Source: Arcobacter sp. CECT 8986 (GTDB lineage Bacteria; Campylobacterota; Campylobacteria; Campylobacterales; Arcobacteraceae). From it: 64,000 bases of DNA. Below are positions 1 through 64,000 of this stretch, piece by piece. Each line of letters begins with the position of its first letter. Within the stretch, counting starts at the first letter, position 1. The position numbers and the translations under genes were made by a program. The notes under the pieces were generated by a model. It was not told the DNA's origin. It saw nothing but the letters and a program-made list of their open reading frames with translations, and did no database searches. The stretch lies in assembly GCF_004116725.1 (NCBI RefSeq), contig NZ_PDKG01000003.1:62001-126000 (forward strand), given 5' to 3'.

Positions 1-778
1 GTCTATACAATTCAAAACTTTTTAATAGTGAACTAAAAAATAAAATCTTTGTAAATATAATTTTATGTATAAAAAACTCAAATTTCAAATTTGTTTTATA
101 AAAAAACGTAATTATAAAAATAAGAGATAAAAAACTACTAAATATAAAAAATATATTATTTTCTAAAATATTTTTTAATGAAAAAAGTAGAGTTGTTGCA
201 ATATTTGCATTAATAGTATTTGAGTTTAATAAGCTCTCAAAAGTTGGCAATACAAAGTAAAAAATACAAAAAAATGAGAAAAATAGAGTAATTAATAATA
301 CAAAAGGATAAGAAAAAGCTTTTTTTAATTCATTTTTCATTTGTAATTCAAAAGCAAGTAACTTGACAAATGTATTTATAGCTATATTTATATTTCCCTT
401 TTTATTTATTAAGATAAAAAACTTTTTTATAGATTTATCAATAATATAATTTTCATATTTTATATTAAGACCTTTACCACTTTTGATTGAGTCTAATAAC
501 TCTTTACAAAAGCTTTTTAAAGTTAAATCTTTTCTATTTTTATACAATATTTCCAATGCTTCATTTATGTTAATATTAGCTTGTAACATCATATCTAGTT
601 CATAAAATAGTTGGTATATTTGTTTATTTGTAATTTTCTTTTTTATAAAAGTTTTAAAACTACTTTTCTTATATATCTTTATACTATTTTTAGGAAGTTT
701 TTTAAGTTGTAAATCTTCTTCACTTATTACTTTTGATTGTAGTTTATTATCCTTTTGATAAACAACCTTATACTTCAT
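1..778 (-). CDS. GspF/PilC-like inner-membrane platform protein (3' end outside window)
   Basis: Reading from the ATG at 778 leftwards, the frame stays open to base 1, so about 259 residues are visible and the C-terminus is missing. The N-terminal half is Lys-rich and soluble, followed by a long hydrophobic segment (around residues 160-180) and another near 205-225. This matches the GspF/PilC family, which forms the inner-membrane base on which the secretion ATPase acts. It starts 11 bases inside the end of the GspE-like gene, so the two are translationally coupled. The family call rests on architecture and operon position more than on a signature motif. Confidence 0.75.
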   Translation of the reverse strand, partial: MKYKVVYQKDNKLQSKVISEEDLQLKKLPKNSIKIYKKSSFKTFIKKKITNKQIYQLFYELDMMLQANININEALEILYKNRKDLTLKSFCKELLDSIKSGKGLNIKYENYIIDKSIKKFFILINKKGNINIAINTFVKLLAFELQMKNELKKAFSYPFVLLITLFFSFFCIFYFVLPTFESLLNSNTINANIATTLLFSLKNILENNIFFIFSSFLSLIFIITFFYKTNLKFEFFIHKIIFTKILFFSSLLKSFELYR

Positions 779-2177
779 TTTCAAAACCTAAAACATTGTA
801 AACTTCTTCTAATGTTGTTAACTGTTTTTTTGATTTCAATTTCCCATCAAAATATATATCTTTATAATCATTTTGTTTTAAATACTCTTTATATTCTTCT
901 AATGTTGCATTTTTTGATATTAAAGAACTTATTTTATCATCAACTTCTAAAAACTCACAAAGAGATGTTCGTCCTTTGTATTTTGTATAATTGCATTTTT
1001 TGCAACCTTTAAAATTACAATGAGGACACAACTGCAAAACTAATCTTTGATAAAAAATATATTTTAAAGTTGAACTCAATAGAAAATTTTGAGGATTTAA
1101 ATCAACTAATCTATTAATTGCATTTAATGCAGAGTTTGAGTGAATAGTTGATAAAACCAAATGTCCAGTTAATGATGCTTGTATTGCTATTTGTAAAGAT
1201 AATGTATCTCTTATTTCACCAATAAAAATAATATCAGGGTCTTGTCTTAATATACTTTTTAAAACAGTTGAAAATCCAAGACCTATTTTTTCATTTATAT
1301 TTATTTGAGTTATATTTTCTAATTTATACTCAACTGGATCTTCAACAGTTATTATCTTTTTATTTTCTAAATCAAAGTTTTGCAACAATGAGTAAAGAGT
1401 TGTAGTTTTTCCACTTCCTGTTGGTCCACAAACTAAGATTAGTCCTTGTGTTAAGTTTTTTAAATTATCTAACTTTTTATGTATGTGAGAAGAAAATCCT
1501 AAGTCATTTAAAGACTTTTTATCTTCACTATTTTCCAAAATTCTAAATACAATTGATTCACCCGATATTGTTGGCATTATTGATATTCTAAAATCATATT
1601 TTATATCATTTATATTTTGTGTTATTCTACTATCCAAAGATTTTCTATACTCTGTAATATCAAGGTTTGATTTTAGTTTTATAATTGAACTTAGAATCTT
1701 ATATAACTTTATATCAAAGTTAATTATATGCTTTAACTTCCCATCAATTCTAAATCTTATACTTAATAACTTATCATTTGTTTCAATATGAATATCACTA
1801 GAATTTTTCTCAACAGCAAACTCTAAAAGTAAAGAAAAAAACTCTTCTATATAACTTTGTTCAAAATCTTTTTGTTCTATACATTTTTTTGATAAATTAT
1901 ATAAATTTACTCTTTTATCAATATCACTCAAATAAAAAAGTAAATTTTGCTTTTTTATATTTATATACTTTATCAAATTAAAAAAACATTTTTTTGCAAA
2001 ATCTATATCCGAATCATTGCAAATTGCACAATATGAATAAATATCATCTTCATATAATGGTAGTACGAGCTTTTGTTCTAAAGCACTTATATCATACTTT
2101 TTTATTAGATTATAATCAATTATATAGTTTGTAAGTTTTTCCATAATTCTCCTATTTATCCCAAGTTTTTTGTGCAA
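768..2177 (-). CDS. GspE/PilB-family secretion ATPase
   Basis: A 469-residue cytoplasmic ATPase that powers type II secretion or type IV pilus assembly. Visible motifs are Walker A GPTGSGKTTT (about residue 253), Walker B IIFIGEIRD, the His-box region TGHLVLSTIHSNSA, and a four-cysteine zinc site CPHCNFKGCKKCNY near residue 385. It is shorter than typical PilB (about 560 residues) and lacks most of the N-terminal N1 domain. It lies in an operon with GspL-, GspM- and GspF-like genes, overlapping neighbours on both sides. GspE and PilB cannot be separated from this sequence alone. Confidence 0.92.
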   Translation of the reverse strand: MHKKLGINRRIMEKLTNYIIDYNLIKKYDISALEQKLVLPLYEDDIYSYCAICNDSDIDFAKKCFFNLIKYINIKKQNLLFYLSDIDKRVNLYNLSKKCIEQKDFEQSYIEEFFSLLLEFAVEKNSSDIHIETNDKLLSIRFRIDGKLKHIINFDIKLYKILSSIIKLKSNLDITEYRKSLDSRITQNINDIKYDFRISIMPTISGESIVFRILENSEDKKSLNDLGFSSHIHKKLDNLKNLTQGLILVCGPTGSGKTTTLYSLLQNFDLENKKIITVEDPVEYKLENITQININEKIGLGFSTVLKSILRQDPDIIFIGEIRDTLSLQIAIQASLTGHLVLSTIHSNSALNAINRLVDLNPQNFLLSSTLKYIFYQRLVLQLCPHCNFKGCKKCNYTKYKGRTSLCEFLEVDDKISSLISKNATLEEYKEYLKQNDYKDIYFDGKLKSKKQLTTLEEVYNVLGFENEV

Positions 2178-2703
2178 AGAAATGATTAAAAACTATTGCA
2201 TTTGTTTTGTTTATTTCAATATCTTTTTTCTTTGATAAAAAAGCTAATTTAGAGTTAAAATTTTTTATGTTTGATTTTTTATATTCTTGATTTGTTGAGA
2301 TTGTTAAATATAAAGTAAGATTATCATCATTTACAATATTCAATTCTTCTATATTTATAAAACTATCATAACTTTCTATATGATATAAAAGTTTCAATAA
2401 TTTTTCTTGAGTTGAAACTACTTGAAGAGTTATTTCTTCACTCTCTTTTAGTAAGTTTTTTACTAAAATATGATTATCTTCACAATATTTACTAAAATCT
2501 TTTAATGTATTTAAACTATCATAATCAAGGCTTTTATAAATTATCTTATCTTTTATATTTTTTAAACTATTTTGTGTAGAAAAAAATAAAATATAAATAA
2601 AAAGTACCAATAAAATAGGAAGCAAAAATAATTTTATTTTTTCTAACTTTGTTAGATTTTCTATTCTTTTTTCATATTTTATCAATAGTGCATATAAGCT
2701 CAT
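2152..2703 (-). CDS. GspM/PilO-like inner-membrane protein
   Basis: A 183-residue protein with a short cytoplasmic N-terminus, one membrane helix (about residues 25-45) and a periplasmic domain with a coiled-coil start. This is the layout of GspM/PilO, which links the cytoplasmic ATPase complex to the periplasm. It overlaps the upstream GspL-like gene by 32 bases and the downstream ATPase gene by 26 bases. Sequence similarity to known GspM is not recognisable by eye; the call follows topology and operon position. Confidence 0.6.
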   Translation of the reverse strand: MSLYALLIKYEKRIENLTKLEKIKLFLLPILLVLFIYILFFSTQNSLKNIKDKIIYKSLDYDSLNTLKDFSKYCEDNHILVKNLLKESEEITLQVVSTQEKLLKLLYHIESYDSFINIEELNIVNDDNLTLYLTISTNQEYKKSNIKNFNSKLAFLSKKKDIEINKTNAIVFNHFFAQKTWDK

Positions 2704-3487
2704 TTTTTTGCCTTTGTTTATTATATGTAAGAGATTTTACATCTACTTCATAAACTTTTGAATCTAAAAAATTATGAATTTTGTCTATATTTTTAGAAGA
2801 TAAAAATAGTGTATATTTATTATTTTCAAAAGAGACTTCATCTAATAGTAAGTCATATGTATTAGTAAGTTTTACGATGTTTATTAAATCAAGTACTTTA
2901 TATTCATAAGAAGCAAAATGTTTGATATTTTTATTTACTGGTTTTACTTTTTCATTTTTATTAAAATATATAAATAGAAGAAGAGTAAATAGACAAAAAA
3001 GTGATAATAAAAAAAAACTTCTAAGATAAGAAAAGCTATAAGGCTTTATTATATTTTTGTACTCTATTTTGGGATTTATATTTTGTATTGCATTTAGTTT
3101 AATGATATTTTTTATATTTATTTTTAGTTTATTAGATATTAGTTGTCTTATTTCATCAAGACTCAAAGAGTAATTTATATTAAAAAAATAGTAAAACTTA
3201 GAATCTTTATAAACAAAAATATATGATTTATAACTAAAGACTACAAGCTTATCATTACTATTACTTAATAAATTTAGACAAGGTAAACTATCTAAATAAA
3301 GTATTATTTGATATATTTTTAATTCTTCTATGTAGTTATATAAAATATTGTATTTTTTATAGTCACTAACTTTAGCAACTTCTAAAGATGTAAAAATAAA
3401 TCTTTTTATATTTTTACTATTTATCTTCTCTTCAACATCAATATTTAATACAAAAAATTCAATTTTATCTATGCAAAACTTTTCCAT
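2672..3487 (-). CDS. GspL/PilN-like assembly protein
   Basis: A 271-residue protein with a cytoplasmic N-terminal domain of about 150 residues, one membrane helix (FFLLSLFCLFTLLLFIYF, about 155-172) and a small C-terminal periplasmic domain. This is the GspL arrangement (actin-like cytoplasmic domain, helix, ferredoxin-like domain), though no actin-fold motif is obvious. It is the first gene of the secretion operon in this window and overlaps the GspM-like gene. In GspL the cytoplasmic part recruits GspE, which fits the ATPase two genes downstream. Confidence 0.55.
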   Translation of the reverse strand: MEKFCIDKIEFFVLNIDVEEKINSKNIKRFIFTSLEVAKVSDYKKYNILYNYIEELKIYQIILYLDSLPCLNLLSNSNDKLVVFSYKSYIFVYKDSKFYYFFNINYSLSLDEIRQLISNKLKINIKNIIKLNAIQNINPKIEYKNIIKPYSFSYLRSFFLLSLFCLFTLLLFIYFNKNEKVKPVNKNIKHFASYEYKVLDLINIVKLTNTYDLLLDEVSFENNKYTLFLSSKNIDKIHNFLDSKVYEVDVKSLTYNKQRQKNELICTIDKI

Positions 3488-3523
3488 AAAAAAAGTCTAG
3501 CATAAAATAATTAAAATAATTAT

Positions 3524-4900
3524 TTATTTAATAACGCTATTTAAAAATCTTTGCCTTGCAAATTTATGTTCTACTATTGGTTTTGAATAATTTTCTATTT
3601 CATTATTAAATAAAAAGTTTTCATCATGTAAATTTTTTGCTTTTATATCTTTCAAAAAAGGAAGATGTTTTTTTATATAAATTGCATCTTTATCAAACTT
3701 TTTACTTTGAGAATATGGATTAAAAATTCTGAAATATGGTTGAGCATCTATTCCTGTACTTGAACTCCATTGCCAAGAAAGAATATTTGAAGCAGCATCA
3801 TAATCCATCAAATATTTTGCAAAAAACTGCTCACCTTTTTGCCAAGGAAGAAGCAAATGTTTACAAAAAAAAGATGCTACTATCATTCTTACACGATTAT
3901 GCATATTTCCAGTTGTAATAAGCTCAGTTATTCCTGCATCAACTATTGGAATTCCTGTATTTGCAGTTATAAAACTATTATAATAATTTTCATTAAACTC
4001 GTAGTTTATACATTTTCTAAAATCTTTTGTATGCAAAGTTGGAAAATGATAAAGTAAATAAGCATAATAATCACGAAATACCAACTGTCTAAAAAATCCT
4101 TCTGTCTCAAAACCTGATTTTTTAAGTTTTATTAACTCTCGTAAAACTTCTCTAATACTAATAGTTCCAAATCTTAAATCAACACTCAAATTTGAAGTTG
4201 CTTGCTCATATACATAATCTCTTTTTTCAATATATGAACTTATTTTCTCTTTTAGTCTTGCTAATTTTACTTTTGAATCTTCATAAACAATACTATTTTT
4301 TTCAAAATTTATAGATGTTATATCAAAAGGTTTTAATACAATAGTTTGATTTTTTAGTTCATAAATTTTATCTATATCTTTAAAATTACTTAACGTTGAA
4401 TTTGAGAACTCATACTTTAAAGCATGCTCTTTTGTATATAAATTTTTTGCTAGTTTATAATAAGGTGCAAATACTACATAAGCACTATTATCTGATTTTA
4501 ATACTTCATTTGGCTCATAAATATAACAATCATTTAATCTATGTAAAGTAAGTAGCTCTTCTACTTTCTTATCTCTTGCAAGTGCATATTTATCATAATC
4601 TACACTTGCATAAGCTTCTTCATATCCTAAGCTTTTCAAATATACAAATACATCAACTACCTCAGCATAAAATACAACTAAATCCAAGCCTATTTTTTGC
4701 AAAGATTGTTTTAGTTTTTCTATTTGTTTAAAGATAAAATCAACTCTTTTATCATCTTTTTGCAGTAAATTTAAAATTGATTTATCAAAAATAAATATTG
4801 GTAGAACCTCTTTTGCTTTTATAGATAAAAGCATAGAATCTTCTACTCGTAAGTCTCTTCTAAACCAAAGTATACTCTTTTTATTTTCCACTTTTAACAT
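3524..4900 (-). CDS. phrB: Deoxyribodipyrimidine photolyase
   Basis: A light-dependent repair enzyme that splits cyclobutane pyrimidine dimers, using FAD and an antenna chromophore. The N-terminus has WFRRDLRVED. The C-terminal FAD region has WQKGEQFFAKYLMDYDAASN followed by WQWSSSTG and PYFRIFNPYSQS, as in class I CPD photolyases. The length (458 residues) is normal. I use the ATG at 4900; a GTG lies one codon upstream. It overlaps the end of the DUF523/DUF1722 gene by about 20 bases, the same pairing as ybgA-phr in E. coli. Confidence 0.95.
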   Translation of the reverse strand: MLKVENKKSILWFRRDLRVEDSMLLSIKAKEVLPIFIFDKSILNLLQKDDKRVDFIFKQIEKLKQSLQKIGLDLVVFYAEVVDVFVYLKSLGYEEAYASVDYDKYALARDKKVEELLTLHRLNDCYIYEPNEVLKSDNSAYVVFAPYYKLAKNLYTKEHALKYEFSNSTLSNFKDIDKIYELKNQTIVLKPFDITSINFEKNSIVYEDSKVKLARLKEKISSYIEKRDYVYEQATSNLSVDLRFGTISIREVLRELIKLKKSGFETEGFFRQLVFRDYYAYLLYHFPTLHTKDFRKCINYEFNENYYNSFITANTGIPIVDAGITELITTGNMHNRVRMIVASFFCKHLLLPWQKGEQFFAKYLMDYDAASNILSWQWSSSTGIDAQPYFRIFNPYSQSKKFDKDAIYIKKHLPFLKDIKAKNLHDENFLFNNEIENYSKPIVEHKFARQRFLNSVIK

Positions 4901-5822
4901 CACTTCTTAAAGCAAGTTCATCAGGATATGGATGTAGAAATTTTTGTTTTAATAAAAACTCTTTATTATATTTAACACTTAGAATTTTAATAAGTGCTAT
5001 TACAGTTATCAAAGGAATTATTTTCTCTTTGTACTGTTTTATAAGTTCTTGTAGTTCTTGTTTTTCTAAAGTAGTTAACTCTTTTTTAAAAAAACCTGCC
5101 ATATGTTCTAAAACATTTACAGTTTTGCTAATTTTACTTTTCGTATCAATAGCTTGAATAAAAAGCTCACTATAACTTTTAACTACTTCTTCTAAAGGTT
5201 TATGTTCATGGTTTGCTACTATTTTACCAAGTTCTCTGTATAGTGTCTCATTTTTTGAGTGAAGTAAATATTTATATGAAGTATGAAACTCAACTATATC
5301 ATTAAACTTTGATATATTCTCTTCAAGTTTTTTCATATCATCATATGCAAATATTTGCATTATAAAGTTCTCTCTTAACCAAGGGTCATTTAATCTAGCT
5401 TCCTCTTCTATTGCTATATACTTAAATTGCTCTTTACACATAGCAGCAAAAACACCATCTTTTTTACCTTGAGGCATTCCATTTTCATAATACTTTGTAC
5501 TTCCAAAACCGCAGCTTGGAGATTTTGCTTTTAGGATTATTCCACAAATTGGTTGTTTTTTTATGTTTTCTATCTCTTTTCTTGAAGCATCAAAAACTTT
5601 AGTAGTTACATCTTCTTTAGAAAAAACAGTAGTAAGTTTCAATTCATCATCATTTACTATTCTTATAGTCTCCCTTGGTGTTCCTAAAGCTAAATGCTCT
5701 GGACAGAAAGATGTAAATTGTGCATATTTAGATAAAGTATTTAATATAAACTTATTTGTTTGATTTGTTCCATCATATCGAACATTATTTCCCAAAAGAC
5801 AACTAGATATAGCCAATAACAT
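4881..5822 (-). CDS. YbgA-like protein (DUF523 plus DUF1722)
   Basis: A 313-residue two-domain protein. The first half is DUF523-like, with ISSCLLGNNVRYDG at the N-terminus and SPSCG near residue 100; its cysteines could bind metal. The second half is a helical DUF1722 (YbgA) domain from about residue 190. The start follows AAGGA at proper spacing. Its gene overlaps photolyase, a conserved pairing. The biochemical role is not established; a role in thiol or tRNA chemistry would be a guess. Confidence 0.85.
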   Translation of the reverse strand: MLLAISSCLLGNNVRYDGTNQTNKFILNTLSKYAQFTSFCPEHLALGTPRETIRIVNDDELKLTTVFSKEDVTTKVFDASRKEIENIKKQPICGIILKAKSPSCGFGSTKYYENGMPQGKKDGVFAAMCKEQFKYIAIEEEARLNDPWLRENFIMQIFAYDDMKKLEENISKFNDIVEFHTSYKYLLHSKNETLYRELGKIVANHEHKPLEEVVKSYSELFIQAIDTKSKISKTVNVLEHMAGFFKKELTTLEKQELQELIKQYKEKIIPLITVIALIKILSVKYNKEFLLKQKFLHPYPDELALRSDVKSGK

Positions 5823-5877
5823 AGAAAATCCTTATTTTTATTAAGATTATAACATTATAAAAAAACAATTAATATAA

Positions 5878-6660
5878 TTATATTGTCTTTTTATCTAATA
5901 CTTTATGATTTATTACTCCATTTCCTTTACCTAAATTTGGTGCTTTTAATATAGCTTCATATACATAATCTTTTGATATTCTTATTGCTTCTTTAAGATT
6001 ATGTCCTAGTGCAAGATTTGCAGCAATTGCTGAAGATAAAGTGCAACCTGTTCCATGAAGATTATTTGTTTCTAAATAATCAGTATGAAATGATTTTATC
6101 TCATTTTTTGTATATAAATAATCAATACAATATTTAACATCATTTATGATTTTTTTATGTTTTTTGACTAAAACATTTGTTTTTAACTCTCGTAGTTTAC
6201 TTAAATCATGTACCTCATCTTCATCATAATCAAACAACTGTTTTGCTTCATACATATTTGGTGTAATAACTTTTGCATATTGACAAAAATCTTTTAGTTC
6301 ATTTATTGCTTCTGTTTCTAAAAGTGGTGAACCTGCTTTTGAGACAAAAACTGGGTCTAAAACTATTGGAATATCCAAATTTTTAATAGTATCTTTTACA
6401 ACTGTTATAATCTCTTTATTAAATAACATTCCAACTTTTATAGCTTTTATATCAAAATCTTCAAGTATTGAAATAATTTGTGATTTTACAAATGAGGCAT
6501 CAACTTCATATATATCTTTTACTCCTGTTGTATTTTGTGCTGTTAACACTGTTATTACAGAAGTTCCAAATAGATTAAAAGCTTCAAATGTTTTCAAATC
6601 TGCTTGTATTCCTGCACCCCCACAAGAATCAGAACCGGCAATACTTAAGACTGCATCCAT
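5878..6660 (-). CDS. thiD: Hydroxymethylpyrimidine/phosphomethylpyrimidine kinase
   Basis: Phosphorylates HMP and HMP-phosphate to give HMP-diphosphate, the pyrimidine half of thiamine. The ribokinase-like fold is marked by [20 protein letters not shown] at the N-terminus, DPVFVSKAG in the middle and the anion-hole motif [17 protein letters not shown] near residue 200. Length of 260 residues is normal. It sits alone among unrelated genes on the same strand, 14 bases after the LytTR regulator gene's far end. Confidence 0.95.
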
Positions 6661-6674
6661 TTATATACTCCTTT

Positions 6675-7367
6675 TTATTTTTCTACAAACTCTCTAAATT
6701 TTTTTGCACCATCTTTACTTGATGTTACTGTATCTTTTATATTAACAAAGAAAAACTCTATTTTACTTTGTTCGTGTGTTTTCATACTTTTAATATAATC
6801 TAGATTTATTATATATGAACGATGAACTCTAAAAAAGTTAAAACCTTTTAATAACTCATCCATTTGAGAAATCTTTTTTGCATAATATGAAAAGCCATCT
6901 TTTGTTCTTAAGATAACTTCATTTAAATCAGCTTGAACATATACTATATCTTCTGGTTTTAATAAATATGCTTCATCTCCATTTTTAGTCAAAAATTTTA
7001 TTGATTTATTATCTACTGAGTATGAAGTTGCTCTTTTTATACTATTTTGTAATTCATCTTTTGTATATGGTTTTAGTAAATAATCAATTGCACCAACTTT
7101 AAATGCTTTTATAGCAAACTCTTCATATGCAGTTTGGAAGATGATAAAAGCTTTTGAGTTTTTAGAAAATATATCTTGTGCCAAATCCAAGCCATTTATA
7201 TCTGGCATATTAATATCTAGTATATAAATATCAAAACTATTTGATTCATCTAAAGAGTTAAACTCTTCAAGATTTGTAGCTACTTCATAATCATAGTTTA
7301 ATTCATCAAGAAATCTTGATAATCTTTTTAGTGCTAGTTCTTCATCATCCATTATTAATATTTTCAT
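6675..7367 (-). CDS. LytTR-family response regulator
   Basis: A 230-residue regulator with an N-terminal receiver domain (DDEE acidic pocket at 7-10, phosphoacceptor Asp in [11 protein letters not shown] near residue 53, Lys in LLKPYTKDE) and a C-terminal LytTR DNA-binding domain (from about 125; [15 protein letters not shown] is typical). It overlaps the 3' end of the sensor kinase gene by 23 bases, so the pair is co-translated. Targets are unknown; the overlapping desaturase gene upstream is one candidate. Confidence 0.93.
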
Positions 7368-8367
7368 TACATTTTCCTATTGTTATTTTATATGTTGGTT
7401 CTGAGTTATCAACTAATTGTATTTCGCCATTACACAAAATTTCTAATCTCTCTTTTAAATTTGTAAGACCTATTCCAAACTTATCATTGATTATCTCTTT
7501 TCCATCATTTTTTACTAAGATTATTAACTTATCACTTTTTTTTGCTTCAATATAGATATTTAAAGATTTTTTACTTTTAGAAAATCCATGTTTTATAGCA
7601 TTTTCTACTAAAAGTTGTATCGAAAACTTTGGTATTTTATACTCATAAAACTCTTTATTTATATCTATATGTAAAATAATTTTATCAGAAAATCTTACAT
7701 TTTCTAAGTTTACATATCTTTTTAGATTATCAAGTTCATCTTTTAAAGAATTTAAAGCTTTTTCATTCATACTTTGTCTTAGAAATCTTGATAATTCCAT
7801 AAGATTATCTTCTGTTTTGTTTATATCTATATGAACTAACTCAACTAATGAGTTTAAACTATTAAATAAAAAGTGAGGATTTAGTTGTCTTTGAAGTGAT
7901 TTTAATCTACTATCTATTAAAAGTCTTTCACTATACTCTTTTTTATTGTTCATCTTTACAAACTGATATAAAAGTGTTGCAACAAAATATGTCAAAAACC
8001 CTATAAACAAAGCAAAAACAATATAATTTTGCTCAAATTTATCAATCAAATTTATATTAAATATTTTACATAAATAGTAAGTTGTCAATGTTCCTAAAAA
8101 ACCAGATAAATATGAGAATAATATTGCAAGAAATAGCCAATATTTCTTTGATAATTTTGGCAAAATATAGTTATTTAAATATGTGATAAATACCATTGAA
8201 AATATAAATATATCCAAACCTAATAAAAGTCCAAAAAATATAGCATTTACTACATTTTCACCTATTAGATAATAACTATATATAGATAATAAAGTAGAGA
8301 ATAACAATGCAATAATAAAGATAAAAAACCAATCTTTTAATCTTATTTGTAATTCTAAATGTCGCAT
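7345..8367 (-). CDS. LytS-type sensor histidine kinase
   Basis: A 340-residue kinase with about six N-terminal membrane helices and a cytoplasmic His_kinase domain, QLNPHFLFNSLNSLVELVHI, containing the phosphoacceptor His. The ATP-binding part has QLLVENAIKHGFSKS and FGIGLTNLKERLEILC. I choose the ATG at 8367, which has AAAGG seven bases upstream; an upstream in-frame ATG at 8412 lies deeper inside the preceding gene. The gene starts 13 bases before the end of the CrtI-like gene, so all three genes form one tight operon. Confidence 0.9.
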   Translation of the reverse strand: MRHLELQIRLKDWFFIFIIALLFSTLLSIYSYYLIGENVVNAIFFGLLLGLDIFIFSMVFITYLNNYILPKLSKKYWLFLAILFSYLSGFLGTLTTYYLCKIFNINLIDKFEQNYIVFALFIGFLTYFVATLLYQFVKMNNKKEYSERLLIDSRLKSLQRQLNPHFLFNSLNSLVELVHIDINKTEDNLMELSRFLRQSMNEKALNSLKDELDNLKRYVNLENVRFSDKIILHIDINKEFYEYKIPKFSIQLLVENAIKHGFSKSKKSLNIYIEAKKSDKLIILVKNDGKEIINDKFGIGLTNLKERLEILCNGEIQLVDNSEPTYKITIGKCNENINNG

Positions 8368-9758
8368 ATTAACCTTTGTAAGTTTCTCACACCCATCATA
8401 ACACCTGGCCAACCTTGTGCTGCAAATGTAGTATCACCTACATTATATAAGCCTTTTATTGGAGTATCATTTGAAGGAAGTTTAAATACATAATTATTAT
8501 GTTTTACTGCAATTCCACCTAAACTTGTTCTATTTATATATCTTTTAAAAGTCAAAGAAGTTGCTGCAAAACATTTTATAATCTCTTCTTCTTTTATATT
8601 TAAATGTTCACATACTATATTTTTTATTATATCCATTAACTCTTGTTTTTTCTCTTTTGTATTTTCATACCAATATTGATTTAAAGTATGTGTAGAAATA
8701 GTAATACTTCCTTTCATCTTCTCATCATCAGTAGCACCAACAGATACAAAAAGTGAATTAGATATTGTATTTTTTAGTTCTTTGTCTAATATGATTTGAT
8801 AGTGATGGTCTAGTTTTTGATTGGTATCTATTTTCATATAAACCATAAATGCAGAAATACCCAAATCAAGTTTTTTATATGAGTTTATATAATCTAATAT
8901 CTTTTTATCTTCAAATAAAGAAGCACTCTCAAACAAACTTGAATTTAATACTACATTTTTTGTCTGAATAGATGAGTTATTTGAGTGTACTATAAAACTA
9001 TCATCTTTTTTCTCTATTTTTTCAATAAATTGTGATTTTCTTACATCCTCTAATTTTTCTTCAATTGATTCAAAAATTGAACCCATTCCACCATAAATAT
9101 AGTAGTTATTTACAAACTGATAACCTAAAGCTAAAGCACAAGTCAGAAAATTAACTTCAGAAGTTTTTGTTTGAGCAACTATTAAAACTTGATTATCAAT
9201 ATAATTCATATACTCACCAGAAATGTCACCAAAATATTTTTTCAAAAACTTATCTGCTTTTTCAAATACAAAAGGATAAAAAGTTGTAAGAAGTGTTCTA
9301 AATGAATAGAGTGATTTTAGTTTTGAAAAGATATTTTTATTTGAATAGTAGTAGTCATTTATTTCAAAAAACTTCTTATTTATTTGTATTATTAAATTAT
9401 AAAATTCAATATTTTTAGGATGATAAAAACCATTGTTTATCTCTTGAATAAATGCATCAAAATCTCGTAATCTTCTAATCTTTTTATCTTTATATAATAC
9501 TGTCAAAGAAGAGTCTAATAACTTCTTTTTAAAATCAATATCGTAAGAAGTAAAAAAATCATACATAAACTTGCCTTCTTCATATCCAGCAAATGTAGTA
9601 GCACCTGTATTATAAAAGTATTTACCTCTTTTAAAAGTAGAAGAACATCCACCTAAATATGGTTCTTTTTCAAATAAAGTTATTTTGTATTTTTTATTTA
9701 AAAAAAGTGCACTAGATGAACCACCTATTCCACTTCCTATTACTACATAATCATTCAT
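8355..9758 (-). CDS. CrtI-like FAD-dependent desaturase/isomerase
   Basis: A 467-residue flavoprotein of the phytoene desaturase/prolycopene isomerase family. The N-terminal dinucleotide-binding motif is VVIGSGIGGSSSALFLNKKY, followed by LFEKEPYLGGCSST. The C-terminal FAD motif includes GLYNVGDTTFAAQGWPGVMMG. No phytoene synthase or other carotenoid gene is nearby, so the substrate is open; family members also act on retinoids and other polyenes. It is the first gene of an operon with an overlapping two-component pair. Confidence 0.8.
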   Translation of the reverse strand: MNDYVVIGSGIGGSSSALFLNKKYKITLFEKEPYLGGCSSTFKRGKYFYNTGATTFAGYEEGKFMYDFFTSYDIDFKKKLLDSSLTVLYKDKKIRRLRDFDAFIQEINNGFYHPKNIEFYNLIIQINKKFFEINDYYYSNKNIFSKLKSLYSFRTLLTTFYPFVFEKADKFLKKYFGDISGEYMNYIDNQVLIVAQTKTSEVNFLTCALALGYQFVNNYYIYGGMGSIFESIEEKLEDVRKSQFIEKIEKKDDSFIVHSNNSSIQTKNVVLNSSLFESASLFEDKKILDYINSYKKLDLGISAFMVYMKIDTNQKLDHHYQIILDKELKNTISNSLFVSVGATDDEKMKGSITISTHTLNQYWYENTKEKKQELMDIIKNIVCEHLNIKEEEIIKCFAATSLTFKRYINRTSLGGIAVKHNNYVFKLPSNDTPIKGLYNVGDTTFAAQGWPGVMMGVRNLQRLICDI

Positions 9759-9863
9759 AATATCTCTCCAATTATAGATATAATTGATTTTAAACTAATA
9801 ATTTGATTTATTGTAGATTGAATTTGTTAGTTGATATAGTTGAGTTCTTCTTAAACATTTAGT

Positions 9864-11597
9864 CTAAGAAGAACAACTCATATGAGATACTCCGCCCATA
9901 TTAAAATATTTTGCTGGTTTTAATCTATAATATTTTTCTTCTATTTGTGTTGATTGTTCATCATATGGTTTTGTCATAATCTCTTGTAGTTCTCTTACTA
10001 ATGAATAATCACCCTCTTTTGCTTTTTCATAAGCAGGAGCTAAAATCCACTCTCTTAATATATATTTAGGATTTATCTGTTTCATTTTTGAAGATAATTC
10101 TTCACTAAAGTTTGATGAATTTATATCTTTATTGATTATATTGTTTGAAGCAAGTTCTTCATTCCATTTATCTAGCCAAGTTGACCATGCAGCTAAAAGC
10201 TCTTTATTTTCAGAAATATCTTTATAAAAACTTTTTTTAAGAGATTCTATATTTTTTGGTATAGTAGATAATTCTCTAAAAAATATAGTGTAATCAACAA
10301 CAGTTTTTAATAGTAGTATTTGTAAATTATCAAATAGTCTAGAATTAAAACTTTTCAATCCTAACTTTTTAGCCCACATTTTTTGTAACTCTTGTTTCAT
10401 TATTGAAGAAAAATCATTTTTTATCTCATCTAATTTATTTAAATACTCTTTATTTCCTAAAAGCAATTGCTCTAAGGATGAACAAAACATACTAAAATTA
10501 CGTTCAGCTGCAACTGACTGATTATAAAATGCAAAGTGTTGCCCTCCACCTGTCCAAGATTGATAGTTTGGATCAAAAATATCGCAAAAACCAAAAGGAC
10601 CATAATCTAAAGTAAATCCTCCAGCTGCACAATTATCACTATTGAAATTCCCTTGACAATATCCTACACGAATCCAGTTTGCTACTAACTTTGTAACTCT
10701 TTTTCTAAACTCTTTAGCTAAAAGAATAACTTTATCTTCTAAACTTACATTAGCATCTATTTGCTCACTATATTCACGTTCAATTAGATGTAAAACAAGT
10801 TTTTCTAATTGATTTTTTGCATCTTTGTACTCATTTTTACGTGCTCTTCTTGCAAAAAGTTCTATTTGTCCAACTCTTATAAAAGAAGGTGCAACTCTTG
10901 TAGAAATTGCAACTTGCTCTGGCACCATAATATCAGGATTCCAAGAGTTAGAGTTTTTTTCATACCAAGGTCTTGTAACCTTTTGTGTTTTTGAAGTAAT
11001 CAAACTTAATGAACGTGAAGTTGGAACACCCAAAGCATACATATGCTCTTGAGCTAAAAACTCCCTAACACTCGAACGTAAAACAGCTCTTCCATCTGCA
11101 CCTCTACAATAAGGTGTTTTTCCAGCACCTTTGAGTTGCATTTCCCATCTTTTTGAGTTTGTTACTACTTCAAGTATTGAAATAGCTCTTCCATCTCCAT
11201 AAGCATTCCCTGTTTGAAAAGGACATTGCTCATAATACTCTTTTCCATAAATAGAAAGAGCATATCCAGTTGCCCAGCCAAGATTACTCATACTTTTAGG
11301 AAGATTTGATAAATCAGCTGAAAACATACTTATAAATTCATCTGTTTTAGCTAAGTTATCATCAAATCCCAGCTCTTCAAATAGTATCTTACTGTGTGAA
11401 ATATACTGGGGATTTTCAATAGGTGTTGGCTTCACTGGAACATAATGCCCAGAAAAAACTTCTCTTGGATAATAATCTTCTCCATTTGATTTAGCTTCTA
11501 AATCAGTATCAAGATTATTGATAAAAGAATAATTTGTAAATTTTGCTAAATCATCTAATGTTTTTATAACTGTTGTATTATTTTTTTCTAAGCTCAT
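9864..11597 (-). CDS. selO: SelO (YdiU) protein adenylyltransferase
   Basis: A pseudokinase-fold enzyme that AMPylates proteins, linked to redox stress. Conserved stretches include [25 protein letters not shown], the Lys in [20 protein letters not shown], and the active-site region [21 protein letters not shown]. The protein ends in SCSS; a C-terminal Cys (Sec in eukaryotes) is a family hallmark. At 577 residues it is slightly longer than E. coli YdiU (about 480). The start has AGAGG at good spacing. It appears to be a single-gene unit. Confidence 0.94.
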
Positions 11598-11711
11598 AAT
11601 ATACCTCTTTTAGAAAAGTTTCAAAAGAGTATACTAAATTTTTTTTGCATCTATTTCTAAATTATCTATTAGAATAATAACTTAAAATTTTTCAAAGAAT
11701 TTGTAGAATAT

Positions 11712-11735
11712 GTTTTCAGGATTCCTCCTGAAAAC
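11712..11735. terminator. Ten-bp stem-loop after the small acidic gene
   Basis: GTTTTCAGGA and TCCTGAAAAC form a perfect 10-bp stem with a TTCC loop. It lies 25 bases past the stop of the leftward gene at 11760 and upstream of selO. No clear U-tract follows on either strand, so it may be a terminator, a processing site or a protection hairpin. Confidence 0.5.
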
Positions 11736-11759
11736 CAAAGTGTTAAGTGTAAAACAAGA

Positions 11760-11963
11760 CTAGTATCTGTCATCCTCATCATCGTAATCAAACTCATTAT
11801 AGTCATCATAATCAACTGTGAAGATTTTTGGATAGCCTAACTTTTGAAGTTCGATATCAATATTTTCTTCAGAAAGTCTATTTTTAACTTTCTCCATAAT
11901 TGTCTCAATATCTTCTTCTTTTACGTTATTTGCTCTTAACTCATAAATTACTGACAATTGCAC
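11760..11963 (-). CDS. Small acidic protein, unknown
   Basis: A 67-residue protein with a helical first half and an extremely acidic, Tyr-rich tail (DYDDYNEFDYDDEDDRY). It uses a GTG start with AGGA six bases upstream. I do not recognise the family. The acidic tail suggests binding to a basic partner or metal, but nothing in the context (selO and era) supports a specific function. Confidence 0.7.
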   Translation of the reverse strand: MQLSVIYELRANNVKEEDIETIMEKVKNRLSEENIDIELQKLGYPKIFTVDYDDYNEFDYDDEDDRY

Positions 11964-12155
11964 CTGTTTTCCTCATAAATACAATCATATGGCGCTTTAC
12001 AAATGTAAAACAACGTCTCTAAATAATTTTAGATACACAAAACTAATAAACACTTAATTATAAAATATTTTTTATTTAAATTAGTCATAAAATGAAGTTT
12101 TTTTTAGAAATTTGAAGTTTTTTTTGTAAGAAGATTATCTCTTCTTACTATTTAG

Positions 12156-13040
12156 TTATAAAGTTACGTCGTAACCCATCTCTTTTAAGCCTTTTTTATC
12201 TTTTGTCCAGCCTTTTTTAACTGATACAAAAAGTTCAAGGAAGCATTTTCTTCCTGTAAGTTTTTCTATTTTTATTCTGGCATCTTTACCTATTCTTTTT
12301 ATAGCTGTTGCACCTTTACCAATAATCATACCTTTTTGAGTACTTTTTTGAACAACAATAGTTGCTTTTACTACATCTAAGTCCTCTTTTTCTTCAACTT
12401 TTTGAATAAGTACATCAGTTTCATAAGGTATTTCATCTGAAATATTTTCAAAGATTGATTCTCTAATAAACTCTTTAAAGATATCTCTTAAGTGCTCAGT
12501 TGTCATAATCTCAGGGTCAAATAAATATGGATGTTCAGGAAGATGTTTGACTACATCATCAAGAATATCTGCATGACTTGTCGCTTTTTTAATAGAAACA
12601 GGAATAATTGACTCATATTTATCACTGAATTGTTCATACTCTTTCATTTTTTCTAAAACTTCTTTGTTTGATACATTATCAATTTTAGTTAGTAAAAGAA
12701 TATGTTTTACATTTTTTTTGTTTTTTTCTAAAAAGCTTTCATAATGTGTAACTTTATCTGTAACTGGTGCTAAAAATAAAATCAAATCACAATCACCCAT
12801 AGCTTTAAGTGCTTCATCTAACATAAACTGATTTAATAGTTTTTCTGTTTCGTGAAGTCCTGGTGTATCTACAAATATAATTTGGTCATCTTCGTGCATT
12901 ACAATTATATTTGCTCTTTTTCTTGTAGCATTTGCTTTATGAGAAACCATAGTTAGTTTTTCACCTACAAGCCAATTTAAAAGTGAGCTTTTACCTGCAT
13001 TTGGTCTACCTACAACAGATACATAACCACATTTTGTCAT
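12156..13040 (-). CDS. era: GTPase Era
   Basis: An essential GTPase that binds the 3' end of 16S rRNA during 30S maturation. The G domain has G1 GRPNAGKSSL, G3 DTPG and G4 TKID; the C-terminal KH domain has the typical GMIIGKGATAIKRIGKDARI (about residue 235). Length of 294 residues is normal. A strong GGAG precedes the ATG. Two gaagtttttttt repeats and a GTAAGAAG/CTTCTTAC stem-loop follow the stop codon (12080-12155). Confidence 0.97.
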   Translation of the reverse strand: MTKCGYVSVVGRPNAGKSSLLNWLVGEKLTMVSHKANATRKRANIIVMHEDDQIIFVDTPGLHETEKLLNQFMLDEALKAMGDCDLILFLAPVTDKVTHYESFLEKNKKNVKHILLLTKIDNVSNKEVLEKMKEYEQFSDKYESIIPVSIKKATSHADILDDVVKHLPEHPYLFDPEIMTTEHLRDIFKEFIRESIFENISDEIPYETDVLIQKVEEKEDLDVVKATIVVQKSTQKGMIIGKGATAIKRIGKDARIKIEKLTGRKCFLELFVSVKKGWTKDKKGLKEMGYDVTL

Positions 13041-13122
13041 TTATTCTCCTCAAGCATTCTTTGCTTTTTATTTAACTTATATAATAACATTTTTGTGATT
13101 ACAAAGTAGTAAACCAAATTTT

Positions 13123-14634
13123 TTATCTTTTTCTATAACTTAAAGACTGCATCAAATCTTGTTTTGTTATGTTTTCGTTTGCATTCAAATCTGCAATTGT
13201 TCTTGCAACTTTTAGAACTTTATTTATACTTCTAAAAGAAAGATTAAAATTTGATATAGCTTTTTGTAATACTATTTCACTTTCACTATCAAGTTTACAA
13301 AATTGATTTATCTGTTTATCTGATAGTTTTCCATTTAGATTATTTTGTTTTCTTCTTTTTTGTAAAATAAAAGCATCTATTACTTTTTGGTGTAATTGTT
13401 TTGAGCTATATTTTGTCTTATCTGATATTGAAGGCTCTTGCATTGTCACATACAAATCAATTCTATCAAGTAAAGGTTCTGATAATCTATTTTTATATCT
13501 TTGAATTTCAACATCACTACATCTACACTCTTTTACTTTTGAAAGTAGGTTTCCACATGGACATGGATTCATAGCAGCAACAAATAAAAATTTAGTGTCA
13601 TAAAGTACTTTAGAATTAACTCTACTTATTAAGACTTTATAATCTTCAAGTGGCTCTCTTAATGCCTCTAAAGAGCTCTTTGAAAAGTGTGGAAATTCAT
13701 CAAAAAACAATACACCAGCATTTGAAAGTGCAACCTCTCCTATTCTTGCACTATTTCCACTTCCTCCGCCAAAAAGAGATGATTTAGTAGAGCTATGGTG
13801 TGGGTTTCTAAATACTCTTAAAGGTGAAAAATCAATATCTTTATAATCAATTGCTTGAAGTTTTGCTTTTTCTAAAATCTCTTCTAAACTCATTGGAGGA
13901 AGAATATATCTAAGTCTTTTACTTATCATACTTTTACCACATCCAGCACTTCCTTCAAATAAAATATTATGATTTCCAGCAGCTGCAATTAAAGCTGCAT
14001 TTATTGCATAATCTTGTCCTTTTACTTCAGCAAAATCAACTTCATATTTATTTATATAATAGTAAGTATTATCATGTATTTTAATGCTTTCATAATCAAA
14101 AGACTCATTTTGATATAGATATTTTTCTTTAGAATCAAACTTAAAAAAATCAATTGCTTGAGATAAAGTATCTACACTATATATATTAATGTTTGGTATT
14201 TTTGATAGTTTTTTTGCACTATTTGAACAAACAATTACATTTTTTAATAAATTCTGTTTTGCTAAAGATAATACTAGAGGGAAAATACTACTACAATCTT
14301 TTATTTTTCCATCTAAACTTAACTCACCAAATACGTAAAAATCTTCAAAATTTACTTTTGATTCATATAGTGCTATAATCAATGCTATTGCTAAATCAAA
14401 GTGAGTTCCACTTTTTTGTATTTCTGAGGGAGAAAGATTTATAGTTATCTTCTTTGCTGGAAATTTAAAATCATTCGTTAGTAATGCAGATTTCACTCTA
14501 TCTCGGGATTCTTGAATAATATTTGAAGCTAGTCCTACGATGGTAAATGAAGGCAGTCCATTTGTAAATGTTGCTTCTACATCCACACTTTTCGTCTGAA
14601 TTGTTTGTAGTGTTGCAGATTTAATAATTTTCAT
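13123..14634 (-). CDS. YifB/ComM-family Mg-chelatase-like AAA+ ATPase
   Basis: A 503-residue protein with an N-terminal ChlI-type Lon-protease-like fold (FTIVGLASNIIQESRDRVKSAL), then an AAA+ module with Walker A FEGSAGCGKSMISKRL (about 225), Walker B VLFFDEFPHF, and a C-terminal Mg_chelatase_C domain (FNLSFRSINKVLKVARTIADL). ComM in Haemophilus and Vibrio is a branch-migration helicase for natural transformation. The cysteine cluster CPCGNLLSKVKECRC is typical. It is divergent from the chemoreceptor gene. Confidence 0.93.
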   Translation of the reverse strand: MKIIKSATLQTIQTKSVDVEATFTNGLPSFTIVGLASNIIQESRDRVKSALLTNDFKFPAKKITINLSPSEIQKSGTHFDLAIALIIALYESKVNFEDFYVFGELSLDGKIKDCSSIFPLVLSLAKQNLLKNVIVCSNSAKKLSKIPNINIYSVDTLSQAIDFFKFDSKEKYLYQNESFDYESIKIHDNTYYYINKYEVDFAEVKGQDYAINAALIAAAGNHNILFEGSAGCGKSMISKRLRYILPPMSLEEILEKAKLQAIDYKDIDFSPLRVFRNPHHSSTKSSLFGGGSGNSARIGEVALSNAGVLFFDEFPHFSKSSLEALREPLEDYKVLISRVNSKVLYDTKFLFVAAMNPCPCGNLLSKVKECRCSDVEIQRYKNRLSEPLLDRIDLYVTMQEPSISDKTKYSSKQLHQKVIDAFILQKRRKQNNLNGKLSDKQINQFCKLDSESEIVLQKAISNFNLSFRSINKVLKVARTIADLNANENITKQDLMQSLSYRKR

Positions 14635-14790
14635 AATTTGTCCAATAATAAAATAATTTTTATAATTATATTTATTATTTATAAAAAGTAAGTAAAATAA
14701 TAATATTTTAAATTAATAATAAAACACTATTAAATTATAAATTTTTATGATATTATTACAAATATGAAATAATCTAAAAAAGGGAAAAAT

Positions 14791-16332
14791 ATGACACTGT
14801 TTATGTCAAAGGAAGATAAAACAAAACTCAAAGCAATTGAGGATAATTATGGTGTAATTTCTTTCAAGCCCGATGGTACAATTATAAATGCAAACAAAAA
14901 TTTTTTAGATACATTAGGTTATACACTTGAGGAAGTAGTTGGAAAGAATCATAGTATATTCTGTGTAGATGTTTATAAGACTTCTGATAGATATAAAAAA
15001 TTCTGGGAAGATTTAAATAAAGGTATAACTCAAACTTCTGAATTTAGAAGAATTAGAAAAGATAAAAAAATTATTTATATACAAGCTTCATACAATCCAA
15101 TAAAAGATAATAATGGAAAAGTATATGAAGTAATAAAATTTGCACAAGATATAACAGAAAGAAAAATACAAAGTCTAGATTACAGTGGACAAGTACAAGC
15201 TATTGGAAAATCACAAGCTGTAATTGAATTTAATATGGATGGAACAATTATAAATGCAAATCAAAATTTCCTTGATGCTATAGGATACAATCTTGATGAA
15301 ATAGTTGGGAAACACCATAGAATATTTTGTGAAGAATCTTATGCAAACTCAAAAGAGTATGCAGATTTCTGGGTAAATTTAAATGCAGGTAATTATAGTA
15401 GTGGAGAATACCTAAGAATAGGTAAAAACAATAAAAGAGTTTGGATTCAAGCATCATACAACCCTATTTTAGATACAGAAGGAAAACCTTTTAAAATAGT
15501 AAAATATGCAGTTGATGTAACTAAAAGAAAAAATATGATTTATGAAATAGATGAAAATGTACAAAACTTAACTAGTTCATTAACTCATTTAACTGATGCA
15601 TCTAAAGCTATGGCAAAAGGTGCAAAAATAACACAAGATGGTTCAGAAGAGATAAATGAATCAATATCTCAAATAAATGAAGCAGTATCAAACTTATCAG
15701 AGAAAATTGAGAGTATGTTATCTTCTATTTCTTCTATCTCTTCTACTTCTAAAGAAGCAGAAAGAATGACTAAAGAAGCAAGAGAACAATCAAAACAGAC
15801 AACTCAATCAATGATTAAATTAAATGAAGAATCACAAAAAATTGGTGAAACTATGAATACAATTACACAAATTGCATTTCAAACAAATATTCTTTCACTA
15901 AATGCAGCAGTAGAAGCAGCAACTGCTGGTGAAGCTGGAAAAGGTTTTGCCGTAGTTGCTCAAGAAGTAAGAAATCTTGCAAGTCGTTCTGATGCAGCAG
16001 CTAAAAATATTACAAGTGCAATTGAGCTTATTCAATCACTGGTTAAAACTTCACTTGATTCTATTCATAATATAGATAGTACAATTGAAGAGATAACAAC
16101 AATTTCAACAGATATTTCAAAATCTATGAAAAACCAAGAAGATATTACAAATGAGTTATCAAGTACTGCTTTACAAGCAAGTCAAGGTGTAAATGAAGTT
16201 ACAAACTCTATGAATAGAGTTTCACAAAATGCTCTAGAAGGTGGAGAAAAAGCAAAACAAACAGTTCAAGCAACAAAAGATTTGACTAATGTTTCAAATG
16301 AACTAATTTCAATTTTGCAAAAACTAAAATAA
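14791..16332 (+). CDS. Soluble chemoreceptor with two PAS domains
   Basis: A 513-residue receptor without membrane helices. Two homologous PAS domains (about 20-130 and 140-250) both carry a GTIINANxNFLDxxGY core and end in a D(I/V)T(E/K)RK linker, implying duplication. The signalling domain has the hairpin core [20 protein letters not shown]. Aer-like soluble receptors sense internal redox or energy state, often via FAD or heme in PAS; the cofactor cannot be read here. AGGG precedes the ATG at seven bases. No CheR-docking tail is present. Confidence 0.93.
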
Positions 16333-16407
16333 AAAGACTAATTGTTTTTTTTATTTTATTGAAATATTTATACAGTAATATTTTAAATAAAATATTAGGA
16401 ACAACAA

Positions 16408-16782
16408 ATGCCTTTAATCAAATGTCCTGAGTGCGAGCACGAAATATTATCTAGAATAGGAACTATTTGTCCAAAATGTGGACATATGGTTGGATATTTT
16501 GAAGGAGATAAAAGTAGAAAAAAATATGGTAAATTCTTTGCAATAAGTCTTATCATTCCTTTTTTCTCTTTTATTCTAATACTTCTTGCTTCTGCTACAA
16601 AAACACTACTTATTTCTGCAACAATAATTTATGTAATCTTAGCTTTTATATCTTCACCTATTAGATATAAAGATGTATTTTTTACAAAGTTTGAGAAAAT
16701 ATTTTTTTGGGGAATATGGATAGGAGCAAATGCACTTTTAGTAACAATGATTTATAATCTGATGACTAATTATGTAAAATAG
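16408..16782 (+). CDS. Zinc-ribbon membrane protein
   Basis: A 124-residue protein with an N-terminal zinc ribbon (CPECEHEILSRIGTICPKCGH, Cys pairs 11 residues apart) followed by three hydrophobic segments (about 45-65, 67-85 and 100-118). The ATG follows AGGA. Proteins of this layout are common, and no function is established. It follows the chemoreceptor gene by 75 bases and may share its transcript. Confidence 0.8.
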   Translation: MPLIKCPECEHEILSRIGTICPKCGHMVGYFEGDKSRKKYGKFFAISLIIPFFSFILILLASATKTLLISATIIYVILAFISSPIRYKDVFFTKFEKIFFWGIWIGANALLVTMIYNLMTNYVK

Positions 16783-16796
16783 GAAGAAAGAAAAAT

Positions 16797-17309
16797 CTAT
16801 TTAGATTTTAACTTTTTCTTCCAATCTTTTTCAAATTTTTTTCTTTTCGTAATTGATAGATTTTCGATAAATAAATGTCCAGTTAAATGTTCCATTTCAT
16901 GCTGCCATGCAACAGCAACAAAATCTTCTGCTTCAACTGTTTTTTTGTTTCCATATCTGTCAAAATACTCTATAATAATATGTTTAGCTCTTTTAACTTC
17001 TTCTGTAAAACCTGGCACACTAAGACAACCTTCAAAATTAACTTGAACTCCATCTTTATGTGTAATTACAGGGTTGATAGCTTCTATTAAATCAGCCTTA
17101 TCTTGAATATCTTGTTCATTAGGAAGATTTATTACTAATACATTTAATGGAATAGCAACTTGAATTGCTGCAAGCCCTACTCCATTTTCTGCAATCATTG
17201 TTTCATACATATCATCTAAAAGAGTGTGAAGTTCTTCATCAAAAACTTCAACATCTTTTGATTTAGTTCGAAGTAGCTTATTTGGATATGTTATAACTTC
17301 TCTTATCAT
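16797..17309 (-). CDS. def: Peptide deformylase
   Basis: Removes the formyl group from the N-terminal Met of new proteins, using Fe2+ or another divalent metal. All three motifs are present: GVGLAAIQV, EGCLSVPG and WQHEMEHLTGHLF (metal-binding HExxH). The length of 170 residues is normal. It lies six bases after clpP, and tig-clpP-def form a protein-biogenesis operon. Confidence 0.97.
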   Translation of the reverse strand: MIREVITYPNKLLRTKSKDVEVFDEELHTLLDDMYETMIAENGVGLAAIQVAIPLNVLVINLPNEQDIQDKADLIEAINPVITHKDGVQVNFEGCLSVPGFTEEVKRAKHIIIEYFDRYGNKKTVEAEDFVAVAWQHEMEHLTGHLFIENLSITKRKKFEKDWKKKLKSK

Positions 17310-17314
17310 TTCTA

Positions 17315-17899
17315 TTACTTATGACTTGTTATTACTTTATCAATCAATCCATATGTACAAGCTTCATCAGCACTCATAAAATTATCTCTATCAGTATCTT
17401 TTTCAATAACCTCTAAAGGTTGACCTGTTTGTTCTGAAATAATTTTATTTAAACTATCTTTCATTCTTTGAATCTCTTTAGCTTGGATTTGAATGTCAGT
17501 AGCTTGACCTTGTGCTCCACCAAGTGGTTGGTGAATCATAATTCTAGAGTTAGGTAAAGAGTATCTTTTACCTTTAACTCCAGATGATAATAAAAATGCT
17601 CCCATAGAAGCAGCTTGTCCTATACAAATAGTGCAAACATCAGGCTTGATATAATTCATAGTATCATAAATTGACATACCACTTGTAATAACTCCACCTG
17701 GAGAGTTGATATAAAGATAAATATCTTTTTCTGGGTCTTCAGCTTCTAAAAATAGAAGTTGAGCAACAACTGTTGAAGCCACTTGGTCATTAATTTCACC
17801 ACTTAGCATGATAATTCTATCTTTTAGAAGTCTAGAATAAATATCATAGCTTCTTTCACCTCTTCCACTTTTTTCTACTACGTATGGTATATAACTCAT
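17315..17899 (-). CDS. clpP: ATP-dependent Clp protease proteolytic subunit
   Basis: The serine-protease barrel that degrades proteins fed by ClpX or ClpA. The catalytic Ser is in [11 protein letters not shown] (about residue 98), the His in [11 protein letters not shown] (about 123) and the Asp near [11 protein letters not shown]. Length of 194 residues is typical. It follows tig by 16 bases. Confidence 0.98.
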
Positions 17900-17915
17900 A
17901 TTATGTCCTATTAGA

Positions 17916-19217
17916 TTATTTACCTAATTTTTCGTCTAATAATTTAGTAATTACTTTATCTTCAATCATAGACATTTTTATAGCTGGTAGGTATCCAGCT
18001 TCTTGATATTGTTTTAATACATCTTGTGGGTTTTGTCCCATTTGCATTGCTTCATAGTAAATAACTTGAGTAACTTCTTGATCAGTAACATCAATACCTT
18101 CTGCTTTTGCTAATGCATCAACAATAAATGTAGCTTTTACAGATTTTTCTGCATCACCTTTTAATTCGTCTCTCATAGACTCAACTTTAGAAGCATCTTC
18201 TTGTAAACCTTTGATTTCTTCTTCAGTCATAGTTCTAACTTTGTTATTTAGTGCAAAGTTAACTTCTTGGTCAACTACTGTTGAAGGTAAAGCAAAGTTA
18301 ATTTTTTCTACTAAAGTATCTAAGTATTGAGGTTTTAACTCTTCTCTATAATATTTACCCATTTCTGCATTTTTAAGTTGCTCTTTAATTTTTTCTTTTA
18401 AAGTTTCAACAGTTGCATTTTCTTCTTGTGGTAACATTTTTTTAGCGAATTCATCATCAATCTCAGCTGGTACTTTTTCTTGAATTTCATGTAAAGTAAC
18501 TTTAAATACTGCTTCTTTACCTGCTAATTCTTTTGATTGGTACTCTTCTGGGAAAGTAACAGTTACATCTTTTTGCTCTTCATATTTCATACCAACAAGT
18601 TGTTCTTCAAATCCTGGGATAAATGAACCTGAACCAATTTCTAAAGGATATTTCTCAGCTTTTCCACCTTCAAATGCTACACCATCAACAAAACCTTCGA
18701 AATCAATAACAGCGAAGTCACCTTCTCTTGTCATTCTTTTTCTTTTGATTTTTTCTAAAGGTGCAGAAGCTTTAGACATTTCTTCTAATCTTTCTTCAAT
18801 CTCTTTATCACTGATTTCTTTATCTTCAACTGCTGGAATTAAAGATTTATAATCACCTAAATCAACTTCTGGTTTGCAAGCAACTTTGATTTCAATTTCA
18901 ATATCACCATTATCTTGTTTTTCATATTTACTAAATGCTGGTTCACCTACTAAATCATCATTTTTAATATTTAACTCTTTTAATGCGTTTGTTAAAATAT
19001 CTCTAACTGCTTCACCCTCAGCATCTTGCTGTAAGTTTTCAGCATATCTTTGTTTAACTACAGACACAGGAACTTTACCTTTTCTAAAACCTTGAATATC
19101 AAGAGTTTTAGCAGCTTGTTTTGCTACTTTGTCTAAGTTTTTTTCAATTAAGTCTTTTGATACTGTTGCAGTTACAACTGCATTAGCTTCATCAACTTTG
19201 TTTGCGTTAAATTCCAT
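17916..19217 (-). CDS. tig: Trigger factor
   Basis: A ribosome-bound chaperone and prolyl isomerase. The N-terminal ribosome-binding loop carries the signature GFRKGKVP (about residue 43), followed by the FKBP-like PPIase domain (about 155-240, [20 protein letters not shown]) and the helical substrate-binding C-domain. Length of 433 residues is normal. First gene of the tig-clpP-def operon and divergent from the VWA gene. Confidence 0.97.
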
Positions 19218-19308
19218 TAATTCTACTCCGAAAATATAATTTTATGCGATTTTATCTAACTATTACTAAAGCTTTAATAAAATTAGTTTTCCAAAAAGGA
19301 GTAAAACA

Positions 19309-21051
19309 TTGGAATTTTTATACCCAAATGTACTATTTTTTATGCTAATTCCTACAATTTTATTAGCTTTTTTTATAACAACAAACAAAAAAAACATTGA
19401 AAACTTTTTCACAAAAGAGGCACTAGGCAAGTTAACTGTTCAAAATAAATATATGAATAAAAATATAAGAACAATACTTTTTTTTATTGCTATATTATTG
19501 ATGATTGTATCTTTAGCAAGACCAGTAATAGATAAAAAAGAGAAAAAAATCCAACAAGAAAAGATATCATATGTAATTGCAGTAGATATTTCAAAATCAA
19601 TGCTAGCACAAGATGTCAAACCAAGTAGATTTATTTTTGCAAAAAATAAACTTCTAAAACTTTTAGATTTATCAAAAGACAAAGAAGTTGCAGTAATTTT
19701 ATTTTCAAATAACTCGTATATTTTATCTCCTCTTACAAAAGATATTGATTCTTTAAAAAATATTGTAAAAAGAATTGATGAAAGATATACTTTTGATAAT
19801 GGCTCAAATGTAAAAGTAGCTATTAAAACTGCAAAAAAACTTTTAAGATATATGCAACATAAAAATTTAGTAATTCTTACAGATGGAACAGACCAAAGTA
19901 ACTTCAAAGAAGATATAGAACTTGCAAAAAAAGATAATATTAGTATTTATACAATTGCAACTGCAACAAAAAATAAAACACCAATAAAATTAAAAGATGG
20001 TAGCTTTTTAACTGATTCAAACGATTCTATTGTTACGACTTCACTAAATGAAGATATAAAAGAGTTATCTTTAAATACAAATGGTGCTTATATTTCATAT
20101 ACTTTAGATGATTATGATGTATCAAGTATTTTAAATCAAGTAGAAAAAAACTCAACAAAACAAAAAGATAAAAAAACAAAATTCAAAATATACACTGAAC
20201 TTTTCTATTATCCTTTAGCTCTTGCTTTAGTTATTCTTCTTATTGCTTTTTCTTCACTGCCAAAGATTAAGTATTTGCCATTTGTATTATTGGTGTTCAT
20301 TTCAAATGATGCAAAAGCAGCAATAACTGATTTTCAAACAATAGATGAAGCAACAAATGCTTACAAAAGTCAAAAATATAAAGTTGCAGAAAAAAAATTT
20401 AAAGAGATTGCAAAAAATCCTCAGGGTTATTATAATTTAGCAAACTCACAATATAAAGAGAAAAAATATAAACAAGCTTTAAATAGTTATAAAAAAGTTG
20501 TAACAACAAATAATGATTTACAATTTAAAAAACTTCATAATCTTGGAAATACATATACTAAACTAAACAAATTAGAAGATGCAGTAAAAATGTATGAAAA
20601 AGCACTAAAAATTAAAGATGACAAACAAACAAAAGAGAATTTAAAGATTGTAAAAGATGCACTAAAAAAACAAAAGAATAAAAATCAGCAAAATAAAAAA
20701 GATAAGCAACAAAATAAAAACAAAAAGAATCAAGAAAACAAAAACAAACAACAAGACTCACAAAACAAAGAAAATCAAGAGAACAAAAATAAGCAACAAC
20801 AAGATAAGAATCAAAAAGATAAGCAAAAGAAAAGTGAGCAAGAAAATAAACAAGAAAAACAACAAAGTAAACAACAGAAAAATCAAGAACAACAAGAAAA
20901 ACAGGAACAAAATACAAAATCTCAAATAAATAAAAAGAAAGATTCCATATCAAATAGAGAAGAGAAAAAATGGCTAAGACAAATAGATAATGATAACTTA
21001 GGAGTTTTTATAAAAAAAGATGAAGAATCTAAATCAAATACAAAGTGGTAA
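19309..21051 (+). CDS. BatB-like VWA protein with TPR and low-complexity tail
   Basis: A 580-residue membrane protein combining BatA/B- and BatC-like parts. Two membrane helices lie near residues 7-25 and 53-70, followed by a VWA domain with MIDAS motif DISKSM (about 96) and LTDGTD. A third helix pair lies near 300-335, then a TPR region (365-450) and about 90 residues made mostly of Lys, Gln, Asn and Glu. The start is TTG with AAGGAG seven bases upstream. Bat proteins have been linked to oxidative-stress tolerance in Bacteroides; no MoxR gene is in the window. Confidence 0.85.
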   Translation: MEFLYPNVLFFMLIPTILLAFFITTNKKNIENFFTKEALGKLTVQNKYMNKNIRTILFFIAILLMIVSLARPVIDKKEKKIQQEKISYVIAVDISKSMLAQDVKPSRFIFAKNKLLKLLDLSKDKEVAVILFSNNSYILSPLTKDIDSLKNIVKRIDERYTFDNGSNVKVAIKTAKKLLRYMQHKNLVILTDGTDQSNFKEDIELAKKDNISIYTIATATKNKTPIKLKDGSFLTDSNDSIVTTSLNEDIKELSLNTNGAYISYTLDDYDVSSILNQVEKNSTKQKDKKTKFKIYTELFYYPLALALVILLIAFSSLPKIKYLPFVLLVFISNDAKAAITDFQTIDEATNAYKSQKYKVAEKKFKEIAKNPQGYYNLANSQYKEKKYKQALNSYKKVVTTNNDLQFKKLHNLGNTYTKLNKLEDAVKMYEKALKIKDDKQTKENLKIVKDALKKQKNKNQQNKKDKQQNKNKKNQENKNKQQDSQNKENQENKNKQQQDKNQKDKQKKSEQENKQEKQQSKQQKNQEQQEKQEQNTKSQINKKKDSISNREEKKWLRQIDNDNLGVFIKKDEESKSNTKW

Positions 21052-21053
21052 AA

Positions 21054-23621
21054 CTACCAACTTTGTACTCTTGATAAAACTTTTTTAGGAATATTATTCT
21101 CTTTTTTTAGTTTTTTCATCAATGCAACATATTTTTTATAATATTTTCTTGCCATATCCATATCATAAATATCATAATACACATCACCTAAATTATATAA
21201 TGCAACTACTCTATTTGGATATTTATTTACAATTTTTTCTAAGATATAAATAGCTTCATCATTTTTTCTTTTTTTATTTAAATAGTATGCAATATTATTG
21301 TAGTAAGTAACATTGCTTTTACTTAATTTTATATTTTTAAAAAGATTATAAAAATAGATTTGGTTATATCTATTTAAATCACTTTTTCTTTTTAATTTTG
21401 TATCACTTTCAATACTTTTTAATAACTCTATTTTATTTGAACTATTTTTTATTTGAGTATTTACTCTTTTTATATCCTCAACTGTATCATAATAGTAATT
21501 TAGATAACCACACTCTTTTAGCAACTCTTTATAATAGTTTGTATCTTGATATTTGTTTTTTAAATCATCAAAAAACTTTCCGTATCCTTTTATTATGTAG
21601 TTTTCATATGTATTTGAACTATTCCAAGAGTAAGCTCTTTTTGTTTCATACCCTTTTGTAGAATCATAATTAACTACTTTTGAATTATTTATATCATATA
21701 AAGCAAGTTCACTTTTTGCTAACATATACAATATTTTTGCTCTAAAATCTTTATTTTTTGCACTCTGCAATGCTTTTTTAAAGTGTTTAATTGATAAGTT
21801 AATTTTCTTTAGTTCATTGTCTTTTTCTTTAAAATAATAATTACTTCTATATTTAGTAGTCAAAATATTTGAATTACCCCAATAACTAAGGTTATATAAT
21901 GCTGTTGCATAAAGATAATTATCCATTGTTGAGTTTGGATTCTTTTTTAAACTATTTTGAATATCAATTAATTTTTTTACTGTTTCATAAAAAGTATATT
22001 TTTTTTCTGAGTGAACTCTATTATTTCCAACAATATAATTATTAAAAATATTAAACTCAAGTTTATCTTCTTTTTTTGTTGATTTTTTAACTCGTTTTAG
22101 TACCTCATCAAACATTAGATTATTCATAAGAATATTTGTATATGCTAATTTTAGTTCTCTTCTTACATACTCACTTTTCAAAGTATGATTTATCATATAT
22201 TTTTCAAGTTTTGTTTTATTTTGTTTGTTTTCTAAAGCTTTTAACTCATTGTATTTTTCTAAATTAATTCCATTTACATTTATATAATTTATATTTTTAG
22301 ATAAATAGTATTTCAGTTCATTATTCTGTTTTTTATAAATATCTTTTATTTTATAAAATGTATATTTATGAATTGAGTTTTTATTACAAGGTTGTAACAT
22401 AAGTTTTTCTAACTTTGTTCCAATTTCATTTTCTGTTTTTTCATCTATTTTCGTAAGATTATTTAAATAGATTATATATTTTAAAGCATTTAGCTCATGA
22501 ATATCATCTCCACTTACTTCTTTATATGCTTTATTTAGATATTTTTTTGATACATCAATATTTTTTTGGTAAAAGTTGAAATAAGCCAATGCCAAATCAA
22601 CCATATACATATCATCCCTTTTTATACTTTTCAAATAAGAGATAAATGGCTCATAATTTTTAACTACTTTCGAATCATAATAATATGGCATAGGAATATC
22701 AAAAAACTCTTGAGAGTTTAAAAGTGTTCTAAATAAAAGCAAATCAAAAAACTTTGAGTTTTTATCTATTTTTGTAATATTTTTTAACTCTTCTAAAACA
22801 TTTGCTTTTACATTTAAAGCTCTAATTGTATAAAACTTTATCTTCTCTTCTTTATTTTTAGCCATAGATAAAAGTTTGTTCCATTGTTTATCTGTTTTAA
22901 TATACTTAAAATTATAATAAGCCAAATGCCAGTTGTATTTATCTTCACCAAATAACTTAGTAAATTCATAAACACCTTTTACCACTTCACCTTTTTTGAT
23001 TAGCATTCCTGCATAAAGACCTTGAATCCACTCTTTTACAATACTGTTACTATTTTTTAATAAATATTTGTACTTATTATAAATATTTATTGTGTTATCT
23101 AAATTATTATAATGAGATAATCTAAGCGCTATGAAAAAATATCTAAGTTTTAAATATCTTGAATTTACATTTTCTACTCTTTTTAAAGCTTCATCTATTA
23201 CAACAGGAAGTTTAGACATATCAAGTTTCACACCTTTATATCCAAACTTTTGATAATACCATCTATCAGAAGATATATATGGTTTTTGATACTCTAAAAA
23301 ATCAATATAATCACGAATCTCTTCATTTTTTATTTTTGATAACTCTTTGTTTTTATAAATAAACTTTTCAATTTGCTTAGTAGAGAATGCCTCACCAAAT
23401 TGTGCTTTCCACTCTTTTATATTTTGTTTTTTTATTTCATCATTATAATCATAAATCAAATCATTATAGACTCTACTACTTGTCAAATCACCTGTAATAT
23501 TTGCAAACTCAAAATTTCTTTTATGCAAAAATCTAAACTGATAATCTTCTGGCCAAAATCCACCACCACAAGCAATACTTGATGTATAAAAAAATATAAA
23601 TAGTAATACTATTTTAAACAA
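21054..23621 (-). CDS. Large exported TPR protein, possible lipoprotein
   Basis: An 855-residue protein with a signal sequence ending in TSSIACGGG, where Cys-18 could be lipidated. The body is helical and repeat-rich; the clearest TPR units are near the C-terminus (NDEAIYILEKIVNKYPNRVV, then ALYNLGDVYYDIYDMDMARK). It converges on the VWA gene, two bases apart. I do not recognise a named family; a role in envelope protein assembly is possible but unproven. Confidence 0.7.
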   Translation of the reverse strand: MFKIVLLFIFFYTSSIACGGGFWPEDYQFRFLHKRNFEFANITGDLTSSRVYNDLIYDYNDEIKKQNIKEWKAQFGEAFSTKQIEKFIYKNKELSKIKNEEIRDYIDFLEYQKPYISSDRWYYQKFGYKGVKLDMSKLPVVIDEALKRVENVNSRYLKLRYFFIALRLSHYNNLDNTINIYNKYKYLLKNSNSIVKEWIQGLYAGMLIKKGEVVKGVYEFTKLFGEDKYNWHLAYYNFKYIKTDKQWNKLLSMAKNKEEKIKFYTIRALNVKANVLEELKNITKIDKNSKFFDLLLFRTLLNSQEFFDIPMPYYYDSKVVKNYEPFISYLKSIKRDDMYMVDLALAYFNFYQKNIDVSKKYLNKAYKEVSGDDIHELNALKYIIYLNNLTKIDEKTENEIGTKLEKLMLQPCNKNSIHKYTFYKIKDIYKKQNNELKYYLSKNINYINVNGINLEKYNELKALENKQNKTKLEKYMINHTLKSEYVRRELKLAYTNILMNNLMFDEVLKRVKKSTKKEDKLEFNIFNNYIVGNNRVHSEKKYTFYETVKKLIDIQNSLKKNPNSTMDNYLYATALYNLSYWGNSNILTTKYRSNYYFKEKDNELKKINLSIKHFKKALQSAKNKDFRAKILYMLAKSELALYDINNSKVVNYDSTKGYETKRAYSWNSSNTYENYIIKGYGKFFDDLKNKYQDTNYYKELLKECGYLNYYYDTVEDIKRVNTQIKNSSNKIELLKSIESDTKLKRKSDLNRYNQIYFYNLFKNIKLSKSNVTYYNNIAYYLNKKRKNDEAIYILEKIVNKYPNRVVALYNLGDVYYDIYDMDMARKYYKKYVALMKKLKKENNIPKKVLSRVQSW

Positions 23622-23634
23622 CTCTTATCCTTTA

Positions 23635-24570
23635 CTAATATCTTAATAACTTTTTTAAATTATATTTATTTTTATACTCTATTGTATAAAAAATCACTTC
23701 ATTAAATCTATTTTTACTAATTGATAAAAAATCATCTAATGCAACCTCTAAATCACTAATTTTAGAATTTTCAAATCTTAAAATATCACCTTTATAAATA
23801 TATCTACCTTTGAAATAAAAACTTTTAGTAACTTCATAATAGTTATCTTTTATTAGTTTAAAATTCTTTTTAAAATCTTGTTTTGTTACACCTTCAAATA
23901 TATCAATTCCTCTTTTTTGTCTAAATTGAATTGCTTGAGAATATAAAGGTAAGGCAAGTTTTAATTTCAAAGGATATTTATCAAAATTATAGTGATATTT
24001 TTTGGCTATATTATTATCTAAAATTGAGTTTTTTGTATCAAAATCTCCAACTGTTGACATATTGTAATACATCAATAATCCATAATCAATATCAGGTACA
24101 CCAGTTTTTTGAAAATATTTTATTTGATGCAATCTAATAGTTGCACTTATTTTCTTATTTAAAATTGTTTTTATTTTCTCTAAAAAAGAAAAATATTTTA
24201 CTCTTGTAGAAACTGACCAATCGCAATCAAACTGTATTTCATCATATTTAAAAGGTAAACTCTTTAAATTTTTTGCTACATCATTTACTAACTCATCTAA
24301 AAAAGCTAATTTCATTGCTTTATTTGTAATATAAATAACAGGAATTGATAAATTATCTTTTGGTTTAGTTTTAAAAGTAGTTCTTATAACTTCTAATTTA
24401 TTTGAGTAGTTTATATCTAAAACTTTAATATATAATTTATCATCTTGAGTTTTTAAAGAGTAACTATTTTTCCAATGATAAAAAGAGTATGTTAAATTCT
24501 CTTTATTTGTAAAATTAAAAGTAAAAAAAACAATAATAAGAAAAACAAAGAGTAAAAATATTTTTTTCAT
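23635..24570 (-). CDS. Exported DUF3142-like protein
   Basis: A 311-residue protein with an N-terminal signal anchor (FLLFVFLIIVFFTFNF). The middle has IQFDCDWSVSTRVKYFSFLE and a downstream MYYNMSTVGDFD segment, reminiscent of TIM-barrel proteins of the DUF3142 type that resemble glycoside hydrolases. It lies 13 bases downstream of nothing and upstream of the TPR gene, on the same strand, so the two may be co-transcribed. The family call is tentative. Confidence 0.5.
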   Translation of the reverse strand: MKKIFLLFVFLIIVFFTFNFTNKENLTYSFYHWKNSYSLKTQDDKLYIKVLDINYSNKLEVIRTTFKTKPKDNLSIPVIYITNKAMKLAFLDELVNDVAKNLKSLPFKYDEIQFDCDWSVSTRVKYFSFLEKIKTILNKKISATIRLHQIKYFQKTGVPDIDYGLLMYYNMSTVGDFDTKNSILDNNIAKKYHYNFDKYPLKLKLALPLYSQAIQFRQKRGIDIFEGVTKQDFKKNFKLIKDNYYEVTKSFYFKGRYIYKGDILRFENSKISDLEVALDDFLSISKNRFNEVIFYTIEYKNKYNLKKLLRY

Positions 24571-24674
24571 AAATTTAAATTGAAACCTTTTTTAAATTTA
24601 GAAATTATATAGTATTGATATTAAAAGAAAGTTATTTTGATTATTTTTTGATATAAAATATTATTTTTAGGCCT

Positions 24675-24700
24675 TTAGCTGCTAAATTAATAGCAGCTAA
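24675..24700. terminator. Ten-bp stem-loop after PPK2 gene
   Basis: TTAGCTGCTA and TAGCAGCTAA pair perfectly around AATTAA, five bases past the stop of the leftward PPK2 gene. The U-tract on that strand is weak, so a terminator is likely but not certain. Confidence 0.6.
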
Positions 24701-24704
24701 AATA

Positions 24705-25835
24705 TTAGTAGTTTTGAGATTTTCTCATTTGCATTAGCTCTTTTTGAACTGAAATATTTACTTTTTCATTTGGTTGAAAATCTAATGCATAATTTCTTCC
24801 ATCATAATCAACAGAATTTAAAATAATTTTAACAGCTTCAAGTCTAGCTTTATGTTTGTCATCACTTCTTACAATATGCCAAGGAGCACTTCTTGAGTTT
24901 GTTCTTCTTAACATCTCATATTTTTTCTCTGAAAATTCACCCCATAAATCTTGAGCTTGCATATCAACTTCTGAGAATTTCCATTGTCTTAATGGGTCAT
25001 TTATTCTTCTATCAAATCTTCTTTTTTGTTCAGCTTTAGATACAGAGAAATAAAGTTTAATTAAAATCATTCCTTGTCTTACTAAATCTTGCTCAAAATT
25101 AACTACATCTTCCATAAAGATTTCATACTCTTCTTGTGTACAAAATCCAAATATTGGCTCAACCATTGCTCTGTTGTACCAACTTCTATCAAATAGTACA
25201 ATCTCACCACCAGTTGGAAAGTGTTCGATATATCTTTGTAAAAACCATTGATTTTTTTGAGTTTCAGTTGGTTTACCTAAAGCTACAATTCTATAGTGTT
25301 TATTATTCATATATCTAGTGATTCTTCTAATTGCACCACCTTTTCCAGATGCATCTCTACCTTCAAAAAGAATAATCATTCTTTTATTTTCATTTTCTAA
25401 ATAATTTTGCAATTTAATAAGTTCTATTTGATACTGTTTTAACTCTTCTGCATCATAAAGTTTTTGGATACCATCTTTTAGACTATCTTTATCATGTTCT
25501 TGAAATTCACCTAATATACTTCTCATTAAATCATTTTCACTCTTTAACTTTTGAATTTCATCAATATTTTCAGGTTTTGCATTATCACTTATTATTTGTT
25601 TCATCTCAATGTTTGTCTTCTTATCTTCAATAACAATAGAATCTTTAAATTTCTGCATCAAGTTTAATGCGCTTTTTTTAGTAAGGTTATCTTTTTTTGT
25701 ATATCCTAGAACTTTTACGTATCTTTTTCTTTCGTGCTGAAATCTTGCTATATATTTTTTCCCAAATGTAGGATGTGCAACCTTTGATACATATAGTCCA
25801 CTATAATTTGTCTTTTCAAAATCACTTAAATTCAT
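24705..25835 (-). CDS. ppk2: Polyphosphate kinase 2 with extra N-terminal domain
   Basis: Transfers phosphate between polyphosphate and nucleotides. The PPK2 core has Walker A FEGRDASGKGGAIRRIT, lid Arg residues and Walker B VLFDRSWYNRA. At 376 residues it is about 100 longer than its neighbour. The extra N-terminal region (1-65: YIARFQHERKRYVKVLGYT, then NLTKKSALNLMQKF) looks like the AP2/arm-binding domain of tyrosine recombinases. A linker of about 70 residues follows. It starts two bases after the upstream ppk2 gene ends. Confidence 0.92.
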   Translation of the reverse strand: MNLSDFEKTNYSGLYVSKVAHPTFGKKYIARFQHERKRYVKVLGYTKKDNLTKKSALNLMQKFKDSIVIEDKKTNIEMKQIISDNAKPENIDEIQKLKSENDLMRSILGEFQEHDKDSLKDGIQKLYDAEELKQYQIELIKLQNYLENENKRMIILFEGRDASGKGGAIRRITRYMNNKHYRIVALGKPTETQKNQWFLQRYIEHFPTGGEIVLFDRSWYNRAMVEPIFGFCTQEEYEIFMEDVVNFEQDLVRQGMILIKLYFSVSKAEQKRRFDRRINDPLRQWKFSEVDMQAQDLWGEFSEKKYEMLRRTNSRSAPWHIVRSDDKHKARLEAVKIILNSVDYDGRNYALDFQPNEKVNISVQKELMQMRKSQNY

Positions 25836-25837
25836 TG

Positions 25838-26677
25838 TTATTCAGCCTTTGCAAATTTATTTTCTTTTTCCATTAATTCTATTTCTTTACTACCATCTAT
25901 AACGATATTTTTATCTACTTTTATTTTTTCTTTTGTAGTTTTATTTGGATATTCTACTGAAGACAAAATGTGCTTGATACAGTTAATACGTGCTTGTTTT
26001 TTATCATCACTTCTTATTACTGTCCATGGTGCAACATCTGTATTTGAAGCCATCAGCATAGAAAATTTTGCAACTGTATATTTATCCCATAATTTTTGTG
26101 ATTCTTTATCAACTGGTGATAACTTATACTGTTTTAAAGGGTCAACTTCTCTTTTTTTGAATCTTCTTGCTTGCTCTTTTTTAGATACTGAAATATAAAA
26201 TTTTAAAAGAATTATTCCTGATTTTACAAGCATTTGCTCAAACTCTGGTACCTCTTTTAAAAATTCATGGTGCTCTTCAGTAGTACAAAATCCCATTACT
26301 GGTTCAACACCCGCTCTGTTGTACCAGCTTCTATCAAATAAAACTATCTCTCCCGCGCTTGGTAGATGTTTTGTGTACCTTTGGAAATACCATTGAGTCT
26401 TCTCTATATCACTTGGTTTTTCTAAAGCTACAACTCTTGCTCCCCTTGGATTTAAATGTTCTGTAATTCTTTTGATAGTTCCACCTTTACCAGCAGCATC
26501 TCTACCTTCAAAAATTAATAAAACTTTTAAACCCATCTCTTTTACATAGTTTTGAAATTTTAAAAGTTCAATTTGCAGTAATCTTAACTCCCTTTCATAC
26601 TGCACTTTCTCTTTTTTTACCCAAATACGTATTTTTTCTTCTTTTTTGCTCTTTTTGTTGTCTTCTTCCTCTATCAT
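25838..26677 (-). CDS. ppk2: Polyphosphate kinase 2, short form
   Basis: A 279-residue single-domain PPK2. Motifs are FEGRDAAGKGGTIKRIT, EKPSDIEKTQWYFQRY and VLFDRSWYNRAGVEP. The N-terminus is highly charged. It precedes the longer paralogue in the same operon; the two cores are about half identical by eye, so they may differ in nucleotide preference (ADP or GDP). It follows the carboxynorspermidine decarboxylase gene by 15 bases. Confidence 0.95.
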   Translation of the reverse strand: MIEEEDNKKSKKEEKIRIWVKKEKVQYERELRLLQIELLKFQNYVKEMGLKVLLIFEGRDAAGKGGTIKRITEHLNPRGARVVALEKPSDIEKTQWYFQRYTKHLPSAGEIVLFDRSWYNRAGVEPVMGFCTTEEHHEFLKEVPEFEQMLVKSGIILLKFYISVSKKEQARRFKKREVDPLKQYKLSPVDKESQKLWDKYTVAKFSMLMASNTDVAPWTVIRSDDKKQARINCIKHILSSVEYPNKTTKEKIKVDKNIVIDGSKEIELMEKENKFAKAE

Positions 26678-26692
26678 AACACTCTATTCCCT

Positions 26693-27850
26693 TTAAGAAA
26701 GTCTTTCTTGATAATCATTATACCCAAAGTTTTTTACAATTTGGTAACAATCATTGTCTTTTTTTATAACAATTGATGGTAACTTTATTCCATTAAATGT
26801 TGTCGTTTTTACCATTGTATAGTGAATCATATCTTCAAGTATAATTTTATCTCCAACTTTTAAAGGCTCATCAAAAGAGTAATCACCGATAATATCGCCT
26901 GCAAGACAAGTATTTCCACCTAGTCTATAAGTATATTTTTTCTCATTTGCTAAGCCACTATTTCTTATCTCTGCTCTATAAGGCATAGCTAATGTATCTG
27001 GCATATGAGCTTCTGCTGATGTATCTAAGATGGCTATTTGCATTTTGTTTTCTACAATATCAAGTACAGTTGCCACAAGGTACCCTGTTTGCCATCCAAC
27101 TGCTTCACCTGGTTCTAAATATACTTCTAGATGAGGATATCTTTGCTTGAAATCTTTTAGAAGCATTATAAGACCTTCTACATCATAGTCTGCTCTCGTA
27201 ATATGATGTCCTCCACCAAAATTAACCCATTTCATTTGAGGTAAATATTCACCGAAGTTTTTTTCAAAGTTTTTTAAAGCACCTTGCAATGCATCTACAT
27301 TTTGCTCACACAAAGCATGAAAATGCAGTCCATCAATTCCATCTAATAATTCAGGTTTAAAATTTGCTTTTGTTATACCTAGTCTTGAATAAGTACCACA
27401 AGGATTATATAAATCAACTTCAACAGATGAATACTCAGGATTTACTCTAAGTCCAATAGAAGTTTTATTTATTGCTCTATTTTTAAACTTTTCTAGTTGA
27501 GAAAAAGAGTTAAATACCACATGATTAGAAATATCAACTATTTCATCAAACTCTTCATCTTTAAATGCAGGACTATAAGTGTGTACTTCTTTTGCAAACT
27601 TCTCTTTTGCAAGAATAGCTTCATGAAGTCCAGATGCACAACAGCCTTTTAGATACTTTCTGCATAACTCAAAAGTTGAGTGCATTGCAAAACCTTTTAG
27701 TGCTAAAAGTATATTTACATCTGCTTCATCTTGAACTTTTTTAAGTAATTTTAGATTTTTTTCTAACAGTTTTTCTTCACATACAAAACTTGGACTTGGC
27801 AAGTTTTCAAAGTTATTTATTATTTCATTCGTCTTCATCGAAAGGTTCAA
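26693..27850 (-). CDS. nspC: Carboxynorspermidine/carboxyspermidine decarboxylase
   Basis: A PLP-dependent alanine-racemase-fold decarboxylase that makes norspermidine or spermidine from the carboxylated precursor. The PLP Lys lies in [12 protein letters not shown] (about residue 48); later motifs include [16 protein letters not shown] and [17 protein letters not shown]. The start is either a TTG at 27850 preceded by GAGG, or an ATG at 27838; both overlap the end of the rubredoxin gene, so translation is coupled. Its partner dehydrogenase lies just upstream of the rubredoxin. Confidence 0.93.
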
Positions 27851-27995
27851 AATCCTCTTTTGTTACTCCACAGTCTGGACATTGCCAATCTTCTGGAATT
27901 TCTTCAAAAGGTGTTCCTGGTTCAATTCCACCATCTGGATCACCAACAGCAGGGTCATACACGTAGTCACATACTACACAAATATATTTTTGCAT
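27825..27995 (-). CDS. Rubredoxin
   Basis: A 56-residue electron carrier with one iron held by four cysteines. The two knuckles are [11 protein letters not shown] (CxxC) and WQCPDCGV (CxxC), with the conserved [20 protein letters not shown] between them. It ends in an acidic tail. Its 3' end overlaps the start of nspC, and the carboxynorspermidine dehydrogenase gene lies about 155 bases upstream with a stem-loop between. A GGAG lies before the ATG. Confidence 0.96.
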
Positions 27996-28114
27996 ATTAT
28001 TCTCCTTACTATTTAATAGTAGTATTATTGCCTAATAAAAAATTAAAATCAATAAAACAGAAGTCATAAAAATGACAAAATTATATCAAAATTTGTAAGT
28101 TTTAAGTAAAAGAG

Positions 28115-28143
28115 AAAAGCTAAATATAAAATATTTAGCTTTT
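28115..28143 (-). terminator. Rho-independent terminator of the carboxynorspermidine dehydrogenase gene
   Basis: AAAAGCTAAATAT and ATATTTAGCTTTT form a 13-bp stem with an AAA loop, seven bases past the stop of the leftward gene at 28150. Reading leftwards the stem is followed by a U-rich stretch. Confidence 0.8.
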
Positions 28144-28149
28144 TGTAGT

Positions 28150-29352
28150 TTATTTAGTTGGTAACTCTATAATTTTCCAAGGTAACCCTTGAATCATTAA
28201 TTCATCCATAAAAGGTTTTGCATCAAACTCTTCTATATTGAATACTCCTTTACCATCCCAAATTCCTTTATATAACATTTTAGAGCCAATCATTGCAGGA
28301 ACTCCAGTTGTATAACTTACTGCTTGTGCACCTGTCTCTTTATAACACTCTTGGTGGTCACAAACATTATAAATATAAACTTTTTTCTTAACTCCATCTT
28401 TAATTCCCTCAATAATACAACCAATATTTGTTTTACCAACAGTTCTTGGTCCAAGACTTGCAGGATCAGGTAATAGAGTTTTCAAGAATTCAATAGGAAT
28501 AATTTTTTGACCTTGGTGTTCAACAGGTTCAATTCCTAACATACCAACGTTTTGTAAACAGTTCATATGTTGAATATAACTATCTCCAAATGTCATAAAA
28601 AATCTAATTCTTTTTAAACCTTTGATATTTTTACTTAAAGATTCTAACTCTTCATGGTAAAGTAAATAAGATGGTTTAACCCCCACTTCTGGATAATCAT
28701 GCTCAACTCTAATTTCTAAAGGTTTTGTTTCTATCCATTTTCCATCTTCCCAATATCTACCATTTGCAGATACTTCTCTTAAGTTGATTTCTGGATTAAA
28801 GTTTGTTGCAAATGCATATCCATGGTCACCTGCATTACAATCCATAATATCAATATAGTTTATCTCATCAAATAGATTTTGTTGTGCGTATGCACAAAAT
28901 ACTCCAGTTACACCTGGGTCAAAACCGCTTCCTAATAGAGCTTTTACTCCAGCTTCTTTAAACTGTTCATTTCTTGCCCATTGCTCTTTGTACTCAAATT
29001 TTGCTTCATCTGGATGCTCATAATTTGCAGTATCTACATAATCAACACCTGTTTGTGTACAAGCATCCATAATTGTTAAATCTTGGTAAGGTAACGCAAC
29101 ATTTAAAACAAGTTTAGGATTAACTTTTTTAATTAACTCTACTAATTGAGGTACATTATCTGCATCTACACTAGCAGTGTCTATTTTTACACCTTGATTT
29201 TTTTCAATATCTTTTGCAATATCATCACATTTACTTACAGTTCTTGAAGCTAACGTAATTTTTTCAAATGTATCAATATTCATAGCACATTTAACTGTTG
29301 CAACTCTACTAACACCACCTGCACCTATGATTAAAATACCTTTTTTATCCAT
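28150..29352 (-). CDS. Carboxynorspermidine (carboxyspermidine) dehydrogenase
   Basis: A 400-residue saccharopine-dehydrogenase-family enzyme that joins aspartate semialdehyde to diaminopropane or putrescine using NADPH. It has the Rossmann motif ILIIGAGGVSRVATVKCA, then LVLNVALPYQDLTIMDAC and LGSGFDPGVTGVFCAY. The nearby decarboxylase gene supports the CANSDH role over a lysine-pathway saccharopine dehydrogenase. In Campylobacter jejuni this route makes spermidine. Confidence 0.92.
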   Translation of the reverse strand: MDKKGILIIGAGGVSRVATVKCAMNIDTFEKITLASRTVSKCDDIAKDIEKNQGVKIDTASVDADNVPQLVELIKKVNPKLVLNVALPYQDLTIMDACTQTGVDYVDTANYEHPDEAKFEYKEQWARNEQFKEAGVKALLGSGFDPGVTGVFCAYAQQNLFDEINYIDIMDCNAGDHGYAFATNFNPEINLREVSANGRYWEDGKWIETKPLEIRVEHDYPEVGVKPSYLLYHEELESLSKNIKGLKRIRFFMTFGDSYIQHMNCLQNVGMLGIEPVEHQGQKIIPIEFLKTLLPDPASLGPRTVGKTNIGCIIEGIKDGVKKKVYIYNVCDHQECYKETGAQAVSYTTGVPAMIGSKMLYKGIWDGKGVFNIEEFDAKPFMDELMIQGLPWKIIELPTK

Positions 29353-29462
29353 AAAGATTCTCCATTTTAAATATGTGCAATTATAAACTTTTTTAAGTAA
29401 ATAACAATTGAATTTATTTGATTTTTTTAAATATAAGTTTTTTTGATAGATTTTGAAGTTCT

Positions 29463-29490
29463 CAAGAAGTACATTATTTTGTACTTCTTG
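29463..29490. terminator. Stem-loop downstream of the double-Cache chemoreceptor
   Basis: CAAGAAGTAC and GTACTTCTTG form a perfect 10-bp stem with an 8-base loop, 26 bases past the stop of the leftward receptor gene. The downstream side lacks a strong U-tract. Confidence 0.5.
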
Positions 29491-29515
29491 AATAAAAGTG
29501 TAAAATTAAAAATTT

Positions 29516-31837
29516 CTATTTTTCAATAAATTTTTTCTCTTCTACATCTTCTAAAATTTTTGTAGCAATTTTTTCTGTTTCAATTGCTATATCATTTGTC
29601 TGACTTGCAACACTTGCATTTTTTTGTGTTTGTTGGTCTAAATCATTAATAGTGTCGTTGATTTGTTCGATACCCGCTCTTTGTTCTTTACTTGAAGTCT
29701 CAACATCACTAATTAATCTTAATGTTTCATCAATATTTGATTTAAGTTCATGGTAACCTTTAATCATCTCAGAAGATATTGCTTTACCTTCATTTGCACC
29801 TAATGTCGCATTTTCAACTAACTCTTTTATCTCTTTTGCCGCTTCCGCACTTCTTGAAGCTAGATTTCTAACTTCTTGTGCAACTACGGCGAACCCTTTT
29901 CCAGCTTCACCAGCTGTTGCTGCTTCTACTGCTGCATTAAGTGATAAAATATTTGTTTGGAAAGCAATTTGGTCAATCACTGTAATTGCTTCTGCAATTG
30001 CTTGTGTTTGTTCATTTATGCTATCCATTGATACACTTGTTTTATCTGCAAGTCTTTCACCATCATTTGCAGAACCAGAAACTCTATTTGCAAATTGAAC
30101 CATTTTTGAAATATTTTCAGAGTTACTAACAACATTTGAAGTTATCTCTTCTAATGCAGCTGCTGTCTCTTCTAAGCTTGAAGCTGATTCATTTGATGCA
30201 GTACTTAAAATAGTTACTGTATTTAATAGGTTTTGAGAATTTTCTCTTAAGTTAATTCCACTTTGTTTATTTTGAACTAACATATCATTAATGGTATCTG
30301 CTAATAGATTTAATCCTTTTGCAACTTCACCTTTTGGATTGTTAATTCTATATGTAAAGTTCATATTACTAAACTCATGCAATGCTTTATCAATCTCTTC
30401 AAAGTTATCATTAACTTTTGTAGAAATAGAGGTTAACATCTCATTTAAATTAGTTTTTAACTCTTCTAAACTTTTGTTTTCTGTTGTTGCTTGAAGTCTA
30501 TTTTTAACACTACCGTGATTAACTTCTGTAACTATTTGTTTTACATTATCAATTAATTTAAAGTCTTGGTCTAGCAATTTATTTGTTTTTTCAATATTGT
30601 CATTTACAACTTTTGCCATTTGACCTATTTCATCTTTTGAATTAATATCAATTTTGTCAATACTATCTTTTTCTTTACTTAAATATTTAAAGAAATCTAA
30701 TAATCCTACTTGGAATTTTGTAAGAGGTTTATTGATTTGTGTGTTAATAAAATATACTACAAATAAAGCAATTAATACAGATACAATAACAGATATAAGT
30801 AAAATACCTAAAACAATTGAAGTAATTTTATCATTTGATTCTGCTTGTAAGTTTGCAATATGTTCTTCTATCTTATCAGTATATACACCTGTACCTATCA
30901 TCCATTTCCATGGTTCAAATCCAGTCGCATATCCAATTTTTTCAGAGTCAACTTTACTTCCAGGTTTTGGATAATCATAAGTAACAATATCTCCACCTTT
31001 TTTAGCTGCTTTTATTAACTCTTTAATAAAATATATACCTTTTTTAGTTTTTGCTTCTAAAAGATTTTTTCCAATATGTTCTTTAATTGTAGGATGCATT
31101 AAATTTACACCATTATAATCATAAATGAAAAAATATCCATTTTTACCAAATCTAAGTTCTGCAATCTCATCTAAAGCTTTTTGTTTAAGTGTCTCTGAAA
31201 CATCATCTAAATATGCTCCTGTTCCAATAATCCATTTGAATTTTTTAAAGTATTTAACATAAGCAACTTTTTGTCTTGGAGGTTTATTTGGTACAGTTTG
31301 CTCATAAGAAACCAAACCTTCTCCATGGTCAATTGCTAATTTAATAAAATTCAAGATGTGTGGTTTAGGATATCTTTTCCCCTCTTTTGTTGGATTAATT
31401 GGATGTTTTAATACAACAGCATTCTCATTATAAACAAAGAAATACCCACTTTTCCCATATCGAGCACCCGCAATTGCATCAATAAGGATTTTTTGTAACT
31501 CAGCATCTGATACTTTACCATTAAATTCACTATACAATTTATCTAAGATTTTAAAAAGAAAGTTTGTTTGTTGAACCAATCTCTCTTTTGCATTTTTCTT
31601 AATTACATCAATTGAAGACTGCTCATAATAGTTTTCAATTATATTCCTAGCGAATTTTGTGTAACTTTCTAAACTTTCCTTCTCTACCGCATAAGCATTT
31701 TGTTTGTATTGAGCTATGTTCTCTTTAGTTAGACTATTTAAAGAGTAAATAGACTTAATAGCTATCATTGTTGCTACAAGTATAATTGTAACAATAAAGA
31801 TAAACAAAAGCTTACTTTTGATTGTCATATTTTTCAT
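29516..31837 (-). CDS. Chemoreceptor with two Cache domains
   Basis: A 773-residue transmembrane receptor. The N-terminal helix ([18 protein letters not shown]) is followed by a periplasmic region with two related Cache modules, marked by [11 protein letters not shown] and [11 protein letters not shown], each followed by a WIIGTGAY or WMIGTGVY strand. A second helix near residue 345, a HAMP-like region and the methyl-accepting signalling domain with [20 protein letters not shown] follow. The ATG at 31837 has AAGGA seven bases upstream; another in-frame ATG lies at 31864. The ligand is unknown; Cache domains often bind organic acids. Confidence 0.93.
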
Positions 31838-31920
31838 GTCTCGTTCCTTCTTCCTACATTTCAATGATTATTATAACATTGTAAAATAAAAAACAGTACC
31901 ATTCTATAATTTTCTTAGTA

Positions 31921-31960
31921 TATTTTTAGGATTTTTTTAGGATTTTTTTAGGATTTTTTA
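31921..31960 (+). repeat. A/T tandem repeat (atttttttagg) upstream of tmRNA
   Basis: Three copies of atttt(tt)tagg plus a partial fourth lie about 40-80 bases before the tmRNA promoter. The period is about 11 bases, near one helical turn, so it may bend DNA or act as an upstream element. It may also simply be slippage-prone sequence. Confidence 0.6.
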
Positions 31961-31998
31961 TTAATTTACTTTTATAATGTTATTTAAGTTATTTTTGG

Positions 31999-32004
31999 TA
32001 TAAT
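31999..32004 (+). promoter_or_regulatory. Promoter -10 element of ssrA
   Basis: A perfect TATAAT in ggtataatgctgaac lies 12 bases before the mature tmRNA 5' end. No good -35 is visible, which is usual for sigma-70 promoters in Campylobacterota. Confidence 0.75.
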
Positions 32005-32016
32005 GCTGAACATTTT

Positions 32017-32413
32017 GGGGATGATTTGGCTTCGATTAGAGCATTGAGGCTTGATTGCATGTCGGCCTGAGCATGCCGTTACGCGGCTCATTTTTTTTAG
32101 ACGCAAACAATACTAATTACGCTCCAGCTTACGCAAAAGCTGCGTAAGTTTTAAAAACTTATAGACTCCCTTCGGGTTGAGTCTTTGGAGACTCGCACTA
32201 CTGATTCTATCTAAGTAGATTTTCGCGGGTTCACCCTAGATAGATTACTTTAAAAGAGTTGATTTGGCTTTTAAAGGACATTTTAAAATCTTAGCTTTTT
32301 AGTTGCCTTGTGGTTTGAGTTGCTAATAAGTGAAATTTTTCAAGCCTGCTAAGCATGTAGACGTCAAGAGTAGATGTTTTAAGACTCCGGTTCAATCCCG
32401 GACATCTCCACCA
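32017..32413 (+). ncRNA. ssrA: tmRNA (ssrA)
   Basis: The RNA rescues stalled ribosomes by trans-translation. The 5' end ggggatgatttggcttcga pairs with the 3' tRNA-like arm, which has T-arm gttcaatcccg and encoded CCA. The resume frame (32103-32147) encodes ANNTNYAPAYAKAA and stop, close to the Campylobacter tag ANNVKFAPAYAKAA. The last 14 bases serve as attachment site for the integrated element, which rebuilds the gene exactly, so tmRNA should still function. Confidence 0.97.
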
Positions 32414-32420
32414 ATATTAA
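32400..32420 (+). repeat. attL (direct repeat, tmRNA 3' end)
   Basis: The 21 bases start with ggacatctccacca (the tmRNA 3' terminus) followed by atattaa, and are identical to 51233-51253. The flanking bases differ at both sides, which fixes the repeat length. Confidence 0.95.
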
Positions 32421-32430
32421 TAATTATACT

Positions 32431-32488
32431 TTCTAATTTGTTCTAAAAAGCTCGACACAATCGAACTTTAACATTCTAAATCGTTCTA
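32431..32488 (+). repeat. Imperfect direct repeat beside attL
   Basis: TTCTAATTTGTTCTA (32431-32445) and TTCTAAATCGTTCTA (32474-32488) share 12 of 15 bases, 43 bases apart, between attL and the integrase gene. They may bind integrase or accessory proteins; chance in AT-rich DNA cannot be excluded. Confidence 0.45.
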
Positions 32489-32521
32489 TATTATTCTTAT
32501 CATTTTTAATACTTTCTAAGA

Positions 32522-32545
32522 TTTATTACGGTAATCTTTACGGTA
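32522..32545 (+). promoter_or_regulatory. Left arm-type site with two ttacggta copies
   Basis: The 24-bp block beginning tttattacggtaatcttt holds two direct ttacggtaa copies 12 bases apart. The same 24 bases occur at 51147-51170. An inverted copy (taccgtaa) lies at 32568-32575 inside the start of int. The layout fits integrase arm-type binding sites and possible autoregulation. Confidence 0.75.
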
Positions 32546-32562
32546 ATTAGAAAAGTTAAAAA

Positions 32563-33798
32563 ATGGATACCGTAAAAATGCCAAAAATTGTTAAACCTCT
32601 TACAGATAAAGATATTAAAGCTGCTAAACCTAAAGAAAAACAATATAAATTAAGTGATGGACAAAGCTTATATTTGATTGTAAAACCTAATGGAACTAAA
32701 TTCTTTAGATTTGATTTTAAATTTGAAAATAAAAGAAAATCTATGAGCTTTGGAGTTTACCCAGATATTACTCTTAGTGAAGCAAGAAAAATAAGAGACA
32801 ATACAAAAGAGCTTTTAAAACAAAATATTAATCCTATATTAGAGAAAAATATATCTTTAGAAGATAGTACCAACACTTTTAAAAATATATCTGAAAAATG
32901 GCTTTCTAAAATGAAAAATGAATGGGTTGAGAAAACATACATTAAAGTTGAGAATGTTATTAGGAACCATGCTTATCCATACATAGGTAATAAGCTTATT
33001 GAAGATATTACAAGAACAGATATTTTAAATATTATAGATAGAATGAATACTAAAGGACTTCATGGTTCTGCTGAGAAGATGATGAGCAATTTCAATAGAA
33101 TTTATAAATATGCAGTGACTTATAATTATGTAGAGCATAATATAATTGCGGATATTGACAAAAAAAATATAATCATTTCAACAAGTAATAACCATATGAG
33201 TGCAATTACTCAAGAAGATGAAATAAAAGAGTTACTTGAAGATATCAATAACTTTGAGAACTTATATAAAGCTAGTATTACAACAATAATAGCTTTAAAA
33301 TTGGCTCCTTATGTAGCTTTAAGACCTTATAACTTAAGAGCCTTAGAATGGAATGAAATAAATTTTGAAAAAAAAGTTATAGATATACCAGGTGAAAAAA
33401 TGAAAACTAAAAAAGATTTTATTTTACCTTTATCAAAACAAGCAATTGAAATATTAAAAATGATTGAGCCTTTTTCAGCTCACAAAAGTAAGTATGTATT
33501 CCCCTCACCTGTTTCTAATCTAAAATGTTTAAGTGATGCAACACTAGGACATGCATTAAAAAAACTAGGATATCAAGATAGACATACTACTCATGGATTT
33601 AGAAGTACATTCTCAACAATAGCACATGAAAAAATGAAAGAACATGGATTTAATAGTGATATAATTGAAAGTTGTTTAGCTCATGAAGAAAAAAATAAAA
33701 TCAAAGCTGCATATAATAGAGCTTCAAAAATGAAATATTTTGAAGAGAAAAAAGAATTAATGCAGTGGTGGGCTAATTGGTTGGATTATATAAAATGA
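32563..33798 (+). CDS. int: P4-type tyrosine integrase
   Basis: Catalyses integration and, with an excisionase, excision at ssrA. The 411 residues hold an N-terminal DUF4102-type arm-binding domain (SDGQSLYLIVKPNGTKFFRF, then SMSFGVYPDITLSEAR), a core-binding domain, and a catalytic domain with the first Arg in YVALRPYNLRALEW, HGFRSTF (H-x-x-R), the second His in CLAHEEKNKIKAAYNRA and its Tyr. It lies 150 bases from the tmRNA end. The start could be the ATG at 32563 or 32578; neither has a strong ribosome site. Confidence 0.96.
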   Translation: MDTVKMPKIVKPLTDKDIKAAKPKEKQYKLSDGQSLYLIVKPNGTKFFRFDFKFENKRKSMSFGVYPDITLSEARKIRDNTKELLKQNINPILEKNISLEDSTNTFKNISEKWLSKMKNEWVEKTYIKVENVIRNHAYPYIGNKLIEDITRTDILNIIDRMNTKGLHGSAEKMMSNFNRIYKYAVTYNYVEHNIIADIDKKNIIISTSNNHMSAITQEDEIKELLEDINNFENLYKASITTIIALKLAPYVALRPYNLRALEWNEINFEKKVIDIPGEKMKTKKDFILPLSKQAIEILKMIEPFSAHKSKYVFPSPVSNLKCLSDATLGHALKKLGYQDRHTTHGFRSTFSTIAHEKMKEHGFNSDIIESCLAHEEKNKIKAAYNRASKMKYFEEKKELMQWWANWLDYIK

Positions 33799-33832
33799 AT
33801 TTTGATATAATATCGAAAAGTTAAGTGACTGA

Positions 33833-34546
33833 ATGGGAATAGATTTAAATAAAAGACAAGTAATATACAACAGTAATCATCAAAAAAGAGTAGATACAAG
33901 TATTCATGTAAAAAGTAACTGGAAAAGAAAAAATACTGTACTTACAGCAGCATTATTAAAAAGAAGAAGAACAAAAGATAATTTAGATGGTAATCCATTA
34001 ATATATGCTTTAAAAAATATAAATGGATATACAATTGATAAAAAAAATCTTTCTCCTATAATAAAGAGTGCTTTAAAAAATTTAAATACTGCTCTTAATC
34101 AAAAAGAATATGATTTAATAGTTTGTATACCATCAAGTGGCTTTATAGTCAAAAAACTTGGTCAAAGTGTAAAAAAAAGAATTCCCCAAACTAAAATTTC
34201 AAATTATGTTCTTCAAAAATGTACAAATAAAGATATTATACAATCAATAAATTTATCTTTGATAAGCAATAAAAAACATCTACATGAAGTAAAAGAAGTT
34301 TTAAAGAAATTACAAATAGCACCTGGGAATAAATTTGTCTTAAAAGAAATAAAAGGAAATATCAGAGCTTACTTTAATCCAATTAAAATAAATAATCCTT
34401 ACTTGATTAAAAAGTCTCAAACTATACTACTCTTAGATGATGCACTCTCTTCTGGAACAACTTTATTTTATGCTCAAAAACTTATAAAAGATATTAATCC
34501 AAATGCAAATATTGAAGCAATATGTTTTTTAAGTTCATTACATTAA
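33833..34546 (+). CDS. Phosphoribosyltransferase-fold protein
   Basis: A 237-residue protein whose C-terminal half has a type I phosphoribosyltransferase PRPP loop, TILLLDDALSSGTTL (about 205-219), preceded by YDLIVCIPSSGF, an equivalent of the ComF-type strand. The N-terminal 80 residues are basic and unrecognised. It follows int by 34 bases on the same strand and may be co-transcribed. In the chromosome such proteins salvage bases or act as competence factors (ComF); as element cargo the role is unknown, and a nucleotide-targeting defence function is speculative. Confidence 0.8.
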   Translation: MGIDLNKRQVIYNSNHQKRVDTSIHVKSNWKRKNTVLTAALLKRRRTKDNLDGNPLIYALKNINGYTIDKKNLSPIIKSALKNLNTALNQKEYDLIVCIPSSGFIVKKLGQSVKKRIPQTKISNYVLQKCTNKDIIQSINLSLISNKKHLHEVKEVLKKLQIAPGNKFVLKEIKGNIRAYFNPIKINNPYLIKKSQTILLLDDALSSGTTLFYAQKLIKDINPNANIEAICFLSSLH

Positions 34547-34634
34547 ACAATATTTAATATTAAATACCTTATACTTATAAAATAAAGACTATATTTATGC
34601 CCTATGGTCTATAAATATTAAGCTAATTGTTAAT

Positions 34635-34640
34635 TATAAT
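34635..34640 (+). promoter_or_regulatory. Predicted -10 element of the structured RNA
   Basis: TATAAT within taattataatttaatta lies about 9-10 bases before the G/C-rich RNA segment. No clear -35. It fits the local promoter style seen at ssrA. Confidence 0.5.
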
Positions 34641-34647
34641 TTAATTA

Positions 34648-34777
34648 CAGTGAAGAAATTAGTTGGGTCCGAGCAAACACCGTCGAACGAGGTTAGAATC
34701 TGTAAGAGACAAGTATCGTTCTGCTATGTAGCGGGTAGCATTAAAGCTAAGTATTGTTTAAATACTTAGCTTTTTTT
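34648..34777 (+). ncRNA. Unrecognised structured small RNA of the element
   Basis: A segment of about 130 bases between two convergent genes with much higher GC than its surroundings (34664-34700 in particular), a TATAAT upstream and a strong terminator at its end. No open frame of useful length exists. Possible pairings are GAACGA (34685-34690) with TCGTTC (34716-34721), and TGCTA with TAGCA around 34722-34740. I do not recognise a known RNA family; it is not a tRNA, 6S, RNase P or SRP RNA by eye. Confidence 0.6.
34743..34777 (+). terminator. Strong rho-independent terminator of the structured RNA
   Basis: AAAGCTAAGTATT (34743-34755) pairs fully with AATACTTAGCTTT (34761-34773) around GTTTA, followed by a run of T to 34777. 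It also overlaps the stop region of the leftward gene at 34776 and may serve both strands. Confidence 0.88.
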
Positions 34778-36182
34778 ATATAGAATCTAAATTCCATCCA
34801 TAAATATTTTGAATAATATACTTCATAAATAATTCATTTTCATCATATAAAGTCTTAACTTTTATGAAATCCTCTTTTGTTTTTGCAAAAAACTTATGAT
34901 CATCTCTATTTGTATTATCATTTATTAATGTACTACATATTCTCATTTCTTTATCAGTTTTATAAAAAATAAAATCTTGAAGCTCATCTATAGTAAATAC
35001 ATGATCTTTTTCCATAATATCACCATCAGTCCAATTAAAATACTTTATTATAAATTTATCTTCATGAATATCTTCAATATAACCTTGTAAAAGTGAACCA
35101 TTTTGAACATTTAATTGATGAAAAAATTTATTTTTTTCTATGAAGTTTTTTGTAATCTCTGGATGTTTGTATTGAGGTGTTTTTATAGAATCATTATCCC
35201 ACCATACAATATAGCTATCATGAAAATCATCATATACAACTTTTGTTTCTATGCTAAGTATAATTTTTGACAAAAATAAATCTTTTTTAATTTTTTCAAT
35301 AAAATTTTCTACAGTTTCATCTTCATCTAAAAATCTTTCTTTAAATCTTTTTGAACTTATTTCAAAATAGTACTTAGAATTTTTTAAATCTAAAGTTGCT
35401 TTCATTAAATGATATATGTGAAGAGAAAATTTATCAAAAAATTTACGAACTGCATAATTACTTAATTTATTAAAATATCTTGAAGAAATATTTTTTATAT
35501 TTTTATATCCATTTCTTTCTAAATAATCACTTGAAATAATTTGTAATTCATTTTCATCAACTCTTGTATAATCAAATTTACCTTCTCTTAACAAATCTGT
35601 AAAATTTCCTTTAAAACTTTTGTAATTAGTTTCAATATTTAAACTACATATTCCTTCATGCCAAAGCTCTTTAATATCAAACCCTCTTATATCAAGTGCA
35701 ATTATCATTGCTGCATTCGATATATATGAATAATCGTCATATATATTAAAATGATTTAAGTATTTCTCTGCATGATGCTTTAAACCATAACTGCTAGATC
35801 CTTTAGTATTAATAGTTTTTCTTTTTTCTAATACATGATCTATAAAATATAAAGCTCTTTTAATTTCTTCTTTCGGAGTATGGTTTTTTGATACATCTGC
35901 AACAGTTCTAAAACCATCTTTTGACTTATATAGCCCTTGAGCATTTACAATTCCACCATTTCTTAATTTATAAGTATTAATTTTAGTAGGTAGCTTATTA
36001 AATAAATGGTCTTTTTCTACTAAGTGAGGTTTTATAGCATTGTAATCTTTATAGCCATATTTTATTGCAAGATTATTTTGTGCGTGTCCAAGAGATTTAA
36101 TCTTTTGCGTTTCTTTAAGTTTTTTTGCTTGAAGTTTAAATTCTTCCATACTAGGAAGTATTTTGTTAATTTTTAAAGTCAT
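34776..36182 (-). CDS. Large unknown element protein with plasmid-type N-terminal motif
   Basis: A 468-residue soluble protein. The N-terminus (about 8-50: MEEFKLQAKKLKETQKI, then HAQNNLAIKYGYKDYNAI) resembles a helical motif seen at the start of many plasmid and mobile-element proteins, often annotated DUF5623-like. The rest is unrecognised; the C-terminal third includes VVYDDFHDSYIVWWDND and several acidic patches. The ATG follows AAGG at about seven bases. It has a 235-base leader with stem-loops. No catalytic motif is visible. Confidence 0.7.
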   Translation of the reverse strand: MTLKINKILPSMEEFKLQAKKLKETQKIKSLGHAQNNLAIKYGYKDYNAIKPHLVEKDHLFNKLPTKINTYKLRNGGIVNAQGLYKSKDGFRTVADVSKNHTPKEEIKRALYFIDHVLEKRKTINTKGSSSYGLKHHAEKYLNHFNIYDDYSYISNAAMIIALDIRGFDIKELWHEGICSLNIETNYKSFKGNFTDLLREGKFDYTRVDENELQIISSDYLERNGYKNIKNISSRYFNKLSNYAVRKFFDKFSLHIYHLMKATLDLKNSKYYFEISSKRFKERFLDEDETVENFIEKIKKDLFLSKIILSIETKVVYDDFHDSYIVWWDNDSIKTPQYKHPEITKNFIEKNKFFHQLNVQNGSLLQGYIEDIHEDKFIIKYFNWTDGDIMEKDHVFTIDELQDFIFYKTDKEMRICSTLINDNTNRDDHKFFAKTKEDFIKVKTLYDENELFMKYIIQNIYGWNLDSI

Positions 36183-36417
36183 TTTTGTACCTTATATTAA
36201 TTATTATTGACTTACTATTTAACTACTTGTTCTCTTTAGTAGTATAAGTCATATAATAACCATAAAGGCGACAAATACTCTAATTAATTGAAGTTTCTAC
36301 AGTTTTACCAAACCTTAAAATAAGGGGAGAACGGCAGGAGTTCTGTTTTCCATTTGAATATGATACTATAATATAAAGTATTTGTAAATAGAAACAGAAT
36401 GTTACTCTATCAATAAA
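36183..36417 (-). promoter_or_regulatory. Stem-loop-rich leader upstream of the 468-residue gene
   Basis: This gap holds no gene. It contains GACTTA/TAAGTC (36209-36214 with 36245-36250), CCTTA/TAAGG around AAA (36313-36325), AGAAC/GTTCT (36328-36343) and a larger TTCTGTTT/AAACAGAA pair (36341-36348 with 36392-36399). A GC-richer core lies at 36324-36351. It may be a structured 5' leader or a second small RNA; the evidence is only pairing potential. Confidence 0.4.
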
Positions 36418-37293
36418 TTAATTTTCTTTTATGATATTTTTAATTAATTCCATAAAATCATTTCTTGTTAAAATATTATCTTCTTTTGCTCTAATTCTTA
36501 AAAGCTTTAATCCAGCAACAGAGAATATGTTATCTTTCTTTTTATCTTTTAATTGTTGTTGCTCATTATCATGATAAAAACTATCTAATTCAAAAAAATA
36601 TTTTGGTATATAATTATTATCTATTTGTTCAAAAACAACACAATCTACAACAGCATTAAAGAAAAATACTTTTTCTTCTTTTGATAAATTATCTTTTATT
36701 TTATCAAAATCAATTAAACAACTTAATGCAACATTTGGGTAAGTGAAGTAATGAGGAAATACATCAACAAATGCTCTAAAGAATTCAACTTCTTGGTTAC
36801 TTTTAAATAAATTAATTGAATAACTTGTTTTACTTTTTTCTTTATTTGATTTTACACTTATTCGTTCTTCGTTATTATGATTTATAATTAAAGATTGTTC
36901 CTCTTCATGTTTACTAATAATTGTTTTTGAAACTTCTAAATAATCCCATTGTTTAGCTATCATTATTGCTTTTTTTAAATCAGATGCTTCATTTAATATT
37001 TGTAAATAAATTTCAATAAACTTATCAAAATCTTTCTTTTTAAAAGAATATACTTTTTGCTTATACAATTGAATAAATTGACCATATAATTGGCGTAATT
37101 CAACTAATGCATCTAATTTATTATTTAAACTTTCTATATATTTAAGATACTCTGATAAAAAATAATCTTCATAAATTCTTTTTATTTGTTCATCTGCTAA
37201 TATAATTTTTCTTTGTTTTTTTTCATAATCAAGCAATTTATTCCAGTTTTTAGATGCTAATAAATTATAAATTTCTTCTCTAATTTCATTCAA
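36418..37293 (-). CDS. DUF2726-type PD-(D/E)XK nuclease-like protein
   Basis: A 291-residue protein. The N-terminal 130 residues are helical and charged. The C-terminal 115 residues match the DUF2726 pattern: FFNAVVDCVVFEQ, then PKYFFELDSFYHD, then LKDKKKDNIFSVAGLKLLRI, i.e. the D, E-x-D and K/R elements of a restriction-endonuclease-like fold. It uses a TTG start with AGGAG six bases upstream and follows the 226-residue gene by 15 bases. I infer a two-gene defence cassette; the target is unknown. Confidence 0.72.
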   Translation of the reverse strand: MNEIREEIYNLLASKNWNKLLDYEKKQRKIILADEQIKRIYEDYFLSEYLKYIESLNNKLDALVELRQLYGQFIQLYKQKVYSFKKKDFDKFIEIYLQILNEASDLKKAIMIAKQWDYLEVSKTIISKHEEEQSLIINHNNEERISVKSNKEKSKTSYSINLFKSNQEVEFFRAFVDVFPHYFTYPNVALSCLIDFDKIKDNLSKEEKVFFFNAVVDCVVFEQIDNNYIPKYFFELDSFYHDNEQQQLKDKKKDNIFSVAGLKLLRIRAKEDNILTRNDFMELIKNIIKEN

Positions 37294-37308
37294 AAGAAAC
37301 TCCTGTAA

Positions 37309-37989
37309 TTAACTATTAATAATTTCATCAAGCATTTCAAAAAGTCTTTTAGTAAAATCATTGATCTTAAACTTTTTATTAGAAATTGATCGTTCATGCT
37401 TTACAATTGGATTTCCACCAATCATGACACTATTACTATTTTTAACTCTATATTCAAAAAAACCCAATTGATTACATTTATTAAAAGTACAATAATCTTC
37501 AAATGTGTTTACTTCAAAAATTTTACTTCCCTCAGATGAAAAATTAACTTTACTAAGTTCCTTATGTATTTTTATTAAATCTAAATCATTTAACATATGG
37601 ATATTTGATAATAAAGTCATTTCATAGTAATCAAGCTTTTTATTTTTCACTAATTCAACAGATAAACGAGCTAAAAGTTTTGCATGTAAATCATTTACTG
37701 TTGTTCTTGATTTTTCTATAAAATCATAAAGATAATTTAAATTTTGTGTATTTGATGATAAATCATCATAAAAAGACTTTTTTTGTTCATCTTTTAATTT
37801 ACTATGTTCATGAGTAAAATATTCTAGTCGTTGAGAAAATCTTGATAGCATATATGCATCCATGCCATTTTTAAGAGCTTCTACATTACTTACTTGATAA
37901 AAAAATTTACAAGCAAACACTCCTACTGAATATCCAACTTTAGCAGCATCTTCGGCTGCATCTATAATGTCATATTTAGTTTCACTCAT
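37309..37989 (-). CDS. Unknown helical protein, partner of the DUF2726 gene
   Basis: A 226-residue protein with a Gly/Ala-rich N-terminal segment (DAAEDAAKVGYSVGVFACKFFYQ) followed by mostly charged helices and a C-terminal part with FGFF-type aromatic residues (NQLGFFEYRV). I do not recognise the family; the layout is loosely like DUF4393-type abortive infection proteins, without firm support. It is the first gene of a two-gene unit with the nuclease-like gene. AAAGG precedes the ATG. Confidence 0.65.
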   Translation of the reverse strand: MSETKYDIIDAAEDAAKVGYSVGVFACKFFYQVSNVEALKNGMDAYMLSRFSQRLEYFTHEHSKLKDEQKKSFYDDLSSNTQNLNYLYDFIEKSRTTVNDLHAKLLARLSVELVKNKKLDYYEMTLLSNIHMLNDLDLIKIHKELSKVNFSSEGSKIFEVNTFEDYCTFNKCNQLGFFEYRVKNSNSVMIGGNPIVKHERSISNKKFKINDFTKRLFEMLDEIINS

Positions 37990-38055
37990 ATTGTAAACCT
38001 TTTATATTATTAAATTTGATTATACAATAATGAAATTAAACTTTATTTCATTCTA

Positions 38056-39786
38056 CTACAAATCATAATCTTCATTTTGCTTTTTACTTTCAGATTTAAT
38101 CAACTCTCTTAAATCTTTAGCAGCATCCTTATCATTAATATTTAATGATTGTTTTTCATTTTCTTTAGCCACTTGTCTTTTTACTTCATTTATAAATTGT
38201 TCAGTACCTCTAATATGAAGATTATTTAAGTCCCATCCTTTTGCTTTGGCCACCTCTAACATTAATTTGACATTTTCAACTAAATTCTGATTGTTTTTAT
38301 TTGATTTAATTTGATTACCTTGATCAGTAACATGGATATTTTTTCTTTTATTGATGATTTCAATATACCCTTGTTCAATCTTTTTAATATAGTAGTTTTC
38401 TAAATTAATATCAGGAACAATCTTATAAATCTGATAGAATACTTTATCTTGATAAGTTTTCTTTTTTAATGGTACATAAAAATTTATTTTAGGCTCATAA
38501 CTATAAAAATTTATTCTATCTTTAAATACATCTCTATTGCTATTATATTTATAAGCTTTCGTAAAATCTTGATAGGTTAAATTAAGTTTGTTAAAATATA
38601 TAGTATATTTTTCATTGTCTTTTTCAAAAGTAAAACCTACTCTTGATCTTTTACCATTTATAGTTCTTGCTTTAAATTTAACATTTTCATAACCTAACTC
38701 ACTCATTAGTTCTAAAAAGTTTTTATCATTCTTACATAATTTTAGAACTTCATTAACATCAGTTGAAACATGATAGTTTAAACTTAATTTATATTTATCT
38801 TTTTTATCAACCTTTTTTTCAATTTCAACTTTTGTATCATTAAAATCAAAATCTAGTTTTTTAAATATATTTCCTCTTTTTTCAAGCTCTCTTATAATAG
38901 GATTATTAAATCGATAGTTATATTCAATATATGCTCTAATTAATTTATTAGATCTATCTTTTATTAGTGGTTTTATTAACTCCTCATCTCCAGTATTTAT
39001 GATATCTAAGTATTTAATTTGTTCCTGGTTTAAATACAGTGGAAAATGTTCAGTTCTTAAATTTTTACCTTCATAGTGAAAATCAAGATTTTGTCTTATA
39101 AGTCTTTGTTGAAAATCTGTCATACCTTTTATGTAATATTGAATATTTTCAGTTTTTTTATATTGAGAAATAAAATCTTCAATATATTTATTAACTGTTC
39201 CATTTACAATTGAAGCTTTAAAATAATTATCATCAACTCTTTTTGTAAACCAAGTAAATTTAGTAGCCTTTTGTTTTAAAATTTTATCTTTTTCAGTATT
39301 TACATTTTCATCAAAATTAAATACTAGGTTATGCTTAGCTGCAACTTCACTAATCATTCTTCTTAAATTTAAATATCCTATTCCAAGTTTTGTACTTTTC
39401 CCATATTTATTTTTCAATTTTGCAGATGATAATAAATGAAAATGAGGTTCTACTTCATAGTTTTTTGAATTGATTGAATCACTATCTGTATTGTGATAAG
39501 CAGTTAATACTTGTGATAAATCTAAACTCATTTTTCTTTTAGGTCTATTTTTACCTTGCGATTCTTCAAAGTGATATTCATAATTAATTAAATCTTTAAA
39601 AAATAATTTCATGACCTTATCTATATCTTTTTGATCTTTACAATTGTGATTTATGATTAGTTGGCTTTTATCAATTGAAAAAGTAAAATGTACATTTTTA
39701 TCATCTGATAAATTAAATGTATCAGGTAAGTTATTACTTACAATAGCTGCATGATCTAAAATATGGCTCTCAAGATTCCAACTCAC
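38056..39786 (-). CDS. HUH relaxase/replication-type endonuclease with LPD7-like C-terminus
   Basis: A 576-residue protein. The HUH metal motif appears as VEPHFHLLSSA (about 110-120), followed by LGIGYLNLRRMISEVAAKHN with a candidate nucleophilic Tyr. The C-terminal part (LMLEVAKAKGWDLNNLHIRGTEQFINEV) resembles the LPD7 domain of plasmid relaxases. It starts at GTG with AGGAG six bases upstream. Divergent from the TraK-like gene across a hairpin-bearing gap, which fits a mobilization region. It could instead be a rolling-circle replication initiator. Confidence 0.72.
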   Translation of the reverse strand: MSWNLESHILDHAAIVSNNLPDTFNLSDDKNVHFTFSIDKSQLIINHNCKDQKDIDKVMKLFFKDLINYEYHFEESQGKNRPKRKMSLDLSQVLTAYHNTDSDSINSKNYEVEPHFHLLSSAKLKNKYGKSTKLGIGYLNLRRMISEVAAKHNLVFNFDENVNTEKDKILKQKATKFTWFTKRVDDNYFKASIVNGTVNKYIEDFISQYKKTENIQYYIKGMTDFQQRLIRQNLDFHYEGKNLRTEHFPLYLNQEQIKYLDIINTGDEELIKPLIKDRSNKLIRAYIEYNYRFNNPIIRELEKRGNIFKKLDFDFNDTKVEIEKKVDKKDKYKLSLNYHVSTDVNEVLKLCKNDKNFLELMSELGYENVKFKARTINGKRSRVGFTFEKDNEKYTIYFNKLNLTYQDFTKAYKYNSNRDVFKDRINFYSYEPKINFYVPLKKKTYQDKVFYQIYKIVPDINLENYYIKKIEQGYIEIINKRKNIHVTDQGNQIKSNKNNQNLVENVKLMLEVAKAKGWDLNNLHIRGTEQFINEVKRQVAKENEKQSLNINDKDAAKDLRELIKSESKKQNEDYDL

Positions 39787-39801
39787 GAAATTCTCCTAAA
39801 A

Positions 39802-39867
39802 GTGTGCGAAGCTCACTAAAATATAAAGTATTTTATCAATTTTAAGCCCTCAAAGTCAAGTGAGGGC
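39802..39867. other. Candidate origin of transfer (oriT)
   Basis: In the divergent gap between the relaxase-like and TraK-like genes, GCCCTCA (39846-39852) pairs perfectly with TGAGGGC (39861-39867), an unusually GC-rich 7-bp stem in AT-rich DNA. A second imperfect hairpin gtgtgc/gctcac lies at 39802-39816. Hairpins next to a nic site are typical of oriT, but no nic sequence can be assigned. Confidence 0.5.
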
Positions 39868-40029
39868 AATGGCTCATTTATATTTTATTTTAATATAATA
39901 TATTTATAGATACTAAACCAATAATAATACAATAATATTTTGTCTATTTAACATTAATATAAATAATAATACGATACTATTTGATAATAAAACAATATAT
40001 AATAAATACTAACCATAAAAAGGATATTT

Positions 40030-40509
40030 ATGGATTCAATAAAATTAGCAGAAAAATACAACAAAAAAGCACCTGCAAATAAAAAAAAATCTAAGCTAGA
40101 TAAACATAATGAAGCAATTAAATATTTATTGGATAACAATCATAGTTTACTTTCTGTTCAGAATTTTTTAGAAAGTGAATGTAAATGTAAAGTTGCCTAT
40201 TCTACATTAAGAGATTATTGCAATAGAAGATTTAACAATAAAAGTGAAACTGAACAAGCTGCTAAAAAATATGAAGAGATTAAATCACATTGTGCTAATT
40301 TAAGAAAAAATTTTTTTTCAGAAGAAGAAAAAACTAATATAAAATCAATTGTTGAAACAATAGATTATTTTGTTAAAAAATCTTTTAACAGTAATACTAA
40401 AAATACTCCAGATAATTTAGTAAATGTATCAAATGAAACTGCTAGTGATGATGCAATTTCAGATTATGCAAAAGTTGCCAATATGAGAAAAGAAAACAAA
40501 TTTGGATAA
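40030..40509 (+). CDS. TraK/MobC-like relaxosome accessory protein
   Basis: A 159-residue basic protein. The N-terminal part (KSKLDKHNEAIKYLLDNNHSL, then CKVAYSTLRDYCNRRF) has the helix-turn-helix pattern of TraK-like mobilization proteins that bind near oriT. The remainder is a helical charged region. It is divergent from the relaxase-like gene, and AAGGA precedes the ATG. A role as a repressor is also possible. Confidence 0.65.
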   Translation: MDSIKLAEKYNKKAPANKKKSKLDKHNEAIKYLLDNNHSLLSVQNFLESECKCKVAYSTLRDYCNRRFNNKSETEQAAKKYEEIKSHCANLRKNFFSEEEKTNIKSIVETIDYFVKKSFNSNTKNTPDNLVNVSNETASDDAISDYAKVANMRKENKFG

Positions 40510-40543
40510 AATTATTTATAAATCAAAACTTAAATTTAGATAG

Positions 40544-40563
40544 TTTCGCACTATTTCGCACTA
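40544..40563 (+). repeat. Perfect tandem repeat TTTCGCACTA x2
   Basis: Two adjacent 10-base copies lie 10-29 bases upstream of the zeta-like gene, overlapping its expected promoter or leader. The complementary core GTGCGAA also occurs at 39804-39810 in the candidate oriT. This looks like an operator or relaxosome-protein site. Confidence 0.6.
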
Positions 40564-40572
40564 AGGATTAAA

Positions 40573-41367
40573 ATGAGTGAAAAAGATTTAATCAACTATG
40601 CAAAAACCTTATTAAACAATACTCTTACACTTGATGAAAAAACTATAACTGAACTTGCATATAAAGAAATAAAATTTAAGAAAGTACTTTTAGAAGATGT
40701 CTTTCTTAGAAACAAAAATAAAGACAAGAAGGCATTTTTTATATTTGGTGGATATGGTTCAGGTAAAAAAGAGTTTGCAAGTGCATTAAATGAACTTTAT
40801 CAAATTGATTTTATAGAGCATACAGAAATAAAAAAGTATTGCAAATACTATAATGGTATAAATTCACATTTATTTGAAAAAGCAAGTTTAGAAGGTGTTA
40901 ATATTCTTATGAATACTGTTTTAAATAAAAGTTACTCTTTTATTTTAGATGATAAATTTTTTGAGTTTATAGATAGTGCTTTAGAAAAGAATTATGAGAT
41001 TGAAATAAATTTTGTATATAGACCTTTAAATATCGTAATAAAAAGTACAGAAATCCTTGAAAATACTATTTATAGTGAGTTCATAAGCTCTATAAATGCT
41101 GTAAATAAAATAAAAGAAAAATACTCAAATGTAAGATTGAATTTTTATGATCTTCATAATGATTTAGTTTTTAAAGATATTAACAGTTTAGATAAAGTTA
41201 TGCAAAATGATATTAAATTTGCAAAAGATTTTTTATTAAAAAATTGTGATTTGGCTTTTAGAAAGCTGCAAGAGGTAATAAATACAGATTATCCAATTAA
41301 AAAAATAAAGTTATCTGATACTATGAAAAAGAACTTAGATAAGTTAGGAATAAAATACAATGATTAA
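40573..41367 (+). CDS. Zeta-toxin-like P-loop protein with degenerate Walker A
   Basis: A 264-residue protein with a kinase-like N-terminal half: FFIFGGYGSGKKEFASALNEL (Walker A position, residues 51-60) and later NKSYSFILDDKFFEF, as in zeta toxins. The usual Ser/Thr after GK is replaced by Lys, so normal Mg-ATP binding is doubtful. Zeta toxins phosphorylate UDP-GlcNAc and need an epsilon antitoxin; none is evident. The next two genes overlap it, forming an operon. AAGGA precedes the ATG. Confidence 0.55.
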   Translation: MSEKDLINYAKTLLNNTLTLDEKTITELAYKEIKFKKVLLEDVFLRNKNKDKKAFFIFGGYGSGKKEFASALNELYQIDFIEHTEIKKYCKYYNGINSHLFEKASLEGVNILMNTVLNKSYSFILDDKFFEFIDSALEKNYEIEINFVYRPLNIVIKSTEILENTIYSEFISSINAVNKIKEKYSNVRLNFYDLHNDLVFKDINSLDKVMQNDIKFAKDFLLKNCDLAFRKLQEVINTDYPIKKIKLSDTMKKNLDKLGIKYND

Positions 41368-41665
41368 ACATTTTGGAATTAAAATTATCATGAATGAAGA
41401 AAAAATTATAAATGATAATAAATATGATTTGGATTTAGTATATAAAGAGATAGATAGACTTGCAGAATTTGCAGGAATGAAAAAGATAGATAAATATAAC
41501 TATATTTCTAAAAATGATTCACCCAGTGAATTAGGTTGTTTTGCATTTACTAATCTTGAAGAGCATAAGTGGTTTATAGAAAATATAAAAGAGTGGTTAT
41601 GGTACACCCCCAAAGATGGCATCTTAGATATTATTGAATTTATAAAAAATAGGAGCTATAAATGA
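41360..41665 (+). CDS. Small unknown protein in the zeta-like operon
   Basis: A 101-residue acidic-to-neutral protein, not recognised, with a central LYKEIDRLAEFAGMKK helix and a KEWLWYTPKDG segment near the C-terminus. Its ATG overlaps the stop of the zeta-like gene, and its own stop overlaps the start of the phosphoesterase gene, so the three are translated together. AGGA lies upstream of the ATG at 41360; a second ATG at 41393 is a weaker choice. It could be an antitoxin, but there is no motif to prove it. Confidence 0.65.
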   Translation: MIKHFGIKIIMNEEKIINDNKYDLDLVYKEIDRLAEFAGMKKIDKYNYISKNDSPSELGCFAFTNLEEHKWFIENIKEWLWYTPKDGILDIIEFIKNRSYK

Positions 41666-42501
41666 AAATAGATATATTAAGTGATTTACATATAGATTTT
41701 TATTTTAATCCTAAAGAAAAAATAGAAGATCAACAAATAAAAAAACTATATGATCCTATTATTAAAAAAGATAATAGAGAAATTGGTGATGTCCTTATTG
41801 TTGCAGGAGATATAGGACATTATAATCATCAAAATATAAAAGTATTAAAATACTTTAAAGAACACTATTATAAGCATATAATCTGTATTCTTGGAAATCA
41901 TGATTATTATTTAGTTGGTAAAGATTCAAAGCTTCAATTTAAAGATTCATTTGCAAGAGCTGAAGAAATGAGATTAAGAATTAATAGAGAAGAAAATCTA
42001 TATTGTCTTGATGGAAATATAATAGAAATAGAGGGAATTAAATTTGGGGGTTGTGATTCTTGGTATAACGATGGTTATTTAAAAAGAAGATTTCCAAATG
42101 GAGATTTTCCAGTTAAATCAACTAATCAAATGTGGCATAACTGTATGAATGATTCTAACTTTTTATTTGGTATAGAAAATTATAATGATATATTTGAAAT
42201 TGAGAAACCTAAAATTGAAGCAGTTTATCAAAATTGTGATGTAATGATAACTCATATAAATCCATCATGTAAAGATGAAAATATGAGTGAAAGATATCAA
42301 AATAATCAAACAAATACATTCTTTACTTTTGAGGGAGAAAAATATTTAAAAAATGGTTCTATGAAATATTGGATATTTGGACATACTCATGAAGAGCTTG
42401 AGTATAAAGAACATAATGTTAAATGTATTTGTAATCCATTTGGATACCCTAGTGAAAGTGGATTTGGTGTATGGGTTAATATTAGACAAATAGAGGTTTA
42501 A
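41662..42501 (+). CDS. Calcineurin-like metallophosphoesterase
   Basis: A 279-residue enzyme with the dinuclear-metal motifs in order: SDLHIDFYF (D-x-H), GDVLIVAGDIGHY (GDxG-like), ILGNHDYY (GNHD), MITHINPSC and IFGHTHEEL (GHxH). Substrates in this superfamily include phosphodiesters, cyclic nucleotides, Ap4A and nucleic acids; this one cannot be assigned. The start overlaps the previous stop (ATGA) and has AGGAG. Last gene of the unit, followed by a terminator-like hairpin. Confidence 0.9.
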   Translation: MKIDILSDLHIDFYFNPKEKIEDQQIKKLYDPIIKKDNREIGDVLIVAGDIGHYNHQNIKVLKYFKEHYYKHIICILGNHDYYLVGKDSKLQFKDSFARAEEMRLRINREENLYCLDGNIIEIEGIKFGGCDSWYNDGYLKRRFPNGDFPVKSTNQMWHNCMNDSNFLFGIENYNDIFEIEKPKIEAVYQNCDVMITHINPSCKDENMSERYQNNQTNTFFTFEGEKYLKNGSMKYWIFGHTHEELEYKEHNVKCICNPFGYPSESGFGVWVNIRQIEV

Positions 42502-42509
42502 ATAGTACC

Positions 42510-42548
42510 AGGTAAAAAAATTACCTAGGATGTTGTTGTTTTTTTATT
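42510..42548 (+). terminator. Terminator after the phosphoesterase gene
   Basis: AGGTAA and TTACCT form a 6-bp stem around five A, followed by a T-rich stretch. A second inverted repeat CAATCTTT/AAAGATTG follows at 42557-42584 and may be part of the same terminator region or the leader of the next gene. Confidence 0.6.
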
Positions 42549-42619
42549 TCAAAATGCAATCTTTTTTATAAAAAAGAAAGATTGATGTTATAATTTATAA
42601 AAATTATAAAGGCTATGAT

Positions 42620-42847
42620 ATGGAAGAGTTAGAACCAAACTATGAAATTCAAGTATTCAAAAAAGGTGAACACTATTGTATAGATAGTCATTATACTTAT
42701 AGTGATAATGAAACTACTGCATTAAGTGAAGTAATTGAACATTTTAAAGATATTTTTCCAGTTGATTCTTATGATTTTGTAGTAGAATATTGTGGAGAAC
42801 TTCAAAGCGATAGAGCTTATGAAATGTCTCTTGATTCAAACTTTTAA
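42620..42847 (+). CDS. Small strongly acidic protein
   Basis: A 75-residue protein with about 18 acidic and only four basic residues, giving a very low pI. No family is recognised. Small acidic proteins on mobile elements sometimes mimic DNA and inhibit restriction enzymes or other DNA-binding proteins, but this is only a hypothesis here. It is followed after 12 bases by a 57-residue gene on the same strand. Confidence 0.6.
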   Translation: MEELEPNYEIQVFKKGEHYCIDSHYTYSDNETTALSEVIEHFKDIFPVDSYDFVVEYCGELQSDRAYEMSLDSNF

Positions 42848-42859
42848 AAGGACCTTTTT

Positions 42860-43033
42860 ATGATTAAAAATTTAGATTTACTAAAAGATATGCCTTGTGA
42901 TATTAATGCAGATCTTAAATCAGCAAATGAAAAACTTCTTGAGCTTGAAAACTCTAACCTACCAAAACATAAAAAAGAACTTCAAATGAAAGTTTTAAGA
43001 GATATTATTAGAAATATAAAAGAGATTTCGTAA
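42860..43033 (+). CDS. Small charged helical protein
   Basis: A 57-residue frame (MIKNLDLLKDMP..., ending RNIKEIS) directly after the acidic gene, with AAAAGGA seven bases before the ATG. It appears to be all helix and neutral overall. The tight spacing and good ribosome site make it a likely real gene and a co-translated partner of the acidic protein. Function is unknown. Confidence 0.6.
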   Translation: MIKNLDLLKDMPCDINADLKSANEKLLELENSNLPKHKKELQMKVLRDIIRNIKEIS

Positions 43034-43048
43034 AATCTCTTTTATTGA

Positions 43049-43222
43049 TTATTTGGTTTTTAATTTCATAACTGTTTGTTGATTTTTAGAGATATAATCT
43101 TCTATGAATTTTCTAATCTCTTTTGATGCATCGCTATTATTTACTTTACAAATTTCTTTAAAAAGTTTATAGTGTTCTTCATCTAAAGTTAAACTTGTTT
43201 TTTTCAAAGTTCTTTTAAACAT
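43049..43222 (-). CDS. Small CopG-like (ribbon-helix-helix-like) protein
   Basis: A 57-residue basic protein: TSLTLDEEHYKLFKEICKVNNSDASKEIRKFIEDYI fits a strand followed by two helices, as in CopG/Arc-type DNA-binding proteins. I choose the ATG at 43222, which overlaps the stop of the upstream SHOCT gene by eight bases; a longer frame reaching 43270 lies mostly inside that gene. It may regulate the element. Confidence 0.6.
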   Translation of the reverse strand: MFKRTLKKTSLTLDEEHYKLFKEICKVNNSDASKEIRKFIEDYISKNQQTVMKLKTK

Positions 43223-43634
43223 TAAGAAACTCTCTTTTTTTATTTTCATACTCTTCTGGAGTAATTGCACCTTTCTCTTTCAGATCATACCAATAATTCA
43301 AATCATGCTTTTTATCAAAATTATTTGAAGTACTATAATATTTTTCATATATTTCTTTAGCCACATTATCATAAATAGATACATTATTCTTCTTTCTATA
43401 ATTTCTAACTCGCCATTCATACCACAATCCAGGAATAAAAAGAGCTAAAAATAAAATTAAATTGTCAAGCTCATAATTTCCAGTAATGACTAAACCTAAT
43501 TTTTGAGTATTAAAAAATCTTATCACTCCTACAAATATCGCTAAAAATATGAACAATTGAATATATTTACCAATTCTCACCGAAATATGATCTACAAAAA
43601 CGCCATGTTTTTTTTCTACATCTTTTAAAGTCAT
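43215..43634 (-). CDS. Membrane protein with SHOCT-like C-terminus
   Basis: A 139-residue protein with two membrane helices (about 25-45 and 60-80), a cytoplasmic region and a C-terminal short domain LNYWYDLKEKGAITPEEYENKKREFL, matching the SHOCT pattern (L..L...G.IT..Ey...K...L). SHOCT domains are found at the ends of many bacterial proteins, with no fixed function. Overlaps the RHH-like gene downstream. Confidence 0.75.
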   Translation of the reverse strand: MTLKDVEKKHGVFVDHISVRIGKYIQLFIFLAIFVGVIRFFNTQKLGLVITGNYELDNLILFLALFIPGLWYEWRVRNYRKKNNVSIYDNVAKEIYEKYYSTSNNFDKKHDLNYWYDLKEKGAITPEEYENKKREFLNV

Positions 43635-43722
43635 GAAAACTCCTTTTTTATACCTTAATTATACCGTTTTTAGTGGTATAAATCAAGGTTTTTTTATAAC
43701 TATTATTTGAATTTTTATATTT

Positions 43723-46221
43723 TTAAATACGATTACCCCAAGCTGAACTCTCATTTTTCATTGATTCAATAGAATCATCTAAAGCTCTACTTCCTTGTAC
43801 TTCTATAACTTCAAATAAAGTATTGTGAAGTGATATTATCAATTTATAAATTATTACAATACTAAAAACAGCAACTGCTATCTCTATAAAACCATCAAAA
43901 AAATAGATTCTCATTTTATCAATCCAACCAAAAATGAAATTATTTTGTTGTAAACTATTATTTTCCAACATTCCAATAATAATCTTCTTCCCAAAAACAT
44001 CACCAATAGTATGAATTAAAGAACTTGCAGTAATTGCTAACCAAACTGATAAAACAAATATAGGAAGCTCTAGCATTGTTGCAAAGATTTTCATTGTAAA
44101 TCTTGAAATAGCTTGAATATTCTCTCTTGCAAACATAATAGGCATCATAAATAAACTTGCAAAATGAAAACTAAATATTTTAATCATGATGACTACGAAT
44201 CTTAATAATCCAATAATAACAACTCCCAGAATAGGAGTTATTTCAAGCATAGTTTCAGCAACTTGATAAGCAAGTGCCAAACCAACTAAGCCCTTTGCAG
44301 CTTCTGCTACAATGATTCCTGCAGCTGCACCAATTAAACCAGTAAACCAAGAACCTATTCCTCCACCTGCAATACTTCCTGAAGTCGTGCCAAAAGCCAT
44401 ACCAATTTTTTTTGCGTTATCAACTCCAATGTTATATATAGTTCCTGCTCCTGGAACAAACATGTAAGGTATTGAACTCATTATCATGTGAGTACCCCAT
44501 GAATCTTCTTTAACATCTTCATTTAACTTTTCTAATACTTCATTTCTGTTAGTTTTATATAGTCCACCTATATATTCTGTTTGCATTTTAGTAACTGGAA
44601 GTCCTAAAACTGAAAGATACCCCCAGTCTCTATAGAGTTCATATTGGAATTTAATTAAACCTTCTAGCATTGGGATTTTATTCCCTGCGTTAGCTCCTTG
44701 ATTATTTAAATCATAAAACATTTCTTCATGGTCTTTTTCTTTTTGCGTAAAGTTTAAGTGATTATAATAGTTTTTTCCACACGAACTTAATGAATAAACG
44801 GGATAGTAGTTGTCAAGTGGATTATTAGCATTAACTTTATTTAGAACACTTGTATTATAAGAACTGCTACTTCTAACTTCTCCATCTTTTACTGAATAGT
44901 AAAGTGATGATGTGCTTCCACCTATTCTTGAATTAACAAATGCCCATTTCTCACTTATAGGAAATGGTTGATTAGGATCTTTTGAATATTGATACTTTCC
45001 GTTACCATCTTTCAAACCTGGAATATTAAAAATATTCTCATTACAAATATCTTGAATGTTATCTGTAAAATCAGTTAATTTCTTAGCTTGTTCAAATCCT
45101 GCTGAAGTTTGAATAATTTGGTCTTTTGTACCGACACCTGCTTTATCAATAATTGATTTTATTTCATTATCTAAAATTACCTTAGTTGCTTTATCCGCCC
45201 AAGAGCTAAACAAATTATATCCGTCTTTTTCAAATTCTTGATATTTTGATTTCATTAAATCATACTCTTGTACAACTTCCCCATATTGATTAGTGATCTG
45301 TTCTTTAAAGCTTGTAGGGAAAAAAAGTAAAACACCAAGTATCAAACCAGCTGTATAAGGAGAAAATTTTTCATGATTTTGTTTATCTTCTGCTTTTGAT
45401 GATACATGAGATAAGAACTTGCTCCCTAATCCCCAAACACCAAAGAAACCAACTAGCAAAATTAAATAAGCCATTGATATATCAGATAACCCAGTATAGA
45501 CACTAAAAAGATTTTCTGCGTCAGTAAGAATATACTCTCTGTTATCAATAAAATCATTAGAATTTTCATCATAATAACTTGAAGCAAAGTTATCTTTTAA
45601 TTGAAGCTTATTGGTTGCTGCTGTTGCTTCATAATCAATAATATCTGTATCTGTTAAAATAGCAGCTGTTAATAGTTGTGGTATTGTTAAATACTCTTTA
45701 TTAGCTGCGTATCGAGTTGAATTATAAATTGTTTCGATACTATCTTGCAAAGGTTTAAACTGTTGTTCTACAACACTTATTAACCCCTCATTCTCTTCTT
45801 CTGCTTTTTTCAAATCAAGTTTAAAATGCTTTTGTAAATTTGGATAGTGTGTATCAAATAACCCAACTGGATTATATAAATCGCCTTTTTTAGCAACCAT
45901 ACAAGTTACTAATCCTGCTTTTGCGTCAATATCGTAAATTGTAGCAGTCCATTCATCGCCGATAAATGAACAATTAATACTATTCATAATATTTTGTTTG
46001 GTGATATTCTCTGGAATCTCTCTAGTTAATTCAGCTTCATTAGTAATAATACCTCTTTTTACAAGAGCTTCATTTGTAAACTTAGATAAGTTATCTTGTT
46101 TGTACTTTTCCATATTACCATTTTTTAAATCTTCAATTGCAACTTTTGGATTAATTTCAGTAAATGCAAATAGACTATTTGCAAATAGAAATGTTGCTAA
46201 TAATATTTTAAAGACCTGCAT
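43723..46221 (-). CDS. TraG-N/DotA-like polytopic conjugation protein
   Basis: An 832-residue protein with a cleavable signal peptide (FKILLATFLFANSLFAF), a periplasmic stretch, two membrane helices near residues 250-310, a large Cys-containing periplasmic loop, then several membrane helices from about 625 to 805 and a short C-terminus. This is the layout of TraG N-terminal domain, DotA/TraY and related T4SS inner-membrane proteins, with no ATPase motif. It ends an operon of ParA, coiled-coil and small membrane proteins. Family assignment by eye is not decisive. Confidence 0.6.
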   Translation of the reverse strand: MQVFKILLATFLFANSLFAFTEINPKVAIEDLKNGNMEKYKQDNLSKFTNEALVKRGIITNEAELTREIPENITKQNIMNSINCSFIGDEWTATIYDIDAKAGLVTCMVAKKGDLYNPVGLFDTHYPNLQKHFKLDLKKAEEENEGLISVVEQQFKPLQDSIETIYNSTRYAANKEYLTIPQLLTAAILTDTDIIDYEATAATNKLQLKDNFASSYYDENSNDFIDNREYILTDAENLFSVYTGLSDISMAYLILLVGFFGVWGLGSKFLSHVSSKAEDKQNHEKFSPYTAGLILGVLLFFPTSFKEQITNQYGEVVQEYDLMKSKYQEFEKDGYNLFSSWADKATKVILDNEIKSIIDKAGVGTKDQIIQTSAGFEQAKKLTDFTDNIQDICNENIFNIPGLKDGNGKYQYSKDPNQPFPISEKWAFVNSRIGGSTSSLYYSVKDGEVRSSSSYNTSVLNKVNANNPLDNYYPVYSLSSCGKNYYNHLNFTQKEKDHEEMFYDLNNQGANAGNKIPMLEGLIKFQYELYRDWGYLSVLGLPVTKMQTEYIGGLYKTNRNEVLEKLNEDVKEDSWGTHMIMSSIPYMFVPGAGTIYNIGVDNAKKIGMAFGTTSGSIAGGGIGSWFTGLIGAAAGIIVAEAAKGLVGLALAYQVAETMLEITPILGVVIIGLLRFVVIMIKIFSFHFASLFMMPIMFARENIQAISRFTMKIFATMLELPIFVLSVWLAITASSLIHTIGDVFGKKIIIGMLENNSLQQNNFIFGWIDKMRIYFFDGFIEIAVAVFSIVIIYKLIISLHNTLFEVIEVQGSRALDDSIESMKNESSAWGNRI

Positions 46222-46840
46222 ATCTTCTCCTTTTATTTTTTCTTACAAAATAATCCAGGATTAACATAAGAGCTATGAAAATAATTGAATAAGAAATCAT
46301 GAAAATATTAAAATCATATAGGAATCTTATGTAAGCTTCTTTTGATGGTTGATTATTGTAATAATCCATAAAAGCCGATATTAAAATATCTTCCAAAAAC
46401 AGATATAAGAAACAATATAGAGCTAAATATATAAGAGTTCTAAAGAACCCGTGCATATTTCTAAGTCTCCATTTCTCTAATCTATTTAGCTTAATAAAAT
46501 CTTGTTTTGATTTATATTCTTCAAGATATTTTTCAACATTGAAATTAGAAGAATAAAGAGCTTCATAAGCAGCAACACCAACAATAAAAACAATTGATAA
46601 CCATTTAACAAATAGGCCACAAAATAATAATAAACTTTGTGCGAAGACTGGAATTGAATCGTATGATCTAATATCTATTATTTGCCCTGCTTTCTCAATA
46701 ACAAAAACAAAAGATAAAACCAATAACATATAAAACCCATATCTAACCCATTTACTAACACTTCTAAGCATATAATATATGAAGCATGACTTATCGAATG
46801 TTGTTAGCCATGTAATAGCTAATCTCTCTGTAAAATTCAT
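46208..46840 (-). CDS. Four-helix inner-membrane protein of the T4SS-like operon
   Basis: A 210-residue protein with about four hydrophobic segments (around 35-52, 65-90, 130-150 and 175-195) and a cytoplasmic basic tail (RKNKRRRYAGL). The ATG at 46840 has GGGGG seven bases upstream and overlaps the previous stop as ATGA. Its own stop overlaps the start of the TraG-N-like gene by 14 bases. No family recognised. Confidence 0.7.
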   Translation of the reverse strand: MNFTERLAITWLTTFDKSCFIYYMLRSVSKWVRYGFYMLLVLSFVFVIEKAGQIIDIRSYDSIPVFAQSLLLFCGLFVKWLSIVFIVGVAAYEALYSSNFNVEKYLEEYKSKQDFIKLNRLEKWRLRNMHGFFRTLIYLALYCFLYLFLEDILISAFMDYYNNQPSKEAYIRFLYDFNIFMISYSIIFIALMLILDYFVRKNKRRRYAGL

Positions 46841-47310
46841 AATTTCCCCCAAGAATAAGTTTTTTGTTTTTCTTTGATATTTTCTAATAATACATAAGCT
46901 TCACTCTTTACAGCTTCATATCTTGTTTTATTCTTTTCCAGGTACTCAATCCAATAGTTAATATTTCTATCAATATTTTTATCTCTAAAATCAATAGGCT
47001 TATCAATTTCTAAAATTGGTAGATTAGGATACATTGCAAGAGTTCTCTCATATCTCTTTTGAGATTCTTTTGTTGCTGCTATTTGTTCAACTTTTTGTTG
47101 CTTCAATCTCTCAAGAACTTCTAAACCATTTTCATAATTAAGTACAAACTCAATCTTTTTAATGTTCTCTCCTGGTGTTGCTTCAAAACTTTGAAAAACT
47201 CTCAAGCTAGATAAATCTTTAAAATTATCAAAACCCATAAAACCAAGTACAAAAACTAAAGCTACAATAGGCAACCACATATTTATATTTTTAATTGTTT
47301 TTGTTTTCAT
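46837..47310 (-). CDS. Single-helix periplasmic coiled-coil protein
   Basis: A 157-residue protein with an N-terminal membrane anchor (WLPIVALVFVLGFMGF) and a periplasmic part rich in charged helix (LERLKQQKVEQIAATKESQKRYERTL). The layout resembles small pseudopilus or T4SS accessory proteins; none can be named. It overlaps both neighbours in the operon. Confidence 0.7.
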   Translation of the reverse strand: MKTKTIKNINMWLPIVALVFVLGFMGFDNFKDLSSLRVFQSFEATPGENIKKIEFVLNYENGLEVLERLKQQKVEQIAATKESQKRYERTLAMYPNLPILEIDKPIDFRDKNIDRNINYWIEYLEKNKTRYEAVKSEAYVLLENIKEKQKTYSWGKL

Positions 47311-47584
47311 TTCGAACTCCTAGTTTTAGTTTACGAATCTGTAAATATAATAAGGGTAGTTTTTCAATTAGTGCGTTAATTTTTTCTAACTCTTCTTCTT
47401 TTTCAAATGTATCTTTAATTTGCGTAAAAAGTGTTAGTAGTTTTTCTGCGTTTACTCCAACTGCGTATGGTGTGTTTTTATTAGCAAGAATATTTGCAAC
47501 CTTTTTTATATTAGAATTTAAAGTTTCTAATTCCTCATTTATAGCTTGTTTTACAAGCTTAGAATTATTAATACTCATAACCAT
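47291..47584 (-). CDS. Small helical protein of the T4SS-like operon
   Basis: A 97-residue, mostly helical cytoplasmic protein without membrane segments or known motifs. The ATG at 47584 has GGAG six bases upstream. It starts 10 bases after the coiled-coil protein gene ends and overlaps the anchored protein gene. Confidence 0.65.
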   Translation of the reverse strand: MVMSINNSKLVKQAINEELETLNSNIKKVANILANKNTPYAVGVNAEKLLTLFTQIKDTFEKEEELEKINALIEKLPLLYLQIRKLKLGVRNENKNN

Positions 47585-47594
47585 TTTAAACTCC

Positions 47595-48323
47595 TTATTT
47601 AAAAAAATAAAAAAATAAAGATGCTATTGCACCACCACCTGTAAAACAAAATAAAGATACAGCTATTATATATTTACTATTGATACTATCTTCATATTTT
47701 TCAGCAGTATCAATAAATTGTGAGAGTGTTTTAGTTGCTTTCTCAGCATTAGTATTAGCAGTTTTAATTGATTGTAAATCAATTTCTGCAAATTCACTTT
47801 TAATTGATTTATTGACATCATCAATTTCAGCTTTTAAACTTTCAGCTAATTCTGTCCTAAATTTATTGATTTCATCTAGCACTTTGTTGTAGATTTCATC
47901 GGTTCGCAAATCAAGTGAATTTTCAAAAATTTTTATTTTTTCTTCAATTTTTTCATTAAAATCTTTAATTACTTCATTAGTTATTTTAAAATCTGATTTA
48001 ATTTCTTCAAGCTCTTTAAATCTTTCCTGGTGTGCTTCATCAATTTTAGTTTCATTTTCTTCAACTTTTTCTTGTTGAGTTTCTAATTTTTTTGTAACAC
48101 GTTCGGCTTTATCCAGATATAATTGAAGTAACTTAATTTTATTATTTAATATTTGTTGTGCTCCATTTAATTGACTTATCAAACCCTCTTTTACTTTTCC
48201 ATCTGGCATATTTTGATCAATTAAACTACTTAAAATTTGAGTATTGACAACTGTCATCTCTTTAATTAATTTTTTAATATCAGTTGTATCAACAACCGAT
48301 ATTTTATTTTCATCAGCACTCAT
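47595..48323 (-). CDS. Tail-anchored coiled-coil protein
   Basis: A 242-residue protein with a long central coiled coil (about 60-205) and a C-terminal hydrophobic helix (YIIAVSLFCFTGGGAIASLFFYFFK) that would insert it in the membrane. Its start overlaps the ParA stop (ATGA). With ParA upstream, it may be the membrane partner that tethers or positions a complex; this is inference. Confidence 0.7.
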   Translation of the reverse strand: MSADENKISVVDTTDIKKLIKEMTVVNTQILSSLIDQNMPDGKVKEGLISQLNGAQQILNNKIKLLQLYLDKAERVTKKLETQQEKVEENETKIDEAHQERFKELEEIKSDFKITNEVIKDFNEKIEEKIKIFENSLDLRTDEIYNKVLDEINKFRTELAESLKAEIDDVNKSIKSEFAEIDLQSIKTANTNAEKATKTLSQFIDTAEKYEDSINSKYIIAVSLFCFTGGGAIASLFFYFFK

Positions 48324-49141
48324 CTTTTCACCTCAAAATTAATCTTTTTGAAGAAATCTATAAAATCATAAGAAATATCATAGATTCTCATTGCTTCATC
48401 AATTGCATTTTCATTTTCACTATTAAGTGCTTCTAACCTATATTGAATCCAATTATTAACGATATATTCAGCATTGATGTAGAAATCTAGTGTTGATTGT
48501 TTAGTTTCATTAATGCTATTGCCTAATAGAGAGTGAATATCGTCATAAACTATCCATTCATCTTTAACATATTTTTCAATTTCTGCAAACCTACTTTTAA
48601 TCTTGAATTTTGGGTTTCCAAAAAAAGCTTGAAATTCCTCATTTACATTATTAACCACCTTGTTATAGACTAATGTAGATTTGCAACCAAATAGGGAGTG
48701 AATTAGTTCTAGCGTTGATTTAGTGGATTGATAAATAGCTGTGTCACGATTAGTAGGCACTATAAAGTTAAGATTGAATATCTCATCAAGTCTCATTTTA
48801 CTTATGTGTTGTAATAATTGTTTAGTTTTATCTCCTCCACCACCTATGTCTAATATCTCTACTGTATTTGAATTTGCAAAAGTACGTTGAATTTGCACAA
48901 TTGCATCCTTATATTCAGACACATCATATTTTTTATAGCTTATTTTTTCACTACTCCAAGTGTTATGAGCAGCATTGTCATCAATTTCAACGATATTGAA
49001 CTGTAAGTTCCCTTTTAATTTTTCATCAGCTGTTTTTCTATATATAATTACAGGCATGATATTTTGTGCTGCTGTAGTCTTCCCAACTCCGCCTTTTTCA
49101 GCGGTCGATATGTATAATTCTTTTTTTTGTAATTCTTTCAT
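48320..49141 (-). CDS. ParA/MinD-family ATPase
   Basis: A 273-residue ATPase with deviant Walker A TAEKGGVGKTTAAQNIMP at the N-terminus and a later LNFIVPTNRDTAIYQSTKSTLELI segment, as in ParA/VirC1 proteins. The Walker B equivalent is VEILDIGGGGDKT. No ParB gene or centromere array is evident. I use the ATG at 49141, which has AAGGA seven bases upstream; the frame is open to 49174. It is the first gene of the six-gene membrane operon, suggesting positional control of the transfer apparatus or relaxosome. Confidence 0.85.
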   Translation of the reverse strand: MKELQKKELYISTAEKGGVGKTTAAQNIMPVIIYRKTADEKLKGNLQFNIVEIDDNAAHNTWSSEKISYKKYDVSEYKDAIVQIQRTFANSNTVEILDIGGGGDKTKQLLQHISKMRLDEIFNLNFIVPTNRDTAIYQSTKSTLELIHSLFGCKSTLVYNKVVNNVNEEFQAFFGNPKFKIKSRFAEIEKYVKDEWIVYDDIHSLLGNSINETKQSTLDFYINAEYIVNNWIQYRLEALNSENENAIDEAMRIYDISYDFIDFFKKINFEVKR

Positions 49142-49159
49142 TTTTATTCCTTTTATTTT

Positions 49160-49229
49160 AAACTCTGAAACCAAGATTTCTTTACTAAGGCCACAAAGCA
49201 GAGTTTAAACCGTACGCAGTAGGTTTAAA
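49160..49229 (-). promoter_or_regulatory. Double-hairpin leader upstream of parA
   Basis: AAACTCTG (49160-49167) pairs with CAGAGTTT (49199-49206), and TTTAAACC (49204-49211) pairs with GGTTTAAA (49222-49229). The arms overlap at 49204-49206, so the two hairpins are mutually exclusive, as in attenuators or antisense-RNA targets. The segment up to 49262 is GC-richer than its surroundings. Confidence 0.5.
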
Positions 49230-49262
49230 AAGCTTTGGGGTAACAAGCGAGAGCGCGTTAGG

Positions 49263-49796
49263 CTAACCAGTTACTCTTGGCTTATTAATATAAGAACGCG
49301 GCTTCTTTTTCTTTTCTTCTTGAACTTCATACATCATTTGAAAATAATCTAAATTTGATGGCTCTGTAACTATGTTATTATATGTACTGCTTTTCAGGTC
49401 GTCCTGAAATGGTACCCCGTTAGATACGGGATGCCCTTTTGGTACCTCGTCAACTTTATATATTTTTTCAAATTGGTTCAAAATTTCATTTTTATAATTT
49501 TGATCTATAAATTCACTATCAAAGATCCAGATTGTTTTAAATTTACTATTTTCATCTAGAATTTGAAATCTAAATAAATAATTATGTAAAACAAGCTCTT
49601 TACAAGCTGCTTTAATTGCTTTTTCTCCATCTGTACTCTTATCTGTTAATGTCTTTAAACAAATCTCAAAATTATCACTATAACACTCAAGTATTGCTCC
49701 TAATCCTTTTGCTTTAAGTGATATAATAGGATTAAATAATAATCTCTTATGCACCTGTGCGTAATCTTTTTCTTTTTTGCGTAATTTTATTTGCAT
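49263..49796 (-). CDS. Plasmid replication initiator-like winged-helix protein
   Basis: A 177-residue protein. The N-terminal 100 residues (AQVHKRLLFNPIISLKAKGLGAIL, LTDKSTDGEKAIKAACKELVLHNYLFRF) match the winged-helix domain at the start of many plasmid and phage replication proteins. The C-terminal part is shorter and ends in a basic EEKKKKPRSYINK. In an integrated element it may support transient circular replication after excision. No iteron array is obvious nearby. Confidence 0.7.
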   Translation of the reverse strand: MQIKLRKKEKDYAQVHKRLLFNPIISLKAKGLGAILECYSDNFEICLKTLTDKSTDGEKAIKAACKELVLHNYLFRFQILDENSKFKTIWIFDSEFIDQNYKNEILNQFEKIYKVDEVPKGHPVSNGVPFQDDLKSSTYNNIVTEPSNLDYFQMMYEVQEEKKKKPRSYINKPRVTG

Positions 49797-49898
49797 GATT
49801 TCATTTTTAATTTTTTGATTGAATAATCGATAAGCAGTTATAATGTAGTTATTTGATATAATTGTATCGATTAAAAACCTTTTACTCGGGGATTAATT

Positions 49899-49941
49899 AA
49901 CTCTCTCTTATGTCTCGGCAAAGTCATTTAAAGAGGGAGTT
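49899..49941. terminator. Hairpin between rep-like and AlpA-like genes
   Basis: AACTCTCTCTT (49899-49909) and AAGAGGGAGTT (49930-49940) pair with one G-T wobble, with a 20-base loop. It lies directly after the stop of the AlpA-like gene (leftward), so it may be its terminator or a processing site. Confidence 0.5.
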
Positions 49942-49943
49942 TA

Positions 49944-50168
49944 TTAACTTACTTTTTCTAATTCTTTTTGTTTTAATAATTTTTGGTGTACATAATCTTC
50001 TCCTTTTTCAATATATTCTTGAATTTCACTCCATCTCCAAAATGCTGAACCACCAAATTTATAAACCGATGGAAATTTCAATTCTTTCATTTTGCTATAA
50101 ATTGAAGCTGTTGATATAGGAACAAATTCTTTTACATCTTTAAGTCTTAATAATTTTTCTTCTTTCAT
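49944..50168 (-). CDS. AlpA-like excisionase/regulator
   Basis: A 74-residue helix-turn-helix protein: LLRLKDVKEFVPISTASIY, KFPSVYKFGGSAFWRWSEIQEYIEKG is the AlpA pattern. AlpA controls excision of P4-like elements in E. coli prophages. Paired with the P4-type integrase at the other end it is the likely recombination directionality factor. It is divergent from the regulator gene at 50331. Confidence 0.88.
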   Translation of the reverse strand: MKEEKLLRLKDVKEFVPISTASIYSKMKELKFPSVYKFGGSAFWRWSEIQEYIEKGEDYVHQKLLKQKELEKVS

Positions 50169-50229
50169 AATTTCACCTTTTAATTTTTCTATTATATTCT
50201 TATATTTTACATATAATATAAAATATATA

Positions 50230-50322
50230 TTATAATTCTATATTGTATAAACTTAGAATTTTATTAATTTTGCTATATTTAATGTAATTTTTTATATACT
50301 TTTCTACAATATATAATTATAA
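50230..50322. promoter_or_regulatory. Long-spaced inverted repeat in the divergent alpA/regulator gap
   Basis: Two arms (50230-50247 and 50305-50322) of 18 bases match as an inverted repeat with one mismatch; the cores are attgta and tacaat. Their centres are 75 bases apart, about seven helical turns, so a dimeric repressor could loop the DNA between the two promoters. Confidence 0.5.
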
Positions 50323-50330
50323 GGCTTTAT

Positions 50331-51089
50331 ATGATTAATAAAATTGATAACATTTCAAAACTTTTTGATTTTGCAAATTCAACAGTTTATAAATGGAAAA
50401 AAGAAAAACGCCTAATTCTTAATCTAATTGATAAGTATTTCACTGATGAAGATATTGAGGAATTTTTAAAAACTGGTAAAATTAGTAAACTTGAGGAAAT
50501 AAGTGATTTAGAAGCTCTAAATAATGAAGCAGTAAATATATATTCTCATTTTGTCTTAAACTTAGACCGTAATAGTTTAATACTATTTTTAACTGTTATT
50601 CATCTTTCAGAGAATAAAAATCAAAATATAAATTCAAATTTTATAGAATTAATTTTTGATGCTGATGCAAAAAAAGAAGATAAAATCATATTAATTAATG
50701 AGTTCCAAAAAGTTAAAAACTCTACACTTTTTTTCTATTCAATTAAATATTTAGTAAAGAATAAATTTAAAAAATTTTTAGATGCAACAATAGACAGTAA
50801 ATCTTTACCTTTCCAAGATAATATTGAGTTAAGAATATTGCACACTCAATTATATATAAAAATTTTCTTGAAAAAAGAATATATGGAATTAGAACAATTC
50901 AAAGAAGTAGAAAAAATGAAGAGTGAAAAAGAATATAAAAATAATTTGATTAAAAACTCTAAAACTTCACCAAATGAATTTTATAGCTCTGAAGATACAT
51001 TAGAACTTATGTATTTAGCTTATTTAGAAGTTTTAGTCTTTGGAGAAAAACATATTGAAAGTAGTAACCCTATAGAAATCGATTTTTAA
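50331..51089 (+). CDS. HTH regulator of the element
   Basis: A 252-residue protein with an N-terminal helix-turn-helix (ISKLFDFANSTVYKWKKEKR, then LILNLIDKYFTDEDIEEFL), similar to HTH domains seen in other Campylobacterota regulators. The large helical C-terminal domain is unrecognised and may sense a signal or dimerise. It faces AlpA across a gap with a long inverted repeat, so it may control excision. It is the last element gene before attR. Confidence 0.7.
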   Translation: MINKIDNISKLFDFANSTVYKWKKEKRLILNLIDKYFTDEDIEEFLKTGKISKLEEISDLEALNNEAVNIYSHFVLNLDRNSLILFLTVIHLSENKNQNINSNFIELIFDADAKKEDKIILINEFQKVKNSTLFFYSIKYLVKNKFKKFLDATIDSKSLPFQDNIELRILHTQLYIKIFLKKEYMELEQFKEVEKMKSEKEYKNNLIKNSKTSPNEFYSSEDTLELMYLAYLEVLVFGEKHIESSNPIEIDF

Positions 51090-51146
51090 TAATCTTGACA
51101 AGGTATCAGTTAAATTTCATTATGTGGAATCAAACTGATACTTAAT

Positions 51147-51170
51147 TTTATTACGGTAATCTTTACGGTA
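51147..51170 (+). promoter_or_regulatory. Right arm-type site with two ttacggta copies
   Basis: Identical to the 24 bases at 32522-32545, in the same orientation, 62 bases from attR. Two ttacggta cores lie 12 bases apart. This supports integrase (or excisionase) binding on both arms. Confidence 0.75.
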
Positions 51171-51232
51171 CTATTATTTTAAGTAATTTTTAAAAGCCTT
51201 AAAATAGGGATATTAGAATAACTTTAGGTGTA

Positions 51233-51253
51233 GGACATCTCCACCAATATTAA
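51233..51253 (+). repeat. attR (direct repeat copy)
   Basis: Exact copy of 32400-32420, beginning ggacatctccacca. On excision, recombination with attL would leave a single copy as the ssrA 3' end followed by the DNA at 51254. Confidence 0.95.
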
Positions 51254-51410
51254 ATTTCTAATAAATATATACTACTTTATAAAAATCAATCATCACTATA
51301 TATAACTATTTTGTAAATATAATTTTATTATTTAAATAGATTTTTATTATTATGATATAAATATTATTATAATATAACAATAAATCACCAAATTAAAACA
51401 AGGAATAAAA

Positions 51411-52541
51411 TTGAATAAAAAACTAATTATAAGTGGAGCAGCTGTATTAATTATTGCTGGAGGAATATTTACAAAAAATAGTATTGTAAAGAGTCAATTT
51501 GAAGAAGAAGTACAAAAAGAAGTATCTATGAACCCTTCAATAAATTCTATTGATGGAGATTATTTTTGTAGTGGTATATTTACTACAAAATGTGGTATAG
51601 ATGATGTAAAAATATTAATGCAAGATAGAAGATTAAATAATATAAAATTAACAGCTAATACTATTGAAATTGATAATGTTACTGCTGCAAATAAATTCCA
51701 ATCTATTCAATCACCTGAACCAACTGAAGTATTAAAAGGTTTAATGAAAATAAATGATAATTACACTTTCACAATTGAAGGTTTAAAACTAAGTGTAAAT
51801 CAAGATGATGAAAAGTTTATAAAAGAACTAAAAGCAAAAGCTCAAAAAGAGTTTAGTAAAACTGATTATACATTTTTTGAAAAACTTGTAGACCTTTACG
51901 CAGAAGATGGTATCGATATGAATAGTTATGTTTCTGTAAATAATGAAGGTTTATTATCTTTAAAATCAAATTTAAAAGGTATTGGATTATCTTTAGATTT
52001 TGAAACAAATATAGATTTTGAAAAAGATGACATAGAAAATGCAAATAGATATACACTTATGAGATCTTTACTATCTACAAAAATAGATGATTTTTCTTTA
52101 AATGCAGAAGCTGTTGAGTATTCTGTTCCTGAACTTGCAGCCTTTGCTTTAAAATTACCTATTCAAAATAGTAGATACAAACAAAGAAGATTTGAAAGAA
52201 ATTTACAAAAATTAGGGATTAATAGTAACTTTAGTGATTTTTCAGGCAAAGACATTGAGAAATTTTTCAATTCTGATAATGCAAAAAATATTAGTGATAA
52301 AATAACTACACAAATAGAAAATAATTTAAGTATGTTTATAAGAGATAAAAAAACAACAGAGTATATTCATAAATTATTAAATGATATAAGTGAAAAAATA
52401 ACAGCACTTGGAAAAGATGATGATGATTCTGTAAAAATCAGATTATCAACAAATAACAAATCTATTCAAGAACTTTCAAATGAAATTCAAACTCAAGGAA
52501 AATTAGACTTAGAAGATAGTCTAAATATATCTATAAACTAA
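51411..52541 (+). CDS. Exported protein of unknown function
   Basis: A 376-residue protein with an N-terminal signal anchor (LIISGAAVLIIAGGIFTKNS) and two cysteines (DYFCSGIFTTKCGI) that could form a disulfide. The rest has AsmA- or DUF945-like alternating strands but no clear motif. It begins at TTG with AAGGA seven bases upstream. It was the native neighbour of ssrA before insertion. Confidence 0.7.
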   Translation: MNKKLIISGAAVLIIAGGIFTKNSIVKSQFEEEVQKEVSMNPSINSIDGDYFCSGIFTTKCGIDDVKILMQDRRLNNIKLTANTIEIDNVTAANKFQSIQSPEPTEVLKGLMKINDNYTFTIEGLKLSVNQDDEKFIKELKAKAQKEFSKTDYTFFEKLVDLYAEDGIDMNSYVSVNNEGLLSLKSNLKGIGLSLDFETNIDFEKDDIENANRYTLMRSLLSTKIDDFSLNAEAVEYSVPELAAFALKLPIQNSRYKQRRFERNLQKLGINSNFSDFSGKDIEKFFNSDNAKNISDKITTQIENNLSMFIRDKKTTEYIHKLLNDISEKITALGKDDDDSVKIRLSTNNKSIQELSNEIQTQGKLDLEDSLNISIN

Positions 52542-52548
52542 AAACTTT

Positions 52549-52582
52549 GTTGCTGTAAATAATTAATTTAATTTGCAGCAAC
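52549..52582 (+). terminator. Stem-loop after the exported protein gene
   Basis: GTTGCTGTAAAT pairs with ATTTGCAGCAAC (one wobble) around ten bases, eight bases past the stop codon. The 3' T-tract is weak. Confidence 0.6.
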
Positions 52583-52673
52583 ATATTTCATTACAATTTG
52601 TAATTATTTTTCATTAAAACAACCTTTCTTGTTATAATATTTTTAATTTGAAAAATCAAAGAAGGAAATAATA

Positions 52674-53000
52674 GTGGATGGAAAAATAATGGTAACTTAT
52701 AAAATTGTATGTAAAAATGACTTCAACCTAGAACTATCAATAGAAAAACTACTATCAAATGAAAAAATTGCAAGAGCAATAAAAAATGAGTTTGCAAAAG
52801 GTGTTAGAAATATAGAGTTATTTACAAAAGAAAATAGCAAAATATTTATTGAAACAAAAAAAGAGTTATATCAATTTGAAGTAAATAAAGATGACTTTGC
52901 TGATTTGATTTCACTAGCTGAAGAAGATGCAACGGCAAGAAAACTTGTGAAAAAAGATTGTTCATATATAGAACTTGTAGATATTCAAACAACAAATTAA
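52674..53000 (+). CDS. Small unknown cytoplasmic protein
   Basis: A 108-residue protein of mixed helices and strands, not recognised. It has a GTG start with AAGGA seven bases upstream; an in-frame ATG lies at 52689. No membrane segment or motif. It stands between the exported protein and the peptidase, with its own promoter-like ttataatat at 52632-52640. Confidence 0.65.
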   Translation: MDGKIMVTYKIVCKNDFNLELSIEKLLSNEKIARAIKNEFAKGVRNIELFTKENSKIFIETKKELYQFEVNKDDFADLISLAEEDATARKLVKKDCSYIELVDIQTTN

Positions 53001-53065
53001 AAATTTTCTACTCATTTTCTCAATTTATTTTATATAATTATATTATTACATTATGAGGGATGAGA

Positions 53066-54097
53066 ATGGATGATTTCTATGATATATTAAAACAGCTTGT
53101 AAGAATACCAAGTGTTGTTGGAGCTGAACACTCTTTTTTTATGTTTTTGAAAAGAGAACTTGAAGATATTGGTATAAAAGTAGAATATTATGATGGACTA
53201 CTTGTAGCAAAAGGAGAAAATCCAACAAGTGGATATATATCTGCTCATGCAGATAGGCATGGTCTTATTTGTACAGGTGAAGGTGAATTTCAATATGCAG
53301 CTTTTATCACTAAAAATAAAGCTGACTTAAAAGGTAACTCAAATTCTGAACAACTGCTACAAAACTTTGAGACAAGATTTATAAATCAAAAAGTTCAAGC
53401 TTATGAGCCATTTAGTGGAAACTACCTTGGTCTTGGTGTAATTAAAGATGCTTTTTTATGTAATAGAAGAAAAAATATTATCTTTAAAGTAGATGGATTA
53501 GACTATCTTTTTCCTGGAACTCCTATTGCTTTTATGGACAAACTAAAAATATATGATGATAAAATTTCTGCACAAATAGACAATGTATTAAGTGTAGCGA
53601 TGATTATTTATCTATATCAGTTAGGTTATAAAGGTACTGCATTTTTTACAGCAGCAGAAGAAGCTGGAAAAAGTTGGAGATTTTTGCTTAAATACTTTAA
53701 AAGATTTGATATTAATACAAATGAACTTTTAGTTTTAGATACAAGTCCATATAAAAATGTAGAAGATATCAATAGACTTGATGTAGTTTTAAGAAATAGA
53801 GATGAAAATGCTTTTTTCCGTTCTCCTTTAAAAGCAAAAATAAAAAAGATAGTTTTAAAAAATAAAATAAAATATCATTATAAAGATGCTCACATAAAAA
53901 ATATAATGAAACAACAAAATACAAAAGTATCACTTGGTGTTACAGAACTTGGAAGAATTATAAAAGAGAGTAAAAATACAATTCAAGGAACAACCCTACA
54001 AGTACCAACTATTGGCTATCATACAGTAGAAGAGACAACTACAATAAAATCTATAAAAGCAATGATTGAGATATTAAGTAGTCTATATTTAAAATAA
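53066..54097 (+). CDS. M42/M20-type aminopeptidase-like metallopeptidase
   Basis: A 343-residue peptidase. Metal-ligand positions appear as YISAHADRHGL (about 70), KISAQIDNVLSV (about 170), TAAEEAGKSW (catalytic Glu pair) and VLDTSPYKN; VPTIGYHTVEETT gives the final His. The M42 family are dodecameric aminopeptidases. I use the ATG at 53066 because GAGGG lies six bases before it; the ATG at 53060 abuts that sequence. The Asp after His (H-x-D) is present, so the enzyme is probably active. Confidence 0.8.
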   Translation: MDDFYDILKQLVRIPSVVGAEHSFFMFLKRELEDIGIKVEYYDGLLVAKGENPTSGYISAHADRHGLICTGEGEFQYAAFITKNKADLKGNSNSEQLLQNFETRFINQKVQAYEPFSGNYLGLGVIKDAFLCNRRKNIIFKVDGLDYLFPGTPIAFMDKLKIYDDKISAQIDNVLSVAMIIYLYQLGYKGTAFFTAAEEAGKSWRFLLKYFKRFDINTNELLVLDTSPYKNVEDINRLDVVLRNRDENAFFRSPLKAKIKKIVLKNKIKYHYKDAHIKNIMKQQNTKVSLGVTELGRIIKESKNTIQGTTLQVPTIGYHTVEETTTIKSIKAMIEILSSLYLK

Positions 54098-54194
54098 ATT
54101 GACACTATATTTTTATCATATATTCTTTATTTTTACTTAAAAAGTCACATTAAAATCCTTTTGTAAGTGTATAATTTTTACAAAGGGGTTGAAA

Positions 54195-54389
54195 ATGAAA
54201 ATAGTTTATTGCTTTGTTTTACTGTTTATCGCGAGTTCTTTCTATATAGTGCCAAAATATTTTCAGGTAAACTATATAACATCTAATTACTGTAATCAAG
54301 AGAAAAAAGGTATTTTTGAAGTGAAACAAAAGAGTCACTTTTTAATAGAAAAGTATAGACACGCAGTATGTAATAATATAAATTTATAA
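54195..54389 (+). CDS. Small exported protein
   Basis: A 64-residue protein with a signal sequence (IVYCFVLLFIASSFYIV) and a short periplasmic part with two cysteines (SNYCNQEKK, HAVCNNI). The ATG at 54195 follows GGGG at six bases. Function unknown. Confidence 0.6.
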   Translation: MKIVYCFVLLFIASSFYIVPKYFQVNYITSNYCNQEKKGIFEVKQKSHFLIEKYRHAVCNNINL

Positions 54390-54392
54390 GTA

Positions 54393-54650
54393 TTATTTCA
54401 TCTCTTGCATTTTTTCATACACATTTATTCTATCCAATTGTGTACTAACTTCTAATTGTTCGTACCATTGATTATATTTAGATATTATTTCATCTACATT
54501 TTTAGTTTCACTTTGAATTGTAATATGAAATTTATTTAGCATATCAAGTAATGGTTTAGAAAATTTTTGAGTTTTTTTATATTTAATCTGTTGTAAGAAA
54601 GCTTTATTTTGCTCTATATTTGCTATAACTTCTTGTTTCGTAGTAAACAT
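54393..54650 (-). CDS. Small helical protein
   Basis: An 85-residue cytoplasmic protein predicted to be nearly all helix, with two or three amphipathic segments. The ATG at 54650 has GGGAG five bases upstream; the frame is open to a TTG at 54662. It is next to the chemoreceptor on the same strand but separated by 100 bases. No family recognised. Confidence 0.65.
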   Translation of the reverse strand: MFTTKQEVIANIEQNKAFLQQIKYKKTQKFSKPLLDMLNKFHITIQSETKNVDEIISKYNQWYEQLEVSTQLDRINVYEKMQEMK

Positions 54651-54748
54651 TATATCTCCCAATAAATATTATACATACTTAATAATAGCATTTTATATAA
54701 AATAATAGTTTAAATAGTTAAGTTAATTAAAAAAAGCAGTGAGAAAGT

Positions 54749-56719
54749 TTAAAAACTTTCCCACTCATCATCACTATCCTGTTTTGCAGTGAAGACTTTA
54801 CTCTCTTGTTTTTCTTTTTTTACTTCTTTAAATTCTTGTTTTGGTGTAGAAGGTTTATAAGATTTCTCTTCTTTTTTTACTTCTCTTACTTTTACACTCT
54901 CTTTTCCCAAGAACTCTTTAGAGTTAGCATCAGATACAATCTCTTTTGCTATTCTATCTGTTTGTTCTGCTATCTCATGTGTTTGTGTTGCTATTGATGC
55001 ATTTTGTTGTGTTTGTTGGTCTAAGTGTGTTACTGCATCATTGATTTGCGTGATTCCTGTCTCTTGCTCTTTACTTGCGTTTGCTATCTCTTGTATCATT
55101 TTATTTGAGCTTTCTATATTTTCCAATAGTTTATCATACCCTTGTATCATCTCACCACTTATATTTTTACCTTCATTTGCTTTTTGTGTTGCATTTTCTA
55201 CAAGTTCTTTTATCTCTTTTGCTGCTTCTGCACTTCTTCCTGCAAGATTTCTTACTTCTTGTGCTACAACTGCAAATCCTTTTCCTGCTTCTCCTGCTGT
55301 TGCTGCTTCTACTGCTGCATTTAGTGATAAAATATTTGTTTGGAATGCTATTTGGTCAATCACGGTAATTGCTTCTTCAATAGAGTTTACTTGAGTATTT
55401 ATTTCATCCATTGCAACTGTTGTTTTAGTTGCAAGTGTTTGTCCTGTTTTTGCTGATTGGATTAGGTAATCTGCGTTACTACTCATTTTTGCTATATTTT
55501 CAGAACTATTTATAATTGTACTAGTAATCTCTTCCAGTGCTGCTGCTGTCTCTTCTAGACTTGCTGCCGCTTCATTTGAGCTTCTATTTAAAATATCTAC
55601 ATTTGAAATAAGATTATCAGATGCTTTATCTAAAGTAACACCAATTGTCAATGAATTTTTTAAAAGTCCCGAAATCTCATCAGTTAAGAAGTTTACATTA
55701 TTTATAAATTCAAGCATATACCCTTCAACATCTTTAGTTGGCACTTTATTTACAAATTTATAGTTACTAAACTCTTTTAGAAGTATTGAAACGCTATCCA
55801 TATTTGACTTGAAGTTTAGAAGCATCATATTTAATGCATCTCTTAATTGTACAAGTTGTGGATTACTAGCTTCAGTTGTCAGTTGTACATCTAGATGTCC
55901 TTTTTTTATCTCTTCTACTACATCTAGTGCATCACTTACTGCTTTATTATCTTTTTTCAACCCTTCATTTATTTTTGAGATATTCTCATTTATTACTTTT
56001 GCCATTTGGGCAAATTCATCTTTGCCAATAGCATTTAAAGCTTTAACTTCATGAGTTTCTCTATTTATAAAAGCAAAGAATGATAATAATCCTTCTTTAA
56101 AGTCTTCAAGTTTTCTAACAATAGAAGAAGCTATTAAAGAAGAGAAACTAATAAATATAATTAAAGATAAAACGACAAGAATAATTAACGCAGTATTTAA
56201 AGAACTTTGTGCATTATCTTTAAATATTTTTGCATTTTCATTAATTTTTACTAATTCAGATTCAAGAACTGAACCAACATTTGCCATAGTTTTTATACTT
56301 TCATATACACTTTTTGACTCATCTTTTACACCATTTGCAAACTCACTTATTCTTTCATTTGCAAATAAATCAAATAAGGTTATGTACTTACTAGATAAAT
56401 CAATTATTTTGTCAGCAAGTTTTATATCTTCTTTAATTTGAAGAGTATTTTTAAATGCTTTTACATTTTTATTTAAAGTTGAGAATTTTTCTCTAACTTC
56501 ATCTGCAGTATTTTCATTAGGACTTCTTAAAAACTGATAAACTGCAATTCTTCCTTTTAATATATCTTGTACAAAAACACCCGTTGCAACTTCTTCTTTT
56601 ACTGCATGATTTACTTTTGAATTATAGTAGTTATATAGTAAGCCTGCAATAATTATATTCAATATAAATAATACAGAAAAAGACATCAACTTCTTACCTG
56701 TGCTAAAATTATTTAACAT
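54749..56719 (-). CDS. Chemoreceptor with helical-bundle sensor and CheR-docking tail
   Basis: A 656-residue transmembrane receptor: helix ([22 protein letters not shown]), a helical periplasmic domain of about 150 residues like HBM or 4HB sensors, a second helix ([19 protein letters not shown]), a HAMP-like region and the methyl-accepting domain with [21 protein letters not shown] flexible Lys/Glu/Ser-rich tail ends in EWESF, matching the xWxxF pentapeptide that docks CheR and CheB. The tail and the sensor distinguish it from the other two receptors. Confidence 0.93.
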
Positions 56720-56869
56720 AAGCCTCCCTAGTATAAAATTTTATGTAAATTTTATAGCAAAGAGACATAAAATATACTTATTATTTGTAATTTAGCCATT
56801 AATTTTGTATATTTTTTATAGTTGGAATGTATTTTTGTCACAAAAAGATTATAAAATGACTTTTTATCG

Positions 56870-57271
56870 TTATTTTTCTCGACACTCTTCTTTTATAGTT
56901 TTGAAAACATACTCATCTTCTATAAGTTGAACAAATACATTATTTGCTTCACAAACATACTCTTTTTTATTTTTATTCACTATATATACAAATTTATAAT
57001 AATACTCATTTGAATATCTAGTTTCATTATTTGTTGACATAGTTGCTGTTAATTTTGAAATTTTATATCCAAACTCTTTTTTATATTTTTGAATAAAGGC
57101 TTTTTTTATTCCACCTTCTGATGTAGAACTAATATATATAGAAATAGAGATTAATACTACTAAAACAGCTGTTCCTATTAATATAGTTTTTAATGAGTAC
57201 CTTCTTCTCAACTTTTGATATATGATTGCTAATAATATAATTATCACCAATACAAAAAAAATTATTTGCAT
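56870..57271 (-). CDS. Membrane protein of unknown function
   Basis: A 133-residue protein with two adjacent N-terminal membrane helices (IIFFVLVIIILLAIIY and TILIGTAVLVVLISISIYI) and a periplasmic domain with two cysteines (EYVCEANN, IKEECREK). No recognised family. It is leftward, with the candidate small RNA and the MscS-like gene divergent on its right. Confidence 0.65.
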   Translation of the reverse strand: MQIIFFVLVIIILLAIIYQKLRRRYSLKTILIGTAVLVVLISISIYISSTSEGGIKKAFIQKYKKEFGYKISKLTATMSTNNETRYSNEYYYKFVYIVNKNKKEYVCEANNVFVQLIEDEYVFKTIKEECREK

Positions 57272-57349
57272 AACGTTCCTTTTTTAAATTATTTCTTACC
57301 ATTAACTCTTGATTAACTTTCTATTTTCTATTAGTTAATTACCATAGTT

Positions 57350-57355
57350 TATAAT
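57350..57355 (+). promoter_or_regulatory. Predicted -10 of the candidate small RNA
   Basis: TATAAT in agtttataatttta lies six to eight bases before the predicted RNA start near 57362. Confidence 0.5.
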
Positions 57356-57360
57356 TTTAA

Positions 57361-57449
57361 CATACATAAATAAAGAAGCGCGAAACTTTATTTATTGTTT
57401 TTCATTGTTCTTCCTAAAAAAGCAGATTTTATAATCTGCTTTTTTTTTG
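57361..57449 (+). ncRNA. Candidate small RNA with terminator
   Basis: An 89-base segment with a TATAAT upstream. ATAAATAAAG (57366-57375) pairs exactly with CTTTATTTAT (57386-57395) around AAGCGCGAAA, giving a 10-bp stem with a GC-rich loop. A separate terminator (GCAGATT/AATCTGC, then T-run) follows. No gene upstream reads into this terminator on the plus strand, which argues for an independent transcript. No known family is recognised. Confidence 0.55.
57422..57449 (+). terminator. Rho-independent terminator
   Basis: GCAGATT and AATCTGC with a TTAT loop, followed by ten T. Flanking A and T extend the stem. Confidence 0.88.
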
Positions 57450-57508
57450 TCTACTATAATATTCAATAAAACAATTTTTTGTATAATTTCATAATTATAG
57501 TTATAAAT

Positions 57509-57529
57509 GCTAAAGGATATATTATAAAA
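57509..57529 (+). CDS. Possible leader peptide overlapping the MscS-like start
   Basis: ATG CTA AAG GAT ATA TTA TAA encodes MLKDIL and ends within the start region of the MscS-like gene. AAAGG is inside it. It may couple translation to the downstream gene, or be incidental. Confidence 0.3.
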
Positions 57530-59467
57530 ACTAAACTTTTAAAACTCATAATTTTTTCATCTTTAACTATCAATCTATTTGCAAACATGACCCTTTATAA
57601 TGCAGCTTCAAGTACTGCAACAAGTCCTAGTGGTCAAGTACAACAAGCAAATAATGTTGTTAAAGATAGCGTATCAGATGACAGTAGTGATTCTATATCT
57701 ACAAGCTCTACTCATGAAATTGATTATTATGATTTGGGAATTATTTTAAAACTTGTTCAAAGTAAAAATTTCAATAATCAAGATGCAAAACAAGTAGAAA
57801 GAGTAGAAGATGAAATCAAAAAAATCACAAAAAGTATAAATGATGAAGTTTTTTATCCATTTAATAACACACAATATCAAAATGAATTAAGATATCTAAA
57901 CAGTAAAATAAATATTAATTCAAAATATGACAATAATCTAGCAGTATCAAGAGATATGCTAAAACTATCTATTTTAGAAAATAGAAAAAACTTTGCAGAT
58001 ACTATAAACTCTATAATTGATGGTAAAAACTCTTTTAAAGATAAAAAGTATTTTGTTACTTTATTAAAAGAGCAAATAAAAAGATTAAGAAAAATAGATA
58101 TAAAACCATTTGAAAAAGAGTATAACCAAGTTATTAGTCAAAATGACCCGATAACAACTGCATTTAAAGACTCATTTATTACACTAAAAAGTCAGTTAAA
58201 AGCACACTCAATTATCTATAACTATTTAAAAACAAATATGAATGAATATAGACCAAGTAACTTTATACTTGATGATTTGAGTTTAAAATATGTAATCAAA
58301 AAAATAGACTCAAACAAATATATAAAACATATTTCTGAAACGCTAGATTACTATTTTCATATATCAATAGGTAAAATTGTTATTTTATTAATAATTTTAT
58401 TTATCTTTATGATTATAAATAAAAAAATATTACCATTTTTGACAAAATTATTTAACAAAAAATTATCAAAAAAGATAAAAACATTAAATATTTCAATACT
58501 TGATATTATTCCTGATAGTTTTAGAATGACAATGTCATTAATCGTATATCTTTTTTCAATACAGGTTTCATTACTTTTATTAATAGAAGATGCAAATCTG
58601 ATAAATAAACTTATTCCATGGTTTAATACTACATATTTAGCACTATTTAGTTTTATGTTTTATAGAATATTGACAAACTATATAAATGAATCATCAGATA
58701 AAATTTTCAACCAATATCCAAATATGAGAAAAGAGATGGTTGATTTTATTCTAAGAATTATAAAAATACTTATTCTAATATTTGTTATTTTATTTTTACT
58801 GGTACAACTAGGCTTTGATATAAAAGCAATTATTGCTTCACTAGGTATTGGGGGGATTGCTGTTGCACTTGCTGCAAAAGATACCTTATCTAACTTCTTT
58901 GGTTCTTTAAATATTATCACTGATAATTCATTTTCTCAAGGTGATTGGATAAAAGCTGGAAATGTAGAAGGAACAGTTGTAGATATTAGAATGAGAACTA
59001 CAAGAATTAGAACTTTTGATAATGGTATGATTACTATTCCAAATGCAGAGTTAGCAAATCTTGCCATACTAAACTGGTCAAAAAGGGTTATAGGAAGAAG
59101 AATTAAAATGACTATAAATATCACATATGATAGTAAGATGAGTGATATTGAAAACCTTGTAGTTGATATTAGAGAGATGCTTCAAAACCATTCTGAAATA
59201 GCAACATCAAAACTACATATAGATAAAAAACCATATCTACTAAAAAAAGAGGATTTAATTGGTATAAAAAACAATTTACTAGTTTACATAGATGAGTATT
59301 CAAGTAGTTCTGTTGATATATTAGTTTATTGTTTTAGTAGAAGTCCTAACTGGGAAGATTGGTTAGATACAAAACAAGATGTAATTGTACAAATTTCAAG
59401 ATTAGTAGAGAAAAATAATTGTAAATTTGCTTTCCCTACACAAACTATTTATATTGAAAAAGAGTAG
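57524..59467 (+). CDS. MscS-family mechanosensitive channel with large exported N-domain
   Basis: A membrane protein of 647 residues from the ATA at 57524, or 662 from the TTG at 57479. A classic signal peptide (KTKLLKLIIFSSLTINLFA) starts right after the ATA, which has AAAGG seven bases upstream; the TTG has no ribosome site. After an exported helical domain of about 260 residues come several membrane helices, then the MscS pore and beta domain (IIASLGIGGIAVALAAKDTLSNFFGSL; FSQGDWIK; VVDIRMRTTRIRTFDN). The protein releases solutes under hypo-osmotic stress. Confidence 0.85.
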   Translation: MKTKLLKLIIFSSLTINLFANMTLYNAASSTATSPSGQVQQANNVVKDSVSDDSSDSISTSSTHEIDYYDLGIILKLVQSKNFNNQDAKQVERVEDEIKKITKSINDEVFYPFNNTQYQNELRYLNSKININSKYDNNLAVSRDMLKLSILENRKNFADTINSIIDGKNSFKDKKYFVTLLKEQIKRLRKIDIKPFEKEYNQVISQNDPITTAFKDSFITLKSQLKAHSIIYNYLKTNMNEYRPSNFILDDLSLKYVIKKIDSNKYIKHISETLDYYFHISIGKIVILLIILFIFMIINKKILPFLTKLFNKKLSKKIKTLNISILDIIPDSFRMTMSLIVYLFSIQVSLLLLIEDANLINKLIPWFNTTYLALFSFMFYRILTNYINESSDKIFNQYPNMRKEMVDFILRIIKILILIFVILFLLVQLGFDIKAIIASLGIGGIAVALAAKDTLSNFFGSLNIITDNSFSQGDWIKAGNVEGTVVDIRMRTTRIRTFDNGMITIPNAELANLAILNWSKRVIGRRIKMTINITYDSKMSDIENLVVDIREMLQNHSEIATSKLHIDKKPYLLKKEDLIGIKNNLLVYIDEYSSSSVDILVYCFSRSPNWEDWLDTKQDVIVQISRLVEKNNCKFAFPTQTIYIEKE

Positions 59468-59483
59468 GCATAAAGCCTACTTC

Positions 59484-59909
59484 TTATAAAAATACATAAT
59501 TATTCTTATGTTGATGTGAATGATTATGTCCACCATTGTGATTGTGGTTATGATTATTTGAGTCATGGTTTTCTAAAATTTTATTTATTTTATCTTCACC
59601 AATTGCTTCAAATTTATTGTTTTTGATATTTTCTAAAACTTGAGGTAACTCTATTCTTTCATCACCTGCGTAATAAAACTCAAAATTTTTACTTTTTGCA
59701 AGATTATATGGATTTCTTCCAATATCTTTTACAATCAATTTTGTAACTTTATTTTCAAATAACCAGTTCATAACACTTCGTCCACAAGTGTTTTCATTTC
59801 TTTTTACTTCAAGATTTTCTCCATCATAAAAACCAAAATATTTAGCTTTACAAAAAGATGGTGCTAAAGCACTATTCTCTTTGTTTGTTTTTAAAGCAAA
59901 AGCATACAT
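59484..59909 (-). CDS. NifX/NafY-like protein with His-rich tail
   Basis: A 141-residue protein of the dinitrogenase Fe-Mo cofactor biosynthesis fold (APSFCKAKYFGFYDG, then MNWLFENKVTKLIVKDIGRNPYNLAKS). The C-terminus has about 8 His within HNHNHNGGHNHSHQH, a likely metal-binding tail. It is the last gene of the cyd operon, adjacent to the CydX-like gene. The same fold forms the C-terminal domain of the divergent regulator at 63022. A role in metal handling for cytochrome bd is inference. Confidence 0.8.
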   Translation of the reverse strand: MYAFALKTNKENSALAPSFCKAKYFGFYDGENLEVKRNENTCGRSVMNWLFENKVTKLIVKDIGRNPYNLAKSKNFEFYYAGDERIELPQVLENIKNNKFEAIGEDKINKILENHDSNNHNHNHNGGHNHSHQHKNNYVFL

Positions 59910-60017
59910 TTAAAACTCCTCATCAAATTTTTCTGCGTTTTTTAAACAAAATCTATATGAAATATAGATAACAATCGGCCATACCATTAACCAAATTAAT
60001 GAATTAGTATAATCCAT
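59910..60017 (-). CDS. cydX: CydX-like small subunit
   Basis: A 35-residue peptide (MDYTNSLIWLMVWPIVIYISY..., ending NAEKFDEEF) with one membrane helix and a Trp-rich start, the layout of CydX/CydY subunits that stabilise cytochrome bd. It lies nine bases after cydB and next to the NifX-like gene. GGAGG precedes the ATG at about seven bases. Confidence 0.75.
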   Translation of the reverse strand: MDYTNSLIWLMVWPIVIYISYRFCLKNAEKFDEEF

Positions 60018-60026
60018 ACTATCCTC

Positions 60027-61160
60027 CTAGTAATTATGCGCATCTTTAGCAGTTATCTCTTCTTTTGTTATTTTTACTTTATCCATTTGATACCAAGCAT
60101 AAGTGATATAAGCTAAAACAAAAGGAACAAGTAAAGAGACATAACTCATAACTGTAAGTGTATATTGACTTCCAGAACTATTTTGTATTGTAAGTGAGCT
60201 TTGTAAATCAGTTATTGAAGGGTAATAAGAAGTATTATTAAACCCAACATTGATAAATAAAGCCATAACTGTAAGTACAGTTCCTACTCCTGCAATTTTT
60301 ATACAAGAAGTTTTTTTTCTTTCTACTGTATTAAATACAGAAATAATAACAAGTACAATTCCTAAAACAAAAATAACTCCAACAATAGGCATTTCAAGAA
60401 AGTTATTTATATATTTATATTTTTCTATAAATACATACCCTTTTTCATTATAAGAAAAACCACTTTTTGTAAATAGAAAATATAAAAAGTTTAGAAAAAA
60501 TACTAAAAAGACAATCATATCAACTTTTATAGATTTAACACTTCTTTGTCTGATTGTATCGTTGTCAATATTATTAATAAAATACATTGCACCAAGTATT
60601 CGAACTAAAAAGACCAATGAAATACCAAGTAATACATTAAAAGGATTTGCCAAAGCCTCTAAACCTCTAAGACTATTTTCCCACATTGAAAAGTTATGCT
60701 CATCTACATAAAATTGAGAACCACTAAAAAATGTAGCAATTGCAACTCCTAATAAAAATACACCTAAACTTCCATTTATATATAAAAATAGTTCATAAAC
60801 TTTTTGTCCAAGAAAATTATTTGGTTTTTTTCTATATTCATAACTAACAGCTTGAATAATAAAACAAAATAATATACTCATCCAAACCCAATATGCACCA
60901 CCAAAACTAGTAGAATAAAATAGAGGAAAAGCAGCAAATAAAGCTCCTCCAAAAAGAACTAATGTAGTAAATCCCAACTCCCATTTTCTACCTAATGAGT
61001 TAACAAGCATAGTTTTTAAAACTTCATCATTTTTAGAAACTTTTCCTAATATCATTTGTCCACCTTGAACAAACATCATAAAAGCAAAAAGTCCACCAAG
61101 CAATGAAATAACAATCCACCAATACTGTTGAAGTTGTAAATAGTTTAAATTTTCAAACAT
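60027..61160 (-). CDS. cydB: Cytochrome bd oxidase subunit II
   Basis: A 377-residue protein with about eight to nine membrane helices (ISLLGGLFAFMMFVQGG, KWELGFTTLVLFGGALFAAFPLFYST), as in CydB. Together with CydA it forms the quinol oxidase that reduces O2 at high affinity. The ATG at 61160 has GGAGG seven bases upstream and overlaps the cydA stop as TAATG; the frame extends upstream to 61253 but that part lies in cydA. Confidence 0.95.
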   Translation of the reverse strand: MFENLNYLQLQQYWWIVISLLGGLFAFMMFVQGGQMILGKVSKNDEVLKTMLVNSLGRKWELGFTTLVLFGGALFAAFPLFYSTSFGGAYWVWMSILFCFIIQAVSYEYRKKPNNFLGQKVYELFLYINGSLGVFLLGVAIATFFSGSQFYVDEHNFSMWENSLRGLEALANPFNVLLGISLVFLVRILGAMYFINNIDNDTIRQRSVKSIKVDMIVFLVFFLNFLYFLFTKSGFSYNEKGYVFIEKYKYINNFLEMPIVGVIFVLGIVLVIISVFNTVERKKTSCIKIAGVGTVLTVMALFINVGFNNTSYYPSITDLQSSLTIQNSSGSQYTLTVMSYVSLLVPFVLAYITYAWYQMDKVKITKEEITAKDAHNY

Positions 61161-62686
61161 TAGTGACCTCCATTTGGACCTATTTTTATCTGTTTTGTCA
61201 TAATTTTTATCTCTGCAATTAATAGTGCAGTAAATAAAAATGCAAACAACCAAAATGTAATTTGTACATTTGTACTTGAAATATTAGTAGCAGCAACTCC
61301 AACAGGCATCAAATCTTGAATTGCCCAAGGTTGCCGTCCAACTTCTGCGACAATCCATCCAGCTTCTGCTGCTATATATCCAAGTGGTATTGAATATAAA
61401 GATGCATATAACCAAAATCTTTGTTTTAAAATATCTTTTTTCAATAACAAAAATAAAATTACAATAAATAATAGTATAAACCACATACCAAAACTAACCA
61501 TTATATGAAAAGAGTAAAAAGTCAATCCAATAGGAGGCAAAATATCTTTTGCATTATCTAAATATCCATATCCAAAATAGTCTTTATAAGTTTCAAATAA
61601 AAATTTTGAATTATCTGCTTCTTGTAATTTATTTTGCTCTTTAAAGTTTTTGTACTCTTTAAAAGCATCTAAAGCAATTTTTCCTTTTTTTATTTTGTTT
61701 TCTGCACTTTCTATATTGTACTTTTCATTTCCATATACCAAGTCTTTCAATCCAGGAACATATGCAAAACTGTCATGATAACCTAACATAGATAGAGCAT
61801 ATGGAATTTCAAAATCAAATAGATAAGTCTCTTCATCATTATCTACACTTTTTTTCTTATTTAAAATTCCAAATGCCACAATACCTGCTTGTGTTTTCCC
61901 CTCATAAAGTCCTTCCATAGCTGCTAATTTTACAGGCTGTTTTAAAGCAACTTGGTGAGCTGATTCATCTCCACTAATAGATAAAAATATTGAAACAATT
62001 AATCCAAAAGTAGCTGCAATTAGCATTGATGATTTTGCAAAAGCAATATTTTTGCCTTTTAGTAAATACCAAGCACTAATTCCTACAACAAAAAGTGCAG
62101 CAATCACATAACCACTTCCAACAGTATGCAGAAATTTACTTACTGCAACTGGTGATAAAGCAACATCTAAAAAATTAGACATTTCATTTCTTACTGTATC
62201 AATATTAAATTTCATACCAACGGGGTATTGCATCCAACCATTTGCAATCAAAATCCATAAAGCACTTAAATTAGAACCAATTGCAACAAGCCATGTTGAT
62301 AAAAGATGGAAGCCTTTTGAAACTTTGTCCCATCCAAAAAACATAACTGCAAAAAATGTTGATTCCATAAAAAAAGCTAAAATTCCCTCAATTGCAAGGG
62401 GAGCACCAAATATATCACCTACAAACCAACTATAATTTGCCCAGTTTGTACCAAATTCAAACTCCATAATAATTCCAGTTGCAACTCCAATTGCAAAGTT
62501 AATTGCAAACAGTCCCATCCAGAATTTTGTCATTTTCTTATATTTTTGCTTATTTGTCTTAACATATATAGTTTCCATTATTGCAATAATAAAAGATAAC
62601 CCTAATGTCAAAGGAACAAATAAAAAGTGATATATTGCTGTTAGCGCAAACTGCGCCCTACTATAATCTACTAGTGTAGCATCCAT
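61160..62686 (-). CDS. cydA: Cytochrome bd oxidase subunit I
   Basis: The heme-bearing subunit of the high-affinity quinol oxidase. Heme ligands are His in AIYHFLFVPLT (about 19), plus a later His and Met region; EVGRQPWAIQDLMPVG carries the conserved GRQPW motif. Length of 508 residues is close to E. coli CydA (522). It is preceded by DUF4492 and followed by cydB in one operon read leftwards from the operator at 62916. Confidence 0.96.
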   Translation of the reverse strand: MDATLVDYSRAQFALTAIYHFLFVPLTLGLSFIIAIMETIYVKTNKQKYKKMTKFWMGLFAINFAIGVATGIIMEFEFGTNWANYSWFVGDIFGAPLAIEGILAFFMESTFFAVMFFGWDKVSKGFHLLSTWLVAIGSNLSALWILIANGWMQYPVGMKFNIDTVRNEMSNFLDVALSPVAVSKFLHTVGSGYVIAALFVVGISAWYLLKGKNIAFAKSSMLIAATFGLIVSIFLSISGDESAHQVALKQPVKLAAMEGLYEGKTQAGIVAFGILNKKKSVDNDEETYLFDFEIPYALSMLGYHDSFAYVPGLKDLVYGNEKYNIESAENKIKKGKIALDAFKEYKNFKEQNKLQEADNSKFLFETYKDYFGYGYLDNAKDILPPIGLTFYSFHIMVSFGMWFILLFIVILFLLLKKDILKQRFWLYASLYSIPLGYIAAEAGWIVAEVGRQPWAIQDLMPVGVAATNISSTNVQITFWLFAFLFTALLIAEIKIMTKQIKIGPNGGH

Positions 62687-62899
62687 CTATTTTCCTTTAG
62701 TTAGGTTTGTAAAAATAAAATTCTCTTTTTGTTGTGCTGTTTGAAATTCAGTATTTATACTTTTATCATAAACAAAATAGTTAAGCACGACAAAGATTAC
62801 TAATAATTTTATAATTACAATTTTCCATAAGCTTTTTCCAACACTTAAGTTCTTAAAGCCATCATAATAAAAAGAGAAAATCTTAGAAATAGTTCTCAT
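62687..62899 (-). CDS. DUF4492 protein
   Basis: A 70-residue protein with one membrane helix (IVIIKLLVIFVVLNYFVY), matching DUF4492, which is commonly adjacent to cytochrome bd genes. The ATG at 62899 has GGAG six bases upstream; the frame is also open to a TTG at 62911. First gene of the cyd operon, just downstream of the operator. Confidence 0.82.
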   Translation of the reverse strand: MRTISKIFSFYYDGFKNLSVGKSLWKIVIIKLLVIFVVLNYFVYDKSINTEFQTAQQKENFIFTNLTKGK

Positions 62900-62915
62900 T
62901 TTCTTCTCCAAATTT

Positions 62916-62960
62916 TTGACATATGTTCAGAATTTTAACACTTTTTTGAACATATGTCAA
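62916..62960. promoter_or_regulatory. Inverted-repeat operator between cyd operon and DUF134 gene
   Basis: TTGACATATGTTC (62916-62928) and GAACATATGTCAA (62948-62960) are exact inverted repeats, each containing the palindrome ACATATGT. The two palindrome centres are 31 bases apart, about three helical turns. They lie in the divergent gap, and the left copy sits four bases upstream of the DUF4492 coding region, so binding could block the cyd promoter. Confidence 0.85.
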
Positions 62961-63021
62961 TAATTTTACTAGAATTTTATTTAAATTTATGATAAAATAT
63001 CTTCAAAGTTTAAGGATGTAA

Positions 63022-63609
63022 ATGGCAAGAGATAAAAATCAAAGGGAATTAAACTTCAAACCACTTTTTAAAGAGTTTGGTCAAACTCAAATAAAGAACA
63101 ATGAAAAAATAACCCTTTTACACGAAGAGATAGAAGCAATTTATCTTATGGATTTATTAGGCTTATATCAAGAAGAAGCAGCAAAAAAAATGAATGTTTC
63201 AAGACCTACATTTTCAAGAATAATAAAAAATGCTAGACAAAAAGTTGCAAATTGTTTAATCGGGGGAGCAAAACTTTCTATTCATGACCAAAAGGATAGT
63301 TATTTTGTAGCAATTTGTAGCGATAGTGAAGATGAATTAAAAAATATTAATGCATACGCAAAATATATTTTAATTTATGAAATAAAAGAAAATGAATATA
63401 AGTTTATAAATAGTTTTGAAAATCCAGTATTTTTTGAAGAAAAAAAACCAGGAATGGTTCTACCAAATATATTAGTTGAAAATAATGTTAACTTTTTTTT
63501 AACTTCTGAAATTGGTGCAGGATTAAAAAACTCTTTATTATCAAAAGGCGTATATACAATACTGAAAAAAAATATAAAATTTGAAGATTTAGCAAATATC
63601 CCAATATAA
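63022..63609 (+). CDS. DUF134 regulator with NifX-like C-terminal domain
   Basis: A 195-residue DNA-binding protein. The N-terminal part (LLHEEIEAIYLMDLLGLYQEEAAKKMNVSRPTFSRIIKNARQKV) is the DUF134 (UPF0251) helix-turn-helix, like sigma-70 region 4. The C-terminal part (YFVAICSDSEDELKNIN, then ILVENNVNFFLTSEIGAGLKNSLLSKGVYTIL) is a NifX/NifB-type domain that may bind a metal cluster. AAGGA precedes the ATG. Divergent from cyd and probably controls it through the inverted repeat at 62916. Confidence 0.88.
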   Translation: MARDKNQRELNFKPLFKEFGQTQIKNNEKITLLHEEIEAIYLMDLLGLYQEEAAKKMNVSRPTFSRIIKNARQKVANCLIGGAKLSIHDQKDSYFVAICSDSEDELKNINAYAKYILIYEIKENEYKFINSFENPVFFEEKKPGMVLPNILVENNVNFFLTSEIGAGLKNSLLSKGVYTILKKNIKFEDLANIPI

Positions 63610-63620
63610 AAAGTAGAACA

Positions 63621-64000
63621 ATGAAAGATTATAAAAATAGAATAAAAACACCTTTAGTTGCAACAGATGGCATCATAAAACTTTTTGATGAAAATGAGAT
63701 ATTTCAAGGAATAGTTTTAATAGAAAGAAAAAATCCACCTTTAGGGTTTGCAATTCCTGGTGGATTTGTAGATGTTGGAGAAAAAGTAGAAGATGCATTA
63801 AAAAGAGAGATGAGAGAAGAAGTTACACTTGATGTTCAAATAGAAAAGCTTTTAGGTGTATATTCAGACCCAAAAAGAGATGAAAGATTTCATTGTGTAT
63901 CTTGTACATATATTTGTAAAGCATATGGAACTCCAAAAGCAGCAGATGATGCAAAAAATCTGCAAGTATATAAACTTGAAGATATTCCTTTTGATAAATT
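63621..64000 (+). CDS. NUDIX hydrolase (3' end outside window)
   Basis: A NUDIX hydrolase that cleaves nucleoside diphosphate-X compounds; 126 codons are visible. The NUDIX box is GGFVDVGEKVEDALKREMREEVTL, with the metal-binding RExxREE part intact. The usual Gly after EE is Val. It starts 12 bases after the regulator gene and may be co-transcribed with it. The stop lies beyond the window. Confidence 0.92.
   Translation, partial: MKDYKNRIKTPLVATDGIIKLFDENEIFQGIVLIERKNPPLGFAIPGGFVDVGEKVEDALKREMREEVTLDVQIEKLLGVYSDPKRDERFHCVSCTYICKAYGTPKAADDAKNLQVYKLEDIPFDK

Follow-up and report, generated by a model that had tools for sequence, protein, structure and literature searches.

The window, a stretch of 64,000 nucleotides from Arcobacter sp. 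CECT 8986, carries a locus that is best read as an integrative mobilizable element (IME) whose insertion site is the tmRNA gene. Inside the element lies a six-gene operon headed by a ParA-type ATPase, and its last product is an 832-aa polytopic protein which appears, from profile comparison, to be remotely related to DotA/TraY and not to TraG. We lean towards the view that this mobilizable element brings a VirB6/DotA-class channel subunit of its own into the T4SS of a helper, in an SGI1-like manner, with ParA positioning the substrate; helper-driven transfer is put forward as a proposal.

The boundaries of the element were established directly. From repeat to repeat it measures 18,833 bp (~18.8 kb), and the tmRNA gene in which it is set was the sole Rfam match. 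The ends of the element and the genes close to them are:

32017..32413, plus strand: tmRNA gene, the integration site (ARAGORN; Rfam RF00023)
32400..32420, plus strand: attL, a 21-bp direct repeat GGACATCTCCACCAATATTAA that overlaps the tmRNA 3' end (repeat search)
32522..32545, plus strand: TTTATTACGGTAATCTTTACGGTA, a 24-bp repeat within the left end of the element, second copy at 51147-51170
32563..33798, plus strand: tyrosine integrase adjoining attL (Pfam Phage_integrase 9.5e-22, Arm-DNA-bind_3 7.7e-23)
49263..49796, minus strand: 177-aa replication-initiator/DnaD-like protein upstream of ParA (PHROG 1.3e-9)
49944..50168, minus strand: AlpA-type regulator/excisionase (Pfam Phage_AlpA 1.3e-9)
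51233..51253, plus strand: attR, a 21-bp repeat identical to attL (repeat search)

As in an IME, an integrase and bounding att repeats are present and a complete mating-pair-formation system is absent from the element, which encodes neither VirB4 nor VirD4. The 24-bp repeat, likely an integrase/excisionase arm site, also occurs beside tmRNA in genome G083 (L023:13996). The same island type is found at tmRNA in another genome, and the 177-aa protein is 96% identical in locus L014.

The six ORFs of the operon are co-directional on the minus strand (43723-49141). They are listed here together with a small gene on their downstream side:

43215..43634, minus strand: 139-aa membrane protein with a SHOCT tail, just downstream of the operon and conserved there
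43723..46221, minus strand: 832-aa polytopic protein, candidate DotA/TraY-type (VirB6-class) inner-membrane channel (hydropathy; profile comparison)
46208..46852, minus strand: 214-aa protein with four TMs (hydropathy)
46837..47310, minus strand: 157-aa N-anchored coiled-coil protein with one N-terminal TM
47291..47584, minus strand: 97-aa helical protein
47595..48323, minus strand: 242-aa tail-anchored coiled-coil protein, one TM at residues 219-237
48320..49141, minus strand: ParA-type ATPase of 273 aa with a KGGVGKTT Walker A motif; an alternative upstream TTG start lies at 49174

The original prediction had all six genes joined by start/stop overlaps. This is true for only four of the five junctions (overlaps of 4, 20, 16 and 14 nt), because the 97-aa and 242-aa genes are separated by a 10-nt gap. 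Other Arcobacteraceae genomes repeat the succession ParA, coiled coil, small helical protein, (157-aa protein), four-TM protein and 832-aa protein; their copies of the last protein are 50-70% identical, and its dN/dS is about 0.13-0.2. The operon is therefore not a chance arrangement; it is conserved under selection, and its order is kept in several insertions at different sites. The gene set varies: the 157-aa gene is missing from L016 and L017, the ParA gene is missing from L013, and in L018 and L019 a single 228-aa TM coiled coil replaces the small genes. The 214-aa four-TM gene adjoins the 832-aa homologue both in L013-L019, the Arcobacteraceae copies, and in L062-L064, three loci of the VirD4 type. 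Homologues in complete T4SS loci, and truncated copies in some genomes (L066, L067), could point to a larger conjugative element that has shed its motors and is now a decaying remnant. This is very unlikely, since the ORFs are intact and constrained, their order survives across separate insertion sites, and both the att sites and the integrase are intact.

Searches of the operon proteins against Pfam, PHROGs, NCBIfam and PADLOC returned nothing meaningful but ParA-like motifs. PHROG matches of the coiled-coil protein to phage tail-tape-measure proteins were dismissed as coiled-coil artefacts. The small operon proteins gave no match between element types, and no close homologue was found among PLSDB plasmids and viral contigs.

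The 832-aa protein had been described as having the layout of T4SS inner-membrane TraG-N/DotA proteins. Its placing among T4SS-type inner-membrane proteins is supported, and the similarity seen is to DotA/TraY. Hydropathy predicts a signal/TM, TMs near residues 244-303 and about five TMs from residue 620 on, which together with the structural model (low-confidence in the TM region) gives the DotA/TraY topology of a signal/TM, TMs, a large periplasmic domain and a C-terminal TM bundle. DotA is a VirB6-class protein which forms a central pentameric protochannel (PMC12857230). In profile-profile comparison with DotA/TraY the score was 44.8 (P 3.6e-4), against maxima of 32.3 in 60 block shuffles and 30.9 in 60 local shuffles. 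With enlarged profiles (50 family members, 11 TraY) the hhalign score rose to 51.3 (P 6.1e-5, probability 65%), and the maximum of 50 shuffles was 31.7. The match is significant over the TM bundle, the PT and GW segments being weaker but collinear, and identity in the aligned part is about 13-14%. Only the profile-profile comparison reached significance; lone TraY sequences against the family profile did not. The TraG-N part was not supported, as none of 25 family members matched Pfam TraG_N and hhalign gave P 0.53 against a small, 3-sequence TraG alignment. The protein had no relative in Pfam, NCBIfam or PDB. AlphaFold models reached a pLDDT of 46 with 9 sequences and 72 overall with 25, much of the TM bundle staying low, and Foldseek with the model found no match in PDB or BFVD.

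VirB4 is the most conserved T4SS motor. Pfam searches of the larger ORFs of the element detected neither VirB4 nor VirD4, so the pair which marks a conjugative element (ICE) is missing. Whole-genome searches (PF03135, PF19044, PF10412, PF02534 and a VirB4 alignment) agree, and the predicted absence of T4SS ATPases from the element was upheld by direct observation: the only T4SS matches of the source genome lie on other contigs (C2, C17), and its VirB4, likewise on a separate contig, is part of a P-type system and not of the homologous type. Because the element is without motors of its own, transfer would probably proceed through the machine of another element. Nor is the operon always accompanied by its own ATPases, as VirB4 or VirD4 was found nearby in 0 of 8 Arcobacteraceae copies with at least 50% identity. 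No helper emerged, which speaks against the preferred reading: VirB4 was not detectable in the six other Arcobacteraceae carrier genomes at this identity, and the P-type VirB4 of the source genome is of another kind.

Distant homologues of the 832-aa protein belong to complete T4SSs; the copy in the window is not encoded in a T4SS locus. Full-length Campylobacter-type VirB4 is present in 15 of 397 genomes; the homologue occurs in every one of the 15, and in 13 of them it shares the contig with VirB4 (hypergeometric 2.8e-15, kinship ignored). Three homologue contexts, VirB4 + VirD4, TrwC + VirD4 + ParA, and LPD7 + ParA, are interspersed on the tree. Campylobacter-type VirB4 is lacking in 34 of the 49 carrier genomes, so that in 34 of the 397 sampled genomes the channel protein occurs but the cognate VirB4 does not, and PF03135 found no match in most of those tested among the 34. 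In these VirB4-less carriers the homologue usually accompanies either ParA, a TrwC relaxase and VirD4, or ParA and an LPD7 protein.

These carriers, and the recurrence of ParA as a partner, could also suggest that the operon is a self-sufficient, VirB4-free transfer or contact apparatus powered by ParA and/or VirD4. We regard this as highly improbable. The type in the window is without VirD4 too, the element showed neither an outer-membrane nor a pilus component, VirB4 works alongside the homologues of complete systems, and a diverged VirB4 could escape detection. There is a fainter chance still that ParA and the DotA/TraY-like complex, with VirD4 in sister elements, form a minimal VirB4-free DNA-transfer apparatus widespread in Campylobacterota. 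The scarcity of VirB4 in carriers is also compatible with exclusion or interference, in which a decoy DotA/TraY-type subunit and its partners would poison or occlude the T4SSs of competitors and guard the niche instead of serving transfer of the element. Proteins of the TraY/TraG class have links to exclusion: IncI-type plasmids have ExcA annotated next to traY, SGI1 TraG variants defeat Eex (PMC5389848), and sister elements carry defence-like genes. However, a poison could be truncated, while the 832-aa protein has kept its full length and every TM and periplasmic region, and its linkage to transfer genes (relaxase, ParA, often VirD4) is consistent. Such a role is unlikely.

Candidate transfer-initiation functions are found elsewhere in the element:

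38056..39786, minus strand: 576-aa LPD7-domain protein with a conserved EVEPHFHLL (HxH) motif, relaxase candidate (Pfam LPD7 1.9e-11)
39799..39886, strand not assigned: oriT-like non-coding block on the upstream side of the LPD7 gene, conserved and containing three inverted repeats

From their sequences, the LPD7/HxH protein may be a relaxase and the block its oriT. The protein is present in four sister copies (85-86% and 60% identity) and a plasmid-borne LPD7-domain protein adjoins mobC; comparison with solved relaxase structures gave no match. The third stem of the block, read directly off the sequences, is GCCCTCA/TGAGGGC here and GCCCTAC/GTAGGGC in genome G007. Automatic pair counting scored no compensatory changes in the block because of gap placement in the alignment.

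By alignment, the ATPase has the deviant Walker A (KGGVGKT) of ParA/MinD proteins, and its profile matches the Soj and MipZ structures. These matches, the replication-initiator-like gene upstream, and the position of ParA and the tail-anchored coiled coil at the head of the operon would suit a membrane-anchored positioning or partition system for the excised element, with the polytopic protein as anchor and no part in transfer. We consider this distinctly unlikely: no ParB-like gene or parS array was identified, the polytopic protein resembles DotA/TraY, and its homologues occur in loci with VirB4 and VirD4.

The best explanation of a T4SS-type protein in an integrated mobile island without VirB4 and VirD4 remained a helper exploited in the SGI1 manner. 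The element would be excised by its own integrase, and the LPD7/HxH protein would probably nick the block at 39799-39886. The operon would provide a DotA/TraY-type inner-membrane channel subunit together with a partner of four TMs and small helical proteins that are anchored. Where a helper T4SS is present, these products may replace or add to the VirB6/DotA subunit of the helper, and the altered pore may prefer element DNA or escape the exclusion of the helper, as TraG of SGI1 does. ParA and its membrane-anchored coiled-coil partner would bring the relaxosome to the pore.

If this is true, the SGI1-type strategy extends across the phylum to a different channel protein, DotA/TraY (a VirB6-class protochannel), which ParA regularly accompanies. 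A class of mobilizable elements would then have been overlooked by annotation pipelines, because no HMM matches the channel gene, and a tractable route would open to the way in which substrate choice and exclusion are determined by VirB6-class subunits.

Like IncI R64 TraY and Dot/Icm DotA, the 832-aa protein has an N-terminal signal, TMs, a large periplasmic region and a C-terminal multi-TM bundle, but Pfam and NCBIfam models fail to detect it, and no other part of an I-type T4SS accompanies it. As with VirC1 and the gonococcal ParA, which acts with the relaxase at the membrane and is membrane-associated (PMC8716806), a ParA-type ATPase is encoded with a relaxase gene, here a candidate, and transfer genes. 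However, the ParA of the element is of a different subgroup and is coupled both to a coiled coil with a tail anchor and to a DotA/TraY-like gene, with no ParB seen. The Pseudomonas aeruginosa plasmid pPA033 (NZ_CP089239) and its relatives are annotated as mobilizable, and in them too a DotA/TraY gene adjoins ParA, an LPD7-domain (NikB-like) protein is present and no VirB4-size ATPase is found. They differ in being Pseudomonadota plasmids whose TraY homologue is bona fide (24% to R64 TraY), in their gene order and in having no four-TM operon. SGI1 is the textbook island that swaps a subunit into the mating pore of its helper. Its subunits are F-type TraG/H/N and its helper, of IncC type, is known, whereas the present element has a DotA/TraY-like subunit, ParA, a four-TM protein and no identified helper, and integrates at tmRNA. 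In SGI1, TraG variants remodel the mating pore and defeat Eex, and the two are alike in being integrated mobilizable islands without a full T4SS which encode plasmid-related mating-pore subunits, TraN/TraH/TraG in the case of SGI1 (PMC5389848).

The 832-aa protein at the end of the ParA-led operon appears to be of the DotA/TraY type, a call made from sequence comparison, with moderate confidence. All six genes of the operon (43723-49141) were found where they had been predicted, on the minus strand. The predicted start/stop overlaps hold at four junctions (4, 20, 16 and 14 nt), while the fifth is a 10-nt gap. ParA is followed by a 242-aa tail-anchored coiled-coil protein, a 97-aa helical protein, a 157-aa N-anchored coiled-coil protein, a 214-aa four-TM protein and the 832-aa polytopic protein, which ends at 43723. 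A further membrane protein downstream may be a seventh member. Between element kinds, the small operon proteins have diverged too quickly for counterparts to be recognised.

48320-49141, minus strand: ParA, promoter-proximal first gene
43215-43634: SHOCT membrane protein, 139 aa, conserved directly downstream of the operon

Library HMMs matched none of 25 members of the 832-aa family. Fold searches with the structure model were empty, and the TM bundle of the model was too weak to decide the relationship. Of the original TraG-N/DotA comparison, the TraG-N part was not supported: no similarity to a three-sequence TraG alignment was detected, and the match was to DotA/TraY. Compared profile against profile with seven DotA/TraY proteins from plasmids, the family scored 44.8 (P 3.6e-4) over the C-terminal TM bundle (658-815 with TraY 534-678); the control maxima were 32.3 (60 block shuffles), 30.9 (60 local shuffles) and 28.0 (reversed alignments). 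Enlarged profiles (50 family members, 11 TraY proteins) raised this to 51.3 (P 6.1e-5, probability 65%; maximum of 50 shuffles 31.7). Weaker collinear segments cover a PT motif after the second TM and a GW motif. Taken one at a time, most TraY proteins also have their best alignment in the C-terminal register seen with the profiles, none of them significant on its own. DotA belongs to the VirB6 class; it makes up a central pentameric protochannel (PMC12857230).

The operon lies within an 18.8-kb integrative element, because a 21-bp repeat covers the 3' end of the tmRNA gene (32413) and recurs at 51233-51253, with the start of a tyrosine integrase gene 143 bp inward of the left copy. An identical 24-bp repeat (32522-32545 and 51147-51170) lies about 100 bp inside each end and is also present beside the tmRNA insertion in G083, a genome of a different genus (L023:13996); these are probably integrase or AlpA arm sites. 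G083 carries a related island beside tmRNA and a second copy elsewhere; the two related elements (L013, L014) are at different sites of one chromosome. L013 has no recognisable ParA. Further copies adjoin integrases at other sites, one beside tRNA-Leu/tRNA-Ala.

Several other proteins of the element were noted. Just within the left end (33833-34546), a protein with a phosphoribosyltransferase domain resembles ShosT (PADLOC 1.2e-9), a defence/toxin-antitoxin component. A metallophosphoesterase (41662-42501; 67-88% identity in sister elements) matches the PADLOC candidate PDC-S10 (2.2e-15). A Zeta-toxin/kinase-like P-loop protein (40573-41367; Pfam Zeta_toxin 2e-5) is conserved in one sister element. 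In the sister element of G030, a defence-like TIR + SLOG-cluster2 protein lies near the operon (L017 1887-3794).

Another protein of the element, 576 aa long, has an LPD7 domain and an EVEPHFHLL motif that is strictly conserved; it matched no solved relaxase. Upstream of its gene, a non-coding block of about 85 bp with three inverted repeats is nearly invariant between elements, and the adjoining spacer retains no similarity. The third stem, as read from the sequences, is altered on both sides (GCCCTCA/TGAGGGC in the window, GCCCTAC/GTAGGGC in genome G007). Together, gene and block resemble a relaxase with its oriT, but the block could instead be a leader-RNA hairpin. The LPD7 proteins of L013 and L014 are 85-86% identical to that of the window.

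As predicted, the element lacks VirB4 and VirD4: none was found by Pfam on the larger ORFs or by whole-genome profile searches (PF03135, PF19044, PF10412, PF02534 and an alignment of Campylobacter VirB4s). The absence of VirB4 rests on HMMs, which an extremely divergent VirB4 could escape; PF03135 and PF19044 were run on subsets only, and in scans of the whole phylum just a few candidates were scored in each genome. Elsewhere in the window genome, on a different contig, lies one P-type T4SS cluster (VirB4 C2:382069, VirD4 C2:371763), and contig C17 has an additional VirD4-like ORF. The cluster (L100/L102, G000 C2 365000-392000) is the sole candidate helper T4SS found in this genome; an integrase homologue lies a few kb past it. 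The 832-aa protein has homologues at ≥50% identity in six other Arcobacteraceae genomes, and no VirB4 was detected in any of these.

Among 397 Campylobacterota genomes, one per species, homologues turned up in 49 by a sensitive search. Full-length Campylobacter-type VirB4 occurs in 15 of the 397, all with a homologue, on the same contig in 13 (chance 2.8e-15, a calculation that ignores relatedness of the genomes). Neighbours at these loci include a VirD4 closest to R64 TrbC. Distant family members are therefore subunits of complete T4SSs. The 34 carriers without this VirB4 have loci mostly of two kinds: TrwC relaxase, TrwB-like VirD4, ParA and homologue, or LPD7 protein, ParA and homologue, as in the window. 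Loci L015-L017 have ParA and the operon and no recognisable relaxase. The Arcobacteraceae loci L128-L130 are a second LPD7 + ParA type (546-aa LPD7 protein), with a very distant 960-aa DotA/TraY-like homologue. A Campylobacterota T4SS type seen at L069-L076, L104, L110, L112 and L117 has recognisable VirB4 and VirD4, and Pfam has no match for the rest of the subunits tested. On a quick, long-branched protein tree the context types intermingle (at least 6 changes of the VirB4 type forced by supported branches), so motor-less elements have repeatedly gained or retained the protein. The protein is under purifying selection in elements without a motor.

A parallel is the 40.7-kb P. aeruginosa plasmid pPA033 (NZ_CP089239), typed as mobilizable without a mating-pair-formation system. 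It carries a gene annotated as DotA/TraY beside one for ParA, and encodes a NikB-like protein with an LPD7 domain. No VirB4-size ATPase was found by ORF inspection or BLAST/HMM. Some 20 plasmids of Pseudomonas, Aeromonas and enterobacteria carry close relatives of its DotA/TraY.

L146 (pPA033) 4418-8199 and 22454-24667: DotA/TraY beside ParA; LPD7/NikB-like protein

The best-supported account of the element is an SGI1-like hitcher, in which we infer pore exchange, the identities of helper and relaxase, and the function of ParA. A VirB6-class protochannel from the element would assemble with the four-TM protein and the small anchored proteins. ParA and the tail-anchored coiled coil would deliver the relaxosome to this channel. 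The models for this role are VirC1 and the gonococcal ParA, whose interaction with the relaxase takes place at the membrane (PMC8716806). In SGI1, TraG and TraH substitute for helper subunits, increasing SGI1 transfer, and TraG overcomes entry exclusion of the helper (PMC5389848). The supplied subunit differs: TraG/TraH in SGI1, a proposed VirB6-class protochannel here.
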